NCBI GenBank assembly: GCA_039193195.1
Contig: JBCCWS010000020.1
Span: 1 to 64,000, forward strand
Reading direction: 5' to 3'
Length of the DNA stretch: 64,000 bases
DNA from: Pseudomonadota bacterium
GTDB taxonomy: Bacteria; Pseudomonadota; Gammaproteobacteria; Steroidobacterales; JBCBZW01
Of this stretch, positions 1-64,000 are shown piece by piece (the stretch's first letter is position 1; the number at the start of each line of letters is the position of its first letter). A program made the translations under genes and the position numbers. Below the pieces are notes generated by a model. It did not search any database and was not told the origin of the DNA. It saw nothing but the letters and a program-made list of their open reading frames with translations.

Positions 1-195
1 AGTGGAGCCGATGAGCATGTCCGGGCGGTCCACGGACTCGTGCATCCGAATGACTTCCGCCTTGGTCGGCGGGGCAGCAGCTGGCGCCGCCGGCGCCGGC
101 GCGGCCGCCGCAGGCGCAGGAGCCGGCTCCGCCGCGGGCGCCTCGCTCTTGTCGACGCGGTACTTGGTGATCTTCTTGGCGATCTTCACGGCCAT
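1..195 (-). CDS. nrdJb: NrdJb, small subunit of split class II ribonucleotide reductase (partial, N-terminus only)
   Basis: Only the first 65 codons lie in the window and the gene runs off the left edge. The protein begins MAVKIAKKITKYRVDK, the start typical of the NrdJb chain that complements NrdJa in pseudomonad-type split adenosylcobalamin-dependent ribonucleotide reductases. An Ala/Pro-rich linker follows (about residues 18-45), then a segment beginning KAEVIRMHESVDRPDML. A GAGGAAG ribosome site precedes the ATG. It lies 134 bp downstream of nrdJa on the same strand, so the two are probably co-transcribed. In the family, NrdJb carries the C-terminal TSCPD-type region needed for full activity; that part is outside the window. 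The name rests on the N-terminus and on linkage. Confidence 0.72.
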   Translation of the reverse strand, partial: MAVKIAKKITKYRVDKSEAPAAEPAPAPAAAAPAPAAPAAAPPTKAEVIRMHESVDRPDMLIGST

Positions 196-329
196 GATGT
201 CTTCCTCGAGTGTCGGGGCGGCCCAGCCAGCGGCATGTCGCTGCGGCGGGCGCCTACCTTGAATGCTGTGTCAGTGGGGCCGGGCCGAGGCGATGCAAGA
301 ACGCATCTCCGCGCGCCGCGGCCGGTCGC

Positions 330-2474
330 TCAGAACTTCCCGTAATACCCTTCCTTGAGGGCGTCATAGAGGTTGGCAGCGGTGTGGGTCTCGCCGTCGT
401 ACTCCACCTCTTCGTCGCCGCGCAGGCGCACGGTGGAACCGTCCTCGAGGGTGAACTCGTAGCACGTGTTCTTGAGGTCATCTTCCTTCACGAGTACGCC
501 CTGGAAGGCTTCGGGGTTGAAGCGGAAGGTGGTGCAGCCCTTCAGCCCCTTCTCGTAGGCGTACATGTAGATGTCTTTGAAGTCCTCGTAGGGATAGTCC
601 GTGGGCACGTTGGCCGTCTTGGAGATCGAGGAGTCGATCCAGCGCTGGGAGGCGGCCTGAATGTCCACGTGCTCGCGCGGGGTGATCGCATCGCTGGTCA
701 CGAAGTAGTCGGGCAGGGCCGTCTCGCCCTCGCCGTCCGGCATCGCGGCGGGGTTGATCAGCGCGCGATAGGCGAGGAGCTCGAAGGAGAACACATCCAC
801 CCGTTCCTTGGTCTTGCGGCCCTCGCGGATCACGTTGCGAATATAATGGTGGGCGAAGCTCGGCTCGATGCCGTTGCTGGCATTGTTGGCGAGCGAAAGC
901 GAGATCGTGCCGGTGGGCGCGATCGAGGAGTGGTGCGTGAAGCGAGCGCCCACGTTCGCCAGTTCGTCCACTAGCTCCGGCGCGATGCCGGCGACCTGCT
1001 GCATGTAGCGGCTGTAGCGGGCGTGGAGCACGCGGCCCGGCACCTGATCGCCCACGCGCCAGCCGTCGCTCGCCATCTCGGGGCGCTTGGCCAGCATGTC
1101 GGCGGTGACCTCGAACTGCTGGTTCATGATCGGCGCGGGGCCCTTCTCGCGGGAGAGCTCGAGGGCGGTCTGCCAGCCGGCCAGGGCCAGCTCCTTGGAG
1201 ACCTCCTCCGTGAACTCCAAGGACGGCTTCGAGCCATAGCGCATGCAGAGCATGGTGATGGCGGAGCCCAGCCCTAAGAACCCCATGCCGTGGCGACGCT
1301 TGGCCTCGATCTCATCGCGCTGAGGCCCCAAGGGCAGGCCGTTGATCCCCACCACGTTGTCCAGCATGCGCGTGAACACCTTGACCACTTCGCGGAAGCC
1401 GTCCCAATCGAAGCGCGCCTGGGGCGTAAAGGCATCGACGACGAAGCGCGTTAGGTTCACGGAGCCGAGCAGGCAGGCGCCGTAGGGCGGCAGGGGCTGC
1501 TCACCGCAGGGGTTGGTGGCGCGGATGTTCTCCGTCCACCAGTTGTTGTTCTTCTCGTTGATCCGGTCGATCAGCACGAAGCCCGGCTCAGCGAAATCGT
1601 AGGTGGAGGTCATGATCAGATCCCACACTCGCTGCGCGGGCATCTGCTTGTAGACCTTGCACGCCACCAGGCCCGCATCGTTGCGGATGTACTTGTCCGC
1701 CGTGGGCCACTCGCGCCACACCACCTGATCGGGATCGTCGAAGTCGAGGCTCTCGAACTCGGGGTCCTTCTCGCTCACGGGGAAGGCGAGCTTCCAGTTC
1801 TTGCCCTCGCGCACGGCGTTCATGAACTCGTCCGTGATCAGGAGCGAAAGGTTGAACTGGCGCAGGCGGCCGTCTTCACGCTTGGCGCGGATGAACTCGA
1901 CCACGTCCGGGTGACCCACGTCGAAGGTGCCCATCTGCGCGCCGCGGCGACCGCCGGCGGACGACACGGTGAAGCACATCTTGTCGTAGATATCCATGAA
2001 GGATAGGGGACCGGAGGTGTAGGCGCCGGCGCCCGAGACGTAGGCGCCGCGCGGGCGCATGGTGGAGAACTCGTAGCCGATGCCGCAGCCCGCCTTCAGC
2101 GTAAGCCCGGCCTCATGCACGCGCTCCAGGATGTTGTCCATGGAGTCGTGGATGGTGCCGGACACGGTGCAGTTGATCGTGGAGGTGGCGGGCTTGTGCT
2201 CCTGGGCGCCGGCGTTGGAGAGGATGCGGCCGGCGGGCACGGCGCCGCGGCGCAGGGCCCAGAGGAAGCGCTCGTGCCAGAGCTCGCGGCGGTCTTCCGA
2301 CTCCACTTCCGCGAGCGCGCGAGCGACGCGCTTGAAGCTGTCGTCGAGGGTGTCGTCCACCGGCTCGCCGGTCTTGGCCACCAAGCGGTACTTACGGGAC
2401 CAAATGTCCTGGCTCGCGTCTTGCAACGGGATCTCGGTCACGTCGCGCTCAGGCAAGGCTAGTTCGCTGCTCAT
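330..2474 (-). CDS. nrdJa: Adenosylcobalamin-dependent (class II) ribonucleoside-diphosphate reductase, catalytic chain NrdJa
   Basis: This cytoplasmic enzyme reduces ribonucleotides to deoxyribonucleotides using a B12-generated thiyl radical, so it needs no oxygen. The 714-residue chain shows the RNR finger-loop motif NPCGEQ (about residues 321-326), the upstream redox Cys in TINCTVSG (about 102), the Gly-rich stretch KAGCGIGYEF and the substrate-site segment NLSLLITDEF. It ends shortly after the barrel, without the TSCPD tail of single-chain NrdJ, which matches a split enzyme with nrdJb downstream. I chose the ATG at 2474 because GAGGGG sits just before it; an in-frame upstream start would add 12 unconserved residues. 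The gene has its own promoter and palindromic operator upstream, probably read by NrdR. Confidence 0.93.
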   Translation of the reverse strand: MSSELALPERDVTEIPLQDASQDIWSRKYRLVAKTGEPVDDTLDDSFKRVARALAEVESEDRRELWHERFLWALRRGAVPAGRILSNAGAQEHKPATSTINCTVSGTIHDSMDNILERVHEAGLTLKAGCGIGYEFSTMRPRGAYVSGAGAYTSGPLSFMDIYDKMCFTVSSAGGRRGAQMGTFDVGHPDVVEFIRAKREDGRLRQFNLSLLITDEFMNAVREGKNWKLAFPVSEKDPEFESLDFDDPDQVVWREWPTADKYIRNDAGLVACKVYKQMPAQRVWDLIMTSTYDFAEPGFVLIDRINEKNNNWWTENIRATNPCGEQPLPPYGACLLGSVNLTRFVVDAFTPQARFDWDGFREVVKVFTRMLDNVVGINGLPLGPQRDEIEAKRRHGMGFLGLGSAITMLCMRYGSKPSLEFTEEVSKELALAGWQTALELSREKGPAPIMNQQFEVTADMLAKRPEMASDGWRVGDQVPGRVLHARYSRYMQQVAGIAPELVDELANVGARFTHHSSIAPTGTISLSLANNASNGIEPSFAHHYIRNVIREGRKTKERVDVFSFELLAYRALINPAAMPDGEGETALPDYFVTSDAITPREHVDIQAASQRWIDSSISKTANVPTDYPYEDFKDIYMYAYEKGLKGCTTFRFNPEAFQGVLVKEDDLKNTCYEFTLEDGSTVRLRGDEEVEYDGETHTAANLYDALKEGYYGKF

Positions 2475-2597
2475 GTATCCCCTCAGTTTCCCCTGGTGCA
2501 CTGCCCACATAGCGACGGGGGCAGGTTGGCATCGGCGATCGCGACGACCTGCATCGCCCGCTCGGACCCCATATTGTGTGGTTAGATGGCTCGCTCA

Positions 2598-2613
2598 CCA
2601 CTAGATCTAGTGG
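2598..2613. promoter_or_regulatory. 16-bp perfect palindrome, candidate NrdR box
   Basis: CCACTAGATCTAGTGG is a perfect inverted repeat placed at the probable transcription start of nrdJa. It matches 12 of 16 positions of the NrdR-box consensus ACACWATATATWGTGT. A weaker half-like match ending ATATTGTGT lies at 2564-2579. NrdR boxes normally come in pairs about 31-32 bp apart; here the offset is 34, so the pair is imperfect. It may be the operator of another repressor. Confidence 0.45.
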
Positions 2614-2621
2614 ATGACTTT

Positions 2622-2651
2622 AGGTTATGTGTGCGAGACCCATCCCGTCAA
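2622..2651 (-). promoter_or_regulatory. Candidate sigma-70 promoter of nrdJa-nrdJb
   Basis: On the minus strand TTGACG (2651-2646) lies 18 bp upstream of TAACCT (2627-2622); CATAAC at 2629-2624 is an alternative -10 with 16 bp spacing. The implied transcription start falls at about 2615, on the edge of the palindrome at 2598-2613. The first nrdJa codon is about 140 bp downstream. Confidence 0.5.
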
Positions 2652-2886
2652 GTGGAAATCTGGTGAGCTATTCCGTGGATAGATCCGCCAATAAGTAGAG
2701 GGGAAACAGACAGATAATCCGCAGTGATTAATTTTCGAGCGGCCGTGTTTTCGGTGGCTTGTGGATATGCGGTGCAGCATGTCCTGCCCCTACATCTTGT
2801 GCCCGCCCGCCCCTTGGAAACCCCAGTGCCAACCCATACACCACTAGGCACTTCGCGCAGGGGCCGCCAAATCGGTTCCGTCAGCG

Positions 2887-2912
2887 CTTGAAATCCGAAG
2901 CCAAAGCCATAG
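2887..2912 (+). promoter_or_regulatory. Candidate sigma-32 (heat-shock) promoter of hsp20
   Basis: CTTGAAA at 2887-2893 is an exact heat-shock -35. It is followed after 12 bp by GCCATAG (2906-2912), close to the CCCATNT -10 type. The ATG of the small heat-shock gene is 44 bp downstream, a plausible leader. The rest of the 2475-2956 intergenic stretch shows only the nrdJ control region and no convincing gene. Confidence 0.5.
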
Positions 2913-2956
2913 GTCAAGCTTCACCGAAACAACCATCTCGCTGAGGGGAACACACC

Positions 2957-3412
2957 ATGACGATCCTTCGCTACCAGCAGCCCTGGACTCTGATGCACCA
3001 GCTGCAAAACGAACTTGAGAACGTGCTCGACGCGCGCGTCCCGCGCTACCACGCAAGCAACACAGACACCGCTGTCAGCGCCGACTGGGTGCCGGCGGTC
3101 GACGTGAAGGAAGAGGACGAGCGCTTCGTTCTGCGCGCGGACCTGCCGGGCGTCAAGGCTAAGGACATTCAGATCACCACCGAGAGTGGTACGCTGACCT
3201 TGAGCGGCACCCGTGAGACGCGCGGCGAAGAGGAGGCCAAGGGCTTTCGCAAGGCCGAGCGCGTGGCGGGCCGCTTCTACCGTCGCTTCAGCCTGCCGGA
3301 GACGGCGAACGTGGAGCAGATCGAGGCCACCAGCACTGACGGCGTGCTCGAAGTCTCGATCCCGAAGCAGCCGCAGGTGCAGCCGCGACGCATCGACGTG
3401 CGCGTACAGTAG
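2957..3412 (+). CDS. Small heat-shock protein, Hsp20/alpha-crystallin family
   Basis: An ATP-independent holdase that binds unfolding proteins as an oligomer in the cytoplasm. The 151-residue protein has a short N-terminal arm, an alpha-crystallin domain of about residues 38-138 (WVPAVDVKEEDERFVLRADL, then LPGVKAKDIQI and GRFYRRFSLPE) and a short basic tail. Length and order fit class A bacterial small heat-shock proteins. GAGGGGA lies a few bases before the ATG and a sigma-32-like promoter lies upstream, so heat induction is likely. It is monocistronic: the next gene starts about 350 bp further on with its own control region. Confidence 0.93.
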   Translation: MTILRYQQPWTLMHQLQNELENVLDARVPRYHASNTDTAVSADWVPAVDVKEEDERFVLRADLPGVKAKDIQITTESGTLTLSGTRETRGEEEAKGFRKAERVAGRFYRRFSLPETANVEQIEATSTDGVLEVSIPKQPQVQPRRIDVRVQ

Positions 3413-3760
3413 GCCCGCGCGGCGGGCGGATGCCTAGCGGCCGAGCCCGGCGGGCCAGGCCGCCAGCTCTGCCCGCCGACATATCGCGACTGTCAGTGCC
3501 TAGCACGGACATGTAGCCCCACGAGCCCGGTTTACCGTAAAGGTTGCCGGGTTCGTGCCCTAGATGGGCACAGGAACCTTGACGGTCGCCAGCGGTCATT
3601 GATGATCACACAGAGTGTGTTTTGCGCCGGTTGACTCCTATAAGCGCTCGGCGGCGAACGCTACCCGTACAGACCCAAGGCTGATGCTCACGCAACCATG
3701 GCGTAACGGCGAGCATCGCCAGCTCTTTTCCTCAAGGACCCACTAACGAGGCGCCGACCT
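3413..3760. other. Intergenic region before the DegP-type protease gene
   Basis: These 348 bases contain no credible gene. Two things stand out. One is a stem (GAGCCCGG pairing with CCGGGTTC at about 3521-3553, one G-U pair) that could end hsp20 transcription, though no T-run follows it. The other is a candidate sigma-E promoter at 3573-3600. Confidence 0.4.
3573..3600 (+). promoter_or_regulatory. Candidate sigma-E (envelope-stress) promoter
   Basis: GGAACCT (3573-3579) resembles the sigma-E -35 GGAACTT and is followed 16 bp later by TCATTGA, a loose match to the TCTGA/TCAAA -10. It precedes a periplasmic DegP-type protease, a gene class commonly under sigma-E. The leader would be about 150 bases. 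Confidence 0.33.
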
Positions 3761-5170
3761 ATGCCAATCACCCGTTCTCCCCTCATCTCCGTCGCCTGCG
3801 CGGGCGCAGCGCTGACGGGCCTGCTCACCGCCGGCGCGGTCTCCGCTGCCCTCCCCGTAGCGGTGGACGGGCAGCCGCTGCCGTCCCTGGCGCCGATGAT
3901 CAAGGAGGTCGCCCCCGCCGTGGTCAATATCGCCACGGAAGGTACCGTGGAGGCGGAACAGCCCGGTGAGGATTCGCCCTTCAACGATCCGTTCCTACGC
4001 CGCTTCTTCGGCAATCCCGGTCAGCCTCAGCAGCCACGGCCGCAGCGCAGCCTAGGCTCCGGCGTCATCGTCGACGCCGCTCAAGGCATCATCGTGACCA
4101 ATCACCACGTGGTGGCTAGCGCCGACGAGATCACCATCAGCCTCTACGATGGCACCGAGCTGTCGGCGACGCTGGTCGGCAGCGACGAGCCCTCGGACAT
4201 CGCAGTCGTACGCATCGAAGACATGGAAGGCGTCGCACTCTCGCAAGTGTCGCTGAGCGATTCCGACGTCCTCGAAGTGGGCGACTTCGTGGTGGCCATC
4301 GGCAACCCCTTTGGTCTCACCAGCACGGTCACCTCCGGCATTGTCAGCGCCCTCGGCCGTTCCGGCGTGAATATCGAGAGCTATGAGGATTTCATCCAGA
4401 CCGACGCCTCGATCAACCCCGGCAACTCCGGCGGCGCCCTCTTGAACCTGCGCGGCGAGCTGGTCGGCATCAATACGGCCATCATCTCGCGCAGCGGCGG
4501 CAACATCGGCATCGGCTTCGCCATCCCCATCAATATGGCAGGCACGATCATGGACCAGATCCTCGAGTACGGTGAGGTGCGTCGCGGCCTGCTCGGGGTG
4601 AATATCTACACCGTGGACTCGGCGGTCGCCTCGGAGATGCGCTTGAGCGTGAACAACGGCGCCTTGGTCTCTGACGTGGTGCCGCAGAGCGCGGCCGACC
4701 GCGGCGGCATCCGCGCGGGCGATGTGATCGTAGGTGTAAATGGCGATGCGGTAGACTCCGCTGCCGAGCTGCGCAACATGATCGGCCTCATGCGCCCGGA
4801 CGACGAGGTGGAAGTAACTCTGGTCCGCAAGGGCAAGGAGCGCACCGTCAAGACCCGTCTGGGTTCAGCGCAGCCGGTGGAAGAGCCGCTGCAGGCGGCC
4901 ACCCTGCACGAAGGCCTCGAAGGCGCTGAGTTCTCCAACATCGACGACGACATGCCAGAGTTCGCGAGCGTCGAGGGCGTGCTAGTCACCTCCGTGGTGA
5001 ACAACAGCCCGGCCGCCGTTCGCGGCCTGCGCGCTGGCGATGTGGTCACCACCGTCAATAGCCAGCCGATCACCGACATCGACGAATTTACCGACGCGGC
5101 CTCGGGCGCTAACGTACTATTCCTGGAGGTCGTCCGAGACGACCGCACGCGCCTCGTGCGCATCGGCTAG
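3761..5170 (+). CDS. Periplasmic serine endoprotease, DegP/DegQ/MucD (HtrA) family
   Basis: Degrades or refolds damaged envelope proteins in the periplasm. The 469-residue precursor begins with a signal peptide (about residues 1-29, ending AVSAA). The trypsin-like domain carries the catalytic triad His116 (TNHHVV), Asp146 (SDIAVVRI) and Ser223 (GNSGG). Two PDZ domains follow, about residues 270-360 (LLGVNIYTV, GDVIVGVNGDAV) and 380-465 (GVLVTSVVNNSPA, RAGDVVTTVNSQPI). Two PDZ domains make it DegP/DegQ/MucD-like rather than DegS/AlgW-like, which have one. A lytic transglycosylase gene follows on the same strand about 115 bp later. Confidence 0.93.
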   Translation: MPITRSPLISVACAGAALTGLLTAGAVSAALPVAVDGQPLPSLAPMIKEVAPAVVNIATEGTVEAEQPGEDSPFNDPFLRRFFGNPGQPQQPRPQRSLGSGVIVDAAQGIIVTNHHVVASADEITISLYDGTELSATLVGSDEPSDIAVVRIEDMEGVALSQVSLSDSDVLEVGDFVVAIGNPFGLTSTVTSGIVSALGRSGVNIESYEDFIQTDASINPGNSGGALLNLRGELVGINTAIISRSGGNIGIGFAIPINMAGTIMDQILEYGEVRRGLLGVNIYTVDSAVASEMRLSVNNGALVSDVVPQSAADRGGIRAGDVIVGVNGDAVDSAAELRNMIGLMRPDDEVEVTLVRKGKERTVKTRLGSAQPVEEPLQAATLHEGLEGAEFSNIDDDMPEFASVEGVLVTSVVNNSPAAVRGLRAGDVVTTVNSQPITDIDEFTDAASGANVLFLEVVRDDRTRLVRIG

Positions 5171-5285
5171 GCCGCCGAGACGATCGCGGCCACGGCGTGC
5201 ACGGTGCACGGCACGTTGCCCGCCTGGCGCCCCCGCACCACCGCAGGGGCGTCGAGGCGGGGGCAGCACAGGGAGTCCGCTCGTC

Positions 5286-7331
5286 ATGGATCGCGCGCGA
5301 TCCTCTAGTTTCCGCCTCGCCGAACCTCGGCGACGCCACCAATGCGGTATCTTCACGGCCCTTCTCATCTGCCTTAGCGCACCCTTAGGTGCGGCGGCGC
5401 AGAGCGGTCCCGACCCCGTACTCACCCTGCTTGAATCGCCCGAGCTGCAAACGCAGCGCGCGGCCTTTCGTCGCGCCCTGCCTAAGGCCATGCGCGGCGA
5501 GCGCAGCGCCCTCGAGGAGGTGTCGGCAGACTACCTGCTCTACCCCTACCTAGAAGCAGCTTGGCTCGGCGCTGACCTAGATTCCCGCGGCCCGCGCGAT
5601 ATCGCGGACTTCCTCGGCCGCCACGGCGAGGCCCTGCCCGCACGCCGCCTGCGCTACCGCTGGCTCCTGCATTTGGCCAAGCAGGAGCGCTGGAGCGAGT
5701 ACCTCGCCACGTGGCGCGGCGTAACACGCCCCGACGTCACCTTACGTTGCCATCAGCTCAGCGCACGCCTCGACTCTGCAAACCCCAATCTGGCGCAGAT
5801 CGAAGACGACGCACGCACCCTTTGGCTGGTGGGGCACAGCCAGCCGGACGCCTGCAACCCCGCCTTCGCTTGGCTCGCCCGCAACGGCATGCTAGGCCTG
5901 AACCACTACCACGACCGCGTACAGCTGGCGTTGAAGTCCCGCCAGCTGGGCCTCGCCCGCTACCTCTCGCGCAAGGCCGGACCGCGGGCCCAGGCACGCG
6001 CCGCCCGCTGGACCCAAGCGACCGAACAACCCCGTCAGGCGCTGGCGCGCGCGGACGCCATCACCCTCGCGGCGGACGATCCCCAGTGGCTCTACCTAGC
6101 GTTCGATCGCCTGGCCGTACGCTATCCGGGCGAGGCGGCCGAGCATCTGGCGCGCCTGCGCGCCGAGGGCGCCCTGACCCGCGATCTCGACCACCGCATC
6201 GAGCGCCGCATCGCCCTGTCCTTCGCCCGTGACCTCGCCCCGCAGGCGGCTGGCGCCCTCGACTCCCTCGCCTATTACGATCTGGAAACCGCGGCTTGGC
6301 GCGGCCGCACGGCGATGCGGGCCAACGATTGGCCGGCACTCATCGACGCGATCAAGTTGCTCCCCGACGCCGAACGCACCAGCGTCAAGTGGCAGTACTG
6401 GCAGGGACGCGCCCTGCACGGCCTTGGTCGGACCGAGGATGCCGTAACCGTATGGACCGCCGTGGCTCGCGACCGCAGTTACCACGGCTTTCTGGCCGCC
6501 GATCGCGCCGGCAAGCCCTACGCTTTCGCCCACGCCGAGGCGGTGCCGACGCCCACCCTGCGCGCTGCCCTGCTCGACAGGGACGCGCTCCGCGAGGCCC
6601 TGGAGCTGTGGGCCACGGGGCAGCTCAAGGATGCGCAAGCCCAGTGGACCGATCTCATAGGCACGCTCTCGCGCGACCAGAAGCGCGAGGCTGCTCTGAT
6701 CGCCGATACGTGGGGCTGGCACCCGAGCGCAATCTCCGCCGCAGCATCGGCACGCCTTTGGGACGATCTCCACCTGCGCTTTCCCCTGCCCTGGGTACGC
6801 AGCTTCGATCAGTGGGCCGGTCAGAGCGGCCTGCCCACGCACTTCACCCTTGGCATCGCTCGCAGCGAAAGCCTGTTCTCGCCGGAGGTCGTGTCCAAGG
6901 CCGGTGCCCTCGGGTTGATGCAACTGATGCCCGCCACGGGCAAGGCCGTCGCCCAGCGCACGGCGAGCGCCGGCTATCAGAATCGCCAATCGCTCTTCGA
7001 CCCGCAGACCAACATCGCCCTCGGCACTACCTACCTGGCCGACGTGCTCGGCCGCCTAGATCAACATCCGGCGCTCGCATCCGCGGCCTACAACGCTGGT
7101 GAACACCGAGTGTACGCCTGGCTGCCGCGGGAGCGACCGCTGGATGCAGATGCCTGGGTGGACAGCGTGCCGTTCACAGAAACGCGTCACTACGTGCGCC
7201 GCGTGATGATGGCCAGCATCATCTACGACTGGCGCTTGAGTGACCCGGCAGGAGTGAGCGACAGCCCTCGACAACCCCTATCCACGCTGCTCCCCCCCGT
7301 CCCGACCCGCGACCAGCTGAAGCGACCTTAG
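5286..7331 (+). CDS. slt: Soluble lytic murein transglycosylase, Slt70 family
   Basis: Cleaves the MurNAc-GlcNAc bond of peptidoglycan with formation of 1,6-anhydroMurNAc, acting in the periplasm. The 681-residue precursor has a signal peptide ending APLGAAAQS near residue 40, a long all-helical superhelix (about 45-490), and a C-terminal goose-lysozyme-like SLT domain. That domain has ARSESLF with catalytic Glu528, then GALGLMQLMPATG and ASAAYNAGEHRVYAW. Length and layout match Slt70. The frame is open further upstream, but only this ATG gives a signal peptide directly; the upstream part overlaps the protease gene. Confidence 0.9.
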   Translation: MDRARSSSFRLAEPRRRHQCGIFTALLICLSAPLGAAAQSGPDPVLTLLESPELQTQRAAFRRALPKAMRGERSALEEVSADYLLYPYLEAAWLGADLDSRGPRDIADFLGRHGEALPARRLRYRWLLHLAKQERWSEYLATWRGVTRPDVTLRCHQLSARLDSANPNLAQIEDDARTLWLVGHSQPDACNPAFAWLARNGMLGLNHYHDRVQLALKSRQLGLARYLSRKAGPRAQARAARWTQATEQPRQALARADAITLAADDPQWLYLAFDRLAVRYPGEAAEHLARLRAEGALTRDLDHRIERRIALSFARDLAPQAAGALDSLAYYDLETAAWRGRTAMRANDWPALIDAIKLLPDAERTSVKWQYWQGRALHGLGRTEDAVTVWTAVARDRSYHGFLAADRAGKPYAFAHAEAVPTPTLRAALLDRDALREALELWATGQLKDAQAQWTDLIGTLSRDQKREAALIADTWGWHPSAISAAASARLWDDLHLRFPLPWVRSFDQWAGQSGLPTHFTLGIARSESLFSPEVVSKAGALGLMQLMPATGKAVAQRTASAGYQNRQSLFDPQTNIALGTTYLADVLGRLDQHPALASAAYNAGEHRVYAWLPRERPLDADAWVDSVPFTETRHYVRRVMMASIIYDWRLSDPAGVSDSPRQPLSTLLPPVPTRDQLKRP

Positions 7332-7369
7332 GCGCTACGCCGAACACAGACCTGACCCGCAGGGATCGC

Positions 7370-7375
7370 TATAAT
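7370..7375 (+). promoter_or_regulatory. Perfect -10 hexamer TATAAT upstream of the epimerase gene
   Basis: TATAAT lies 67 bp upstream of the ATG at 7442. The -35 region at normal spacing (around 7347-7352) is poor, so this may be a weak or activator-dependent promoter. Only the -10 is clear. Confidence 0.35.
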
Positions 7376-7441
7376 TCGCTCCCGCTGGCGCCCGCATCGC
7401 GCCTGCGCGACCCGACGTTTCACCCAACCGCTTGAGATCCT

Positions 7442-8428
7442 ATGACCCGAGCAGATTCCAACGCGCCGCGTCCGCGCATCGCCGTGCTTGGCGGCACTGG
7501 CTTCATCGGCCGGCACCTGCTGCCTCGCCTGGTGAGTGACGACTGGGAAGTGACCGTCATTACCCGCTCCCGCGCCCGCCATCGTGACCTCCTGGTCATG
7601 CCCACAGTGCGGCTGGTGGAGGGCGACGTACACGACCCACGCGTGCTAGAGCAGACCCTGCCGGGGCACACGGCGGTGGTGAACCTCGTCGCCATCCTCA
7701 ACGAGAAGGGCGATGACGGCCGCGGCTTCCATCACGTACACGTAGAGCTGACACGCAAGCTGATCGCCGCCTGCCGCGCGAGCGGCGTTGGCCGCCTGGG
7801 CCAGATCACCGCTCTGAAGGCCGATGCACACAACGGGCCAAGCCACTACCTGCGCAGCAAGGGCGTCGCCGAAGGGTTGTTGCGCGAGGCGCACGGCGCC
7901 GATCTGGCCGTTACCTTGTACCAACCGTCGGTGGTGTTCGGACCGGGGGACTCGTTCATCAACCGCTTCGCGGATCTGCTGCGCTTGCCCGCGCCGTTCA
8001 TGCCGTTGCCCAAGGCTGACGCACGCTTCGCACCCGTGTACGTGGGCGATGTGGTGGAGGCGATCGCCAGCTCGCTGCGCGACCCCGCCACCTACGGCAA
8101 TACCTATCAACTCTGTGGACCGCGCGTGTACTCCCTACGCGAGGTGATTCGCCTCATCGCCGACACGCTGGAGATTGACAAGCCCGTGCTGGCCCTGCCC
8201 GACGGCATAGCCCGCGTGCAAGCCAAGATCATGGACTTCCTGCCCGGCAAGCCCTTCAGTTCGGACAACTTTCGCTCACTCTCAGTGCCGAGCGTGTGCG
8301 ATGCCGATGGCCTCGGGCGCCTAGGGTTGCAACCGGCCTCCATGGAGTCGATCGTGCCGGGTTACCTGCGCGATGCGAAGCGTACCCCGCTCGATCAGTA
8401 CCGCGACGAGCGGCCGAACGCGGACTGA
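7442..8428 (+). CDS. NAD(P)-binding epimerase/dehydratase-like protein, complex I NDUFA9 subfamily
   Basis: An extended/atypical short-chain dehydrogenase fold of 328 residues. The N-terminus has the dinucleotide-binding motif GGTGFIGRHLL (about residues 16-26), followed by VTRSRARHRDL. Mid-chain segments include YQPSVVFGPGDSFINRFADLL, typical of the NDUFA9-like, COG0702-type group. The catalytic YxxxK is not obvious, as is usual in this subgroup. In bacteria these proteins are mostly uncharacterised; roles in quinone or lipid biology have been proposed. The 3' end overlaps the convergent aminopeptidase gene by 34 bp. Confidence 0.8.
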   Translation: MTRADSNAPRPRIAVLGGTGFIGRHLLPRLVSDDWEVTVITRSRARHRDLLVMPTVRLVEGDVHDPRVLEQTLPGHTAVVNLVAILNEKGDDGRGFHHVHVELTRKLIAACRASGVGRLGQITALKADAHNGPSHYLRSKGVAEGLLREAHGADLAVTLYQPSVVFGPGDSFINRFADLLRLPAPFMPLPKADARFAPVYVGDVVEAIASSLRDPATYGNTYQLCGPRVYSLREVIRLIADTLEIDKPVLALPDGIARVQAKIMDFLPGKPFSSDNFRSLSVPSVCDADGLGRLGLQPASMESIVPGYLRDAKRTPLDQYRDERPNAD

Positions 8429-9546
8429 CCGGCCGCCGCGCTGGGCGCATCGTCTTGCGAGGCGATCGCAAGCAGGCGCTGCAGGCTCGCTCGACGCACC
8501 TGCGGCGGCTCGTCCGCTAAGGCTTGCACGGCTGCGTAAAACGCCCCGAAATCCCCACCCGCCTGTCGCATCAAGGCGGAGAAGGCAGGCACCCAGCGGT
8601 GGTAGGTAGCCACCGACGCCAAGCGCGCGTTATTGAGCGACGCAAACCACGCGTCGTAGCCCGCGTAGCCGCCCCACGCGCCGTCCCGCACGACGGCATA
8701 CTCCTGGTGCAGGCGCTCGAGCGCGGCCTGCTTGGCCTCGGCACGGGCATCGTCATCCAGAGATTCGTCCGCGTACACCGCCTGCAAACGCATGCGCCCG
8801 GTCAGCACTAGGCGATTGAACGCCCGCGCCCGCGCCTGCCGCGTGCGATAGCGCTCCACCTCCTGCGCCGGCCGCTCAGTCGCCGCGAACCAGCGCCGTA
8901 CCCCCTCCTGCGCCACGTACGTGGCGAAAGCCTCGTTGAAGGCGCTGTCGCCCTTTACGTACAGCTTCTGGTGAGCGAGCTCGTGGAAGATGAGATTGGC
9001 CGTGCGCGCATCGGTGTAGCCGATCATGGTGTCGAGGAAGGGATCTTCGAAGCGCCCCAGCGTGGAGTAGGCGGCTACGCCACCGACCACCACCTCGTAG
9101 CCGCGTCGTTCGAGCTTGTCTGCCAAGCCTCGGGCCTTGCGCTCCTGGTAGTAGCCCTTGTAGGCCAAGCATCCGACGAAAGCGAAGCACCATTGCTTGG
9201 GCGCGATGGAGTACTCGGGAGCTGCCACCACGTTCCACACCACGTAGGGCCGATCGAGTTGCGCGTAGCTGCGGTAGCTCCCGTTCTCTGGCAGCCCCAA
9301 GGCAGAGCTCGCAAAGTCCCGCACCTCGAGCACGAGGGTGAGGTTCTCGCGCAAGCTAGGGTCGAGGGCAGGGTCATCGAGCAACGCTTCGATCTCCACC
9401 CGCTTGCTCATCACCGACAGATGGCCGCGCACGGCCTGGGCGTAGAACGGCAAGTTCGTGCACCCGCCCACCGCGACCAGCAGCCCTAGGAGCAGACCTG
9501 CGCTCAGCGGACGGTGTGAAACCGGGGGGAGTCGGGGTTGGATCAT
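8395..9546 (-). CDS. Predicted zinc aminopeptidase lipoprotein (COG4324 type)
   Basis: A putative membrane-anchored zinc metallopeptidase of about 383 residues. The N-terminus is a lipoprotein signal: a hydrophobic run LLLGLLVAVGGC with the lipobox Cys. The zinc site is HELAHQ with a downstream Glu in FNEAFATYV, the HExxH plus E pattern of gluzincins. The family is predicted, not well characterised. I chose the ATG at 9546; a start four codons earlier is possible. The gene diverges from cca with under 40 bp between starts, and its 3' end overlaps the epimerase gene by 34 bp. Confidence 0.8.
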   Translation of the reverse strand: MIQPRLPPVSHRPLSAGLLLGLLVAVGGCTNLPFYAQAVRGHLSVMSKRVEIEALLDDPALDPSLRENLTLVLEVRDFASSALGLPENGSYRSYAQLDRPYVVWNVVAAPEYSIAPKQWCFAFVGCLAYKGYYQERKARGLADKLERRGYEVVVGGVAAYSTLGRFEDPFLDTMIGYTDARTANLIFHELAHQKLYVKGDSAFNEAFATYVAQEGVRRWFAATERPAQEVERYRTRQARARAFNRLVLTGRMRLQAVYADESLDDDARAEAKQAALERLHQEYAVVRDGAWGGYAGYDAWFASLNNARLASVATYHRWVPAFSALMRQAGGDFGAFYAAVQALADEPPQVRRASLQRLLAIASQDDAPSAAAGQSAFGRSSRY

Positions 9547-9582
9547 GGCGGGGGTCATCAGCCTTTCGATACCATCTCACGC

Positions 9583-10818
9583 ATGGAGTTTTATCAGGTT
9601 GGCGGTTGTGTGCGCGATGACTTGCTCGGTCTTCAGGCCGGCGATCGCGACTGGGTGGTCACCGGCGCCACCCCCGAACAACTGCTCGCCGAGGGCTACC
9701 GCGCCGTCGGCCACGATTTCCCCGTCTTTCTCCATCCCCAATCGCACGAGGAGGTGGCGCTCGCCCGCACGGAGCGCAAGACCGCTCCCGGATACCGCGG
9801 CTTCGACGTTCACGCCTCACCCGAGGTGACCCTCGAGGATGACCTCAGTCGCCGCGACCTCACGATCAACGCCATCGCCCGTAGCGACGACGGCGAACTG
9901 ATCGATCCCTTCGGCGGCGTGCGAGATCTCCAACAACGCTGGCTACGCCACGTCTCGCCGGCCTTCGTGGAAGACCCCGTGCGCATCCTGCGCGCCGCGC
10001 GCTTCGCTGCCCGCTTCGCATCCCTCGGCTTCCGCGTCCACCCGGACACGCTGGCGCTCATGCGCGAGATGGTGGCTGCCGGCGAGGTCAGCGCCCTGGT
10101 GCCGGAGCGCGTGTGGGCCGAGACCCACAAGGCGCTCGGCACCGAGCGTCCCGATGCCTTCGTCAGCGTGCTTCGCGAGTGCGGAGCGCTCGGTGTGGTG
10201 TTTCCCGAGCTCGACGCCTTGTTCGGCGTGCCGCAGCCGCCGAAGTGGCACCCGGAGGTCGACACGGGCGTGCACATGCTGCTGGTCCTGCGCCAAGCGG
10301 CGACCCTGGGAGCACAGGACCCTATGGTGGTCTTCGCGGCGTTCTGCCACGACTTTGGCAAGGGCACCACGCCGGCAGAGAAGTGGCCCTCCCATCCTGG
10401 CCACGAGCAGCGCAGCGCCGAGATGCTCATCGCCCTGAGCGAACGCCTCCGCATACCCAACGACTTTCGTGATCTGGCCGTCGCCGTGGCTCGCTACCAC
10501 GGCAACATCCACCGCGCCCTCGAGCTGCGGCCGGGCACGATCCTGCGCTTGCTGGAGCAGATGGACGTGCTGCGCAGGCCCGATCGCCTGGGGCCGATCT
10601 TGCTCGCCTGCGAGGCCGACTTCCGCGGGCGCACGAGCTTTGAGGATCGCCCCTATCCACAAGCGCAGTTCCTGCAGACCTGCGCCGAGGCGGCGGCGGC
10701 AGTGCGGTTGAGTGCGGAGCAGCGCGAGGGCCTGGCTGGGCCGCAGATCGGCGAGGCCATCCGTCGCGAGCGGCTCGAGGCCGTCAGCGCCGTGCGCCGC
10801 GCGTTCACCTCCGAGTGA
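9583..10818 (+). CDS. cca: Multifunctional CCA-adding tRNA nucleotidyltransferase with HD domain
   Basis: Adds or repairs the 3'-terminal CCA of tRNAs without a template. The 411-residue protein opens with YQVGGCVRDDLLG and the metal-binding Asp21 and Asp23 of GDRDWVV, then the RRD motif in DDLSRRDLTINAIA, which is the class II nucleotidyltransferase arrangement of gammaproteobacterial Cca. A C-terminal HD phosphohydrolase domain (FAAFCHDFGKG, about residues 250-360) gives the extra phosphatase activity of the long form. The ATG at 9583 matches the family N-terminus exactly; an in-frame upstream start would add 15 unconserved residues. Confidence 0.96.
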   Translation: MEFYQVGGCVRDDLLGLQAGDRDWVVTGATPEQLLAEGYRAVGHDFPVFLHPQSHEEVALARTERKTAPGYRGFDVHASPEVTLEDDLSRRDLTINAIARSDDGELIDPFGGVRDLQQRWLRHVSPAFVEDPVRILRAARFAARFASLGFRVHPDTLALMREMVAAGEVSALVPERVWAETHKALGTERPDAFVSVLRECGALGVVFPELDALFGVPQPPKWHPEVDTGVHMLLVLRQAATLGAQDPMVVFAAFCHDFGKGTTPAEKWPSHPGHEQRSAEMLIALSERLRIPNDFRDLAVAVARYHGNIHRALELRPGTILRLLEQMDVLRRPDRLGPILLACEADFRGRTSFEDRPYPQAQFLQTCAEAAAAVRLSAEQREGLAGPQIGEAIRRERLEAVSAVRRAFTSE

Positions 10819-10835
10819 TAAACCTAGCAGGCAGC

Positions 10836-11651
10836 TCAGAGCGTCGAGAAGCCGATGCCGAACACGGCGAAGATCACCGCGCCGAGGGCGAGACGGTAGA
10901 GGGCGAAGGGCAGCATCCCGAGGCGATCCACCACCTTGAGGAAGGTGCGTATGCACGCGTACGCGGCCACGGCGGAGATCAGCGTGCCGAGCCCGAGCAC
11001 GCCCCAGTCCGCGGGCACGTCGGACTCGAGCAATTCGAGTGCCTTCACCAAGCCCGCCAACGAGATCAGCGGAATGGCCAAGAGGAAGGAAAAGCGCGAT
11101 GCCCCTTCGCGGCTGAGGCCGAGCATCAATCCCGCGGTGATGGTAACGCCAGAGCGCGAGGTCCCGGGAATCAGCGCGAGGGCCTGAGCCACACCGATGA
11201 CGAGCACGTCGACCGGGCCGATCGCATACTCACCGCGGCGCTTCAGACCGAAGCGATCCGCCACCCACAGCAACACACCGAAGCCGATGGTGGTGGCGCC
11301 TATCACCTGGGGCGAGCGCAGATACTGCCCGATGAGGTCCATGAACAGCAGCCCGGCGATGCCGGCGGGAATCGTGCCGGCGATGACCGCCCAGGCCAGA
11401 CGCGCATCGCCCTTGAGGGAGCCCCCGCTAAGGGTGCGCCACCAGGCCGCAGCCATCGTGATCAGGTCGCGGCGGAAGTAGGCGACCACCGCCACGAGCG
11501 TGCCCACGTGCACGGCCACATCGAAGGCCAGGCCCTGGTCTTCCCAACCGAGGAATGCTGGCACCAGCACCAGGTGGCCCGATGAGGAGATAGGCAAAAA
11601 CTCCGTCAGGCCCTGAACGAGCGCCAGGACGACGATTTGCAGCAGATCCAA
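10836..11651 (-). CDS. uppP: Undecaprenyl-diphosphatase UppP (BacA)
   Basis: Dephosphorylates undecaprenyl diphosphate to recycle the lipid carrier for peptidoglycan and other wall polymers; an inner-membrane protein with its active site towards the periplasm. The 271-residue protein has the family motifs QGLTEFLPISSSGHL near the N-terminus and PGTSRSG (about residues 160-175), plus about eight hydrophobic segments. I assign a TTG start at 11651 because AGGAGG stands four bases before it and the protein then begins at the usual family position. An earlier in-frame start would add 22 unconserved residues. Confidence 0.94.
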   Translation of the reverse strand: MDLLQIVVLALVQGLTEFLPISSSGHLVLVPAFLGWEDQGLAFDVAVHVGTLVAVVAYFRRDLITMAAAWWRTLSGGSLKGDARLAWAVIAGTIPAGIAGLLFMDLIGQYLRSPQVIGATTIGFGVLLWVADRFGLKRRGEYAIGPVDVLVIGVAQALALIPGTSRSGVTITAGLMLGLSREGASRFSFLLAIPLISLAGLVKALELLESDVPADWGVLGLGTLISAVAAYACIRTFLKVVDRLGMLPFALYRLALGAVIFAVFGIGFSTL

Positions 11652-11739
11652 AGCGCCTCCTAGGGACGGTGGGTTGGGCGAGCGCCGGCGCGTCGCGCAG
11701 GATAATGCAGCGCGCAACGAGTTTCGAGACCACCGAGGG

Positions 11740-12975
11740 TCAACGGGCGCTCGAGCGCCCTAAGGTTCGACGCAAATCTGGCCCCGCCAGGCCGGGCAGC
11801 GGCTCGCTGAGGCCGCGGCCGAGGGCCATCACCCGAAAGCGCTCCCCCATGCTTCCCGGCAGCAGCAACTGGCGGCATGCGCTCGCCACCTGCAAGCGTG
11901 CCGCCTCGCTCACGGCAGATGCCATGGCGGCGCTGGCGAGGGCGTCGATGCCGTTGCCGAGCAGAAACCCCGCCTGAGTGGTGTAGCCCGTCAGATCTAG
12001 GGCTAGGGCGGCCGCGCCCCGTGCGACGGCGCTGAAGTCGACCCAGGCGGTCAGATCCTGAAGACCGGGCAAGTGTAGGACGTCATCATGGGCGCGGTGG
12101 CGGTAGTAGCACAGGAGCGTGCCGTCGCGACGGGCGGGCGCGTAGTACTCCTGCTCGCTGAGGCCGTAGTCGATGAGCAGCATGGCGCCCGCCTCCAGGC
12201 TCGGCGCGATACTGGCCAGCCAGGCATCGCGGCGCGGACACAGCTCGGAGACGTAGCCGGCCGCGAAGGGGCGACCGAGTCGCCGCTCCAGGGCTTCCAC
12301 TGCCATCACCTGATCGGGATCGGCCGCGCGCCATGCAAGGCTTAGGGCCGCCTCGCCATTTCCGCTGACACCGAGGACTTCCACCCCCGAACGCGCACCC
12401 TCGCCGCGCACGCGAAAGCGCGCGCAAGCGAAGGCATCGAGCACCTCGTTGGCGAGCACCACTCCCCTCACGGGCGACAGCGGCGGGCCGTCTAGCCACT
12501 GCACGCGATCAGCTAGGGCGCAGCCGCTGAGCCGTTCGCGCTGACGTTCACGCAAATCGCCGCTCAGCTCCACGATCAGGTAGCGCGAGGGCGGTGACGC
12601 CGTGCCGACGAGGGCGTCCAGCATCGCGCGCGCCAAGGCTCCTGTGCCGGCGCCGTACTCCACCACGGTCCACGGCTCACCGACGTCGAGCTGCGATGCC
12701 ACCGACTGCGTCCAACGCGCAACTGCCTGGCCGAACAGCGGGCTGAGTTCTGGCGCCGTGATGAAGTCCCCGTCCTCGCCAAACTTGCGTGCCCCTGCGC
12801 TGTAGTAGCCGAGGCCCGGGGCGTACAGCACCAGATCCATGTAGGCATCGAAGGGCAGCCAGCCGTCACCGCGGGCATCGATGGCTCGCTGCACCCGTGC
12901 GATGACACGCTGCGAGTGAGCACGTGCAGCAGGACCCGGCAACGGTAGCTCGGAAGAGATGCTCGTAGGATTCAT
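11740..12975 (-). CDS. SAM-dependent methyltransferase, MidA/NDUFAF7 family (DUF185)
   Basis: The family includes NDUFAF7, which dimethylates a symmetric arginine in a complex I subunit; bacterial members are less studied. The 411-residue protein shows the family block FDAYMDLVLYAPGLGYY (about residues 42-58), KFGEDGDFITAPELSPLFG, the SAM-binding loop EYGAGTGALARAML and ANEVLDAF. It ends just short of uppP on the same strand (about 88 bp apart), so the two may be co-transcribed. A divergent pteridine reductase gene begins 134 bp away. Linkage here to an NDUFA9-like protein at 7.4 kb is suggestive but not close. Confidence 0.88.
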   Translation of the reverse strand: MNPTSISSELPLPGPAARAHSQRVIARVQRAIDARGDGWLPFDAYMDLVLYAPGLGYYSAGARKFGEDGDFITAPELSPLFGQAVARWTQSVASQLDVGEPWTVVEYGAGTGALARAMLDALVGTASPPSRYLIVELSGDLRERQRERLSGCALADRVQWLDGPPLSPVRGVVLANEVLDAFACARFRVRGEGARSGVEVLGVSGNGEAALSLAWRAADPDQVMAVEALERRLGRPFAAGYVSELCPRRDAWLASIAPSLEAGAMLLIDYGLSEQEYYAPARRDGTLLCYYRHRAHDDVLHLPGLQDLTAWVDFSAVARGAAALALDLTGYTTQAGFLLGNGIDALASAAMASAVSEAARLQVASACRQLLLPGSMGERFRVMALGRGLSEPLPGLAGPDLRRTLGRSSAR

Positions 12976-13109
12976 CGCAACATCGGGAGCGATCGAGCGA
13001 ACGATGTAGGCAACTGAGAATCCTCCTCGGGCATAGCAAACGAAACGGTATGATGCCCGCTCAGCTCCCTTGGCGCGCGCAGGCGCACCGCGACGATAAA
13101 GGCATTCGG

Positions 13110-13892
13110 ATGATGGACAAGACCGGAGATGCGAGTCTCGAACAGGACATGATGCGCACGCAACCGGGCGTCGCCTTGATCACCGGCGCCGCGCGCCGTA
13201 TCGGGGCGCGCGTGGCACGGCGCTGGCATGGCGCTGGCGGCCGCGTGGCCATCACCTATCGCTCCTCGGCCACGGACGCAGACGCGCTTGTGGCGGAGCT
13301 GAACGCAAAACGTCCTGATTCGGCTATAGCTATTCGTAACAATGTGATCGAAGTGGATACGCTGCCCGGCCTCGTTGAGCAGGTCACCGACCGCTTCGGC
13401 GGCCTCGACCTGCTGATGAACAACGCCTCCACGTTCTACCCGACGCCGATGGGTGAAATCACCTCTGAGGCATGGGATGACCTTATGGGCACCAATCTCA
13501 AGGGGCCGATGTTCCTGGCGCAAGCCGCCGCGCCCGCCCTGCGGGAGGGCAATGGGCTGATCATCAACATGCTCGACATCCACGCCCGCCGCCCCCTAGC
13601 CCACCACTACGTGTACTGCGCGGCCAAAGCTGGATTCACCATGCTCACCCAGTCCCTAGCGCGCGGACTCGGCCCGCAGGTACGCGTGAACGGCATCGCC
13701 CCAGGCCCGGTCCTGTGGCCCGAGGGCGAAGACGATGAGGCCCTGCGTCTGAAGATCGTGGCGAACACTGCGCTCAAACGCATGGGGGACCCCGATGACA
13801 TCGCGAGCCTCGTGCTCTACCTAGCCACTCAGGGTCACTACGTGACAGGGCAGATCATTGCCGTGGACGGTGGACGTAGCATCGGTTGGTAG
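13110..13892 (+). CDS. Pteridine reductase, short-chain dehydrogenase (FolM-like)
   Basis: Reduces dihydropterins or dihydrofolate with NADPH, probably dihydromonapterin as in E. coli FolM. The SDR fold is clear: the TGAARRIG cofactor loop typical of pteridine reductases (TGxxxRIG), NNAS, and the catalytic YCAAK. The C-terminus has GHYVTGQIIAVDGGRSIGW. The start is uncertain. ATG at 13110 has AAGG seven bases upstream; 13149 is an alternative that would remove a 13-residue leader. folB lies about 1.4 kb away on the opposite strand, consistent with a folate/pterin role. Confidence 0.88.
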   Translation: MMDKTGDASLEQDMMRTQPGVALITGAARRIGARVARRWHGAGGRVAITYRSSATDADALVAELNAKRPDSAIAIRNNVIEVDTLPGLVEQVTDRFGGLDLLMNNASTFYPTPMGEITSEAWDDLMGTNLKGPMFLAQAAAPALREGNGLIINMLDIHARRPLAHHYVYCAAKAGFTMLTQSLARGLGPQVRVNGIAPGPVLWPEGEDDEALRLKIVANTALKRMGDPDDIASLVLYLATQGHYVTGQIIAVDGGRSIGW

Positions 13893-13916
13893 GGGCTGCT
13901 CGAAAGCGAGCGCCCC
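13892..13916. terminator. Strong hairpin between convergent genes
   Basis: GGGGC-(T)-GCTC pairs with GAGC-GCCCC around a GAAA-type tetraloop, with one bulged T. It sits in the 36-bp gap between the pteridine reductase stop and the convergent S41 peptidase stop. No T-run follows on either strand, so it may be a barrier or 3'-end stabiliser rather than a classical terminator. Confidence 0.4.
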
Positions 13917-13928
13917 ACCAGCAGAGGC

Positions 13929-15281
13929 TCAGTAAACCTCGCCAGTCTCGCGCGCCACCTGACGCGCACGGGGCGGCGGTGGTGACTGCGGCGCTGCCTT
14001 GGCCGCCTGAGCGTCGGCCGCCTTGGCGAAGGGCGTGGTGCAGGTGCCGTTGCGCAGCACGTCCAGGGCCTCGGACAGCATCGCCTCCTGCGGGTCACCA
14101 AGGGCGCGCGTGAGGTCGTCGTTAGCGGCGCAGTCCGGCGCGAAACCATCGTAGTAGTCGCTGTTCCCAAGCGAGTTGGCGACCACGAAGCTTGCCGGGC
14201 GGAGGATCTTGTCGCAGAACTCGTAGCCGTACTGACCGATCGGTTTGCCGAAGGTTGTATCACCCACCAGTGTGACCTGACGGTAGGGCGTCACGCCATT
14301 GATCACGAGCTCACTCGCAGACGCCGTGCCCCGGGTGGTGATGATGATCAGGCTATCCAAGGTCAGCGCATTCGCCTGATCGACGAAATCGACGCTAAAG
14401 TCGAACTCCGTGTTGGCGTCGTTATGCTCACGTGAGTAATAGGTAGATCCAGCCAAGCCGCCGGCGAGCAAATCGCCCAGAAATTCGGACACGGAGATCA
14501 AGCCGCCGCCGTTGTAGCGCAGGTCGAGGATCAGCTGCGTGACCCCGGCGGCAGCGAAGTCACCGAATGCCTCCCCAAGTGCGTCGAAGGCGGGATTGAC
14601 GAAATCGCGGAACACGACGTAGCCAACGGGCGTGCCGTCGAGGTCGAGGATCGTGCTGGCGGGAATCGGCTCGATCGTGACCAGGTCTTTGAACAGCACC
14701 TCGTCGGTGATCTCATCGCTGGCCGTACGCCGCGCACGCAGCTCCACCATCACGCCAATCGCATCGTCGCCGAAGGCGGCGCCAATGCCGTCGCCGGCCA
14801 GCGCATCGGCCACATCGATCCCGTTGATGCGCAAAAGCTCATCGCCCCGCGTGAGGCCCGTTGCCGCTGCCGGCCCATCCCCGAACACCTGGGTGATGAA
14901 CACTCGATCCTCGCGCGTGCTAAGTCCTAGCCCTACGCCGATGAATTGGCTGTCGGAGAAGAAGGCATCGTCGGCCGCGGCGCTGCCGATGAATGAGAAC
15001 CGATCGAGAGGTTGAACGCTCACCAGCTCTTCGAGCAAGGCCTCAGGGGAAGCGAAGGCATCGATATCGACGTTGCCATCGAGATCATCTACCCAGAAGT
15101 AGATATCCCGCATGACATCGAGCACGAACTGCTTTTGATCATCGTCGGAACAGCTCCCCGCCTGCGCTTCCACATCTGGCGTCGGCGCACTGGCTCCCCC
15201 GCCGCCGCAGGCCGCAAGGACGGCAGCACCTAGCGCACCTAATAGCATCGTGACACGCCGTCCACACACGATTCGTTTCAT
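13929..15281 (-). CDS. S41-family C-terminal-processing-like peptidase, lipoprotein
   Basis: A predicted exported serine peptidase of 450 residues. The signal peptide ends LAACGGGG, a lipobox, so the protein should be a lipoprotein. A PDZ-like segment (about residues 125-210: FIGVGLGLSTRE, GLTRGDELLRING) precedes the S41 catalytic domain with RYNGGGL and the nucleophile Ser in TTRGTASASE. This matches tail-specific protease-like lipoproteins rather than the longer Prc or the CtpA types. I chose ATG 15281 because GGGGTG stands eight bases upstream. It faces the pteridine reductase tail to tail. Confidence 0.87.
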   Translation of the reverse strand: MKRIVCGRRVTMLLGALGAAVLAACGGGGASAPTPDVEAQAGSCSDDDQKQFVLDVMRDIYFWVDDLDGNVDIDAFASPEALLEELVSVQPLDRFSFIGSAAADDAFFSDSQFIGVGLGLSTREDRVFITQVFGDGPAAATGLTRGDELLRINGIDVADALAGDGIGAAFGDDAIGVMVELRARRTASDEITDEVLFKDLVTIEPIPASTILDLDGTPVGYVVFRDFVNPAFDALGEAFGDFAAAGVTQLILDLRYNGGGLISVSEFLGDLLAGGLAGSTYYSREHNDANTEFDFSVDFVDQANALTLDSLIIITTRGTASASELVINGVTPYRQVTLVGDTTFGKPIGQYGYEFCDKILRPASFVVANSLGNSDYYDGFAPDCAANDDLTRALGDPQEAMLSEALDVLRNGTCTTPFAKAADAQAAKAAPQSPPPPRARQVARETGEVY

Positions 15282-15337
15282 CGAGAATTCACCCCGCAAT
15301 GTCGTCGCGCCTTCGCCGCCGGGACGCGAGCGTCAGC

Positions 15338-15691
15338 TTACGCGGCGTGACGTTCGATGCGAATGCCGACGTTGCGCGAACCGCGGATCGCACCCGGCTT
15401 GGACACGCTGACGCGCACCCAGTTCACGCCGTGATCGCGCAGGATCAGCTGAGCGATCTCCTCGGCCATCGTCTCGATGAGCTGATAGCCCGCGGGTTCG
15501 ACCAACCCGATCACCGCCTTAGCCACCGCCTTGTAGTTGACAGAATCCGCTACGTCATCTGTCGCCGCTGCCTTAGCGGCGTCTACCGGCATCTCCAGAT
15601 CGATGCTGACGGTTTGCTTGACCTCGCGCTCCCAGTCGTAGATCCCGATGATCGTCTCGATCTCGAGCTCTTGCAGAAAAATCGTATCCAT
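15338..15691 (-). CDS. folB: Dihydroneopterin aldolase FolB
   Basis: Converts 7,8-dihydroneopterin to 6-hydroxymethyl-7,8-dihydropterin in folate synthesis (and can epimerise to dihydromonapterin). The 117-residue protein has the family start IFLQELEIETIIGIYDWER, the mid-chain Tyr of VNYKAVAKAV, and the catalytic Lys in VSVSKPGAIRGSRNVGI. Length is standard. It lies 87 bp downstream of tsaD on the same strand. Its enzymatic product lies in the same pathway as the FolM-like reductase at 13.1 kb. Confidence 0.95.
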   Translation of the reverse strand: MDTIFLQELEIETIIGIYDWEREVKQTVSIDLEMPVDAAKAAATDDVADSVNYKAVAKAVIGLVEPAGYQLIETMAEEIAQLILRDHGVNWVRVSVSKPGAIRGSRNVGIRIERHAA

Positions 15692-15778
15692 GGACCTCCA
15701 GCCCGTGAGCAGTTGGCGGCGGCGACCGGGATAGGTCGTCTAGCCGGAACGCGCAAACATAGCACGCGCTCCCCGGGG

Positions 15779-16810
15779 TCAGGGCGGCGAAGCGGCCATG
15801 GCGCTGAGCTCTGCGAGGGGCCAGCGCGCCCGCACCGCCACCGATAGTGGGGCCCGCTCGCCGGCCTGCAGGCGCCACCAACCAGCATGGGCGATCATGG
15901 CGCCGTTGTCCGTGCACAGGCTGGGGGGCGGGAAGGTCACTCGGGCATCGCAGGCTGCCGCACCCCCGCGCAGGCGCTCACGCAAGCGTGTATTGGCGGC
16001 CACACCACCAGCCACGATCAGGGCATGGCGTCCCGTCTCGCTTAGCGCCCGCAGGGACTTGCCCACCAGCACATCCACCACGGCCTCTTCGAAGTCCTTC
16101 GCCAAATCCGCTCGTCCAGCTGCATCGTCTGCCGCCAGGGTTGCTGCGGCGTGCACGACGGCAGTTTTGAGCCCACTAAAACTGAAGTCCAAGCCTTGGC
16201 GTTTGAGCAGCGGGCGCGGCAGCTGGAAGCGCCCACCGGCCGCCGTCGCCGCCAGCCGCGCCAGGGCAGGACCGCCGGGGTAACCCAGACCCAGCAGCTT
16301 GGCGGTCTTGTCGAATGCCTCGCCAGCGGCGTCATCTAGCGACTCTCCAAGCAATCGATACACACCGGGGCCCATGACATCGATCAGTTGGGTATGCCCA
16401 CCGGAGACCAGCAGGGCGATGAAGGGGAAGTCGGGGGCATCGGCCTCGAGCAGGGCTGCCAGCAGGTGCCCCTCCATGTGATGCACGGCGACCGCGGGCA
16501 CGCCCCAGCCGTACGCCAGACTGCGAGCGGTGGCTGCGCCTACCAGCAGGGCTCCGACAAGGCCAGGCCCGGCCGTGTAAGCGATCGCATCCGGGCGCTC
16601 GAGGCTCGCCTGCGCCAAGGCGTCGCGAACAAGAGGAGTGAGCCGCGAGGCGTGATCGCGCGAGGCGATCTCCGGCACCACGCCCCCGTAAGCGGCGTGC
16701 GCCTCCACCTGGCTGTGCAGGACCTCGCTGATGACGCCGTGCCCGCCTGCGTAGACCGCGACCCCAGTCTCATCACAGGAGGTTTCGATACCAAGGACGT
16801 TCAAGGACAC
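15779..16810 (-). CDS. tsaD: tRNA N6-adenosine threonylcarbamoyltransferase TsaD
   Basis: Transfers the threonylcarbamoyl group to A37 of ANN-decoding tRNAs, acting with TsaB and TsaE. The 343-residue ASKHA-fold protein begins [17 protein letters not shown]. It has the metal-binding pair His111/His115 (HMEGH), the nucleotide loop [11 protein letters not shown] and [12 protein letters not shown] near the C-terminus. The start is GTG (VSLNVLG); an internal TTG two codons later is possible. It diverges from rpsU, an arrangement common in gammaproteobacteria. Confidence 0.96.
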
Positions 16811-16821
16811 ACCAAGGGCTT

Positions 16822-16851
16822 TGCAACGGAAGGGGGGCGTAGCCTACAATG
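16822..16851 (+). promoter_or_regulatory. Promoter of the rpsU-yqeY-dnaG-rpoD operon
   Basis: TTGCAA (16822-16827) and TACAAT (16846-16851) are separated by 18 bp, in the tsaD-rpsU divergent gap. The start of rpsU is 57 bp downstream of the -10. This is the best sigma-70 promoter match on the plus strand in the core region. Confidence 0.6.
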
Positions 16852-16908
16852 CGCGGCTTTCCTGCGCTCGCCCAACGCGACGCGATGCCAACCCTTGACG
16901 AGGACACT

Positions 16909-17124
16909 ATGCCCAGCGTTCGCGTTCGCGAGAACGAACATTTCGACGCGGCTCTCCGCCGCTTCAAACGCTCCTGCGAAAAAGCAGGCATTCTCAGCGA
17001 GTTACGTCGCCGCGAGTACTACGAGAAGCCCACTCAGGAGCGCAAGCGCAAGAAGGCTGCGGCCGTGAAACGTCACGCCAAGCGCTTGGCTCGCGAGGCC
17101 GCCCGTCGCAAGCGCCTCTACTAA
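16909..17124 (+). CDS. rpsU: 30S ribosomal protein bS21
   Basis: A 71-residue basic protein of the small ribosomal subunit platform, which helps base pairing with the mRNA Shine-Dalgarno. Its start [20 protein letters not shown] and the basic helical tail ending ARRKRLY are diagnostic. GAGGAC lies just before the ATG. It is the first gene of the macromolecular synthesis operon (rpsU, yqeY, dnaG, rpoD), which links translation, replication priming and transcription initiation. Confidence 0.97.
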
Positions 17125-17154
17125 GCCCCCTCCCACCACCGCCCGGGAACGCCC

Positions 17155-17607
17155 GTGTCTGAGACGCTCGCGCAGCTGAAAGACGACATGAAGTCCGCCA
17201 TGCGCGCGAAGGAAACCTTCCGCCTCGGCGTGATTCGCATGGTGCTCGCCGCCGTCAAACAGCGCGAGGTAGATGAGCGCATCGAGCTCGACGAGCCCGC
17301 TACCCTCGCGATCGTCGAGAAGATGATCAAGCAGCGCAAGGACGCGGCAGAGCAGTTCACCCAGGGCGATCGTCCAGACCTCGCTGAGAAGGAAACGGCC
17401 GAGATCGCCGTGCTCGAGGGCTACCTGCCGCAGGCGATGAGCGAGGCTGATATCCAGGCCTTGGTCGAGCAGGCCGTCAGCGACACCGGCGCCAGCAGTA
17501 TGAAGGACATGGGCAAGGTGATGGGCATCGTGAAGTCCAAGGCCACGGGCCGCCTGGACATGGGCCTTGCCAGCAAGCTGGTGAAGGCCTGCCTCAGCGC
17601 CGCCTAG
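17155..17607 (+). CDS. yqeY: GatB/YqeY domain protein
   Basis: A 150-residue soluble protein resembling the tail domain of amidotransferase GatB; it may bind tRNA, but its role is not established. The family start is clear (LKDDMKSAMRAKETFRLGVIRMVLAAVKQREVDER), and so is the second half (VLEGYLPQAMSEADI, KDMGKVMG, KLVKACL). It begins at GTG and lies 30 bp after rpsU. Its position between rpsU and dnaG is widespread in proteobacteria. Confidence 0.94.
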   Translation: MSETLAQLKDDMKSAMRAKETFRLGVIRMVLAAVKQREVDERIELDEPATLAIVEKMIKQRKDAAEQFTQGDRPDLAEKETAEIAVLEGYLPQAMSEADIQALVEQAVSDTGASSMKDMGKVMGIVKSKATGRLDMGLASKLVKACLSAA

Positions 17608-17709
17608 GGCGCGACGCCCCTCGCCTCCCTGGCGCCTCGCGCCTTACCATCCGACCTTGTAGCACTGCGTGGCCCGCCGCCGCGCGCAGGTCATCCGTGG
17701 GCGCTCTGT

Positions 17710-19515
17710 TTGGCAAACCGCATTCCACAGTCCTTCATCGATGAGCTCCTGGCCCGCACGGACCTGGTGGAGCTGATCGGGCGTCGCGTGCCCTTGCAGC
17801 GCGCCGGCCACGAGCACAAGGGCCGCTGCCCCTTCCACGAAGAGAAGACTCCGTCGTTCTACGTAAGCCCGGTGAAACAGTTCTACCACTGCTTCGGCTG
17901 CTCGGCGCACGGCACGGCCATCGACTTCCTGATGGAGCACGACCACATGGGCTTCCTCGACGCCATCGAGGAGCTCGCCTCGGCCGCCGGCCTCGAGGTG
18001 CCACGCGACGCTAGCCGCCACGACGACGGCCCCTCGCAGGCGCTCTACGACCTGATGGCCGAGTGCATGAACTGGTACCGCCAGCGCCTCGCGAGCAGCG
18101 AGAGCGCCGAGCAGTACCTGGCCGGCCGCGGCGTCGACGGCGAGACCGCCGAGCACTACCTCCTCGGCTACGCCCCCGAGGGCTGGGACGGCCTCCTGCG
18201 CCAGTTCGGCACCGACGAAGCCCGTCGCGGCATGCTCCTGGACGGCGGCCTGATCATCACCCGCGACGGCGAGAACGGCGGCCAGACCCGTCGCTACGAC
18301 CGCTTCCGCGACCGCCTCATGTTTCCCATTCGCGATGCCCGCGGGCGGGTCATCGGCTTCGGTGGACGCGTCCTGCAGAAGGACCGAAAGGACGCCAAGT
18401 ATCTGAATTCCCCGGAAACGCAGCTCTTTCACAAGGGCCGCGAGCTATACGGCATGTACGAGATGCGCCGCACCCTGCGCAGCATCCCGCGGATCTTGGT
18501 GGTGGAGGGCTACATGGACGTGATCGCCCTGCACCAGCACGGCGTGGCCTGGGCCGTGGCCACCCTCGGCACCTCCACCACCGCCGACCACCTCACCCGC
18601 CTGTTCCGAGTCAGCGACGAGGTGGTGTTCTGTTTCGACGGTGACCGCGCCGGTCGCCAAGCGGCTTGGCGGGCGCTCAACAACGCCCTGAGCGAAGTAC
18701 GCGAGGGCCGCCAGCTGCGCTTCCTGTTCCTGCCGGACGGCGAAGACCCGGACTCACTGATTCGTCAGGAAGGCCGCGAGGCCTTTGAAGCGCGCGTGGA
18801 GGAGGCGCAACCGCTCTCTCGCTTCCTCATCGCCCACCTCGCCGAGGGCCTGGACCTGGCCAGTGTGGACGGCCGAGCCCGCCTCGCCGAGCTGGCACGT
18901 CCGCTAATCGCCCGGGTGCCCGAGGGTGTCTACCGCGACCTGCTGCAACAGGCCATCGCCGAGGAGGTGGGGCTGGCCCCGGAGCGCTTGGCGACCCACC
19001 TGCCGCCGGCCGCGCCACCCCAAGGCGCGGCGCCAAATCGGCCGCGCCGCGCCGCGTCGCAAAGGCACCGCCAGCAAGGGCAGCGGGATACGCTGGTGCG
19101 CCGCGCCCTGCGCCTGGTGCTCAACTATCCGACGATCGCTGCCGATGCAGAGGATACGAGCGCATTAGCAACGCTCCCTGTGCCCGGTGCATCTCTATTG
19201 GCGGACGTGATTGAAGTTGCGCGTAGTAACCCAAATATCACGACCGCAACGCTGGTAGAGCGGTGGCGAGACGAGGAGGCGGGACGTCACCTCACAGCCC
19301 TCGCCGCCCAGCGCGTGCTACTGGAAGACGACGCCTCACGCCAGGTGGTGGGGGACGTGCTGTCAGCCGCGGCCGTAGACCTGGCCGCCTGCCTGGCAAA
19401 GATTGCCGCTGAGGGGCGTCAGCGCCGAGCGGCTGAGCTGATGCAGCGGCCAGCGGCTGAGCTGACCGGTGACGAGAAACGTGAACTGCAGGACCTGCTG
19501 AAGGCACCTCACTAG
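17710..19515 (+). CDS. dnaG: DNA primase DnaG
   Basis: Makes RNA primers for chromosome replication in complex with DnaB helicase. The 601-residue protein has the CHC2 zinc ribbon (Cys40, His43, Cys61, Cys64), the primase core (YLNSPETQLFHKGRELYGMYE) and a TOPRIM domain with Glu266 of VVEGYMD and the Asp310/Asp312 pair of FDGDRAG. A C-terminal DnaB-interaction region ends at about residue 600. The start is TTG: the family N-terminus RIPQSFIDELLARTDLVELI begins four residues later and no nearby ATG fits. The ribosome site is weak, which may keep expression low relative to rpsU and rpoD. Confidence 0.96.
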   Translation: MANRIPQSFIDELLARTDLVELIGRRVPLQRAGHEHKGRCPFHEEKTPSFYVSPVKQFYHCFGCSAHGTAIDFLMEHDHMGFLDAIEELASAAGLEVPRDASRHDDGPSQALYDLMAECMNWYRQRLASSESAEQYLAGRGVDGETAEHYLLGYAPEGWDGLLRQFGTDEARRGMLLDGGLIITRDGENGGQTRRYDRFRDRLMFPIRDARGRVIGFGGRVLQKDRKDAKYLNSPETQLFHKGRELYGMYEMRRTLRSIPRILVVEGYMDVIALHQHGVAWAVATLGTSTTADHLTRLFRVSDEVVFCFDGDRAGRQAAWRALNNALSEVREGRQLRFLFLPDGEDPDSLIRQEGREAFEARVEEAQPLSRFLIAHLAEGLDLASVDGRARLAELARPLIARVPEGVYRDLLQQAIAEEVGLAPERLATHLPPAAPPQGAAPNRPRRAASQRHRQQGQRDTLVRRALRLVLNYPTIAADAEDTSALATLPVPGASLLADVIEVARSNPNITTATLVERWRDEEAGRHLTALAAQRVLLEDDASRQVVGDVLSAAAVDLAACLAKIAAEGRQRRAAELMQRPAAELTGDEKRELQDLLKAPH

Positions 19516-19639
19516 GGCGCCGAGGTCGCGACAGCGAGCCCACCAGGCCGGCGCGGGCGTTACCTGCAGGTAAGGATGTTTCACACCCAATCGGCCCCGC
19601 GCCCGACGGCGGGCTGTAGATAGACCACAAGACTGCGTC

Positions 19640-19645
19640 TATACT
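19640..19645 (+). promoter_or_regulatory. Candidate -10 of an internal rpoD promoter
   Basis: TATACT lies 39 bp before the rpoD start, in the 168-bp dnaG-rpoD gap. The -35 region is not convincing. Extra promoters before rpoD are known in the E. coli operon, so the position is plausible. Confidence 0.28.
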
Positions 19646-19683
19646 GACCGGTTTCCGTGGCTTGACCTAAACAGGCACAGAAC

Positions 19684-21561
<1,878 letters not shown>

Positions 21562-21588
21562 GTCGCTCAGCAGCGACCGGGCACTCAG

Positions 21589-21623
21589 CGCCTGTCACCT
21601 CCAGCCGAGGTGGCGGGCGTTTT
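21589..21623 (+). terminator. Rho-independent terminator of the rpsU-rpoD operon
   Basis: A 13-bp stem (CGCCTGTCACCTC with GAGGTGGCGGGCG, two G-U pairs), a five-base loop and a TTTT run at 21620-21623. It sits just after the rpoD stop. Confidence 0.85.
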
Positions 21624-21785
21624 AGTCTTCGCGGCGCCAATCCTACGCCATCGGCGGCCCGCCAGGCAGCGCACGTGATAGCGCTCGCTCTTTAGGCGAG
21701 CGCCCTTGCGCACGCCGCTATCAACACTGAGAATACTGGCGTCCTTATTGGGTTACTCACAATTCCCTTAACGGTGGATACCACG

Positions 21786-22320
21786 GTGAAGCAATACCCA
21801 CCCCCACTCATCCTCCTGACCCTAGCCCTGGGGGGCCTGCAGTGACGGATCGCCCGAAGCGCCCATTGCCCCGATCCCGCCACCGCCTGAGGCCACGCCG
21901 CCTGAAGGGAGCATCGCGTTGGTGACCTCGCTGAAGGCCAGCGACAAGTTCGGCGTACCAACGGACAGTTTCACTGCGGGCGAAGAAATCACCCTCACCC
22001 TCGAGGTGAGTAACCCGTCCTATCGGACGGTGGCCTTTCAGACCGGCCAACCGTGCGATGTGGTCATCTTCAACGCCGTGAGTAACAACCAGGTGCTCTG
22101 GCGATCGATCAACGACGGAGCGTGCGTTACCGAGATCTTCCGGGGTGAAGTCCTCCCTGGGGAGACCATCACCTTCGACGAGGTATGGCTCGGCACCAAC
22201 GACAACGGTGCGCGCCTCGGCGCCGGCAGCTATCGCATCGACGCCAGTGCTGACTGGGACTTCGAGACGGTGGGCGATTCGGTAGCACGGCCTGAACCGC
22301 TGGCGATCACCCTTCTGTAA
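21786..22320 (+). pseudogene. BsuPI-domain lipoprotein, frameshifted at a G6 tract
   Basis: From GTG 21786 the frame encodes a lipoprotein-type signal (VKQYPPPLILLTLALG) but stops at 21843. The next frame continues with CSDGSPEAPIAPIPPPPEATP and then a BsuPI domain (intracellular proteinase inhibitor-like, beta-sandwich): NPSYRTVAFQTGQPCDVVIF, LWRSINDGA and LPGETITFDEVW, ending at 22320. Reading five instead of six Gs at 21830-21835 joins the two as LALGAC, a textbook lipobox, giving a protein of about 177 residues. The domain's C-terminal part is intact from an in-frame TTG at 21919. This may be a true frameshift, phase variation at the homopolymer, or a sequencing error. Confidence 0.68.
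21830..21835 (+). repeat. G6 homopolymer at the frameshift point
   Basis: A run of six Gs lies exactly where the lipoprotein signal frame and the mature-protein frame fail to join. Removing one G restores a lipobox and an open frame to 22320. Confidence 0.7.
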
Positions 22321-22331
22321 CGTGCACTATC

Positions 22332-22364
22332 CTGGACCAGCCGGCCCGCCACCGGCTGATCCAG
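22332..22364. terminator. 13-bp GC-rich hairpin after the BsuPI gene
   Basis: CTGGACCAGCCGG pairs with CCGGCTGATCCAG (one mismatch) around a seven-base loop, 12 bases after the stop codon. No T-run follows, so it is a 3'-end stabiliser or an intrinsic terminator of the T-less kind. The rest of 22365-22545 shows nothing recognisable apart from the start signals of the next gene. Confidence 0.45.
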
Positions 22365-22545
22365 CACCATCGCGGCCACCAGCGCCCCCGATTCCCCGTC
22401 GCCTGGTCCGCCCCTCCATTCTCTTGGAGCGTTGGCGCGAGTCCACGCAGGGGGTACGCTTGCGTTTTTTACTGTCGGCGAAAGCTGACACTCCTAGGCG
22501 GTTTGCCCCCACGCGGCAGGCCAGGGCATCGAGAGGTAGCGCTGA

Positions 22546-23787
22546 GTGAGTCAGATCCAAGTAGGCATTGATGCCATGGCGTTCTACGGACCGGAATGCT
22601 ATGTGGACATGGAGGACCTGGCCCGGGCACGGAACGTCGAGCCTGAGAAATTCACCCGCGGCATCGGCCAGCGCGAGATGGCCGTGGCCACGCCCTGCGA
22701 AGATACGGTCACCATGGCCGCCCTCGCCGGCCGTCAGGCCCTGCGCGCCTTCAACATCGACCCGGCCGAGATAGGCACGCTCATCGTGGGTACGGAGACG
22801 GGCGTGGATCACTCCAAGCCGACCGCCGTTTACGTGCACGAACTGCTCGGCCTACCCACGAGCTGCCGCACCTTCGAGACCAAACACGCTTGCTACGGCG
22901 CCATGGCTGGCCTCAGCACGGCGACGGATTGGATCCTGGCCGGCCGCGCCCGTGGCCGCAAAGCCCTGATCATCGCCTCGGACATCGCCCGCTACGGCAT
23001 CAACACGCCGGGCGAACCGACCCAAGGGGCAGGCGCGGTAGCTATGGTCGTCTCCAGCGATCCGCGCCTTTTTGCCCTGAACACGGCACTCTCCGGCGAG
23101 TACACCCGTCAGGTGATGGACTTCTGGCGTCCGCTCTACAGCAAGTATGCTTTCGCCGACGGGCACTACTCCATCGACTGCTACCTCGATGCGCTGAGCG
23201 GCTGTTGGCACGACGCGAGCGAACACGCTGGCGATGCCGATGCCTTCGCCATGAGCCAGCTAGACGCCTGCTTCTACCACGTGCCCTTCACCAAAATGGC
23301 GCGTAAGGCCCACCATCGGCATTGGGAGACGGAGCTCGGCCACAGCGTGGAGCGTGACGCGGAAGAAGCAGCCACCATCAACGCAAGCTACAAGCAACGG
23401 GTGGAACCGTGGCTGAGTTTGAACGCCGTGGTCGGCAACATCTACACGGGCTCGCTATTTCTCTCCCTGATCGACTACCTACGCCAAGCTGACGCCGAGC
23501 GCGAGGGCAACACGGTGAGCTTGTTCTCCTACGGCAGCGGCTGCGGCGCCGCGCTCTCCGTGGCCAACGTCACCGATGGCGCCGCGCGCTACGCCGAGGC
23601 CATCGACCCCAGCACGCACCTCGCTAGCCGTCGACGGCTGTCGATCGAGGACTACGAGCGCCTGTGCGTGGCGAGCGAAGAGGCCGATCAAAACGGCACG
23701 GCGATCGCGGACCCCGCCCGCTGGGGCCTCGATGGCGGTCTGTACTACGTTGGCACGGTCGATCACCAACGGCGCTACTCCGCCTAG
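22546..23787 (+). CDS. Hydroxymethylglutaryl-CoA synthase
   Basis: Condenses acetoacetyl-CoA with acetyl-CoA to HMG-CoA, the committed step of the mevalonate pathway; related enzymes add beta-branches in polyketides. The 413-residue protein keeps the catalytic Glu84 (GTETGVDHSKP), Cys116 (ETKHACYGA) and His245 (ACFYHVPFTK), at positions close to those of bacterial mevalonate-pathway HMGS. The start is GTG with GAGAGG upstream. No HMG-CoA reductase, mevalonate kinase or polyketide gene is in the window, so which pathway it serves is open. It stands alone between the BsuPI gene and an atypical response regulator. Confidence 0.9.
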   Translation: MSQIQVGIDAMAFYGPECYVDMEDLARARNVEPEKFTRGIGQREMAVATPCEDTVTMAALAGRQALRAFNIDPAEIGTLIVGTETGVDHSKPTAVYVHELLGLPTSCRTFETKHACYGAMAGLSTATDWILAGRARGRKALIIASDIARYGINTPGEPTQGAGAVAMVVSSDPRLFALNTALSGEYTRQVMDFWRPLYSKYAFADGHYSIDCYLDALSGCWHDASEHAGDADAFAMSQLDACFYHVPFTKMARKAHHRHWETELGHSVERDAEEAATINASYKQRVEPWLSLNAVVGNIYTGSLFLSLIDYLRQADAEREGNTVSLFSYGSGCGAALSVANVTDGAARYAEAIDPSTHLASRRRLSIEDYERLCVASEEADQNGTAIADPARWGLDGGLYYVGTVDHQRRYSA

Positions 23788-24052
23788 CGCGCGAGGCTCC
23801 TGAGGACGAACTGCGTCGGGCGGTCCGCCCGACCGGATGTGCTTCCCCTCATTGGCACGAGGTGGACGCGCCGGTGACACGTGGCTGTCATGATGGTCTG
23901 CTCCAATGCACCCTCGAATCGCGCCCCTCGACAGCAGAGTGTCGGCATCAGCTCGGCTCGCCTGGCATCCGCGCCGAGCGTGCCCAAGGGCGTCGTGCGA
24001 TATGCAGGCGATTCAAAGAACATCGCCGGGCAGCCCTTGCGGAGACTCGTAA

Positions 24053-24760
24053 TTGGACGCCGCGCACCGAATCCTGGTCATCGACGAGAACCACTCAGAC
24101 CGCCTACAGCTCTCACGTACTCTCTACGAGCACGGCTATGTGACCCTCGAGTCCGCGCACCCATGGCCAGCGCTTGAAACGGTGGGGGCGTGGCGCCCCC
24201 ACTTGGTGGTGCTGCAGTGGCGCACGGGTTCATCGGCGCAACACGGCAGCGACCGGGTCACCCTCGACGCGTTGAAAGGCCAAATCAACAGCTGCGACAT
24301 CCCGGTCATGCTGATCTCTAAGGATGGCAGTGAGGAAGCGCGCGTCGGCGGCCTCCAACGCGGCGCCGACGACTACCTGGTGAAACCTCTATCTCTGGCC
24401 GAGATGATGGCCCGCGTCAGCGCCCTGCTGCGTCGAAGCGATCAGCCGACCGAGGTGATCAAACTCGACGGCTTGACAGTCGATGCGAGCAACCACATAG
24501 CTACTACGGCTACCTGCAGCGTTCGCCTGCGACCGGCCGAGTTTCGTCTACTGCGCTTCTTCATGCGCTATCCCGATCGGGTCCACACGCGCCTGCAGCT
24601 AATGAACAGCGTATGGCATGCACGCGAGGACATGGTGGAACGGTCGGTCGACGTGCACGTGCGCCGCCTTCGCCAAGCCCTAGACCACGCAGGCCACTGC
24701 GCGCGAATCGAGACAGTGCGCGGCGTGGGCTATCGATTCCCCTCCGAGTGCGACTGTTAG
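24053..24760 (+). CDS. PhoB/OmpR-family response regulator with degenerate receiver domain
   Basis: A 235-residue protein with a receiver domain (about 1-122) and a winged-helix DNA-binding domain (about 135-232: LRPAEFRLLRFFMRYPDRVHTR, VDVHVRRLRQAL, VRGVGYRF). The receiver keeps the acidic pocket start (DEN) and the Lys of VKPLSLAEM. However, the phosphoacceptor position, Asp in PhoB's LLDWMLP, is Gln55 here (VVLQWRTG). The protein therefore probably works without phosphorylation. No histidine kinase is adjacent. The start is TTG with GGAG upstream. The 265 bases before it show no other gene. Confidence 0.88.
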   Translation: MDAAHRILVIDENHSDRLQLSRTLYEHGYVTLESAHPWPALETVGAWRPHLVVLQWRTGSSAQHGSDRVTLDALKGQINSCDIPVMLISKDGSEEARVGGLQRGADDYLVKPLSLAEMMARVSALLRRSDQPTEVIKLDGLTVDASNHIATTATCSVRLRPAEFRLLRFFMRYPDRVHTRLQLMNSVWHAREDMVERSVDVHVRRLRQALDHAGHCARIETVRGVGYRFPSECDC

Positions 24761-24815
24761 CGCAATCGCTTCCTCAGCTCAGGCTGACAGTCCCCCAGCA
24801 GGCGCAGCAGATACG

Positions 24816-26012
24816 TTAGCTCTCCTCGAGGTCTATCGGCGGCACCGGTGACTTGCGCAGCAAAGCCTCTCCTAAGGGCACATCTTCGAGCGCGCGGACT
24901 ATCCGCACGGCTGCCTGCCCATCCCCGTAGGGATTCTCCATGCCCACCAGAGATGCCCGGAAACGATCGCTAAGCGCCTCCTGCACAGCGCCCACGATCC
25001 GCTCGGCCTCAGCCGGCACATCGATGATGTTGCGCGCCCGTTCCCGGCCAGCCTGTCGCTCGCCCACGTTTACGGCCGGTAGGCCAAGGGCAGGCGCCTC
25101 CATGATGCCGCTCGAACTGTTGCCGAGCAGGCACCCCACCCTGGCGAGCATGGCCCAGTAAACGCGCGGATTGAGGTTTACGCGAAGGTGCACCCGTGGG
25201 GCGCCGTACTCAGCCTGGAGGGCTCCAGCTCGCGTGATCAGCGCTTGGCCGCCAGCGTCCGCGTTTGGGAAGCAGAACACGAGCTGGCACACGGCTTGCT
25301 CCACTAAGCGGCGAAGTGCTGCAAAGGTGGCATCGGCCTCGCGCAGCGTATCGCGCGCGAGCGTCAGGGAATGCACCGCCACCACCACGTGTTGCTCGGT
25401 CGGGGTGAAGCCGAGCGCCTCGGCGAGGGCCTCGCCCGCCGGCAGCTCACTGCGAGTGAGGTGATCGAGCGAAGGCGCCCCCGTACAGCGTACCCGCCAA
25501 GACTCCTCACCCATCCGCAACACGCGGCGGCGAGCCAGCGGAGTCGGCGTGAAGTGAAGGTGTGACAGCTTGGTTAGGGCGTTGCGGACAGGGTCGTCGA
25601 TGGCGCCCTGGCTCACCTCACCGCCCTCGATATGGGCGATGGGGATGCGCAGGGTGGTCGCGACGGCGGCGGGCGCTAGCATCTCGTAGCGATCGGCGAT
25701 CAGCAGCAACAGATCCGGACGCAGCTCCCCCAACACCTCGGCGAGGCCGAGCACTGCATCTCCCACCGTGCGCGCCATCGCCACGTCGTCATCGCCCGAG
25801 GCTAGGCAGGGCACTCGGGCAGTCACCTCGAAGCCGTCAGCTTCGATCTCACGGATCGTCTCACCGAATGTATCGCTAAGGTGAGATCCACACACTATCA
25901 GAGACAGCATAATGCGAGGACTCCCCTGCATCTCTCGCAAGACCCAGTGCAGATGGCTGTAGTCAGCGCGGCTGCTGGTGATCACGGCGACGTGGCGTCG
26001 CGCCTTGCTCAC
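24816..26012 (-). CDS. UDP-N-acetylglucosamine 2-epimerase (hydrolysing), NeuC type
   Basis: Probably releases UDP from UDP-GlcNAc to give ManNAc, the first step of sialic or legionaminic-type sugar synthesis. The 398-residue GT-B-fold protein has the family N-terminus (VAVITSSRADYSHLHWVLREM), LLIADRYEMLAPA, HIEGGEVSQGAIDD and the nucleotide-binding NSSSGIMEAPALGLPAVNVG. The N-terminal TSSRADY identifies the hydrolysing NeuC-like subgroup rather than WecB. The GTG start overlaps the TGA of the upstream FAD oxidase (GTGA), so translation is coupled. No other sialic acid or capsule gene is in the window. Confidence 0.87.
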   Translation of the reverse strand: MSKARRHVAVITSSRADYSHLHWVLREMQGSPRIMLSLIVCGSHLSDTFGETIREIEADGFEVTARVPCLASGDDDVAMARTVGDAVLGLAEVLGELRPDLLLLIADRYEMLAPAAVATTLRIPIAHIEGGEVSQGAIDDPVRNALTKLSHLHFTPTPLARRRVLRMGEESWRVRCTGAPSLDHLTRSELPAGEALAEALGFTPTEQHVVVAVHSLTLARDTLREADATFAALRRLVEQAVCQLVFCFPNADAGGQALITRAGALQAEYGAPRVHLRVNLNPRVYWAMLARVGCLLGNSSSGIMEAPALGLPAVNVGERQAGRERARNIIDVPAEAERIVGAVQEALSDRFRASLVGMENPYGDGQAAVRIVRALEDVPLGEALLRKSPVPPIDLEES

Positions 26013-27469
26013 CGCTGAGCCTCAGCATCGTCGGGAATGACCTTGTAGGGATTTAAAGTACCCTCGGGATCTAAGGCCCCCTTCACCCGCCGCATCAGTT
26101 CCACGGAGAGGGCATCGCGATAGCCTGCGATCAACGGTCGCTTGAGGTAGCCCACTCCGTGCTCGGCACAGACGCTCCCGCCGTGCGCCGCCGCCGCATC
26201 GAGCACGGCAGCAGACACCTTGGCGCCACGATCACCCTGGAAGTAGTTGCCCAGGCGTTCGCCGCGAGGCGCGAGGAAATTGAAGTGCAGGTTGCCATCG
26301 CCGATGTGACCGTAGGCGCAGGGGCGGGCATCGGGCGCCGCCTTGGCCGCCCCGTCGAGCCCACGCGCAAGGAACGCGGCCAGGGCGGGGACGGGCACGG
26401 ACACATCGTGCTTGTAAGAACCGCCAGCCAAGCGCTGGGCCTCCGGCACGTTTTCGCGCAACCGCCAAAGTCGCTCACGCTGGGCTTCGGTCTGCGCCAC
26501 CACGGCGTCCTGCACCCAGCCACGAGCGTGACCCTTTGCCAGCAGGTGCTCCAAGCGGCCTTCCAAACGGGCGTCTGCGGCGGCCGAGGACAGCTCCACT
26601 AGTAGGTAGTGTTCATAGCTTGGCTCGGACAGGGGATTGCTCCCGCCCTCGATGTGCTGCGCTACCAGCTCTAGGGCAAAGCGCGGCAGGTACTCGAAGG
26701 AAGAGACGGCATCGGCACTCTCGCGTCGTGCGAGGCTGAGCAGCTGGCACGCGGCGTCGACATCGGTGATTGCCACCAGCGCCGTCGCCCGCTCGCGGGG
26801 CGCGGGGAACAGCTTCAATACCGCCGCCGTAATGATCCCGAGAGTGCCTTCGGCGCCGAGAAACAGCTGCTTCAGGTCGTAGCCAGCGTTGTCCTTGCGC
26901 AGCGCGCGCAGACCGTTCCAAAGGCTGCCATCGGCCAGCACCACCTCGAGGCCAAGGACCAACTCGCGCGCATTGCCGTAACGTAAGACCGCCGTGCCGC
27001 CAGCGTTGGTGGCGAGGTTGCCGCCAATCTGACAGGAGCCCTGCGAACCGAGTGAGAGCGGGAAGAGCATACCCTCACGACTCGCCGCGGCCTGCACAGC
27101 AGCGAGCACCACACCGGCTTCTACGGTCATGCTGTAGCCGACTGCATCTACCTGGCGGATTCGGCGCAAACGCTCCAAACTCAAGAGAATCGTTCGCTCT
27201 CCCGAGGCCTTATGGTCGATGCCGGGCGTCGCGCCGCCGCAGTAGCCCGTGTTACCGCCTTGAGGCACCACCACAAGCTTGGAGGCAGCCGCCAAGCGCA
27301 CCACCTCGGCGACGCTGGGCGCGTCCGGTGGTCGCACGATCATCGCCGCCTGCCCCTGGTACTGGCGACGGTGATCAATCAGGTAGCGCTCGCCGTCAGC
27401 GGCAATATCCACCACGCCCTGCGGCCCCACGCACGCAGCGATCGCCTGCAGCGCCTCGCGCCGATTCAT
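26009..27469 (-). CDS. FAD-linked oxidoreductase, D-2-hydroxyacid dehydrogenase type (GlcD/D-2-hydroxyglutarate dehydrogenase family)
   Basis: Oxidises a D-2-hydroxyacid with FAD and passes electrons to an acceptor. The 486-residue protein has the PCMH/VAO-type FAD domain (IVRPPDAPSVAEVV, then VVPQGGNTGYCGGATPG at about 66-82, QIGGNLATNAGG, LGAEGTLGIITAAVLKLFP). The C-terminal cap has CAYGHIGDGNLHFN and SVCAEHGVGYLKRP, the metal/substrate site of this family. The substrate cannot be told apart (lactate, 2-hydroxyglutarate, glycolate). I chose the ATG at 27469, five bases after the malic enzyme stop; it is translationally coupled to the epimerase downstream. Confidence 0.88.
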   Translation of the reverse strand: MNRREALQAIAACVGPQGVVDIAADGERYLIDHRRQYQGQAAMIVRPPDAPSVAEVVRLAAASKLVVVPQGGNTGYCGGATPGIDHKASGERTILLSLERLRRIRQVDAVGYSMTVEAGVVLAAVQAAASREGMLFPLSLGSQGSCQIGGNLATNAGGTAVLRYGNARELVLGLEVVLADGSLWNGLRALRKDNAGYDLKQLFLGAEGTLGIITAAVLKLFPAPRERATALVAITDVDAACQLLSLARRESADAVSSFEYLPRFALELVAQHIEGGSNPLSEPSYEHYLLVELSSAAADARLEGRLEHLLAKGHARGWVQDAVVAQTEAQRERLWRLRENVPEAQRLAGGSYKHDVSVPVPALAAFLARGLDGAAKAAPDARPCAYGHIGDGNLHFNFLAPRGERLGNYFQGDRGAKVSAAVLDAAAAHGGSVCAEHGVGYLKRPLIAGYRDALSVELMRRVKGALDPEGTLNPYKVIPDDAEAQR

Positions 27470-27473
27470 GATT

Positions 27474-29213
27474 TCAGTAGTCCTCGCAGGCGTCCACAGC
27501 CACTGGGTTGAATTGGGGGTACTCGGGATACCACATGGCCTTCGCGACGCGCCTGGCGATCGCATCCCGGTCGCCATCGGCCGCAACGCCATCATCCATC
27601 GCCCGCGCGACCACCGCCGAGGCGACTTGTGCCGATACCTCGCGCAGGCGCTCGATGGCGGGAAACAACAGCCCCTCGGCGAGCTCGTCGTCCGCCACCG
27701 CGTCCGCCAGGGCTTGGGAGGCGGCGCTGATCATGCCGTCGGTGACCTGTGTGGCCCCCGCCAGCAAGGCTCCCATACCGAGACCTGGGAAGATGAACAC
27801 GTTGTTGCCCTGACCGATGCGGTAGCGACGGTCGCCGAAGATCACATCGGCGAAGGGGCTGCCCGTGGCGATCAGGGCTCGTCCATCGGTCCACTGCAGA
27901 ACGTCGCCAGGCACCGCCTCGGCGTTCGCCGTGGGGTTGGAGAAGGGCATGATGACCGGCCGCTCGACGGCAGCGCCCATCGCTCGCACCACCGCTTCAT
28001 CGAAGGCGCTCGGCACCCCAGAGGCACCGATCAATACCGTTGGCTTCCAGCGCTTGACCACCTGCAGGAGATCCCGGTGCGACGGATCGTCGAGGCCCGC
28101 CTCGCGCGCCTGATCTGCGGTCCACGCCAGCTCGCGCTTGTAGCCTTGCAGCGCCTCGTTCATCACGACTAGGCCGCGGCTGTCCAGCACGGCGATCCGA
28201 CGCGTCGTGTCCTCGCCGCGCACGCCGAGATCCGCCAAACCGGCCTTCAGCTGCATGGCGATACCGTAGCCCGCTGCACCAGCGCCCATGATCAGAATTC
28301 GCTGCTGATCAAGGCCTTCGCCGGTGATACGAAGCGCCGATAGAACGCCCGCGAGCGCCACCGCGCCCGTCCCCTGAATGTCATCGTTGAAGGACAGGAG
28401 GTCTGTTCGATAGCGCTCGAGGATGGCGAGGGCATTGCGGTGGCGAAAGTCCTCCCACTGCACGAGGGCGCGGGGGAAGACCTCCTTCACGGCGGCCACG
28501 AACTCGGCCACGAGTTCATCGTAGGCAGCACCGCGCAAGCGTGGGTGAGGCCAACCGAGGTAGAGATCATCACCGAGCAAGGCCTCGTTGTCGGTGCCAA
28601 CATCGAGGCTAATGGGCAGGGTGCGCGCCGGGTGAATGCCCGCTCCCGCACAGTACAGGGAGAGCTTGCCGACGCAGATGGCGATACCGCCGGCGCCCTG
28701 GTCGCCAATGCCGAGAATCGACTCGTTGTCGGTACACACGATCAGCTCAACCTCGACCCAAGGCGCGGCCGCTCGCAACACTTCAGCGATACGACCCTTC
28801 TGATCCGGCGTGATCCATATCCCACGCCCGCGGCGGAAGGTCTCACTGTAGCGCTGGGTGGCTTGGCCCACGGTTGGCGTGTAAACGATGGGCATCAACT
28901 CCGCTAGGTGTTCGACGAGGACGCGATAGAACAGATGCTCGTTTCGGTCCTGGAGGGCGGATAGGGAGATGTATCGATTAAGCGGTTCGTCGTAGTTGCA
29001 GATCGAGGCGTAGATGCGTCGCGCTTGCAACTCGATGCTGGCGAACTGGCTCGGCAGCACGCCCTCTAGATGGAATTGCTGACGTTCGGTCGGACTGAAC
29101 GCCGTGCCCTTGTTATAGAGCGGTTGGCGCAACATCGTCTGACCGCGCAGGGGCACGTCCAGCACCTCGCGGCCTTCATCGTCCGTTCTCAGTACGAAGC
29201 GTCTCGTGGGCAT
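27474..29213 (-). CDS. maeA: NAD-dependent malic enzyme (SfcA/MaeA type)
   Basis: Oxidatively decarboxylates L-malate to pyruvate. The 579-residue protein shows the family signatures: YNKGTAFSPTERQQFHLEG, LAELMPIVYTPTVGQA with the catalytic Tyr, the NAD/malate segment TDNESILGIGDQGAGGIAI, WEDFRHRNAL, LSFNDDIQGTGAVAL, and a Rossmann motif GAGAAGYGIAMQL. Length fits the large single-domain NAD-linked enzymes rather than MaeB. It is first in a three-gene run with the FAD oxidase and the NeuC-like epimerase. The 299-bp divergent gap to the GGDEF-EAL gene must hold its promoter; I see no clear one. Confidence 0.93.
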   Translation of the reverse strand: MPTRRFVLRTDDEGREVLDVPLRGQTMLRQPLYNKGTAFSPTERQQFHLEGVLPSQFASIELQARRIYASICNYDEPLNRYISLSALQDRNEHLFYRVLVEHLAELMPIVYTPTVGQATQRYSETFRRGRGIWITPDQKGRIAEVLRAAAPWVEVELIVCTDNESILGIGDQGAGGIAICVGKLSLYCAGAGIHPARTLPISLDVGTDNEALLGDDLYLGWPHPRLRGAAYDELVAEFVAAVKEVFPRALVQWEDFRHRNALAILERYRTDLLSFNDDIQGTGAVALAGVLSALRITGEGLDQQRILIMGAGAAGYGIAMQLKAGLADLGVRGEDTTRRIAVLDSRGLVVMNEALQGYKRELAWTADQAREAGLDDPSHRDLLQVVKRWKPTVLIGASGVPSAFDEAVVRAMGAAVERPVIMPFSNPTANAEAVPGDVLQWTDGRALIATGSPFADVIFGDRRYRIGQGNNVFIFPGLGMGALLAGATQVTDGMISAASQALADAVADDELAEGLLFPAIERLREVSAQVASAVVARAMDDGVAADGDRDAIARRVAKAMWYPEYPQFNPVAVDACEDY

Positions 29214-29512
29214 GACCTTGGATCCTTAACTTCCGCTGTAGCAAGAGGCTCAGTTCGCTCGCGAAATGACAACGGTGAGCATCACACCCGCGTTGAGTCA
29301 AACGCGACTGCGGCGTCACAGCCGTTGCACCCGTCCCACGAGCGCAGCGCTACCGCACCCCGAGGCCGAGCAACGCCGACTGGCTCACAACCGCCTAAAT
29401 GGTAACCGCTGCACAAGACACCGTTACAGGGCGAAACTTCGACCTGACGCACTGCCCCAAATGGCTTGGGCGCCGATAATTCTCGCGCCGAGTTATAAAA
29501 TTCACGTCCCGA

Positions 29513-32470
29513 ATGCAATCCGTCCGCCCACGCCCGTCTCTCCATCTCCTGCTCACCGCCCCTTTCGTCGCCATCGTCAGCGTGGCGGTGGCGGTGGTCG
29601 CTGGTCTATTGCTGGACGCGGGAAGACGCTCAGTAGATCGCTTGAGCGCCGACCTGTGGCGCAGCGTCGCCGGCGAGGTCATGCACTATCTGGATGAGTT
29701 CCTAGCCAAACCCGAGCGAATCACTCAAGACGTGGCCCACGTCATCTCCAGCGGATTGATCGATCCGCAGGCCCGCGAGTCGCTCCTAAGCTACCTGGCC
29801 TACCCCATGCAGCAAGACCCGGCGCTCTACGTGTCCGGTGTCGGACGACTCGATGGATGGGTCACGGCAGCGAGCCGTGACGACCGCGGCGACCGCATCG
29901 TCGCCCAGCTGACCGAGGCCTCCTCGCCCACTCGACTCACCACGCGCACCCTCGGCGAGGACGCGACCCTCGGCGCGGTGGAGCGCACCGACTCCTACGA
30001 TCTGCGCTCGCGTCCTTGGTTTCAGCTTGGACTTGCCAGCGACGGCACCGCTTGGACCGATCCCTACCGCAACTACGCCACGGATGCTCTGCTGCTGAGC
30101 GCCGTCCACCCGATCATCGAACGGAAGTCAGGCCGCGTCGAGGGCGTCGTCAGTGCCGCGATCTCCCTCCAGACCCTGTCCGACTTTCTCGCCACGATCG
30201 AGGCGGCCCAGGATGGCGCGGTGTTTGTGAGCGATGGCGAAGGCCGCGTTCTCGCGAGCTCGCAGGCGCTAGGCGCATCGCTCGTCTCGGCAACCCTCGC
30301 CGCGTTGGGCGGCAGCGTCGACGGCATGGCCGAAGCGACCACCCGACGCCTGGACGTCGAGGGAGAAACCCACCTCGTTCAAGTCGCCCCGTTTCGCGAC
30401 GGCAACGGCCTCGACTGGCGTGTGATCACCAGCGTGCCGGAGGCAGTCTACCTCGGCCCGATTCGCGCCAGCTGGCGCCTCTCGGTCGCCCTCGCGTTGG
30501 GCGCGGTACTCACGGCCCTGCTCGCGGGCACCCTGGTATCTCGGCGCGTGGTCGGCCCCCTCGCGCGCCTGAGCGAAGCGGCACGTCAGGTCGCCTCCGG
30601 TGCGATCGCCAGCCAGGACATCGACCTAGGCGACCCAGGCCGCGCCGGCAGCCACGAAGTCGCCCAGCTGCACCTTGCCCTGGAGCAGATGACCGCACGC
30701 CTGCGCGATACCTTCTCCCAGTTCGAACACCTGAACGCCGCCCTCGCCAACTCAGAGCATCAGCTGCGCGAGACCTTGGAGATGTTGCCCGTTGGCGCGA
30801 TGCTGCACGATGCGGACAGCCGCCTCGTCTTCGTCAATGCCGCCGCCTCGGAGCTGCTGGGCCTGCCGCCAATGGACAGCGGCCGCCCCTGGGCCGAGGC
30901 TGACCTTGCAGACCACGCGAAAGAGGTGCTACAGAGAGTAGAAGGCGCCACCATCGGCCCCGCCCTTGCCGGCGAGCCCGCGCACGTTGATTGCATCGAG
31001 CTAGAGCGCGACGGCGAAGACTTGGCCGTGGAGCTTTGGAGCTCGCCGATCTACGGCGACGAAGGCCACGTAATCTTCGCAGTCTCCGCCCTGCAGGATG
31101 TGGGCGATCGGCGCCGCGCCGAGGCTCGCCTCATCCACCACGCCACCCACGACTCACTTACGGGCCTCGCTAACCGCAGCCAACTGATCACTCGCGCCAA
31201 CCTGGCCATCTCGCGCTTGCGCAGAACCCCCGAGCGACGCTTCGCTGTGCTGTTCCTCGACCTCGACGGCTTCAAGGTCATCAACGACAGCCTAGGGCAC
31301 CTTATCGGTGATGAGGTATTGATCGAGGTCGCCAGGCGCCTGTCTGTTCTGTCCCGCGAGACGGACCTCGCCGCCCGCCTCGGTGGCGATGAATTCGTGC
31401 TGCTGCTCGAGGATTTGCCCACTCGCGAGCAAGCACTGCAGGTGGCGGACCGCGTATTTACGGCGCTCAACAACCCCGTGACCGCCGGTGGGCAAGAGGT
31501 GCGCGTCGGCACGAGCATCGGCCTCGTACACGGCGACGAGCTGTACGAGGAAGCCTCGGAGATGCTGCGCGATGCCGATATCGCCCTCTACCAGGCCAAG
31601 GGCGATGGTCGGGGACGCTACGCGGAGTTCGATGCCAGCATGCGCGACCGCGCCATGCGTCGCCAGCGACTGGAGGAGGACCTGCGCGATGCGCTGCGCA
31701 GCGAGAATCTCACCCTTCACTTCCAGCCGATCGTCGACCTCAACAACGGGTCCGTCACCAGCTTCGAGGCCCTATGCCGGTGGCAGCACCCCACCCTCGG
31801 CTCCATCAGCCCGATGGAGTTCGTGACGCTGGCGGAGGAGACCGGACTGATCGTGGCCCTCGACCGGTGGGTGATCCGAAGCGCCTGCCGCACCATCGCC
31901 CACTGGCGTCACCAACACCCCGATGTGAGCTTCCCGCGGGTTGCGGTGAACCTCTCCAATCACGATGTATCGCGCAGCGACCTCGTGACCTACATCGACG
32001 AATCCCTCCGGGCCTTCCGGCTTCCCCCCACGGCCCTTGGCGTCGAGTTAACCGAGAGCGGCTTGGTCAAAGACATCGAGCACACCCGTGACACGCTCCT
32101 GCGCTTGCGCGAGCGCGGGATCACGATTTCCATCGATGACTTCGGCACGGGGTACTCGTCCTTGAGTTACCTCTACCGCCTACCGGTGGATGCCCTGAAG
32201 ATCGATCGCTCCCTGGTGAGCGGCGTCGCTCCGGGGGCGACCAACCACAAGATTGTCAGCTCCGTCGTCGCCCTTAGTAACGAGCTTGGCATCGACGCGA
32301 TCGCCGAGGGGATCGAAGAGGAGGCCGAGCTCACGCTCCTGCGCGACATGGGATGCGAGCGCGCCCAGGGCTACTACTTTGCCCGCCCCGTGCCCGCAAG
32401 CGCCGTCCCTGCTCTGCTGACTGGCGAGGGCAGCGCCCGCGCCGACGCCATGATCACCTCCGATGGATAA
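29513..32470 (+). CDS. Membrane sensor with Cache, HAMP, PAS, GGDEF and EAL domains
   Basis: A bifunctional-type c-di-GMP enzyme of 985 residues in the inner membrane. Order: TM1 (about 12-33), periplasmic double-Cache domain (about 40-300, with RSRPWFQLGL), TM2 (about 324-346), HAMP (about 347-405), PAS (about 420-540), GGDEF (about 550-715), EAL (about 728-975). The cyclase motif GGDEF (624-628) is intact with an inhibitory RxxD (RETD) five residues before it. The phosphodiesterase motif EAL (752-754) and the IDDFGTGYSSL loop are also intact, so both activities are possible. A TATAAA lies 14 bp before the ATG. The stop overlaps the next gene by 8 bp. Confidence 0.93.
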   Translation: MQSVRPRPSLHLLLTAPFVAIVSVAVAVVAGLLLDAGRRSVDRLSADLWRSVAGEVMHYLDEFLAKPERITQDVAHVISSGLIDPQARESLLSYLAYPMQQDPALYVSGVGRLDGWVTAASRDDRGDRIVAQLTEASSPTRLTTRTLGEDATLGAVERTDSYDLRSRPWFQLGLASDGTAWTDPYRNYATDALLLSAVHPIIERKSGRVEGVVSAAISLQTLSDFLATIEAAQDGAVFVSDGEGRVLASSQALGASLVSATLAALGGSVDGMAEATTRRLDVEGETHLVQVAPFRDGNGLDWRVITSVPEAVYLGPIRASWRLSVALALGAVLTALLAGTLVSRRVVGPLARLSEAARQVASGAIASQDIDLGDPGRAGSHEVAQLHLALEQMTARLRDTFSQFEHLNAALANSEHQLRETLEMLPVGAMLHDADSRLVFVNAAASELLGLPPMDSGRPWAEADLADHAKEVLQRVEGATIGPALAGEPAHVDCIELERDGEDLAVELWSSPIYGDEGHVIFAVSALQDVGDRRRAEARLIHHATHDSLTGLANRSQLITRANLAISRLRRTPERRFAVLFLDLDGFKVINDSLGHLIGDEVLIEVARRLSVLSRETDLAARLGGDEFVLLLEDLPTREQALQVADRVFTALNNPVTAGGQEVRVGTSIGLVHGDELYEEASEMLRDADIALYQAKGDGRGRYAEFDASMRDRAMRRQRLEEDLRDALRSENLTLHFQPIVDLNNGSVTSFEALCRWQHPTLGSISPMEFVTLAEETGLIVALDRWVIRSACRTIAHWRHQHPDVSFPRVAVNLSNHDVSRSDLVTYIDESLRAFRLPPTALGVELTESGLVKDIEHTRDTLLRLRERGITISIDDFGTGYSSLSYLYRLPVDALKIDRSLVSGVAPGATNHKIVSSVVALSNELGIDAIAEGIEEEAELTLLRDMGCERAQGYYFARPVPASAVPALLTGEGSARADAMITSDG

Positions 32471-33695
32471 GGGCGAATCCCCTCGAGAGGGCACGGGAGA
32501 CATCGCGGCGAGCAGCGAAGCTCGCCTCATCCAGCGGCGTATCATTCGCAGCTACACCCTCGCCCTCCTGCTAATCGCTGCCGCAGCCACCGGTACGTTC
32601 TTCACGGCGCAAGCGATGATCTGCGAACAGAGCGACAGCGCCGGTCTGATCAACATCAGCGGCCGCCAGCGCATGCTTTCCCAGCGCATCTCCCTGCAAG
32701 TCATCCAGCTGATACAGGCCGAAAGCCACGGCGCGAAGCGTAAGATACGCGCAGGAGTCGAGCAGGACTTGGAGGTCTTTAGCACCTCACACCTGGCGAT
32801 CCTCGACGCCAGCGGGGGCCGCTCCGAGATGTCTCGGCCCCTGCGAGCACTCTACTTCGAGGGCGATTACCCGGTGGACGACGCCGTGCGCACCTTCGCC
32901 GCAGACGTGCGTGACTTGCTCGCCGCAGCGCCCGACGCCGCGCGATCCCGAAGCGCCTCTCGCCTTGCCGAGACAGCCAAAGGCCCCCTGCTGGGCGGAC
33001 TCAACGAGGTCGTTCTCCAGTACCAGCGTGAAGCTGAGCACCGCATCGATGTACTGGACCGGGTTGAGACCATCATCTACGCCATTACGCTTCTCGGCCT
33101 GGTGGTTGAGGTGCTGGTGATCTTCCGTCCACTAGTGCGAGAGATCGGTAGGCGGACACTCGAGCTTGAGGACGTCACCTTTAAGGCAAGTCACGATGAT
33201 CTCACGGGCTTGCCCAACCGCCGCTACTTCTACGAGCAGGCCACGGCCGCCCTCGCCCGAAGCAGGCGCAAAGAACAGCACACTGGGCTCTTACACATCG
33301 ACCTCGACGGCTTTAAGGCAGTCAACGACGAACTCGGCCATAGCGCCGGAGACGATGTGCTGCGTCATGTCACCACGCTGCTGAACAACGTGGGACGGCG
33401 CGGCGACTTTGCCGCGCGCCTCGGCGGAGACGAGTTCGTCGTTCTGGTAGCCGATGCGAAGGCTCCGAAAGATCTAGAAGCCATGGCAGCCCGACTCGTG
33501 GCGGAGATGGCCAAGCCGATCAACGTGCAGGGCACGCAAGTACGTATCGGCGCTAGCGTCGGGCTCGCGATGGTGCCGCCGGGGGCACGCTCCGTCGACG
33601 CCGTGCTGTACGAAAGCGACCAAGCGCTCTACAAGGCCAAGGCGGACGGCAAGGCCACTTGGAAGTGGTTCGCTAATCCAGAGCCAGCTAACTAG
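32463..33695 (+). CDS. PilJ-type sensor diguanylate cyclase
   Basis: Makes c-di-GMP. The 410-residue membrane protein has TM1 (about 30-50), a periplasmic type IV pili methyl-accepting N-terminal domain (PilJ-type, about 55-195, with INISGRQRMLSQRIS), TM2 (about 200-220), and a GGDEF domain (about 240-405). The motif GGDEF (321-325) is intact and preceded by an RxxD inhibitory site (RRGD). There is no EAL domain. Its ATG overlaps the stop of the GGDEF-EAL gene (ATGGATAA), so the two are co-translated. PilJ-type domains in other proteins sense small ligands such as nitrate-like anions, but the ligand here is unknown. Confidence 0.92.
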   Translation: MDKGESPREGTGDIAASSEARLIQRRIIRSYTLALLLIAAAATGTFFTAQAMICEQSDSAGLINISGRQRMLSQRISLQVIQLIQAESHGAKRKIRAGVEQDLEVFSTSHLAILDASGGRSEMSRPLRALYFEGDYPVDDAVRTFAADVRDLLAAAPDAARSRSASRLAETAKGPLLGGLNEVVLQYQREAEHRIDVLDRVETIIYAITLLGLVVEVLVIFRPLVREIGRRTLELEDVTFKASHDDLTGLPNRRYFYEQATAALARSRRKEQHTGLLHIDLDGFKAVNDELGHSAGDDVLRHVTTLLNNVGRRGDFAARLGGDEFVVLVADAKAPKDLEAMAARLVAEMAKPINVQGTQVRIGASVGLAMVPPGARSVDAVLYESDQALYKAKADGKATWKWFANPEPAN

Positions 33696-35558
33696 CTAGC
33701 TCGTCAGGTCACTGACGGCTCGGTAGGCCTGCTCGATTGCCGCTTCCGACATCGCGTTGGAGGCCGCGTCGCTAGCCGCGATGGCGATGTTGCCAAAGGC
33801 ATCGCGATTGCGCTCCCAGTAACGCTCCTCCGGCGACCACAGGTCCGGCTCGAAGGCAATGCGATCGGTCTTCGGGTCGTGAGCGTAGGCGTAGCCGTGG
33901 GGCCAGCGGTTCACGGTGATAGCGGCGATGTCACGGTCAGCCTGGAAGCCCCCTGGAGCGAGCATGCGCGTCAGCTGATCGCGCACGTGATCTTCGAAGG
34001 TGCCGAAGGGTGTCGACAGGAGGGAGCGCTGGCCGGCGCGAAACTGCTCCCTTGCGCTGAGCCCAGCCTCCCCGGGCACGTGATTGAGGTGCAATACCAT
34101 GGGCTCTTCGGGGCTGACGGGGTAGTCGTAGCCGCCGATCGAGACGGGCCAGTCCAACATCACATTGTGGAAGAAGCTGCCCGAGCACAGGGCGCGGTGA
34201 AAGCCGAGATTGGCGATGGACTGCCAGTTGCGCACCACCACGTTCGTGTACACCAAGGGCGCTCGGACCGCTTGACCGAGGAGCTCGCGCTGGGGATTGG
34301 GCATCTGCGGGCACAGGCGTGGCACGATGCCGTGATAGCAGGCGAGCACTACTTGGCGCGCCGTTACCGTGCGCGCCTTGCCACCGACCACATAGGTAAC
34401 GCGCACGGCATTGTCGAGATCGTCATCGATGTGTCGGACGCGCACGACCGTGCTGTTCAAGCGAATACGCACCTTGTTGGCGGCCCGATCGAGGGCGCCG
34501 TAGTTAAACTTCGCAAGGACGATGTCATCCATCGTGCGCCCCGGTGCAACCTTAGGAATCATCTCGCGCACGAGCATGCGGGCGATCGTCGCGTTGCCGT
34601 CGGGGAAGTGATAGATGTAGGGATGAGGGTCTTCCTCCGCCTCGGCTGAATCCGAGTAGAGGCCGAGGTCCAGTTCGCCGAATCCTGGGTATCCGCTCAC
34701 CATCGCGGCCCGCGCCGGAAACGCATCGATGCCGATCGCCCACACGCCGCGGCTGATGTCCTTGATCGCGGCGAGGGCCTCAGCACCGATCTGGGCGCGC
34801 TCCCTGAGGTAAGTCTCGTAGCTGACTTCCGTCAGGTAGGCAAGCTGGGCGTCGCGGCCCAACTCCTCGTCGAGGTAGTGACGCTCATTGGCGAACAGGC
34901 GTACAAGCTGCGCCTTGGCTCCGTCGCTCAAAGGCGCCCCTGCCACCACCTTCGCATCCGCGAGCGATCCCACCGCGAGGTGATCACGGCCGAAACGCTC
35001 GCGATTGAAGAACGTGGCGGAGGCCAGGCCGAGGTCATCGAAGAGATCGTGATGATATGCCTGCTTGAAGCGATCCGTGTCGATGCCCAGCTCGCGCAGG
35101 AGGCGCTTAGCAACCGCCGGGTAGCCCCCGGGCGCCTCGATGAGCATGGTGCCACCGTAGCCGATCAGCTGCTTATCACCGACCGTGAATTCGTTGCGCT
35201 TCGCGTGGCCCCCGAAGTCATCGTGATTATCCAGTACCAGGATCTTCGATCCGCTGCCCGCCGCCTGGCGGTAGAAGTAGGCGGCGGATAGGCCACTTAT
35301 CCCACCCCCGACCACGGCCAGATCGTAGAGCTCACCCGTATCCTCTGCCGGCGGTAGGGCTCCGCCATCGCGCAGCGAGTGGGCCACCTCGTAGGAGCCT
35401 TCATGGGAGCCGCGCAGCCCCACCTTCGCAGGCGGGTAGTCTTCTGAAAAGGCAAGGTGCGGGTCCATCGCTCTCGCGAGACCTTCCGGCACCATGGAGG
35501 CGCCGACGCCTACGGCGATCCCGTTCAGAAAATCACGGCGCGTTACCTGACGCTTCAC
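33696..35558 (-). CDS. Spermidine dehydrogenase-like FAD oxidoreductase, Tat-exported
   Basis: Probably oxidises spermidine (or a related polyamine) in the periplasm, giving an aminoaldehyde and an amine. The 620-residue protein is the same length as Pseudomonas SpdH and has a twin-arginine signal TRRDFLNG (Arg7-Arg8), a dinucleotide-binding motif GGGISG (84-89), then LVLDNHDDFGGHAKRNEF and IGYGGTMLIEAPGG, which are typical of this family. The C-terminus has ITVNRWPHGYAYAHDP. The start is GTG after GAGAGGGG. Its stop abuts the stop of the convergent cyclase gene with no gap. A MITE-like element lies just upstream. Confidence 0.84.
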   Translation of the reverse strand: MKRQVTRRDFLNGIAVGVGASMVPEGLARAMDPHLAFSEDYPPAKVGLRGSHEGSYEVAHSLRDGGALPPAEDTGELYDLAVVGGGISGLSAAYFYRQAAGSGSKILVLDNHDDFGGHAKRNEFTVGDKQLIGYGGTMLIEAPGGYPAVAKRLLRELGIDTDRFKQAYHHDLFDDLGLASATFFNRERFGRDHLAVGSLADAKVVAGAPLSDGAKAQLVRLFANERHYLDEELGRDAQLAYLTEVSYETYLRERAQIGAEALAAIKDISRGVWAIGIDAFPARAAMVSGYPGFGELDLGLYSDSAEAEEDPHPYIYHFPDGNATIARMLVREMIPKVAPGRTMDDIVLAKFNYGALDRAANKVRIRLNSTVVRVRHIDDDLDNAVRVTYVVGGKARTVTARQVVLACYHGIVPRLCPQMPNPQRELLGQAVRAPLVYTNVVVRNWQSIANLGFHRALCSGSFFHNVMLDWPVSIGGYDYPVSPEEPMVLHLNHVPGEAGLSAREQFRAGQRSLLSTPFGTFEDHVRDQLTRMLAPGGFQADRDIAAITVNRWPHGYAYAHDPKTDRIAFEPDLWSPEERYWERNRDAFGNIAIAASDAASNAMSEAAIEQAYRAVSDLTS

Positions 35559-35579
35559 GTCCCCTCTCCCTTACCGACT

Positions 35580-35740
35580 AGTGTGCTGTCCCAGAAGTTC
35601 GTTGAAAAACATGCACGGGGCTTTTCGTTCCTGGGTGCGGCGCGAGGACGAGCGTGGCAGGCCCCACGGGAGGAGGAGCAACGTACTCAGGGGCGAAAAG
35701 TACCCGCGTATTTCTCAACGAATTTCTGGGACAGCACACT
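35580..35740. mobile_element. MITE-like element, 161 bp, long terminal inverted repeats
   Basis: The ends AGTGTGCTGTCCCAGAA and its mirror image match perfectly for 17 bp. The inverted repeats then continue imperfectly for about 60 bp each (TTCGTTGA, CTTTTCG and CCTG blocks shared), so almost the whole element can fold as one hairpin. A direct ACT flanks both sides (35577-35579, 35741-35743), a possible 3-bp target duplication. There is no coding capacity. The right edge abuts the aldehyde dehydrogenase stop codon. The transposase family that would move it is not identified. Confidence 0.75.
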
Positions 35741-35741
35741 A

Positions 35742-37235
35742 CTAGTCGTCGAACTCGAACCAGGTCGTCTTCAACTCCGTGTAGTCGTCGAAGGCATGGA
35801 TAGACTTATCGCGTCCGTTGCCACTCTGTTTGAAGCCACCGAAGGGCACCGTGATGTCACCGCCGAAGTAGTTGTTCACGGTCATGGTGCCCACGCGCAG
35901 AGCATTCGCCACTTTGTGTGCGGTGTTGATGTTCTGGGTCCACACCGCACCCGCGAGCCCGTAGATGGAATCGTTAGCCAAGGCGATAGCCTCGTCGGCC
36001 GAGTCAAAGCCGATCACAGACAGGACCGGCCCGAAGATCTCCTCGCGGGCGATACGCATGTCGTTGCGCACCCCGGTGAAGACCGTCGGCTCATGGTAAT
36101 AGCCGCCGGAGTCGAGGTGGGTCTGGTTGCCTCCTGCCACAAGCGACGCGCCCTCTTGCCGGCCGACGGAGACGTAGCTGGATACGGTCTCAAACTGCTT
36201 CTCGCTAATGAGCGGTCCCATCGTTGTATCGGGATCGAGGGGATCTCCCGGATGCCAGTCCTGACAGTGCGCGAGCACCTTCTCGACAAAGGCGTCGTGG
36301 GCGGAGTTCTCTACAAACAGTCGCGTGCCTGCCGTGCAGGTCTGGCCGCCGTTGTAGAACACGGCCAGGGCCGCGCCAGCGGCGGCCTTGTCGAGGTTAG
36401 CGTCGCCAAACACGATGTTCGGACTCTTACCGCCGAGCTCGAGGAACACGCGCTTCAAGTTCGACTGCGCGGCGTCCTGCATGATGCGCTTGCCGACCGC
36501 GGTCGAGCCCGTGAAGGTCACCCCGTCCACATCCGGATGGCGCGCGAGATGGCCGCCGATGGTCGGGCCGTCGCCGGGCAGTACCTGCAACACCCCCGGC
36601 GGCAGCCCCGCTTCGGCCGCGAGACCCGCGATGCGAATGGCCGTGAGCGGCGTATTCTCCGACGGTTTGACGATCACCGAGTTGCCCGTGGCGAGGGCCG
36701 GCCCTAGCTTCCACGCGGTGGTGGAGATGGGGAAGTTGAAGGGCACTACCGCCGCCACCACGCCGAGCGGTAAGCGTTGCACCAGAGCCAGGGTGCTAGC
36801 TGGAGAGGGGGAGATCTCATCGTACAGCTTGTCGATGACTTCGCCGCTCCAGCGAATCGTGCGAATCGCCGAGGGAACATCATCGCCCGTGGTGTCACCG
36901 ATCGGCTTGCCCGCGTCGAGAGTCTCAAGCAACGCGAGTTCGCTAGCATGCGCCTGCATGAGCTCTGACCAGCGCACCATGATGGCCTTGCGATCCCCTG
37001 GCGCTTTGCGCGACCACACGCCGCTTTCGAAGGTCTTGCGCGCGACCTTGACCGCTTGATCGACATCCTGGATCGAGCATTCGGCCACATCCGCCAGCGG
37101 AGTGCCGTCGGCCGGCCGAGTCAGCATGCGGATCTCCCCGGACATCGATGGGCGATAATCGCCGTCGATGAAGGCGCGAGCCTCGATGGAAAGCGCGTCC
37201 GCAGCGGTGCGCCAGTTGTCGTCTGCTATATCCAT
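35742..37235 (-). CDS. Aldehyde dehydrogenase, PuuC-like (gamma-glutamyl-aminobutyraldehyde/aminoaldehyde dehydrogenase)
   Basis: Oxidises an aminoaldehyde to its acid with NAD(P). The 497-residue protein has the usual catalytic residues: Asn167 (PFNFP), Glu266 (LELGGKSPN) and Cys300 (GGQTCTAGTRLF). The segment QDWHPGDPLDPDTTMGPLI is typical of PuuC-type enzymes. Its place between two spermidine-dehydrogenase-like genes suggests it takes their aldehyde product. I chose ATG 37235 (AGGGAAA upstream); a longer frame exists but is unconserved. The stop codon lies at the edge of the MITE-like element, so the last residues could have been altered by the insertion, although the usual C-terminal region is present. 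Confidence 0.88.
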   Translation of the reverse strand: MDIADDNWRTAADALSIEARAFIDGDYRPSMSGEIRMLTRPADGTPLADVAECSIQDVDQAVKVARKTFESGVWSRKAPGDRKAIMVRWSELMQAHASELALLETLDAGKPIGDTTGDDVPSAIRTIRWSGEVIDKLYDEISPSPASTLALVQRLPLGVVAAVVPFNFPISTTAWKLGPALATGNSVIVKPSENTPLTAIRIAGLAAEAGLPPGVLQVLPGDGPTIGGHLARHPDVDGVTFTGSTAVGKRIMQDAAQSNLKRVFLELGGKSPNIVFGDANLDKAAAGAALAVFYNGGQTCTAGTRLFVENSAHDAFVEKVLAHCQDWHPGDPLDPDTTMGPLISEKQFETVSSYVSVGRQEGASLVAGGNQTHLDSGGYYHEPTVFTGVRNDMRIAREEIFGPVLSVIGFDSADEAIALANDSIYGLAGAVWTQNINTAHKVANALRVGTMTVNNYFGGDITVPFGGFKQSGNGRDKSIHAFDDYTELKTTWFEFDD

Positions 37236-37260
37236 GTCTCGTTTCCCTGGTTGGGACAAA

Positions 37261-39222
37261 TCAGGTGAGCTCTTGCACGGCGCGATGGGCCTGCATGGCC
37301 GCTTGCGGGAAGAGCGCGCTCGCCCCCGCATCTGAGTTGGCGATGGCGATCTGGCCGAAGGGTCTGCGACCGGCGACGTGGGGGAATCGTTCGTCGTTCC
37401 AGTCGTCGTAGAACTCATCGTTGCGCCAATCGTAGGAATAGGCGTAGCCGTGGGCCCAGCGATTCACCGTGATGCCTGCGATGTCCTTCGCTGGGTCAAA
37501 GCCACCTGGACCTAGCAATTCCGTCAGCTGCGCGCGAGCATTGCGCTCGATGGTCGAGAATGGCGTCGTCATCAATTCGTGTCGACCGAGACTGTAGAGC
37601 TCAGGCGGCGTGAGGTGTGGGTCCGGGTAAAACAGAAACCGCTCCATATGCACCACCACCGGCGAGTCCGGTGCGGGTGAGAACTTGTAATCGCCGATGC
37701 TCACGGGAAAATCGACCATGGCGTTGACGAAGTAGCCACCTGGCATTGCCACGCAGCCCACGCCGAGCTTCTCGAAGGCGCGCCAGTTGGTCAGCGCTAC
37801 ATTGGTGTAGATGATCGGCGCGCGTATGCGGCTCTGCAGGGCTGCCCGCTGAGGCGCAGGCAGCTGCGGGCATAGGGCGGGGATGATGGCGTTGTTGCAG
37901 GCGAGGATGCAGCGATCGCCGTGGACACGCTGCGCCTGGCCGTTGGCGACGTAGGTGACCGCCACCTCTTTTTGACCGGGCCCATCGCCCGGCGTATGCG
38001 TCACGTTCACCGCGGTGCTGTTCAGGCGCACCCGCACCTGTTGGTCCTCGAGGTCCAACTTGCCGTAATCGAAGGACGCGGTGACGATGTCCTCCATCGT
38101 GTCGCCCGGCGCGACACTGGGGATCAGGCGGCGCACTATCAAGCGGGCAACGCTCGCCAGTCCATCTGGAAAGTGGTGAATGTAGGGGTCGTCTTCGAAG
38201 GCGAAGTCGACGTCGACGCCAGTGACGGCTCCGCCGGGCAGGGTACCGTAGAGAAACACGTCGCCGGCAGCGCATTGGTCGATATCGACGGTGGCGTCCG
38301 TACTCAAGCCCGCCAAGGCGCGAAACACTTCCGGCTCGGTCACGTCCAGGTGACGGCGCAGAAACTCGGCGTAGGTCAGCGTATACAAGTATTCCTCGCG
38401 CTCCTGTCGGGACCAGGACTCGAAGCGATCGGTGCGATCGGTCAACACGCGCAGCATCTGCGCTTTGGCCTTCGGGGACATCGGCATCGCCGCCACGGCC
38501 TCATGCGCTGGGACTCCCGGCGCCAGCGGTAGCCAACTCCAAAACCCGCCTAGGTCGTAGGGGACGAGGCGTCGTTCGCCCCACTGATCCTGGGCGAAAA
38601 GGACCGCGCCCGCCAGCTTGTGGCGGCGATAGAAATCCTGATCGTAGGCCTGCCCGAGCCTCTTAAGATCGACTCCTAAGTCACGCAGTAGGCGCCTTAC
38701 GGCCCGCGGGTAGCCGGCCGGCGCCTCGAAGGTTTGGGTGCCTCCGTAGCCAATCAGGCGCTGCCCCCCCACCTCGAATTCGTTGCGCTTGGCGTGGCCG
38801 CCGAAGTCGTCGTGGTTATCTAGGAGCAGGATGCGCGCGTCCGGTTGCTTCTGATGGAAGAGGTAGGCGGCAGTGAGGCCGCTCAGGCCGGCGCCAACGA
38901 CCACGAGATCATACTTCTCCCCTGAATCGAGCACCGGCCCAAAGTCCGTGCGCCCACCACGGGCCAAGGCGTGGGCCACTTCGAAGGCGCCATCATGGTT
39001 GCCGCGCATGCCCATACGCTCGGGAGGCCGCCCGAGCGCGGGCTGGGCGGCGGCGAACGGGGCTCGGTCCGCCCCGAGGGCTGCCCCGGGCACGATCATG
39101 GCTCCCGCCATCGCGCCGAATCCGTTGATGAAGTCTCGGCGCGTGATGTCCGATCCCATGCCCAACGCCCGATCGGAGCGCTCTTGGGGGCGTAAGTCTG
39201 TGCTGCTTGGTCCCTTGGACAC
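37261..39222 (-). CDS. Second spermidine dehydrogenase-like FAD oxidoreductase, Tat-exported
   Basis: A 653-residue paralogue of the gene at 33696-35558 with the same order of motifs: a twin-arginine signal TRRDFINGF (Arg28-Arg29, after a longer n-region), GAGLSG (110-115), LLLDNHDDFGGHAKRNEF, IGYGGTQTFEAPAGY and ITVNRWAHGYAYSYDW. The two differ widely in the middle, so they may act on different amines. The GTG start is preceded by GAGG. It lies 25 bp upstream of the PuuC-like gene on the same strand and diverges from the FAD-GcvT-PhyH operon across 168 bp. Confidence 0.83.
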   Translation of the reverse strand: MSKGPSSTDLRPQERSDRALGMGSDITRRDFINGFGAMAGAMIVPGAALGADRAPFAAAQPALGRPPERMGMRGNHDGAFEVAHALARGGRTDFGPVLDSGEKYDLVVVGAGLSGLTAAYLFHQKQPDARILLLDNHDDFGGHAKRNEFEVGGQRLIGYGGTQTFEAPAGYPRAVRRLLRDLGVDLKRLGQAYDQDFYRRHKLAGAVLFAQDQWGERRLVPYDLGGFWSWLPLAPGVPAHEAVAAMPMSPKAKAQMLRVLTDRTDRFESWSRQEREEYLYTLTYAEFLRRHLDVTEPEVFRALAGLSTDATVDIDQCAAGDVFLYGTLPGGAVTGVDVDFAFEDDPYIHHFPDGLASVARLIVRRLIPSVAPGDTMEDIVTASFDYGKLDLEDQQVRVRLNSTAVNVTHTPGDGPGQKEVAVTYVANGQAQRVHGDRCILACNNAIIPALCPQLPAPQRAALQSRIRAPIIYTNVALTNWRAFEKLGVGCVAMPGGYFVNAMVDFPVSIGDYKFSPAPDSPVVVHMERFLFYPDPHLTPPELYSLGRHELMTTPFSTIERNARAQLTELLGPGGFDPAKDIAGITVNRWAHGYAYSYDWRNDEFYDDWNDERFPHVAGRRPFGQIAIANSDAGASALFPQAAMQAHRAVQELT

Positions 39223-39390
39223 GGTAGGCCTCGCTTAGACCAGTGAAAGCCGTGGGCAGGTGGCGCTGGCGCCAGCATCGAACGTACTTCCCCTCGGCGC
39301 CAGCGAACACCGCGCCTATACGCGTAAACGATCGCGCGGAGCACTTTGATTAACGTCGAGGGCGTCGATGTTCGAGTAACGAGGATCCTA

Positions 39391-41004
39391 GTGCCACGAT
39401 TTGACGCTATCGTGATCGGCGCCGGGCACAACGGCCTGACGACCGCGGCATTTCTCGCGAAAAGCGGCCTGGACGTACTGGTGTTGGAACGCAACCCATA
39501 CTCTGGCGGCGCCACCGTGAGTCGCGAGCTCCATGAGGGGTGGACGTACTCGAACTGCTCCTACGTCTGCAGCCTGTTCCGCCCGGAGATATACGCTGCC
39601 CTCGATCTCGGCCGCCACGGCCTGAAGGTCATCCCGCTGGTGAGCAGCATGACCTTCAAGCGAGACGGTGACTACTTCGGCAGCTACCAACACCCGGCGA
39701 TTCGCCGCCGAGAGCTGCGCCGACACAGCCCGCGCGATGCGGACGCGGCCGTGCGCTTCGATGCGGACGTCCTGCGCTGGTGCCGCCTGATCCGCGGCAT
39801 GCTCCTGCGCACGCCCCCCGACCCCACATCCCTAGCGCCCCGCGACGCCTTCGAATTCGCCTACCTATTGAAGAAGTTCTGGGCCCTGAGCGAGGCCCAG
39901 CTGTATGAATTCATTCGCTTCTTCACGATGTCGATCGCGGAATATCTCGAAAACTACTTCGAGAACGAGACCATCCTCGCCCACTATTCAGGCGGCAGCA
40001 TCATCGGCACCGGGCTCGGCGTCTACTCGCCCGGCACCGCCTACGTGCTGCTCCACCACGCCATGGGGGATGTGGACGGCAACGTCGGCGCCTGGGGCTT
40101 CGCGCGCGGCGGCATGGGCGCCGTGGCCAAGGCCCTCGCGAGCGCCTTCGAGGGCTACGGCGGCAAGCTGCGCTGTGATGCGGCGGTGGAGAAGATCAAG
40201 TCGCGCGGCGGGCGCACGACCGGCGTAGTGCTCGGCTCAGGCGAGGAAATCGACGCACCCGTGGTGGTTTCCAGCCTCAACGCCAAGACGACGTTCACGC
40301 GATTGCTCGAAGCGGACGACGTACCGCCCACCCTGCTGTCCCGCGCTGAGCGCTTCAAGACCCGCGGCTCGTCAGGAAAGCTGAACATTGCCTTAGAGGG
40401 CCTTCCCACCTTCCGCGCCCTGCCCGAAGGGTCACCGCTAACGCTCGGCCACATGCACTTCACGGACACCTTGGAGCGCCTGGAACTGGCCTACGATGAT
40501 TGGAAGGAGAAGCGCTGGTCCGCCGACCCCTACACGGACACGCTGATCCCCTCCCAGTACGACCCCACGATCGCGCCGCCGGGCAAGCACATGATGAGCG
40601 TGTTCGTGCAGTACTGCCCCGCCGACGTAGAGGGCGGCTGGACCGACGAGAAACGCACCGCCTTCGGCAACACGGTAATCGACCAGATCGCCGACTACAG
40701 TCCCGACTTCAAGTCCCTCATCGCCCACGCAGAGGTGCGCACGCCGCGCGAACTAGAAGCGGAGGTGGGCCTGCTCGAGGGCAACATCTTCCACGGCGAA
40801 CTCACCTTCGACCAGCTGCTGTTCAACCGGCCCTTCCCGGGTGCCGCCCAATACCGAGGTCCGCTGAAGGGCATGTACCTCGCCGGCTCGTCCTCGCACC
40901 CGGGCGGTGGCGTGATGGGCGCACCGGGCTGCAACGCAGCGCGCGAGATTCTCGCCGACCTGCGTCGCACTGATATCACGCCTAGCGAGTTTCCGGATGA
41001 CTGA
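39391..41004 (+). CDS. Phytoene dehydrogenase-like FAD oxidoreductase (COG1233/PYROXD2 type), first of a pair
   Basis: A cytoplasmic FAD amine-oxidase-fold protein of 537 residues; substrate unknown. FDAIVIGAGHNGL (Gly10, Gly12, Gly15) binds FAD, followed by VLERNPYSGGATVSRE. The C-terminal FAD signature is GMYLAGSSSHPGGGVMGAPGCNAAREI, typical of COG1233. There is no carotenoid cluster nearby, so a carotenoid role is unlikely. I chose GTG 39391, which has GAGGAT six bases upstream and places the FAD motif at the normal distance; the frame is open 15 codons further. It is the first gene of a tightly packed operon, overlapping the next gene by 8 bp. Confidence 0.85.
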   Translation: MPRFDAIVIGAGHNGLTTAAFLAKSGLDVLVLERNPYSGGATVSRELHEGWTYSNCSYVCSLFRPEIYAALDLGRHGLKVIPLVSSMTFKRDGDYFGSYQHPAIRRRELRRHSPRDADAAVRFDADVLRWCRLIRGMLLRTPPDPTSLAPRDAFEFAYLLKKFWALSEAQLYEFIRFFTMSIAEYLENYFENETILAHYSGGSIIGTGLGVYSPGTAYVLLHHAMGDVDGNVGAWGFARGGMGAVAKALASAFEGYGGKLRCDAAVEKIKSRGGRTTGVVLGSGEEIDAPVVVSSLNAKTTFTRLLEADDVPPTLLSRAERFKTRGSSGKLNIALEGLPTFRALPEGSPLTLGHMHFTDTLERLELAYDDWKEKRWSADPYTDTLIPSQYDPTIAPPGKHMMSVFVQYCPADVEGGWTDEKRTAFGNTVIDQIADYSPDFKSLIAHAEVRTPRELEAEVGLLEGNIFHGELTFDQLLFNRPFPGAAQYRGPLKGMYLAGSSSHPGGGVMGAPGCNAAREILADLRRTDITPSEFPDD

Positions 41005-42553
41005 GCCCTCGACCACCGTAGTGATCGGCGCCGGTCACAACGCGCTTGTCTGTGCCACCTACCTGGCGCGCGCCGGCCGACGGGTTACCTGCCTGGAGGC
41101 CGCAGCGATGCCGGGCGGCATGGCGTCGTACCGCGCCTTCGGCGAAGGCTATAGCGCGCCCATCGCCCACGCGCAGTATCCCCTCGATGACCGGTTGGTG
41201 AAGGACCTCGATCTCGAACAGCACGGCTACAGGGCTGGCGCGCCCGCCCCGACGACGGTGCTCGACCCCGAGGGTCAAACGCTTAGTGCCCTCGGCACCG
41301 ATCTATCGGGTGCTGGCGCAACGCGGGGCGACCAAGCTGCCTACCGGGCCCTGCGCGCGGGGTTTGCAGAGTTCGCCGATTGCTTGGCACCCCTATTCGA
41401 TAGCGCGCCGCCACGACTCAAGCACCTCGGCATGGGTGAGCTTCGTGGCCTCTCCTCACTTGCCCTGAGGCTTCGCTTCGGGCTTGGGCGGGAGAAGCTG
41501 CAGGAATTGCTGCGCGTGGCAGGCATGAACATCTACGACCTGCTCGATGAGCACTTTGCTGATGAGCGGATTAAGGGATTGATGGCGCTGGAGGCACTGC
41601 AGGGGTCAGCGATGGGTCCGCGCACACCTGGCACCGTGCTCACCTGGCTTCATCGCCTAGCGAATGCACACGATCGCTTCCCGGCGATCGCCGCCGATGC
41701 CGACCGTAGCATCGGCACCGCCTTGGCAAACGCGCTACGGGCGGCGGGCGGTGAGCTGCGCTACGACACCAAGGTGCGTGCGATCTCCATCGAGGATTCG
41801 CGGGCCACGGGCGTCATCTTGAGCGATGGTGAGCGCATCCGCGCCAGCACGGTAATTTCGGGCGTGGACCCGCGCGCGACCTTCGAAGAGTTGCTCGGGC
41901 TGCCCTCCCTCGACGCCGCATTCGCCCGCCGCATCACGCAGATCCGCGGCAGGGGGGTGGTCGCGAAGCTGCATCTCGGCCTGAACTCGCTTCCCGCCTT
42001 TCCAGGGCTCACCCCGGAGACCCTCGGCGGGCGCATGCTGGTTGCCCCCTCGGCAGACTACGTGGAGAAGGCCTTCAATCCGAGCAAGTACGGACGACAC
42101 AGTCCCGCGCCCGTGCTCGAGATCACGATGCCCTCCCTCGCCAACGCGAGCCTCGCCCCCGAGGGCAAGCACGTGATGTCCATGAACATCTCTTTTGTGC
42201 CCTACCAAACGCAGGGTGACACCGATGCATTTCGTCAAAGCGTACTCGACAGCGCACTGGACACGCTCGGTGAGTACGATCGCGCGCTGCGCAGCCGGGT
42301 CGTGTGCAGCGATCTCATGACACCGACAGACCTGGAAGCTCAGTTCGGTGCCGTCCAAGGCCACTGGCACCACGGTGAACTATCGATGCACCAGTCGCTG
42401 ATGCTGCGCCCACTCTACGGCGCTGCGCGGTACGCCGCTCCGGTGCGCGGCGTGTACTTGTGTAGCGCCGGTTGCCACCCAGGCGGTGATGTGAGCGGCA
42501 GACCCGGTCGCAACGCAGCCGCGGCGATCCTCGCCGCGAAGGACGCCCCATGA
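40997..42553 (+). CDS. Phytoene dehydrogenase-like FAD oxidoreductase, second of the pair
   Basis: A 518-residue protein of the same family as its neighbour but clearly divergent from it. TTVVIGAGHNALVCATYLA (GxGxxA form) binds FAD, LEAAAMPGGMASYRAF follows, and the C-terminal signature is GVYLCSAGCHPGGDVSGRPGRNAAAAIL. Its ATG overlaps the stop of the preceding gene (ATGACTGA), and its TGA overlaps the next start (ATGA), so the three are translationally coupled. Paired flavoproteins could act in sequence or as a heteromer; nothing here decides. Confidence 0.85.
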   Translation: MTEPSTTVVIGAGHNALVCATYLARAGRRVTCLEAAAMPGGMASYRAFGEGYSAPIAHAQYPLDDRLVKDLDLEQHGYRAGAPAPTTVLDPEGQTLSALGTDLSGAGATRGDQAAYRALRAGFAEFADCLAPLFDSAPPRLKHLGMGELRGLSSLALRLRFGLGREKLQELLRVAGMNIYDLLDEHFADERIKGLMALEALQGSAMGPRTPGTVLTWLHRLANAHDRFPAIAADADRSIGTALANALRAAGGELRYDTKVRAISIEDSRATGVILSDGERIRASTVISGVDPRATFEELLGLPSLDAAFARRITQIRGRGVVAKLHLGLNSLPAFPGLTPETLGGRMLVAPSADYVEKAFNPSKYGRHSPAPVLEITMPSLANASLAPEGKHVMSMNISFVPYQTQGDTDAFRQSVLDSALDTLGEYDRALRSRVVCSDLMTPTDLEAQFGAVQGHWHHGELSMHQSLMLRPLYGAARYAAPVRGVYLCSAGCHPGGDVSGRPGRNAAAAILAAKDAP

Positions 42554-43752
42554 GCACCACCCTCGATCATACGCACTTCCGCCGAGCCCTTGACGCCACG
42601 CCATTCCTACACTTCTACGAGGCGCTATCCACGCGAGAGCACTGGACCGCTTGGAACGGCTACAAGGTAGCCAAGGTGATCGACAACCTCGCGCGCGAGT
42701 ACTACGCCATTCGCAGCGGCTGCTCCGTGATGGATCTCACCCCGATGGAGAAGTACCGCATCGCGGGGCAGGACGCGTTGCGATTCCTCAATCGCCTGGT
42801 GACGCGAGACGTGAGCCAGCTTCAGATCGGTCGCGTCACCTACGCGCTCTGGTGCGACGACGAAGGAAAGGTGATCGATGACGGCACGATCTTCCGCCTG
42901 AGCGAACACGAGTTCCGTCTCTGCGCGCAGCATCACCAGCTCGACTGGTTGCTAACGAGTGCGCTCGGCTTCGATGTCGACATCGCGTGCGAGACGCACG
43001 AGATCGCAGCGCTGGCGGTGCAAGGGCCCACCTCGCACACGGTGCTCGCGGCAGCTGGTTTTGGCGAACTGGAGCAGCTCAAGCCCTTCCGCAGCGTTCA
43101 GACATCCTTCGCAGGGACTCCCGCGCTGGTGTCACGAACGGGATTTACGGGCGACCTCGGCTACGAGGTCTGGGTGCATCCCGCGCACGGCGACGCCTTG
43201 TGGCATTCCCTGATGGCACAACGCGCTTGCCTAGATGTTGTGCCCATCGGCCTGGATGCGATGGAGATGGCGCGCATCGAGGCAGGATTCATCATGCCAG
43301 GCTTCGACTTCATCACGGCCGAGACAGCCCTGATGCCAGAGCACCAACGCTCGCCTGAGGAGCTCGGGCTCGGGTGGGCCGTGGATCTCAGCAAAGGGCC
43401 TTTTACGGGCCGCGCCGCCCTCGCCGAGGAACGCGCTCAGCCCGCACGGCGCCGCCTGTGCAAGCTGATCGTGGGGGGCAACAAAGCGGTGGGCGATGCC
43501 TTTCTGTACAAACGCCGGAAGGGCCGTGAGATAGGGGTGGTTCGCTGTAGCACTTGGTCACCGGTACTGAAGGCAAACTTGGCATTGGCGGAGCTCGCGC
43601 TCTCCGACGGCGCCCTCCCCAGCGACGTATGGGCAAAGATCGACTATCAGCGAGAGCTGGCCTGGCGCGTGGCGTGGGAGCCCTGCACGATAACAAGCAA
43701 ACCCTTCTACTCTCCCGTTCATCGCAGCGCGACGCCGCCCGCCGCGTACTGA
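42550..43752 (+). CDS. GcvT-family aminomethyltransferase/demethylase-like protein
   Basis: A 400-residue folate-binding protein of the GcvT/DmdA/LigM superfamily, which moves one-carbon units from methylated or aminomethyl substrates to tetrahydrofolate. The N-terminal part reads IRSGCSVMDLTPMEKYRIAG; the conserved acidic motif is EGKVIDDGTIFRL (Asp110-Asp111), matching IDD in GcvT. SRTGFTGDLGYEVWV and PIGLDAMEMARIEAGF are family hallmarks. No GcvP or GcvH is present, so it is not the glycine cleavage T protein. Coupling to two flavoproteins and a transporter suggests demethylation of an imported substrate. A true O- or S-demethylase, as in LigM or DmdA, is possible. Confidence 0.85.
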   Translation: MSTTLDHTHFRRALDATPFLHFYEALSTREHWTAWNGYKVAKVIDNLAREYYAIRSGCSVMDLTPMEKYRIAGQDALRFLNRLVTRDVSQLQIGRVTYALWCDDEGKVIDDGTIFRLSEHEFRLCAQHHQLDWLLTSALGFDVDIACETHEIAALAVQGPTSHTVLAAAGFGELEQLKPFRSVQTSFAGTPALVSRTGFTGDLGYEVWVHPAHGDALWHSLMAQRACLDVVPIGLDAMEMARIEAGFIMPGFDFITAETALMPEHQRSPEELGLGWAVDLSKGPFTGRAALAEERAQPARRRLCKLIVGGNKAVGDAFLYKRRKGREIGVVRCSTWSPVLKANLALAELALSDGALPSDVWAKIDYQRELAWRVAWEPCTITSKPFYSPVHRSATPPAAY

Positions 43753-43780
43753 ACGTACTCCAAGCAAGGCCAAGGACCGC

Positions 43781-44956
43781 ATGAGCAACGCGTCGCAAAA
43801 TCCCTTCGATAGCTGGCGCGCCATGGCTGTCTCGCTCTACATGGTGCTGGTTGGCTACGGCGTGCTGGTGGGCATTCCGGTCATCAGCTCAGCTTGGGTA
43901 AACCAGCTTGGATTCAGCGAAGTGCAGGTTGGCCGCGTCGCCGGGGCCGATCTCGGCGGTCTGTCCGTGGGCGCAGTGCTCACCTCCATGCTAATCGCAC
44001 GCTGCTCTCGCCGCGGCCTCACTCTGCTCGGCATTGCCCTGTCCGTAGCGGCGAACGGCCTATGCATCACCATCACGGCGTACGAGCAGGTGCTGTGGCT
44101 TCGCTTCCTGTCGGGCATCGGCAGCGGCATCTACACGGCCGTTGCTGTCGCCAACCTGGGGGCGACCTCACGACCAGCCCGAGCCTTCAACTTCGCCCTA
44201 TTCGCCTTCGCCTTTTCTCAGGCGCTCGAACTCGCCGTGCTGCCAATGCTCTCGATGACGGGCATCTACCTTGTGTTCATCGTGACTTACCTGCTCACGC
44301 TGCCGTTCCTCGGCTGGTTTCCCGCGGGACGACAGGCCCCAGCGGTGGACACCGCGCGCGAAGCCACCGTGGCGCCAACCGTCCCACGCTACCTGCCGTG
44401 GATGGTGCTGGCAGCCATCGGTGTCACCTACGTGAACATCGGCGCTTACTGGACCTACATCGAACTGGCGAGCGCAGACTCTGCCGCCGACCCAGATTGG
44501 GTGGCGCGGGCGCTCGTCATCACCTCCTTCTTTTCTATCCTCGGATGCCTCTTCGCCACCCTGATTAGTAATCGCTTCGGCCTGGCGCGCCCGCTGATGG
44601 TGACCCTAGTGCTGCAAGCGGTCATCGTGGCGATGCTCGCCAACGGCATTGATAACGTGAACATCGTGATCAGCTTGTTTAGCTTCAACTTTCTCTGGGT
44701 GTTCATCGACGTCTATCAAATGGCGACGGTCGCCAACGTTGACCCGGATGGTCGCTACTCCGCCCTGATGCCCGGCGCTCAGGGCCTCGGTCAAATCATT
44801 GGGCCGAACATCGCGGCATCCGTGCTCGCGGGCGGATACGGCTACCACGGAGTGTTTATCTTCTGTGCCGCGGCGTCGATCTTAGCGCTGCTGATCTACG
44901 CCACGATGTACGCTCAGCTGCGCACCTCGTGCCCAGCGCTAGCTGACGCATCGTAG
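43781..44956 (+). CDS. MFS transporter
   Basis: An inner-membrane permease of 391 residues with about 12 hydrophobic helices (for example AVSLYMVLVGYGVLVGIPV and VLAAIGVTYVNIGAYWTYI). Short N- and C-termini and the arrangement of two six-helix halves fit the major facilitator superfamily; the subfamily is not clear. It lies 28 bp after the GcvT-like gene and 27 bp before the PhyH-type gene, so it is in the same operon and probably imports the pathway substrate. Confidence 0.82.
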   Translation: MSNASQNPFDSWRAMAVSLYMVLVGYGVLVGIPVISSAWVNQLGFSEVQVGRVAGADLGGLSVGAVLTSMLIARCSRRGLTLLGIALSVAANGLCITITAYEQVLWLRFLSGIGSGIYTAVAVANLGATSRPARAFNFALFAFAFSQALELAVLPMLSMTGIYLVFIVTYLLTLPFLGWFPAGRQAPAVDTAREATVAPTVPRYLPWMVLAAIGVTYVNIGAYWTYIELASADSAADPDWVARALVITSFFSILGCLFATLISNRFGLARPLMVTLVLQAVIVAMLANGIDNVNIVISLFSFNFLWVFIDVYQMATVANVDPDGRYSALMPGAQGLGQIIGPNIAASVLAGGYGYHGVFIFCAAASILALLIYATMYAQLRTSCPALADAS

Positions 44957-44983
44957 GTCGACCGGTGATTTCGGGAGCCGCTG

Positions 44984-45799
44984 ATGCCCGACCATGACCG
45001 CGCGCGAATTCCCAGCCTCGCATCAACTTCCCCTACGGACTCGATCATCAGCTCGCTGCGCACGCAAGGCGGGGTGATCGTTCGCGACGTGGTGCCGGCG
45101 AGCGTGCCCAAGGCCGTGCTCGCCGAGCTAGAGCCACCCTTGGCCGACTTCGGTGCGAGATTCGCCAACGACTTCAACGGCTACCGCACGCTGCGGGCAG
45201 GTGCCATCTTGAAGGTGTCGCCCTCATCGCCAACCCTGATAGCCCACCCCTTGGTGCTCGAGGTGGCCGACGCGATCCTGCTGCCCCATGCCAATAGCTA
45301 CCGGATCGGTAGCACCACTGCGATCAAGGTGCTGCCGGGCGAACGGCATCAGCAGCTGCATCGCGATGTAGACGATCTCTACCCCATCGCATTGCCTGGC
45401 GTCGAGTTGCAGCTTTCGGTGATGTGGGCCCTCGGCGACTTCACGCGGGAGAACGGCGCGACGCGCATGGTGCTCGCTGAGCACGCGCCGAACCAGCGGA
45501 GTGATATCAGGGAAGAGCATATTGCCCAGGCGGAGATGCCGCGCGGCTCGGCGTTGTTCTACCTCGGCACGACCTGGCACGGCGGCGGCGCCAACACCAC
45601 CTCATCTGCGCGCACCGGCCTGGTCAATACCTACAGCCTGGGGTGGCTACGGCAAGAGGAAAACCAGTACCTGAGCGTGCCTCGCGAAATTGCAGACGCC
45701 CTACCAGAGCGAGTTCGTCGCTTGATGGGCTATCAAAGCGACGGGCCCTACCTCGGCGTCTACCCCGGTGATCCCGACAACAACTGGTACGAGTCCTGA
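44984..45799 (+). CDS. Phytanoyl-CoA dioxygenase (PhyH) family Fe(II)/2-oxoglutarate oxygenase
   Basis: Probably hydroxylates a small substrate using Fe(II), 2-oxoglutarate and oxygen. The 271-residue protein keeps the facial triad His126 and Asp128 (LHRDVDD) and His199 (TTWHGGGAN), and the 2-oxoglutarate Arg at about 210 (ARTGLV), followed by [16 protein letters not shown], typical of PhyH-like enzymes. It is the last gene of the FAD-FAD-GcvT-MFS run, 27 bp after the transporter. Hydroxylation of an N- or O-methyl group would give a formaldehyde-yielding demethylation, which would suit a folate-linked pathway, but this is inference. Confidence 0.85.
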
Positions 45800-45905
45800 C
45801 CTCGCGATCTGCGTCTGCGGTACAGTGCGCCTAGGCCATTTAGCGAGTTGAACCTATCGCGCGGGCTTAGCGTGCGGGCGACAGCGTTCACCGGGAAGCG
45901 CACGC

Positions 45906-46547
45906 ATGTCGCGAGATGGAGACAGGCAAGCACCTCCGCGCCCAAGGGCGCAGACCACCCCGACGATAGTTGGCACCGGCGAGTTCTCGGTCGATACCAC
46001 TCGATGGCCCGCTTGGCAGCGCGCCTATCGCTACGGCACGCTGGTGATTAGGCCACCGGCCCGCGTTCGTGCCGTAGTCGACCGTTGGCGAGCCCGTTAC
46101 GATCCGGTCAGCCAAGGCTACGTCGACACTCACATCACGGTCACCCAACCGTTTCGTCAGGAACCTACACGCCAGGCCTTCGCCCAGATCACCACCATCT
46201 TGCGCTTGCAGCACCAATTCGAGATCCGCTACGGACCGCTGCGCAACTTCCTGCCCGATCCGGTGCTGTGGTTGGAGGTTCAACCGGCACGTAGAGTAAT
46301 GGCGCTACGGCGCGCACTGCACGAGACGGGGTTGTTCGACCTCTCCCAGCCGCACACGGACGGCTTCGTTCCCCACATGAGCATTGCCGAAGGGCTCTCA
46401 TCGCCGCAGGCCGATGAAGCGCTCTACGCGCAGCTTCGCGGCCAAGCGCCCGTCGGCAAGTTCCCCTGCCGGAGCATTACCTACCTACGTCCGGACGAGC
46501 GCTTCCAGTTCCGCAAACTGCGGACCTTTCGCCTCCCAGGTAGCTAG
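45906..46547 (+). CDS. 2H phosphoesterase / 2'-5' RNA ligase superfamily protein
   Basis: A 213-residue protein with the two HxT/S motifs of the 2H family: His76-Ile-Thr78 (THITVT) and His157-Met-Ser159 (PHMSIAEG). These would catalyse ligation or hydrolysis of 2'-5' phosphodiesters or cyclic phosphates. The leader of about 40 residues is longer than usual, and a later start is possible. Members include LigT and ThpR; which activity applies here is not clear. It is not obviously part of the upstream operon, being about 106 bp away. Confidence 0.75.
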   Translation: MSRDGDRQAPPRPRAQTTPTIVGTGEFSVDTTRWPAWQRAYRYGTLVIRPPARVRAVVDRWRARYDPVSQGYVDTHITVTQPFRQEPTRQAFAQITTILRLQHQFEIRYGPLRNFLPDPVLWLEVQPARRVMALRRALHETGLFDLSQPHTDGFVPHMSIAEGLSSPQADEALYAQLRGQAPVGKFPCRSITYLRPDERFQFRKLRTFRLPGS

Positions 46548-46598
46548 CAAGGGATGTAAAAGATATTTGACATTCCCCCATAGCCGCGCGACACTGGA

Positions 46599-46620
46599 AA
46601 TGTTAAAAATTTCTAACATT
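46599..46620. promoter_or_regulatory. 22-bp palindrome, candidate operator
   Basis: AATGTTA-AAAATTTC-TAACATT is an almost perfect inverted repeat with one mismatched pair. It lies 10 bp before the ATG of the membrane protein that is followed by an XRE regulator. A -35-like TTGACA stands upstream at 46567-46572 with a poor -10 17 bp later. The palindrome is placed where a repressor would block the promoter, and the XRE gene of the pair is the natural candidate. Confidence 0.6.
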
Positions 46621-46630
46621 AGGTCTCTGA

Positions 46631-47050
46631 ATGGGATTCCATGAGAAATCCTCCTGGGTGATGGTGCTGAGCCTGTTGGCCGGCGCCGCGTTCTACATCT
46701 ACTTCGTGGTCATGGGGTCGCGCGCCGCGGGGATGCTGGTCCCCCCCGTGCTGCCCGTGCTTATCGCCTTCACGGTCATCCTCGTACTCTTGGCCGTAGT
46801 AGGGCACATCCTTGCCGCGCTCAGCTCCGTTCGAGATGCGAACGCGGGCGAAGACGAGCGTGATCGACTGATCGCCCGCCGCGCAGCGAGCGCCTCTGGC
46901 GCCTTGCTGTCTCTCGGCGTGCTAGCAGCGCTCAGCCTGTACCTGTTCACCTATCAAGGTGATTGGCTCTTCTACGGGGTCTTCGCGAGCCTCGTTCTGG
47001 CCAGCATCAGCGAGTACGCTGTGCGTATCGTGCTCTATCGCTTCGGCTAA
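46631..47050 (+). CDS. Four-helix membrane protein of unknown function, paired with an XRE regulator
   Basis: A 139-residue integral membrane protein with about four hydrophobic helices (at roughly 10-30, 35-60, 88-108 and 113-135) and a charged cytoplasmic loop DANAGEDERDRLIARRAAS. I do not recognise the family with confidence, but a small membrane protein next to a short XRE protein is a recurring pair in bacteria. It starts 10 bp after the palindrome and ends seven bases before the XRE gene, so the two are one transcription unit. Confidence 0.7.
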   Translation: MGFHEKSSWVMVLSLLAGAAFYIYFVVMGSRAAGMLVPPVLPVLIAFTVILVLLAVVGHILAALSSVRDANAGEDERDRLIARRAASASGALLSLGVLAALSLYLFTYQGDWLFYGVFASLVLASISEYAVRIVLYRFG

Positions 47051-47056
47051 CTCGTC

Positions 47057-47278
47057 TTGAGTCGTTCCACGACGATACGCAATCGCGTACGAGAGCTTCG
47101 CGAACTGCACGGCGGGATATCGCAGGCGGAATTGGGCGAGGCGATCGGTGTGACGCGCCAGACCATCGCCGCCATCGAAAAGAGCCGCTACTCGCCGTCG
47201 CTGGAGAGCGCGTTCCGCATCGCCCGACTCTTCCAGGTGGGCGTCGAAGAGGTGTTTTACTGGCACGAGGACGAGTAG
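47057..47278 (+). CDS. XRE-family helix-turn-helix regulator (short, HTH only)
   Basis: A 73-residue DNA-binding protein that is nearly all helix-turn-helix (RNRVRELRELHGGISQAELGEAIGVTRQTIAAIEKSRYSPSLESAFRIARLFQVGVEEVFYW). It lacks a sensor domain, as is usual for this group of small regulators. TTG is the likely start because the HTH begins at once and no ATG is near. It probably represses its own operon through the palindrome 46599-46620. Confidence 0.88.
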   Translation: MSRSTTIRNRVRELRELHGGISQAELGEAIGVTRQTIAAIEKSRYSPSLESAFRIARLFQVGVEEVFYWHEDE

Positions 47279-47332
47279 ACGCTGGCTTGATCCTTGCAGC
47301 GATACCGCGAACACACGCAGAGTTCGCACGCC

Positions 47333-48205
47333 ATGTCGCTAATCATCAAGTACGGCCTTCAACCCACCCTGATGGTAGGTGTCTTAAGTCTCTGGTACTT
47401 CAACCAAGACGCAGCGTGGGTGTATCTGCTGGTCGCCCTCGGCGTGCAGGTGTTGCTGGCCCTGCTTGAGCACTTTTGGCCCGCTCGCCCCGAATGGGTG
47501 CAACCGATCGGCTACAAGGGCGCCCTGGGGGCAGTGTTCATCGCCACCTACGTATTCGGGGGCGCGATCGTCGCGCCGCTCTACGCGCAGACGGTCAACC
47601 CCGCACTCGCCCACCTTCGCAGCACGCTTGGGCTCGATGTCTGGCCCACCGAATGGCCGATCATCGCGCAGGTATTGCTGGCCTTCTTTATGAGCGAGTT
47701 CATCTGGTACTGACTGCACCGGGCGGAGCATCGTTGGTCGTGGGTATGGCGTATCACTGGCCATGGATCGCACCACGCGTTTAAAAACCTGGCGGCCATC
47801 AACGCAGGCGCTAACCACCCGCTGGAGATCCTCCTAGTGCTCACCGTACCGAGCGCCGTCGTCGAGCTGCTGTTCGGTGCGGGGGCCGCAGTGGGTGGGT
47901 CGTACCTGTTGCTGTTGACCCTGGCCTTCCTGGCACACGCAAACCTCGATCTCAACACACGGGTGATCGGCTGGCTATTCACAACGAACCGATATCACAT
48001 CCATCACCACTCCATGGTGTTGGAGGAGAGCAACACCAACTTCGGCTGCGCCGCCATCGTGTGGGACCGGCTCTTCGGCAGCTTCCGCGACGCGGCCACC
48101 ACGCAGACCGGTACGGGCCCCACACAGCCGTCCCTTTGGGGAATTTTCCTGATGCCGTACCGTGAACCCCGAGACACGCAAACCTCTCCCAACGCTGGCG
48201 GATGA
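47333..48205 (+). pseudogene. Fatty acid hydroxylase / sterol desaturase-family protein, interrupted by one in-frame TGA
   Basis: A membrane diiron-type protein broken by a single stop at 47711-47713. Before it the frame gives membrane helices ending MSEFIWY. Immediately after it the same frame resumes LHRAEHRWSWVWR, then GHGSHHAFKNLAAINAGANHPLE and NRYHIHHHSMVLEES. Replacing the TGA with a Trp codon (one base, TGG) restores the family motif YWLHR and an open frame of 290 residues with all histidine clusters intact. Both halves are in one frame, so this is a point nonsense change, not an indel. The next base after TGA is C, a context known for weak termination. TGA acts as a normal stop elsewhere in the window. 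Confidence 0.85.
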
Positions 48206-48313
48206 GATGGCGTCGCGAGCTACTCGGTGTAAGCGCCATCCCTAGCGCGCCCGGTCTGTCCGTGGCACTGTGAGTGCGTAGGGTGCGAGTCGAACAATCG
48301 TGGGAGAACAATC

Positions 48314-49792
48314 ATGCACGCCCATACCCAGGGATGGGGCTTCCGCTACCGCGCTAAGGTGTGGCTCTTGGCCCTGCTAGCCGCCGCGACGAGCACGCTC
48401 ACTCTCGCGACGCCAGCGCGAGCAGAGGCTGACCTGCGGGTCCAGGTCAATCCCCGCGGAACCGTGAGTTGGAAGCTCATCCAACGCACCCACGCTGGAG
48501 GTGCGCCGATGCCCCTGCGAGTGAACTACGCACTTCCCAACGCAGGCCAACTCCAGGCGCGCATCGTCCTTGCGAGCAGCGGCGACACGCTCCCGGGCCA
48601 GGATTACGCCGACAACACTTGGGCCGTAGAAGCGAGCGATGGCACGCCGCTAGAGCAGGTGATCGATGAGGTTCCCACCGGCGGTAACTACCACGTCCTG
48701 CTGCGGCTAGTGGACGGTGTGACGGGCGATGTCGCCGCCGAGGCCACCATCGAGGAAGTCGCGGTAGGCGACGTGTACCTGGCTGCGGGACAAAGCAACA
48801 TGGCCGGATACGCCGAATCGCGCACGCCAATGGAGCTGCCGATCGACGAGGTTCACCTGTTCGGCAACGACTACGCCTGGAAGCGCGGCACGGAACCTAT
48901 GGACGGTTTTTGGCAGCAGGTGGATTTGGTCTCCTTGGATTTCCCGTCCCACTCCTTGATGCTGCGCTTCGCCAAGGACGTCTACAGCGCCACCGGCGTG
49001 CCCATCGCGATCATCCCCGGTCCCCTAGGCGGCAGCAGCCTGGCCACTCAGTGGCAGCGGGACTTCAACGATACAACCAATCGCGACACCCTGTACGGAT
49101 CTCTCCTCTACCGCACGCGCCTGCAGAACTACGGCGCCGCGCCGGCAGGGGTGCTGTGGTTCCAGGGAGAGTCCGATGCCATCACGACCTTTCCGGCCTA
49201 TTACCGACGTTTGCTGCGGGAGCTGATCGCAAGCTACCGCGCCGACCTTCAGGACCCGCAGATGCCCTTCATCGTCGGTCAGCTCGGCACCTACGCCTTT
49301 AGCTTCGTTCCCACATGGATTGCCGTGCAAGAAGCGCAGCGCTTAGTGGCTCGAGAGGACGCCCATGTGGCCCTGGCGACAGCGATCGATCAACCAACCT
49401 GGGACACCATCCACTACACCGTTGAGGGCTACAAGACCATCGGCAGCCGCTTCGCACTGGCGGCGCGGGAGATGATCTACGGCCAAGCGGTCGATTCGCT
49501 CACGGAGCTGCAGGAGGTCACCCTGGGCGCAGACGGTGCCAGCGTGCTGCTCCATTACGACGCCGAGGTCTTCGCCGGAGAAGCACGCTTGTACTCGGTG
49601 ACAGATGAAGCCGGAATCAATACGGTGGCGAGCACCTCGGCGATGAGCAACGTGATCACGCTAACGCTATCGCGCCCTATCAGCGGCAGGCTTGCGGAAG
49701 TACTCTATGGCAACTCGCGCCTGTTCGAGCGGAGCTGGGCTTTGGGCGCTTCGGGTATCGCCGTGCCTGCCTTCCGGGTGCTACTCGACTAG
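48314..49792 (+). CDS. Secreted SGNH-type carbohydrate esterase (SASA domain, sialate O-acetylesterase family)
   Basis: Probably removes acetyl groups from a sugar, in the periplasm or outside the cell. The 492-residue precursor has a signal peptide ending ATPARAEA (about residue 38), an N-terminal beta-rich region of about 110 residues, and the SASA catalytic region. That region has the nucleophile block AAGQSNMAGY (Ser161), GVLWFQGESD, and a C-terminal DTIHYT with the catalytic His. A final beta-sandwich-like domain follows (about 410-492). No sugar pathway is next to it, and the NeuC-like gene is 22 kb away, so the substrate is open. Confidence 0.85.
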   Translation: MHAHTQGWGFRYRAKVWLLALLAAATSTLTLATPARAEADLRVQVNPRGTVSWKLIQRTHAGGAPMPLRVNYALPNAGQLQARIVLASSGDTLPGQDYADNTWAVEASDGTPLEQVIDEVPTGGNYHVLLRLVDGVTGDVAAEATIEEVAVGDVYLAAGQSNMAGYAESRTPMELPIDEVHLFGNDYAWKRGTEPMDGFWQQVDLVSLDFPSHSLMLRFAKDVYSATGVPIAIIPGPLGGSSLATQWQRDFNDTTNRDTLYGSLLYRTRLQNYGAAPAGVLWFQGESDAITTFPAYYRRLLRELIASYRADLQDPQMPFIVGQLGTYAFSFVPTWIAVQEAQRLVAREDAHVALATAIDQPTWDTIHYTVEGYKTIGSRFALAAREMIYGQAVDSLTELQEVTLGADGASVLLHYDAEVFAGEARLYSVTDEAGINTVASTSAMSNVITLTLSRPISGRLAEVLYGNSRLFERSWALGASGIAVPAFRVLLD

Positions 49793-50178
49793 GCGCCAGT
49801 CCTGATCATCCATCTTGGCCTGCTAACGCCCAAATAGGGCCCTGCGGACAGGCCCGCAGCGCCCATCGCCGTATGCGAAAGGCACGACGATGGCGGCATG
49901 CGCACCCCCGAGCACGAAAAACGAGACACCCTGGCTCGCCGTGATCCCCATGGGCGGCGATCGTTTTGGGCTCGCGACAGATTATGACGAAGATGCCTCG
50001 CTAGCCGACCGAGGCACCGCTACTATCTAAACTCGGTAGTTCGAAACCACCAAGAACAACTAATCAAAGGTTCGTAGCTCCGCTGGCTAGCCCAGGCCAG
50101 CGACCGCACACCTGCTAAGCACTGGCAGGTCGACGTCCCGACGAACCACGCGATCACTCCATCGGATGGAGGTGCTGC
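49793..50178. other. Intergenic region before the BLUF cluster
   Basis: No gene is supported in these 386 bases. A short stem (TCGCCG with CGGCGA, at about 49938-49963) is followed by TTTT and may terminate the esterase transcript. A weak TACTAT/ACTCGG area near 50023 could be promoter sequence. A strong GGAGGT ribosome site ends the stretch just before the next ATG. Confidence 0.3.
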
Positions 50179-50928
50179 ATGCTGTTGACGGGTCAGGAGG
50201 TGCTCGCGAAGACGCAGAAAGGCTACGCCGAGATGCGCGAGCAGTCAGACGGCATCTTGCCGCGCGAGGCTCGCACCCTGCTCATCTTGGTGAATGGACG
50301 AGACACGGTGAGTAACTACCGCGCCGCGTTGAATGGCAGCAAGGCTTTCGAGTCCCTTGGGGGGGTCGACCAGCTAATCGCACTACTAATCGATCTCGAT
50401 TATCTCGACCTCATCACCGCTGACGTGGCAGAGGGGGAGGAATCTGAGACGGACGAGACAACGGACGCGCCGCTCGACGAGTATTCAGAGCATCCCAACC
50501 CACCAGAAGAGGACATCATTCTGTCCTCCAGCCCAGTGTTCGGGCCGAGCGACCAGGGTCAGGCGCTTGCACAGCCACCCCTGTTAGATACGCAAGCACC
50601 GCCGCGCCCGGATCCGCCGACACCACCTAGGCTATTCGCGAGCGAACTCCAGCGCGATCAATTGTCGGCCCCCGCGCCCTCACCGCGCACTTCCCCGGGA
50701 TCGCTCGAGGACGAGCGGGTCGATCGCTTGCGCACGATGCTGGCGGAGCTCTTCGAACGCCACCCCAAGATCGAGGATCGCTGGTCGTGGATGTTTCGCT
50801 TGGAGGAATGCCGAACGGCCGGGGATCTGCTCGAACTCGTGGATGCCTTCAGGACGCGCGTTAGCAGGCGAATGCCCCGAGAGATCGCTAAGCTCGTGGC
50901 AGCGGTCCACGCGAGCGAGGACACCTGA
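50179..50928 (+). CDS. Protein of unknown function, upstream of two BLUF genes
   Basis: A 249-residue soluble protein that I do not recognise. The N-terminal ~80 residues look like a small helical domain (YAEMREQSDGILPREARTLLI, then LVNGRDTVSNYRAAL). Residues 83-185 are acidic and then Pro/Ser-rich and probably disordered. The C-terminal part (about 185-245, TMLAELFERHPKIEDRWSWM) is again helical. It has no signal peptide or membrane helix. GGAGGT stands close to the ATG. Its gene is 31 bp from the first BLUF gene, so it may be a partner or output of the light sensors. The function is not known. Confidence 0.55.
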   Translation: MLLTGQEVLAKTQKGYAEMREQSDGILPREARTLLILVNGRDTVSNYRAALNGSKAFESLGGVDQLIALLIDLDYLDLITADVAEGEESETDETTDAPLDEYSEHPNPPEEDIILSSSPVFGPSDQGQALAQPPLLDTQAPPRPDPPTPPRLFASELQRDQLSAPAPSPRTSPGSLEDERVDRLRTMLAELFERHPKIEDRWSWMFRLEECRTAGDLLELVDAFRTRVSRRMPREIAKLVAAVHASEDT

Positions 50929-50959
50929 GCCCTTCGTGATTTAGGAGCATCGCGCAACC

Positions 50960-51487
50960 ATGCAGCCCGCACTTAGCAGCGACGAAAACATCAAGTATCT
51001 CCACGGGGAGCACGTGTTACTGCGCCTCACCTACATGAGTCGCTTCAACACCCATAACGAGCCAGGAGAGCTGCAGCGTATCCTCACTCAGGCACGCAAG
51101 AACAACACCGCCAACGGCATCACCGGCGTACTCATCTTCAACCACAACTACTTTCTTCAGAGTATCGAGGGGCGACGCCCCATGATCAACGAGCTACTTC
51201 GAAAGCTCACCGCTGACTCGCGCCACTTCTCCCTCCAGGTTATCGAAGCGAGGGAGATTGACGGCCGCCGCTGGGGAGGTTGGTCGATGAACTACTTGAC
51301 GCCAAGCGAGAAGTACCAGAAGGAAGCGCTACGATTCTCCGGCGGCACGCAATTCAACCCCTACCTGATGAGCACTCGCCAAGTGATGATGCTGATCGAG
51401 TCCCTCACCAAGATGCAGGAAAGGCGGCCTCGACGCGAAACACCGACACCCAAGCTACGCCTACTCCGGCTACTAGGCAAAGCCTGA
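50960..51487 (+). CDS. BLUF-domain blue-light photoreceptor (first of two)
   Basis: Binds FAD and changes its hydrogen bonds on blue light. The BLUF domain (about residues 18-112) keeps the key residues at the AppA spacing: Tyr25 (LTYMSR), Asn49 (ARKNN), Gln67 (YFLQSIEG), Trp108 and Met110 (GWSMNY). After the domain there is only a short basic tail (about 135-175) and no known output domain, so signalling must go through protein-protein contact. The gene sits between the unknown protein and a second BLUF gene, 13 bp away. Confidence 0.93.
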   Translation: MQPALSSDENIKYLHGEHVLLRLTYMSRFNTHNEPGELQRILTQARKNNTANGITGVLIFNHNYFLQSIEGRRPMINELLRKLTADSRHFSLQVIEAREIDGRRWGGWSMNYLTPSEKYQKEALRFSGGTQFNPYLMSTRQVMMLIESLTKMQERRPRRETPTPKLRLLRLLGKA

Positions 51488-51500
51488 GAGGAGAACAGCC

Positions 51501-51986
51501 ATGACCTCGCCGCACGCAGACGCCCACATTCTGGTTTCACTTACCTACGCAAGCCGAATGAATCCCGACGTGTCTCCAGCAGACTGCCAGAGGATCCTGG
51601 AGCAAGCACGCGACAACAATCGGCGAGCGGGTATCACAGGAATGCTCACCTTCAACCGCGACTACTTCTTGCAGACGCTGGAGGGGCCGCGCGCGCACAT
51701 CAACGCCCTGCTGATCAAGCTCATCGCCGATCGACGCCACCATGATCTTCAGGTAATCGAGTGCCGCGAGATCAAGGCCAGATCTTGGGCACGCTGGTCG
51801 ATGAATTACGCCTCCCCCACCGAGGAGAACTCAGCGATATACCTAAAGTACTCGACGACCCTCGAGTTCAATCCCTATCTACTCAACGTCGAATCCGCGC
51901 GAGCGCTATTGCGCGATCTCGGGCGACGAAGCACGGAGCGGCAAGGCGAAACTCCAGGCTCATCCCCAGTGTCCATCGCCGGCTGA
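51501..51986 (+). CDS. BLUF-domain blue-light photoreceptor (second of two)
   Basis: A 161-residue FAD photoreceptor, a tandem relative of the gene before it. All key residues are present at identical spacing: Tyr16, Asn40, Gln58, Trp99 and Met101 (LTYASR, ARDNN, YFLQTLEG, RWSMNY). The tail is short and differs from that of its neighbour. It has a good GAGAGGAG site. Duplicated short BLUF proteins with one unknown partner suggest two sensors with different thresholds or a heteromer. Confidence 0.93.
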   Translation: MTSPHADAHILVSLTYASRMNPDVSPADCQRILEQARDNNRRAGITGMLTFNRDYFLQTLEGPRAHINALLIKLIADRRHHDLQVIECREIKARSWARWSMNYASPTEENSAIYLKYSTTLEFNPYLLNVESARALLRDLGRRSTERQGETPGSSPVSIAG

Positions 51987-52257
51987 GCGAGAGCGTGCAA
52001 CGGGTCTGCCGACGCTGGACGCCGAGCCCCCCAACAGCGCCCCCGCATGCGTTTGTGTCGGCCTAGTAGGCCGCTTGTAAAATGGGGTAACGCTCAGTAT
52101 GCGTAGGGGCAGCGTCAGCAAGGCGCGTCGCACAGCCAATGACATCGCCATTGGCAAGCGATGCAACGCCGCGGACGCTGCCCCTGGGCAGATCCGATGG
52201 GCGAGTAGCACCTTGTTTACCAAGCGGCCCACTAGCTAGAGTACTGAATACGGCGAC

Positions 52258-52695
52258 TCACTCAGTGGGCGCCGGCCAAACCAACCCGACCCGAATGGCA
52301 CCGAGTAGCACCGTGTGGCTCGCCACGAGCGCAAGAAAGGCGCCGACGGGGTGCCCGGGTAAGTCGGTCGTCATGACGTAGGCGAGATACGCCACAGCGC
52401 CGGCGCAGCCCAGAAGGGCCAAGTTCAAGGCCCAGGACACACCCGACCACAGCGCGGCGCAGACGCCGATGTTGATCGACCCCGCCCCCGAGAGGATCAG
52501 ACCGGGCACGGCCAGCGCAAGCCATGCGGCAACAGAGAGCCGCTCGCGGTGAGCTCGATCAGCTAGCACCGCTTCGAAGTGTCCGTAAGCGCCCAGGAGC
52601 AAGAACAAGCCAAGCAACAAGCCGAGGCCCGCCGCCAACCTATACAAGGCATTGTCTTCGTCTTGGGCCCCGCGCGCTGCGTCAGAAACCGACAT
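52258..52695 (-). CDS. Small four-helix membrane protein, downstream of a two-component pair
   Basis: A 145-residue integral membrane protein with four hydrophobic helices (about 18-40, 52-75, 80-105 and 118-140). The family is not recognised. The start overlaps the end of the response regulator gene by 14 bp, so translation is coupled; it is probably a target or accessory of the system. The 271 bases between it and the BLUF genes show no gene. Confidence 0.6.
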   Translation of the reverse strand: MSVSDAARGAQDEDNALYRLAAGLGLLLGLFLLLGAYGHFEAVLADRAHRERLSVAAWLALAVPGLILSGAGSINIGVCAALWSGVSWALNLALLGCAGAVAYLAYVMTTDLPGHPVGAFLALVASHTVLLGAIRVGLVWPAPTE

Positions 52696-53356
52696 CCCGA
52701 CGCCCCACCTTCACCAGACCGCACTCGTACGCGAACACCACCGCCTGAGCACGATCGCGCAAGCCAAGCTTCGAGAGGACGCTGGAGACATGCGTTTTCA
52801 CTGTGGCGCCACCGATGAACAGGGCACCGGCGATCTCCGCATTGCTCTTACCATCCGCGACCGCCTCCAGCACCTCGCGCTCGCGCGCGGTCAGGCGCTC
52901 AAGCCGCTGCGTGAGATTGCCCTGAGCACCTAATTGATCAGCAAAGCGGGCGATGAGTCGGCGGGTGATAGCGGGCGCTAGCATGGCGCCTCCCGCAACC
53001 ACAGTTCGCACGGCTTTCACCAGGTCCTCGGGCGGAATGTCCTTGAGGACAAACCCGCTAGCCCCTGCTTGCAAAGCTCGGTAGACGTACTCGTCGGGAT
53101 CGAAGGTGGTGAGAATGATGACGCGGGTGCTATCGCCCACCTCGGCCAGGATGCGGGCGGTCGCCTCAAGCCCATCCAGCTCAGGCATACGGATATCCAT
53201 GAGGATGACATCCGGTTGGTGCTGCCGGGCAGCCGCAATCGCCTCCACACCATCGCCTGCCTCCGCCACTACCTCGATGTCCGGCTCGTGCCCAAGTACC
53301 ATCGCGAAACCACGTCGCACAAGCTGCTGATCATCGACCACGAGAACCCGCAACAT
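52682..53356 (-). CDS. NarL/FixJ-family response regulator
   Basis: A 224-residue regulator with an intact receiver (acidic Asp8-Asp9, phosphoacceptor Asp54 in ILMDIRMPELDG, Lys in VLKDIPPEDL) and a LuxR-type helix-turn-helix (about 152-212: LTAREREVLEAVADGKSNAEIA). Its ATG shares one base with the kinase stop (TGATG), so kinase and regulator are co-translated in matched amounts. Confidence 0.95.
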   Translation of the reverse strand: MLRVLVVDDQQLVRRGFAMVLGHEPDIEVVAEAGDGVEAIAAARQHQPDVILMDIRMPELDGLEATARILAEVGDSTRVIILTTFDPDEYVYRALQAGASGFVLKDIPPEDLVKAVRTVVAGGAMLAPAITRRLIARFADQLGAQGNLTQRLERLTAREREVLEAVADGKSNAEIAGALFIGGATVKTHVSSVLSKLGLRDRAQAVVFAYECGLVKVGRRDVGF

Positions 53357-54549
53357 CAGCTTGCTCCCGGCTCGACGGGTAACTCAGCTCGCACCTGAAA
53401 GCCCCCATTGGCGAGCCTGCCCGCATCGAACCGACCGCCGATCAGCTCCACCCGCTCACGCATGCCCCGCAGCCCGTGCCCGCTGCTCTCGGTGATATCG
53501 CCCCCGCGTCCATCGTCCCTCACGGCCACCAGCAACATACCCTCCAGCCGCGTGATCGCAACGTCCACGGCCACGCCCTCTCCCGCGTGGCGAATCACGT
53601 TGGTCAACGCTTCCTGCACGATACGGTAGGCAGTGAGCTGAAGGCGGGCCGGCAAGGCTGAGGCAGTCGGGTCCATGGTGAGTGCTACGGCGGGTCCAAC
53701 GTCGCCGACCTCGCGTACGAGCGCCGGCAGATCGCCCACGCCTGGCTGAGGGTCAAGTCCGTTCTCCTCCTCGCTCACCGGCCTTAGCACCCCAAGCAGG
53801 TGGCGCATCTCGCAAACGGCCTGACGTCCCGCCTTCTCCACCGCCGCCATCGCCTCGCGCGCTGCCTCTGGGTCTGACTTGCTCACCGTCTTCGCGGCGC
53901 CCGCTTGCACCGTCATCAGGCTCAGTTGGTGGGCGACGATATCGTGCATCTCGCGAGCGATCCGCGTGCGCTCGGCGGTGACCGCCCGCTCCGCGTCCAC
54001 GCTGCGTTCACGCTCGAGATGCTCCGCACGCTCCTCGAGCAGTCGCAGGTACTCGCCGCGGAACCGATACCGTCGGCCTGCGTACCAGAGCGCTACCGCC
54101 ATGATCACGGCGAGGGTGCCACCAATACTCGCCGAACTGATCACGAAGGCATCCGCGGCGACGAACAGCACAGCTGCCGCCATGGCGATCATGCTGTCTT
54201 GGCTCTCCTTTGCGTGCCGACCCACGCTGTAGAGGGAGAATGTCAACGCGAACACCCCACCACTCATCGAGCCAAGCTGCACCAGCACGCATGCCGCGAG
54301 CACCACGTAGTGCGTGCACAGCGGATGGCTGCGACGCCAGAGCAACGCCAGGTTGCCGACGAAGGCGCACACGAAAGTGCCTACATCGGTAAACGAGGTC
54401 ATTGCCATGCCCTGGCGCGCCCACATGAGCAGGGTGAGCGTGAGGGACAGGACGGCGATCAGCAGATCCGTCGAGAGCGGCCAGCGCTGGGCGGGGGCGA
54501 GGAGTGGTCGCCACGCGCGGACACCCGCGATGGTGGTGCGCTCAGCCAT
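53356..54549 (-). CDS. DesK/NarX-type sensor histidine kinase (HisKA_3)
   Basis: An inner-membrane kinase of about 397 residues. The N-terminal half has about five or six hydrophobic helices with short loops, so it may sense the membrane itself. A coiled linker precedes the HisKA_3 box AREMHDIVAHQLSLM (phospho-acceptor His about 202) and an HATPase_c domain (ALTNVIRHAG, RDDGRGG, GHGLRGMRERVELIGG). The start is uncertain: ATG 54549 is chosen, and a GTG ten codons earlier is possible. Its cognate regulator follows at once. The overlapping plus-strand open frame here is antisense. Confidence 0.93.
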   Translation of the reverse strand: MAERTTIAGVRAWRPLLAPAQRWPLSTDLLIAVLSLTLTLLMWARQGMAMTSFTDVGTFVCAFVGNLALLWRRSHPLCTHYVVLAACVLVQLGSMSGGVFALTFSLYSVGRHAKESQDSMIAMAAAVLFVAADAFVISSASIGGTLAVIMAVALWYAGRRYRFRGEYLRLLEERAEHLERERSVDAERAVTAERTRIAREMHDIVAHQLSLMTVQAGAAKTVSKSDPEAAREAMAAVEKAGRQAVCEMRHLLGVLRPVSEEENGLDPQPGVGDLPALVREVGDVGPAVALTMDPTASALPARLQLTAYRIVQEALTNVIRHAGEGVAVDVAITRLEGMLLVAVRDDGRGGDITESSGHGLRGMRERVELIGGRFDAGRLANGGFQVRAELPVEPGAS

Positions 54550-54771
54550 CGCGATCGGCAGTACGCAGGAAGGCTGCACCCGAATGCGGTCGGTTCATGG
54601 GCAGAGCCTAAACCGTGGTGCGACGCTTGTCATACCCATCGGGTCGGATCGCTGCGGCGGCGCTTCTACGACCTTTGGGGGAGAGGCAAACCGACCCTGC
54701 GGCCGATGTTGGAGCACGAGGTCTACCCCAAGATGGCGCCACCAACACACCGTTGCCGCCAAGGACGCCTC

Positions 54772-55596
54772 ATGAACGACATCGCCCTAGACAGAAGAAT
54801 GCTGAGCGCGGTCACACCGAGGCAGGCCGTGCAGGTGGCGGTCAAGGTCTGGTTCATCCTCGCTACCGTGGGGCACTGGCTGTTCCTCGCCTACATCCTC
54901 GCCGTGTTCTATCCTCCAGTCGCCGAGCACGGCATCCGCGCACTGCAGGGATCGCACCTCCCAGGAGGCTTCGTCGAAGGCGATACGCTCGGCAACCTGG
55001 CTTCTATCGGCCACGTCTTGCTCGCCGCGATCGTCATCGGCGGCGGTCCTCTGCAGCTTGTCCCCGCCGTGCGCACTCGCTTCCCCAGCTTCCATCGCTG
55101 GCTCGGTCGCAGCTACCTGCTGGCGGCGGTGACCAGCGCCGGCTTCGGTCTCTACATGACCTGGACCCGAAGCCCCCTAGGCGATCTCATCTCTAAGATC
55201 GGCATCACCACCGACGGGGTGCTGATCATCGTCTTCGCGGCGCTTGCCGTGTACCACGCCGCCGCACGTCGTATCGCCGAGCATCGCCGTTGGGCTCTGC
55301 GCCTGTTCATGGTGGCGAGTGCGGTTTGGTTCTTCCGCGTCGGCCTTATGGGATGGGTGTTGCTCACTGGCGGTGTCGGCATCGACTGGGAACCGTTCAC
55401 GGGTCCATTTCTCTACGTGCTCGGGTTTGCGCAATACCTGTTGCCGCTGGCCATGCTGGAGTGGTATTTCCACTGCCAGCGCGGCAGCTCCACGGGCAAC
55501 CAAATGGCCTTCATTGGCACCTTGTCACTGCTGAGCGTGTACATGGGCCTTGGGATCTTCACGGCGACCACCGGCATGTGGCTGCCGAGGATGTAA
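54772..55596 (+). CDS. DUF2306 multi-pass membrane protein
   Basis: A 274-residue membrane protein with about seven hydrophobic segments. The segments RWLGRSYLLAAVTSAGFGLYM and HRRWALRLFMVASAVWFFRVG, each with a conserved His/Arg-rich edge, fit the DUF2306 family. The function is unknown; some members are found near two-component genes. ATG 54772 has AAGGAC upstream. The frame is open much further upstream, but that part is antisense to the kinase gene and not coding. It diverges from the two-component system by about 220 bp and may be its target. Confidence 0.75.
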   Translation: MNDIALDRRMLSAVTPRQAVQVAVKVWFILATVGHWLFLAYILAVFYPPVAEHGIRALQGSHLPGGFVEGDTLGNLASIGHVLLAAIVIGGGPLQLVPAVRTRFPSFHRWLGRSYLLAAVTSAGFGLYMTWTRSPLGDLISKIGITTDGVLIIVFAALAVYHAAARRIAEHRRWALRLFMVASAVWFFRVGLMGWVLLTGGVGIDWEPFTGPFLYVLGFAQYLLPLAMLEWYFHCQRGSSTGNQMAFIGTLSLLSVYMGLGIFTATTGMWLPRM

Positions 55597-55677
55597 GCGT
55601 GGTGGGCGGCGCCAAGTTTGCAGGGACTGCTACTATCGGCGCATCTTGTGCGCACGCACCCTGCCTAAGGCGATCCG

Positions 55678-56730
55678 ATGAGACACTACGTCCGCAAGCG
55701 CCAACGCCATATCCGCAGGTCGCTCAGAAACGCGGCAAAGGACGGCGAGATCACGCTCGTGCTTGGGGCGGGGGTCTCCATCGGTCGGGGCGTACCCTCC
55801 TGGTCAAAGCTGGTCCGGGAGCTCTGGCAGGAGCTCAAACCTAAGCGCGAGGTGCCCGAGTGGCTCGCCGGCAAACAGGCGCCACCGCACCCGTTGGCCT
55901 ATCAGATTCTGCTCGAGGAGATCGAAGGTGCCACGCGCTCGGAGATCGCCCTGGTCAAAGAGGTGCACGCCGATACCATCGACCCGAGCGTCGTGCGCAA
56001 AGCGATGGTGCGCAAGATCCGCAACAAGCTTTACGGCAGCCCGCAAGAGCCGACAGATGCGGACACGCTCAGCGTACTCATTGCGCTGCTGCAGGACGAA
56101 CAACGGCGAGCCGATTGCCGCATCGTTCGCGTCATCACCTTCAATGCTGACGATCTCTTGGAGCGTGGCACCAACGAAGGTAAGGACATGGACACGATCG
56201 TCGCTTACCCGATACCCCGCGCAAGCTATCACCCAAAGTACGGCCCTCGCGCCCACGGTCGTCGGGCCATCGACGTCTACCATCTACATGGCTTCGTCCC
56301 TCACAAGCCCTACTACAACCGAGGGGCTGAGGATACGTTGGTATTCACCGATGCGGAGTACTGGGAGTCGGTGGCGAATCCGGCGTCCTTCGCCAACCGC
56401 GTGATGCAAAGTGCACTTCACCTGAGCAACTGCGTCTTCATCGGCATGTCGATGACCGACGTCAACATGATGCGCTGGCTGGGGCTGCGGTTTGATGAGT
56501 TCGTGCGCGACCGATCGGCAGGATACGCCTACAATGGCTACACGCCTGCCAGGGCTCACGCCAAAACGCGGCAAGCCATTTCGCGTCACTACTGGATCTG
56601 CACAGTCCAAGACGACCCTGAGCGCTTCATCGCTTCTCACCTAGAGCGAAGAGGCGTGCAAACCTACGTCCTGCCCGAGTGGGGCGAACCCTTCAAGGCG
56701 TTGATAGAAGAGTGCTTTCGCCGTCCGTGA
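55678..56730 (+). CDS. SIR2-like domain protein (candidate NADase/defence gene)
   Basis: A 350-residue protein with a SIR2-like NAD-binding core: LVLGAGVSIGRGVPSW (Gly30-Ala31-Gly32-Val33-Ser34), TFNADDLLE (Asn156, Asp158) and YHLHGFVP (His204, catalytic-type), followed by CVFIGMSMTDVNMMRWL. These are the residues used for NAD cleavage in SIR2-type defence proteins such as ThsA; protein deacetylases have a zinc module, which is not visible here. It stands alone, without a TIR, Argonaute, HerA or other partner. Its base composition is like the surroundings. A role as a single-gene phage-defence NADase is likely but not shown. Confidence 0.8.
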   Translation: MRHYVRKRQRHIRRSLRNAAKDGEITLVLGAGVSIGRGVPSWSKLVRELWQELKPKREVPEWLAGKQAPPHPLAYQILLEEIEGATRSEIALVKEVHADTIDPSVVRKAMVRKIRNKLYGSPQEPTDADTLSVLIALLQDEQRRADCRIVRVITFNADDLLERGTNEGKDMDTIVAYPIPRASYHPKYGPRAHGRRAIDVYHLHGFVPHKPYYNRGAEDTLVFTDAEYWESVANPASFANRVMQSALHLSNCVFIGMSMTDVNMMRWLGLRFDEFVRDRSAGYAYNGYTPARAHAKTRQAISRHYWICTVQDDPERFIASHLERRGVQTYVLPEWGEPFKALIEECFRRP

Positions 56731-56847
56731 GGAGTCCATTCCTTTTCTTGCTGCGGAGTAGCCCGCATAGACTCCAAGGCGTGGAGCAACGGCGGATAGG
56801 GTGAAGCAGGATACGCGGGGATGCCCTTCCCGCGCATGCCTAAGCGG

Positions 56848-58467
56848 TTAGTCGGCCTCAAGCCGCGTGCGCGCAAGCGCAGCAAGTACTTCGTTCGCTG
56901 CGCGCTCTCCGCTGCGAAGGGCGCCCTCGATGAACCCTTGAAACGCGAGAGCCGTATGCTCGCCAGCAAAGTGGACCGCGCCCTCTCGGGCGAACTCGAT
57001 GCCGCGCAGGGTGGTGAACTGTCCCACCTCGTAGCCGGCGTAGGAGCCAAGTTGGAAGGGCTCGCTCGGCCAGTGTGAACGCAGCGCGCGACCGTTCCAG
57101 TCCGCCGCCACGCCCGGGAAGAGACTGTCCACATCGTTGACGAAGTTACTCGCTTGCTCGGCGGTCGTGCCCTCGCCGAGTGCGACGCCACGATCGCCTC
57201 CCGTGAAGCTCAGCAAGACGCCCGTCTGCCCCGGCTGCACCGCCGACTGCTCCCACAGCACCTGAAAGTCGCGATCGGTCTCGGCGCCTCCTGACGCGCC
57301 CTGGCGCCGCCATACCTTGCCTCTGGTCTGCACCGCTAGCTTGCTGTTGGTACCCATGCCGAGGGTGCTGATCGCCAAGCGCTTGCGTGGGCCTAGGGCG
57401 AGCTGCTCGATATCGAGCGTGCGCAGGACGCGGAAGGGAAGGGCCATGATCACGCGGTCCGCGAGCACCTCGGTTTGGCCCGACCAGGTCTCGAAGTGCA
57501 GTCGGGTCCGCCCATCCTCTGTGGCAGCCCGCACGAGACGGTGCTCGGTGACGATCTGATCGCCCAAGCGCTCGGCGAGAACAGTGGCGAGTTGGTCGTT
57601 GCCGCCGGCGATCTGGTACACACCGGGTCCAAACTCCTCATCCTGTACCGCCAGTGCATCCGTCCCGCGTTGAGCCAGGGCCTGCTGCAGCAGGCCGCGA
57701 TTGGGGTGGACATGGCGGGTGCCTAAGCCGAGCAAGGAGAAAGTGTAGATCGTGTTGATCGCGCTCAGCCGTTCCGCCTCGATGCCGAACGTGCCCGTCG
57801 CCAGAGAACGGGCATAGCGACCTGCAAGGGAGTCGGCGCCGCCCTCCAGACGCAGGTTGAGGTAGTCGGTTACGGACAAGCGATCGAGCGCACGGCTCGC
57901 CGGGGTATTGAGGTTGTAGCGCGTATCGGGACCGAACAGAGCCTCGTCTCGCGAGGCCGCGACGATCAACGGCGCGAAGCTGCGCAACAGATCTGCGTAG
58001 CTGTAGCGCTCGCCATCGAACTCGTAGAGGTACGCGAAACCGTCGTCGTTGGCGAAGCGTGCCTCAAGCGCGAGGCCGAACTCCTCCACCAAGCGGCGCA
58101 CGGTGAGGTGAATGGAGTCGATCGCCTCGCCGCCGCGTTCGGAAAGTTGGAGCGGCCCGAAGGTGTCGCGATCCGTGAAGACTCGCCCGCCGATGCGCGA
58201 AGAACCCTCGTAGACGTTGGCAAGCACCCCCGCCTGCTGCAGCCGATAGGCCGCGATCAGTCCGGCGAGACCTCCGCCGACGATGGCGACCTCCTGATCT
58301 CGCGCCGATCCTGCAAGGGCTGCCGGGGCCACTGCGCCAAGCAGACCTGCGTACAGCGTAGCCTGACACCACGCCCGACGCCGCAGGTCGGGCACCGCAC
58401 CTGCGACCAAGCGCCGCGCGTCATCGATCAGCCCACCGGCGCCCTTCTCTTTCTCCCGACAGTCCAT
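56848..58467 (-). CDS. Flavin amine oxidase family protein
   Basis: Probably oxidises a primary amine or polyamine with FAD and oxygen. The 539-residue protein has a helical, Ala-rich leader (about 15-45, possibly a signal or anchor: LYAGLLGAVAPAALAGS), then the FAD-binding EVAIVGGGLAGLIAAYRLQ and the MAO pattern GSSRIGGRVFTD, and a C-terminal VHFAGEHTALAFQGFIEGALRSGERAA. I chose ATG 58467, which has GGAGG five bases upstream. It is on the same strand as the polyamine aminotransferase gene, 74 bp away, and is probably the last gene of that operon. Confidence 0.85.
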   Translation of the reverse strand: MDCREKEKGAGGLIDDARRLVAGAVPDLRRRAWCQATLYAGLLGAVAPAALAGSARDQEVAIVGGGLAGLIAAYRLQQAGVLANVYEGSSRIGGRVFTDRDTFGPLQLSERGGEAIDSIHLTVRRLVEEFGLALEARFANDDGFAYLYEFDGERYSYADLLRSFAPLIVAASRDEALFGPDTRYNLNTPASRALDRLSVTDYLNLRLEGGADSLAGRYARSLATGTFGIEAERLSAINTIYTFSLLGLGTRHVHPNRGLLQQALAQRGTDALAVQDEEFGPGVYQIAGGNDQLATVLAERLGDQIVTEHRLVRAATEDGRTRLHFETWSGQTEVLADRVIMALPFRVLRTLDIEQLALGPRKRLAISTLGMGTNSKLAVQTRGKVWRRQGASGGAETDRDFQVLWEQSAVQPGQTGVLLSFTGGDRGVALGEGTTAEQASNFVNDVDSLFPGVAADWNGRALRSHWPSEPFQLGSYAGYEVGQFTTLRGIEFAREGAVHFAGEHTALAFQGFIEGALRSGERAANEVLAALARTRLEAD

Positions 58468-58541
58468 GTGTGCCTCCTTGCGACCCACTCGCGCTGATCT
58501 GTTCGATCGACCAACCGGACGACCCGCTTCTGTGCGTCGCG

Positions 58542-59912
58542 TCAGAACACCGCCGCCATGGTGGCATCGAGCGCTGTGGCGGCGCGGTTGACCAACTCAT
58601 CTGCCTGCCCATGGGTGAGGGGGAAGGGTGGCGCCACGACCATCGTATCGCCCACGGCGCGCATGACGATGCCTGCCTCAATCGCATTGTCGCGGCAGAT
58701 CGTGCCCACTCCCACATCCTTGGGAAAGCGTTCGAGCGTATCCCGAGACTGCACCAGCTCGAGCGCCCCCATCAGTCCGACCATCCGCATCTCGCCCACG
58801 AGCGGGTGCTGACCGAGCTGCGCCCAACGCTCCTGCAGGTAGGGCCCAATATCATCGCGAATGCGCTCTACTAGACCCTCCCGACGGATGATGTCGAGGT
58901 TGGCGATGGCCACGGCACAGGACGCGGGATGGCCGGAGTAGGTGTAGCCGTGAGCGAACTCGCCAGCCCTCTCGGTGAGCACTTGCGCCACACGCTTGCT
59001 CACGAGCACTCCGCCTAGGGGCAGATAGCCGGAGGTCACTCCCTTGGCGAAGGAGATGAGGTCTGGCTCTACGCCGTAATAGGTGGCACCAAACCACTCG
59101 CCCAAACGTCCGAAGCCGGTAATCACCTCATCGCACACCATCAGAACGTTGTGCTTGCGACAGATACGCTGGATCTCAGGCCAGTAGGTGGACGGTGGGA
59201 TGATCACCCCTCCAGCGCCCTGAACCGGCTCGCCAATGAACGCGGCTACCTGATCAGCGCCGATGCGCTCGATGGCGCGCTCGAGCTCGCGCGCCATGGC
59301 CAGCCCGAAGTCCGCTGGCGACTGCTGGCGATCGCTGTCGAACCAATAGGGCTGCTCGATGTGCTCGACGCCCGGAATCGGCAGGCCACCCTGCTTGTGC
59401 ATGGCGGCCATGCCCCCGAGGCTCGCCGCGCCCACCGTGGAGCCGTGATAGGCATTCTTGCGCGCGATGAAGGTGTGCTTGCCTTCGTAACCCATAAGAT
59501 CCCAGTAGGTGCGGACCATGCGCATGACCGTGTCATTCGCCTCCGAGCCGGAGCCGGCGAAGAACACGTGCTCGAACTGGGGCGGGCTGATCTCGTTGAG
59601 CAGCGCCGAAAGATCCACCGCGGGCACATTGGTGCACTGAAAGAAGCTGTTGTAGTATGGCAGCTTCGCCAGCTGTCGCGTCGCCGCGTCCACGATCTCC
59701 TGACGCCCGTAGCCCACGTTCACGTTCCACAGGCCCGACATGGCATCGAGGATCTGTCGGCCGTCGGCGTCGTATATGTAGACGCCGTCGGCCCGCGTGA
59801 TCAGACGCGTGCGCCGCTCACCGAGCTCACGATGGTCGGTGAAGGGGTGCATGTGGTGGTGGTGATCCAGGTCCTGCCACTCGTCGACAGAACGTTCGGG
59901 CGTAGCGTCCAT
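58542..59912 (-). CDS. spuC: Polyamine:pyruvate aminotransferase, SpuC-like (class III PLP)
   Basis: Transfers an amino group from putrescine or a related diamine to pyruvate. The 456-residue protein has the same length as Pseudomonas SpuC and the class III motifs: NSFFQCTNVPAVDLSALL, AGSGSEANDTVMRM, FIGEPVQGAGGVI, CDEVITGFGRLG, and the PLP lysine in DLISFAKGVTSGYLPLGG. The substrate is inferred from sequence type and neighbours. Its product would be an aminoaldehyde suited to the PuuC-like dehydrogenase. It lies 30 bp downstream of the MmsA-like gene. Confidence 0.82.
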   Translation of the reverse strand: MDATPERSVDEWQDLDHHHHMHPFTDHRELGERRTRLITRADGVYIYDADGRQILDAMSGLWNVNVGYGRQEIVDAATRQLAKLPYYNSFFQCTNVPAVDLSALLNEISPPQFEHVFFAGSGSEANDTVMRMVRTYWDLMGYEGKHTFIARKNAYHGSTVGAASLGGMAAMHKQGGLPIPGVEHIEQPYWFDSDRQQSPADFGLAMARELERAIERIGADQVAAFIGEPVQGAGGVIIPPSTYWPEIQRICRKHNVLMVCDEVITGFGRLGEWFGATYYGVEPDLISFAKGVTSGYLPLGGVLVSKRVAQVLTERAGEFAHGYTYSGHPASCAVAIANLDIIRREGLVERIRDDIGPYLQERWAQLGQHPLVGEMRMVGLMGALELVQSRDTLERFPKDVGVGTICRDNAIEAGIVMRAVGDTMVVAPPFPLTHGQADELVNRAATALDATMAAVF

Positions 59913-59942
59913 GACGGTCCTCGCTGCCGTGCGTCCCTCGCG

Positions 59943-61469
59943 CTAGTTGCTCGGGAACGTGAAGCGCGCGGTCTCGCGCACACCGCCGGACGGCCAGCGC
60001 TGGGTGATGGTCTTACGCCGCGTGTAGAAGCGAATGCTATCGGGACCGTAGGCGTATAGGTCACCGAACAGGGAGCGCTTCCAGCCGCCGAAGCTGTGGC
60101 AGGCCACGGGCACGGGCAGGGGCACGTTGATGCCCACCATGCCCACCTGGATGCGATCGGCGAAGTAGCGCGCCGCCTCGCCGTCGCGGGTAAAGATGCA
60201 GGTGCCGTTGCCGAATTCGTGATCGTCGATGAGCTGCATGGCCTGCTCTTCGGACTCCACGCGCACCACGCACAGAACCGGGCCGAAAATCTCCTCCCGG
60301 TAGATGCGCATGTCCGCGTTCACATGGTCGAACAGGCAGGGCCCTAGGAAGTACCCCTCCTCGTGGCCCTCGACCACCAAGGTGCGACCGTCGCACACGA
60401 GGGTCGCGCCCTCGTCCACGCCCGTGTCTACGTAGCCGCGCACCTTCTCGAAGTGCTCCTTAGTGACCAGCGGGCCCATGTCGTTGGAGGCATCGGCACC
60501 GTTGCCCACGCGCATCTCACCGATGCGCTCGGCAAGCTTGGTGACCACCGCATCGGCCGTCTCGTTACCCACACACACGGCCACGGAGATCGCCATGCAG
60601 CGCTCGCCGCAGGAGCCGAAGGCGGCGCCTATGAGCGCGCTGACGGCGTTGTCGATGTCCGCGTCGGGCATGAGGATGGCGTGGTTCTTAGCCCCGCCGA
60701 GGGCTTGCACGCGCTTGCCGTTGGCGGTGGCCTGGGTGTAGATGTACTCGGCGATCGGCGTCGAGCCGACGAAGCTCACGGCTTGGACGCGCGGGTCGTT
60801 CAACAGCGTATCGACCGCTTCCTTATCGCCGTTCACCACGTTGAAGACGCCATCGGGCAGGCCGGCTTCCTTGAGCAGGCGCGCACAGATGATCGAGGCT
60901 GTCGGATCCTTCTCCGAGGGTTTCAGCACGAAGCAGTTACCGGCGGTGATCGCCATGGGGTACATCCACATGGGCACCATGGCGGGAAAATTGAAGGGGG
61001 TAATGCCTGCCACAACACCGAGCGGCTGATGCTCGGACCAGCTGTCGATCGCAGGACCCACGTTCTTGGTGAACTCGCCCTTCAGCAGCTCGGGCATGGC
61101 GCAGGCGTACTCGACTACCTCGACGCCGCGCTGAAATTCGCCGAGCGCATCGTCGATTACCTTACCGTGCTCTTCGGTAATCGCAGCTGCGATCTCCTGC
61201 GCGTTGGCTTCGAGAAGTTCCTTGAAGCGGAACATGACGCGGGCGCGCTTGAGCGGCGGCGTGTTTCGCCAGCCTTCGAAGGCCGCCTCGGCGGCGGCGA
61301 TCGCCTGCTCCACGGTGCTGGCCGGCGCGAGTGGGACCTCGCGTACCACCTGACCCGTGGCTGGGTTAGTGACGGGCGCCGTACGCCCAGACTCAGCGGT
61401 GTACTCGCCGTTTATGAAGTGGCCTAGCGCCTCTGCCCCGTCGAGGGGAACTGCAGGGTTAGTGCTCAT
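59943..61469 (-). CDS. CoA-acylating (methyl)malonate-semialdehyde dehydrogenase, MmsA/BauC type
   Basis: Converts malonate semialdehyde (or methylmalonate semialdehyde) to acetyl-CoA (or propionyl-CoA) with NAD, CoA and decarboxylation. The 508-residue protein has the MMSDH-type catalytic Cys291 (CGERCMAIS). Where most aldehyde dehydrogenases have the Glu of ELGGK, it shows ALGGAKNH, the hallmark of CoA-acylating MMSDH. As it follows a BauA-like aminotransferase, the beta-alanine route (malonate semialdehyde) is the likely job; valine or inositol breakdown genes are absent. Confidence 0.9.
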
Positions 61470-61493
61470 GAGTCGAATCTCTCCGGCGTAGCG

Positions 61494-62834
61494 TTAAGCG
61501 ATGGTGGTGATGACGTGGTGGATGCGCTCGAAGGCGCGCTCCCAGTCATCCACCTTGGAGTTTAGGAAGGGCGAGAACTGAATGACGTCGAGGCCGTTGC
61601 GCACGGCGATCCGCTCCTCGACGAAGCAGCGTTTATGCACTTCCAGGCCGCGCGCGCCCGGCGCGCCAGGGCGCGGCGCCAGCTCGATGGCGCCCATCAG
61701 TCCGATGTTGCGCACATCGATGACGTTGTCGAGGTCGGCGAAAGAATGGAGCATCTGTTCAAAGGGCTGAGATAGTGCGGCGGCTTGATCGAAGATCGCC
61801 TCCTCCTCCAGCACCTCGAGGGTGGCGAGGCCGGCGGCGGCGGCCACAGGGTGGCCCGAGTAAGTGTAGCCGTGGAACAGCTCCACCGCGGCGTCCGGCC
61901 CGCGCATGAAGGCGTCGTAGATCTCCTCGCGTACGAGCACTGCGCCCATCGGGATTACGCCGTTGGTAAGGCCCTTGGCGGTAGTGATGATGTCGGGCAT
62001 GACCCCGAAGCGCTCCGCGCCGAAGGACGCGCCCGTGCGACCAAAGCCCGTGATCACCTCGTCGAAGATCAGCAGGATGCCGTGCGCCGTGCAGATCTCG
62101 CGAAGGCGCTCCAGGTAACCCACGGGAGGCGGCAAGATGCCGGTTGAGCCGCCGGCTGGCTCGACGATCACGGCGGCGATTGTGTCCGGCCCGTGCAGCG
62201 TCGCGATGCGCAGCAAATCATCGGCGAGGTGCGCGCCCCACTCGGGCTGACCGCGGGAGAAGGCGGTGTGCGCCAGATCGCAGGTGGTACGCATGTGGTC
62301 CACGCCGGGAATCAGGTTGGCGCTGAACATCTGGCGGTTGGCGACGATACCGCCCACAGACATACCGCCGAAGTTGACCCCGTGGTAGCCACGCTCACGA
62401 CCGATTAAACGCGTTCGCTGGCCGTTGCCCTGCACCCGGTGGTAGCCGAGCGCGATCTTGAGCGCTGTGTCGACAGACTCGGAGCCCGAATTGGTAAAGA
62501 AGGCCCGCGTGAACCCCTCCGGCGCCACGTCGGTGAGCTTCTTGGCGAGCTGGAAGGAGCGATCACTTCCCACCTGGAAGCTCATGCCGTGGTCGAGGTG
62601 CGCCACCTGGTGCTGCACGGCCTCGACAATCTTCGGGTGGCAGTGGCCGACGCCAACGGTCCACAGGCCCGAGAAGAAGTCGTAGATCTGCTCGCCGTCG
62701 GCGCCCGTGTAGTGGTGGCCCTTGGCCCCGGTGATGATCCTCGGCTTGCGCTTGAAATCACGATTGGCCGTGAAGGGCATCCAGAAGGGATCGACGTCGA
62801 TCTTGTCGGTCAGCTCGATGATCTCAGCGCTCAT
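61494..62834 (-). CDS. bauA: Omega-amino acid:pyruvate aminotransferase, BauA-like (beta-alanine)
   Basis: Transfers the amino group of beta-alanine to pyruvate, giving malonate semialdehyde. The 446-residue protein is the length of Pseudomonas BauA and begins with the family's IDVDPFWMPFTANRDFK. It has FSGLWTVGVGHCHPKI, FTNSGSESVDTALKIAL, IFDEVITGFGRTGASFG and the PLP lysine in DIITTAKGLTNGVIPMG. Its product is the substrate of the next gene (25 bp away). The promoter lies in the divergent gap with the PuuR-like regulator. Confidence 0.88.
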   Translation of the reverse strand: MSAEIIELTDKIDVDPFWMPFTANRDFKRKPRIITGAKGHHYTGADGEQIYDFFSGLWTVGVGHCHPKIVEAVQHQVAHLDHGMSFQVGSDRSFQLAKKLTDVAPEGFTRAFFTNSGSESVDTALKIALGYHRVQGNGQRTRLIGRERGYHGVNFGGMSVGGIVANRQMFSANLIPGVDHMRTTCDLAHTAFSRGQPEWGAHLADDLLRIATLHGPDTIAAVIVEPAGGSTGILPPPVGYLERLREICTAHGILLIFDEVITGFGRTGASFGAERFGVMPDIITTAKGLTNGVIPMGAVLVREEIYDAFMRGPDAAVELFHGYTYSGHPVAAAAGLATLEVLEEEAIFDQAAALSQPFEQMLHSFADLDNVIDVRNIGLMGAIELAPRPGAPGARGLEVHKRCFVEERIAVRNGLDVIQFSPFLNSKVDDWERAFERIHHVITTIA

Positions 62835-62870
62835 TGGGGGCTGGGCTCCGGCTAGTGGCAGGGATCAGGC

Positions 62871-62900
62871 AGTCTAGAATCGCTCGGTTGCGTTAAACAA
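62871..62900 (-). promoter_or_regulatory. Candidate promoter of the bauA operon
   Basis: On the minus strand TTGTTT (62900-62895) and TAGACT (62876-62871) are 18 bp apart. The ATG of the bauA-like gene is 37 bp beyond the -10. The -35 is embedded in the GTTAAAC repeats. Confidence 0.45.
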
Positions 62901-62923
62901 TTAGTTAAACCCAGGAAGTTAAC
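62892..62923 (+). repeat. GTTAAAC direct repeats, candidate regulator sites
   Basis: GTTAAAC occurs at 62892-62898 and 62904-62910, and GTTAAC at 62918-62923. The spacing is 12 and 14 bp, about one helical turn. They lie in the gap between the bauA-like operon and the divergent PuuR-like regulator and overlap the candidate bauA -35. They are likely binding sites for that regulator. Confidence 0.55.
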
Positions 62924-62988
62924 CCGTTGATTCAAAGGCAATGATCTCCCAAAATGTTCACTATCCTAAACACCTGCAGAGATGCCCC

Positions 62989-63540
62989 ATGGAAGACACC
63001 TCCGTCGGTGCGCGCCTGCGCACAATTCGCCAGCGCCACCGCCTGTCCCAGCGCGAGCTGGCCAAGCGCTCAGGGGTAGCAAACGCCTCCATCTCCCTCA
63101 TCGAGAGCGGCAAGCTCAACCCCACCGTGAGCATGCTGAAGAAGGTGCTGGACGGCGTACCCGTGAGCCTCAGCGAGTTCTTCAGCGACACCGACGAGGC
63201 TCAAGACAAGGTGGTCTACCGCGCCGGCGAGCTCACGGAGATCGCCGACGGCGGCATCTCCTTTCGCCAGGTGGGCGCCAACTTGAGCGATAGGGCGCTC
63301 CAGTTCCTCCACGAGAGCTACCAACCTGGCGCCACCACGGGCAAGCATCACCTGCGCCACGAGGGCGAGGAGTGCGGCCTGGTGCTCGCGGGCCGCCTCG
63401 AACTCACCGTTGACGGCGTCACCGAGACCCTACAGCCGGGCGATGCCTACTACTTCGAGAGCCACCGGCCCCACAGCTTCTCAAATCCCGGCAAGGAGCC
63501 GTGCGAGCTGATCAGCGCCTGCACGCCACCGACTTTCTGA
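62989..63540 (+). CDS. PuuR-like regulator: XRE helix-turn-helix plus cupin
   Basis: A 183-residue regulator of polyamine or amino acid use. The N-terminal HTH (about 5-62: VGARLRTIRQRHRLSQRELAKRSGVANASISLIESG) is followed by a cupin sensor domain (about 100-180: HHLRHEGEECGLVLAGRLEL, LQPGDAYYFESHRPHSF). This layout and length match PuuR, the putrescine-responsive repressor. I chose ATG 62989, which matches the family N-terminus; an in-frame ATG at 62941 would add 16 residues. It diverges from the bauA-like operon, which it probably controls. Confidence 0.88.
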   Translation: MEDTSVGARLRTIRQRHRLSQRELAKRSGVANASISLIESGKLNPTVSMLKKVLDGVPVSLSEFFSDTDEAQDKVVYRAGELTEIADGGISFRQVGANLSDRALQFLHESYQPGATTGKHHLRHEGEECGLVLAGRLELTVDGVTETLQPGDAYYFESHRPHSFSNPGKEPCELISACTPPTF

Positions 63541-63573
63541 GCTCACGCCCTTATCGAATAGTTATCGATTTAC

Positions 63574-64000
63574 TTAGGCTTTTAGGAAGCTAACGATCCA
63601 GCGTGCGACTCGAGCCCCTTCTGGGGCCGTCGCCAAGGATTCCAAACCACGCCGATAGGTCTGCACACCCACGGCCTCTCCGCGCAGCTCGATGAGCTCG
63701 CGCGAGTACCCCGTCTCGAACTCGGGATGACCCTGGAAAGTGAGGATGTGCTCGTCCACCTGGGTCACGGCGATGGGACAAAAATCGCTGCCAGCCAACA
63801 CGCGCATACGCTCGCCGAGCTCGACCACTTGGTCCTGATGGCTCACCAGGATCCGGAAGACCGGATCGGCGCCGTCGTGCCACGCCGGCGTTTCATGAAA
63901 GGTTGCTGCATGCACGCCAACACCCCATCCGCGCTCGGACTTCTCCACCCTGCCACCGAGAGCGATGGCTACGACCTGATGCCCGAAGCAGATGCCGATG
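63574..64000 (-). CDS. Class I glutamine amidotransferase-like protein (partial, right edge)
   Basis: Only the last ~141 residues lie in the window; the gene enters from the right edge. The visible part begins IGICFGHQVVAIAL, which contains the GATase nucleophile elbow (GICFGHQ), and ends with FQGHPEFETGYSRE, whose His and Glu complete the Cys-His-Glu triad. It resembles GuaA-type GATase-domain proteins. A gamma-glutamyl hydrolase role like PuuD is not supported by the motifs seen. It converges on the PuuR-like gene across 33 bp. Confidence 0.82.
   Translation of the reverse strand, partial: IGICFGHQVVAIALGGRVEKSERGWGVGVHAATFHETPAWHDGADPVFRILVSHQDQVVELGERMRVLAGSDFCPIAVTQVDEHILTFQGHPEFETGYSRELIELRGEAVGVQTYRRGLESLATAPEGARVARWIVSFLKA

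Follow-up and report, generated by a model that had tools for sequence, protein, structure and literature searches.

A conserved FAD1-FAD2-GcvT gene trio as a candidate N-demethylating module for methylated polyamines

Related demethylation systems and the genes of the locus

In dimethylglycine oxidase/dehydrogenase and in sarcosine oxidase, an N-methyl group is oxidised by a flavin and the methylene is captured on folate, with the flavin part (of another flavoprotein type than those discussed here) and the GcvT part either fused or held in one complex. The trio that is the subject of this article, FAD1-FAD2-GcvT, differs from them in having two CrtI-like flavoproteins on separate genes and polyamine genes as neighbours, and its GcvT-like protein retains similarity to dimethylglycine oxidase (1pj5, 1.8e-23) and sarcosine oxidase (2gag, 1.8e-28). 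Identity with either was rejected, since the flavoprotein and GcvT parts are encoded separately and the best models for FAD1 and FAD2 are CrtO and CrtI. A precedent for a free-standing GcvT-type protein encoded in an operon for N-demethylation is DmmD, which is co-operonic with dimethylamine monooxygenase as DmmDABC (extract of PMC5520151). The TMAO demethylase Tdm is a fusion of ~790 aa to which the protein described here corresponds in the GcvT part only. The glycine betaine pathway, in which a Rieske enzyme converts a quaternary to a tertiary amine before the folate-linked steps, follows the same logic as those trio loci that contain a Rieske gene, but their GbcA-like neighbours score below the family cut-off and their importer and downstream genes are of polyamine type.

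The window, meaning the whole stretch of 64,000 nucleotides that was analysed, carries five + strand ORFs in the order originally predicted, and the predicted families were borne out by Pfam and NCBIfam: FAD1 (39391..41004, 537 aa, with GTG rather than ATG as start codon), a flavoprotein of the CrtI/CrtO/amine-oxidase fold; its paralogue FAD2 (40997..42553, 30% identical to FAD1); a GcvT-like folate protein (42550..43752; GCV_T, 4.8e-58); an MFS transporter (43781..44956; MFS_1, 1.5e-15); and a PhyH-family Fe(II)/2-oxoglutarate oxygenase (44984..45799; PhyH, 1.2e-18). All five had been described as packed by overlaps, which is true of FAD1/FAD2 (ATGACTGA, 40997-41004) and FAD2/GcvT (ATGA, 42550-42553) but not of the GcvT-MFS and MFS-PhyH pairs, spaced by 28 and 27 bp. 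A promoter/terminator scan found no sigma-70-like promoter at the locus, so a single transcript for the five genes is suggested by their spacing only; terminator-like sites were no more frequent than at shuffled level, making that scan uninformative.

Both flavoproteins are of the amine-oxidase/DAO type and share fold and family with the carotenoid oxidoreductases CrtO and CrtI, their nearest models, yet they score far below the cut-offs (for FAD1, 249.6 bits against 1000 for CrtO and 115.5 against 238 for crtI_fam in NCBIfam), for which reason a carotenoid desaturase or ketolase identity was rejected. They also differ from carotenoid systems in their surroundings, with no carotenoid gene among the scanned neighbour-cluster representatives of trio loci. 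When the predicted fold of FAD1 (pLDDT 83) was compared by Foldseek, the nearest structure was 4rep, followed by 3ka7, NicA2, CrtI and later MAO and putrescine oxidase, and although the top match is a carotenoid desaturase, the modelled fold is common to carotenoid and amine enzymes, NicA2 and putrescine oxidase included, and is not decisive. FAD1 is a probable N-methyl amine oxidase, either as a subunit or as enzyme 1.

The GcvT-like protein belongs to the GcvT folate-binding superfamily (PF01571, 196.8 bits, cut-off 25.6) and keeps the Asp110-Asp111 pair, which aligns with that of the 1woo T-protein, together with Tyr98, Glu206 and Arg242. Among 92 modules compared, the last three residues occur in all 92 and each Asp in 91. 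The Asp is presumably catalytic, and the other residues presumably belong to the folate site. As originally predicted, neither GcvP nor GcvH was found adjoining this gene, and a glycine cleavage T-protein was rejected on that absence of gcvH and on a score of 159.6 bits against the GcvT equivalog cut-off of 235.85; another GcvT of the genome, on contig C7, is directly followed by a GcvH-like ORF, recognised by eye. The nearest solved relative, by PDB comparison, is the GcvT domain of trimethylamine N-oxide (TMAO) demethylase, and the corresponding model (247.4 bits, cut-off 1100) is covered only over its GcvT part (400-732 of 763), excluding a full-length TMAO demethylase. Scores in NCBIfam for DmdA (125.2 bits, cut-off 410) and LigM (54.3 bits, cut-off 580) are lower again. 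The protein is 35% identical to the Tdm-like fusion gene product of P. aminophilus plasmid pAMI6 and 28% identical to that of the gene in dmmD position there; DmmD identity was rejected because the latter falls outside the module clade in a tree (support 0.946, with a single DmmD-position reference). No DmmA, DmmB or DmmC gene is annotated in four plasmid trio loci.

Conservation of the trio and its local additions

In a sample of 398 Pseudomonadota genomes drawn evenly across the phylum, the GcvT family (E<=1e-90) occurs in 11, and FAD1 scores above 780 bits in exactly those 11, with the next FAD1-like scores beginning at 524 bits; FAD1 and GcvT are an obligate set. The trio is contiguous with GcvT last in 71/78 named loci, 10/10 loci of the phylum sample and 5/5 plasmid loci, and its gene order is shared by many bacteria of sea and soil across the Gamma- and Alphaproteobacteria, among them many Gammaproteobacteria (including incomplete genomes of ~1.4 Mb), rhizobia and Paracoccaceae isolates. 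Confinement to one lineage, the outcome that the original prediction held would undo it, is therefore not what is seen for its first three genes. Annotated plasmids of Fuscovulum, Shinella, Rhizobium and Parasedimentitalea carry the trio together with TetR, an ABC importer, a Rieske-type protein and an aminotransferase, the trio genes being labelled merely 'NAD(P)/FAD-dependent oxidoreductase' and 'aminomethyltransferase family protein'; one plasmid trio locus has a DMSP-lyase-family gene downstream. The 92 modules fall into a largest lineage (66), the window's own clade (13) and a second type (13).

The conserved unit is the trio, with MFS and PhyH added locally, so the ordered five-family set did not hold up as a unit. 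PhyH (E<=1e-25) is present in 9/147 relatives, and in the seven PhyH loci inspected outside the window (six further genomes and the sister species) this MFS adjoins only in the sister species. The MFS gene adjoins the trio in 1/78 named loci and FAD1 alone in one more, locus L074, which lacks FAD2 and GcvT. MFS is a local accessory with a probable uptake role in a genome lacking a PotF-like match, and PhyH is a genus-level accessory that may stand in for the Rieske oxygenase.

Polyamine genes around the trio

The original prediction had the operon diverging from polyamine oxidase genes, and indeed the opposite strand from 33696 to 39222 encodes SpdA (33696..35558), a homologue of spermidine dehydrogenase SpdH (PDB 7d9i etc., E 4.7e-138), an aldehyde dehydrogenase resembling PuuC and betaine-aldehyde dehydrogenase (35742..37418, with the true start probably close to 37238; 610.7 bits against the PuuC cut-off of 850), and SpdB (37261..39222), spermidine-dehydrogenase-like, 42% identical to SpdA and divergent from FAD1. 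Also on the - strand lie a class III aminotransferase of SpuC type (58542..59912, PRK07480, 737 bits, cut-off 510), a (methyl)malonate-semialdehyde dehydrogenase (59943..61469, TIGR01722, 676 bits, cut-off 448.5), the omega-aminotransferase AptA (61494..62834, 650 bits, cut-off 500) and part of a PRK05665-like class I amidotransferase (63574..64000, 246.7 bits, cut-off 309), with a PuuR-like regulator on the + strand (62941..63540, 162.5 bits, cut-off 211). Past the window's end follow a PuuA-like gene, a second module in the order FAD2-FAD1-GcvT (contig C20:66456-70802, just outside the window), two PuuB/AmaA-like oxidases and an SSADH scoring over its cut-off. With an SpdH homologue, aminotransferases, an aldehyde dehydrogenase and a regulator together, this is a polyamine catabolic island, and its SpdH homologue and PuuR-, SpuC- and PuuC-like genes are shared with SpdH and Puu/SpuC catabolism; none of the SpdH, Puu and SpuC routes is known to include the trio. 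The AptA/malonate-semialdehyde (C3) branch was discarded as a general neighbour, recurring in only 5/78 other loci.

Polyamine genes (the PotFGHI importer, PuuA, PuuB, SpuC, SpdH) also recur near the trio in other genomes, which points to a polyamine substrate rather than DMSP or methoxy-aromatics. The latter two, raised in the original prediction, would make this an operon for demethylating DMSP, O-methyl compounds or methoxy-aromatics, a most improbable reading that was rejected, for although DmdA and LigM are GcvT-fold relatives and the DMSP-lyase-family gene lies downstream in one plasmid locus, the DmdA and LigM matches (125 and 54 bits) are under their cut-offs and weaker than that to TMAO demethylase (247 bits), the neighbours are of polyamine type, and the 20 scanned neighbour-cluster representatives contain no aromatic-ring-degradation gene apart from the GbcA-like (glycine-betaine-monooxygenase-like) Rieske family. 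A PotF-like gene lies <=20 kb from 17/56 GcvT loci (~0.8 expected) and a GbcA-like Rieske gene from 19/56 (~0.6 expected), and across 147 genomes GbcA-like and GcvT genes occur both in 32, GcvT only in 13, GbcA-like only in 4 and neither in 98 (Fisher 1.2e-17). A polyamine or Rieske marker accompanies 60/78 trio loci versus 5/20 loci in which a FAD1-like gene occurs but the GcvT family does not; 18/78 trio loci are markerless, and nine of these are longer than 13 kb. PotF is not trio-specific (69/86 PotF-like copies are found away from the trio, and in 27 genomes PotF is present although GcvT is not), and PuuA was counted solely as a linked gene, having been dropped as a genome-wide marker when its model matched 136/147 relatives and 13/14 control genomes at the threshold used; PuuA-type relatives score far below the NCBIfam cut-off and could use other glutamyl acceptors.

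These associations are uneven across lineages. In the largest, a BetI-like regulator is near 54/66 modules, a GbcA-like Rieske oxygenase near 39/66 and PotF near 36/66; any of the three is near 0/13 modules in the window's own clade and 2/13 in the second type, and a Rieske protein occurs in only 1/10 phylum-sample loci. The window's genome has no PotF-like and no GbcA-like match at E<=1e-60, which means that this organism lacks the Rieske oxygenase, the neighbour that speaks most strongly for a methyl substrate. It is the BetI-like and GbcA-like neighbours (representatives of 108 bits against a cut-off of 201 and 284.6 bits against 670, the latter exceeded in 0/147 genomes), with the acyl-CoA synthetase and the acyl-CoA dehydrogenase found close to many modules, that suggest a non-polyamine quaternary or methylated ammonium compound (a choline or carnitine derivative, gamma-butyrobetaine, N6-trimethyllysine or its decarboxylated form), demethylated by the trio and degraded along its chain by aminotransferase and acyl-CoA enzymes. 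The human mQTL locus PYROXD2, tied to N6-methyllysines in an extract of PMC8109053, also fits such a substrate, which I nonetheless consider unlikely, given that PotFGHI, SpuC, PuuA, PuuB and SpdH are families handling free di- and polyamines, and that two SpdH-like genes lie in the window's island while its genome has no GbcA-like gene.

Proposed function and wider meaning

The trio is a widespread unit most simply read as serving N-methylated amine catabolism, and the N-methylated amine that had been put forward as a candidate substrate can, from the neighbouring genes, be sharpened to polyamines. From gene content, co-occurrence, linkage, homology and the conserved folate-site residues I infer, as a reasonably probable reading, that FAD1-FAD2-GcvT is a module that removes N-methyl groups from polyamines or diamines and captures the carbon on tetrahydrofolate; substrate class, chemistry and the separate roles of FAD1, FAD2, MFS and PhyH are deductions from sequence. 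The flavoproteins would oxidise an amine end that carries N-CH3, whether tertiary or secondary, to an iminium, and the GcvT-like protein would bind the carbon to tetrahydrofolate, giving 5,10-methylene-tetrahydrofolate. This parallels dimethylglycine oxidase, except that the parts are separate proteins here; the two flavoproteins may act as one heteromer or remove methyl groups one after the other. For the largest lineage, PotFGHI would import the substrate and the GbcA-like Rieske oxygenase would begin by taking one methyl off a quaternary nitrogen, roles that MFS and PhyH may fill in the window's genus. The demethylated backbone would then enter ordinary polyamine catabolism, its C3 part through SpdH, aldehyde dehydrogenase and AptA/malonate-semialdehyde dehydrogenase and its C4 part through PuuA/PuuB/SSADH.

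One could instead suppose that the flavoproteins, which do resemble desaturases, oxidise or desaturate the polyamine chain, and that GcvT only traps formaldehyde released by an oxygenase partner, which would be Rieske or, in this locus, PhyH. This is the role proposed for DmmD, which works beside a monooxygenase and would join formaldehyde to tetrahydrofolate (extract of PMC5520151). For the trio it appears improbable, since no Rieske gene (at least 150 bits) accompanies 27/66 main-lineage and 26/26 other-group modules, within short stretches and with Rieske the only oxygenase considered, and since the exact co-occurrence of FAD1 and GcvT indicates that GcvT tracks the flavoproteins rather than an oxygenase.

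Returning to N-demethylation by the trio, a broader and distinctly tentative proposal is that it is the key step of a widespread bacterial route for breaking down N-methylated polyamines, those of diatom biosilica (methylated oligo-propylamine chains and quaternary ammonium polyamines) among them, in which Rieske (or PhyH) would take the quaternary methyl and the trio the next two, SpdH with AptA/malonate-semialdehyde dehydrogenase would consume the propylamine units, and PYROXD2 would become a candidate N-methyl-amine oxidase. Among the matches listed from the open-licence PMC literature there was neither an operon with these families nor a bacterial route for N-methylated polyamines, nor anything with these families for a homarine-type pathway, and a demethylation pathway for methylated polyamines, with a role as a food source, appears not to have been described before.

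Human PYROXD2 is presumably a member of the same flavoprotein family as FAD1. One PYROXD2 missense variant accounts for about half of blood N6-methyllysine variance, according to an extract of PMC8109053, and in passages from a PYROXD2 disorder paper (PMC8777681) the term trimethylamine is present and the terms bacteria, homolog and methyllysine are absent. Published abstracts describe polyamines, and methylated amines too, as important parts of marine dissolved organic matter. If the proposal is true, an unnamed branch of CrtI-like flavoproteins would gain a function, a nitrogen flux with a possible link to algal silica would gain a marker gene, and work on human PYROXD2 would gain a lead open to testing.

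Conservation of the FAD1-FAD2-GcvT trio

The conserved unit is a trio of plus-strand genes encoding two CrtI/CrtO-like flavoproteins, FAD1 (39391-41004, with a GTG start codon at 39391) and FAD2 (40997-42553), and a GcvT-like protein (42550-43752). The original prediction joined these with the MFS (43781-44956) and PhyH (44984-45799) genes directly downstream on the same strand into one five-gene operon, and its five ORFs, their order, the two overlaps and the family labels all hold. The genome of the window contains three GCV_T genes, namely the trio copy, a copy in a second module and one on another contig, C7, where the ORF that follows directly is, labeled by eye, presumably GcvH. FAD1 and FAD2 are paralogues (30% identity) whose best models are CrtO/CrtI, at scores far below those cut-offs; the GcvT-like protein has its best match in TMAO demethylase, whose C-terminal domain it hits at 247 bits (cut-off 1100) and whose structure PDB 9q5a it matches at E 8.4e-43.

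Among 147 relatives, GcvT was found at E<=1e-40 in 56 places in 45 genomes, and FAD1, FAD2 and GcvT occur together in 19/20 fetched stretches, the remaining one (L052) starting within FAD2 at a contig end. Using the FAD1 alignment to search named genomes confirmed at least 583 relatives. In the best 78 loci from this search the trio is contiguous with GcvT last in 71, and in six of the remaining seven the sequence stops at or close to the end of its contig with the trio still incomplete. The seventh, L074, is the sole exception among these 78 best loci that is not at a contig end; there FAD1 adjoins an MFS gene and an aminotransferase-like match (158 bits), without FAD2 or GcvT. An even sample of 398 genomes across the phylum has GcvT at E<=1e-90 in 11 and FAD1 above 780 bits in the identical 11, with 43 other genomes having only FAD1-like matches, all at or below 524 bits. 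Some genes may be missed in these counts, as each search scored no more than the 3 or 4 top first-look candidates per genome. The trio is contiguous in 10/10 of these genomes (the 11 minus the window's own) and in 5/5 plasmid loci. These five belong to the seven plasmid records, out of 41, that show 44-46% identity; the remaining 34 are 32-36% relatives or unlisted. On a Fuscovulum ytuae plasmid (L150:19542-22794), the trio operon extends further, with genes for a DMSP-lyase-family protein, an amidohydrolase and a methyltransferase.

The downstream MFS and PhyH genes do not travel with the trio, and PhyH is present in just 9/147 relatives. The sister species has the trio and MFS-PhyH on different contigs, the former running up to a contig edge (L035) and the latter starting at one (L158). 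Some 4 kb beyond this MFS-PhyH pair comes the SpuC-MmsA-AptA block, which the window also has, at a distance of 12.7 kb. Elsewhere (L156, G109:C11:686715-688795), a PhyH homologue with 53% identity is ~0.3 kb from a PotF gene, in a stretch that also has an aldehyde-dehydrogenase-type match, and this proximity is a hint that this PhyH acts on polyamines.

Neighboring genes and module lineages

Recurrent neighbors, named by NCBIfam/Pfam from one representative per cluster, include a BetI-like TetR regulator, a GbcA-like Rieske oxygenase, the importer genes PotF, PotG, PotH and PotI, a PuuA-like ligase, a PuuB/AmaA-like oxidase, GSA-type and SpuC-type aminotransferases, an ADP-forming acyl-CoA synthetase type and an acyl-CoA dehydrogenase; these are family names rather than equivalogs, since most score below curated equivalog cut-offs. 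Also recurrent are a 190-aa Asp/Arg-hydroxylase-like protein (cluster k18, 16 loci), TPR-sulfotransferases (k20, 14 loci) and TonB receptors (k27, 8 loci). Across the best 78 loci in named genomes, BetI is near 41, Rieske 37 (36 at >=150 bits), three or more of PotFGHI 24, PuuA 22, SpuC 22 and PuuB 18, a census that is partly circular because the neighbor models were built from the same loci.

Three less circular tests used the relatives with public models, the phylum sample and control loci of FAD1-like genes. In the 147 relatives, PotF is within 20 kb of 17/56 GcvT loci against 0.8 expected and Rieske within 20 kb of 19/56 against 0.6, the expectations being rough (copies per genome x 40 kb / 3.5 Mb). 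The nearer distances cluster at 7.5-7.8 kb for PotF and 4.36-4.40 kb for Rieske, and therefore reflect fixed synteny; related genomes are, moreover, not independent. By genome, 27 have both PotF and GcvT, 18 GcvT only, 27 PotF only and 75 neither (Fisher 1.7e-4), and 69/86 PotF copies are away from the trio. The phylum sample has BetI in 10/10, a PotF-like gene in 8/10 (7/8 of these at only 69-80 bits) and Rieske in 1/10. Compared with the best 78 loci in named genomes, the control of 20 FAD1-like loci without the GcvT family, picked mostly by score rather than at random (18 from the 43 non-trio genomes and two extra copies in trio genomes), has any marker in 5/20 vs 60/78 (Fisher 2.8e-5), BetI in 3/20 vs 41/78 (0.003), Rieske in 4/20 vs 36/78 (0.04) and three Pot genes in 1/20 vs 24/78 (0.02). 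At L163 (G237:C4:13001-33000), a FAD1-like gene of the other subfamily (522 bits, without a GcvT partner) is near PotG, PotH, PotI and a Rieske gene; the wider flavoprotein family may share its substrate type with the trio.

Across 92 complete modules placed in a tree, FAD1, FAD2 and GcvT have correlated patristic distances (0.76-0.84). In a separate comparison, the module GcvTs form a single clade with support 0.946, and four references fall outside it: a DmmD-position gene, a Tdm-like gene, the GcvT of C7 and an S. meliloti relative. The main set (66/92, order FAD1-FAD2-GcvT) has BetI (54), Rieske (39) or PotF (36) near 60/66 modules, the window's clade (n=13, support 1.0) near 0/13, and a third group ordered FAD2-FAD1-GcvT (n=13, support 1.0) near 2/13; SpuC, PuuA, PuuB or SpdH are near 33/66, 8/13 and 8/13, respectively, and all such counts overstate independence because certain loci (L069/L070, L078/L079) share a genome or come from very closely related ones. 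Two modules share a locus in 5 of the best 78 loci in named genomes. PotF and GbcA-like genes gave no match at E<=1e-60 in the window's genome.

Proposed chemistry, substrate and the polyamine island of the window

I found no publication describing the trio in the open-licence PMC literature. The simplest chemistry for it is one where a flavin would oxidize an N-methyl group and the carbon would be captured on tetrahydrofolate. The Asp pair of the module GcvT aligns with that of the T-protein 1woo, Tyr98, Glu206 and Arg242 do not vary across the 92 modules, and the FAD1 model (pLDDT 83) has the fold common to carotenoid desaturases, NicA2, monoamine oxidases and putrescine oxidase. FAD1 is presumably of the same flavoprotein family as human PYROXD2. 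One PYROXD2 variant accounts for ~50% of the variance in blood levels of N6-methyllysine (PMC8109053). Among tested systems, DmmD offers the closest precedent for a GcvT-type partner that is a separate protein (PMC5520151).

The substrate would be methylated, because of the GcvT partner, Rieske neighbor and BetI-like regulator, and a polyamine, because of PotFGHI, SpdH, SpuC, PuuA and PuuB. N-methylation and quaternary ammonium groups vary among silica-associated polyamines (PMC2763108), and silaffin lysines are di- or trimethylated or bear N-methylated oligo-propyleneimine chains (PMC4557024). Silica-associated polyamines, silaffin-type lysines, N-methylputrescines and methyl-lysines are all candidate natural substrates, with none favored.

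Divergent from the trio (33696-39222, minus strand) are a SpdH homologue (matching SpdH structures, presumably of Pseudomonas aeruginosa, at E 4.7e-138), its paralogue at 42% identity and a PuuC-like dehydrogenase named by a model match. Further along the window are a SpuC-type aminotransferase, a malonate-semialdehyde dehydrogenase and AptA, each scoring above its cut-off, and a PuuR-like regulator that scores below its own; two adjoining paralogous ORFs of 175 and 161 aa (50960-51986) presumably resemble BLUF blue-light sensors. Just past the window follow an amidotransferase, a PuuA-like ligase that scores higher against GlnA than against the gamma-glutamylputrescine synthetase model (157 bits), the second module in the order FAD2-FAD1-GcvT (G000:C20:66456-70802, L034:6456-10802), two PuuB/AmaA-like oxidases and an SSADH over cut-off. 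The C3 half of a spermidine-type polyamine leads to beta-alanine and malonate semialdehyde, and the C4 half to GABA and succinate semialdehyde. The names Puu, SpuC, SpdH and MmsA occur in PMC8437039. The island of the window would serve both the C3 and the C4 halves of a spermidine-type polyamine.
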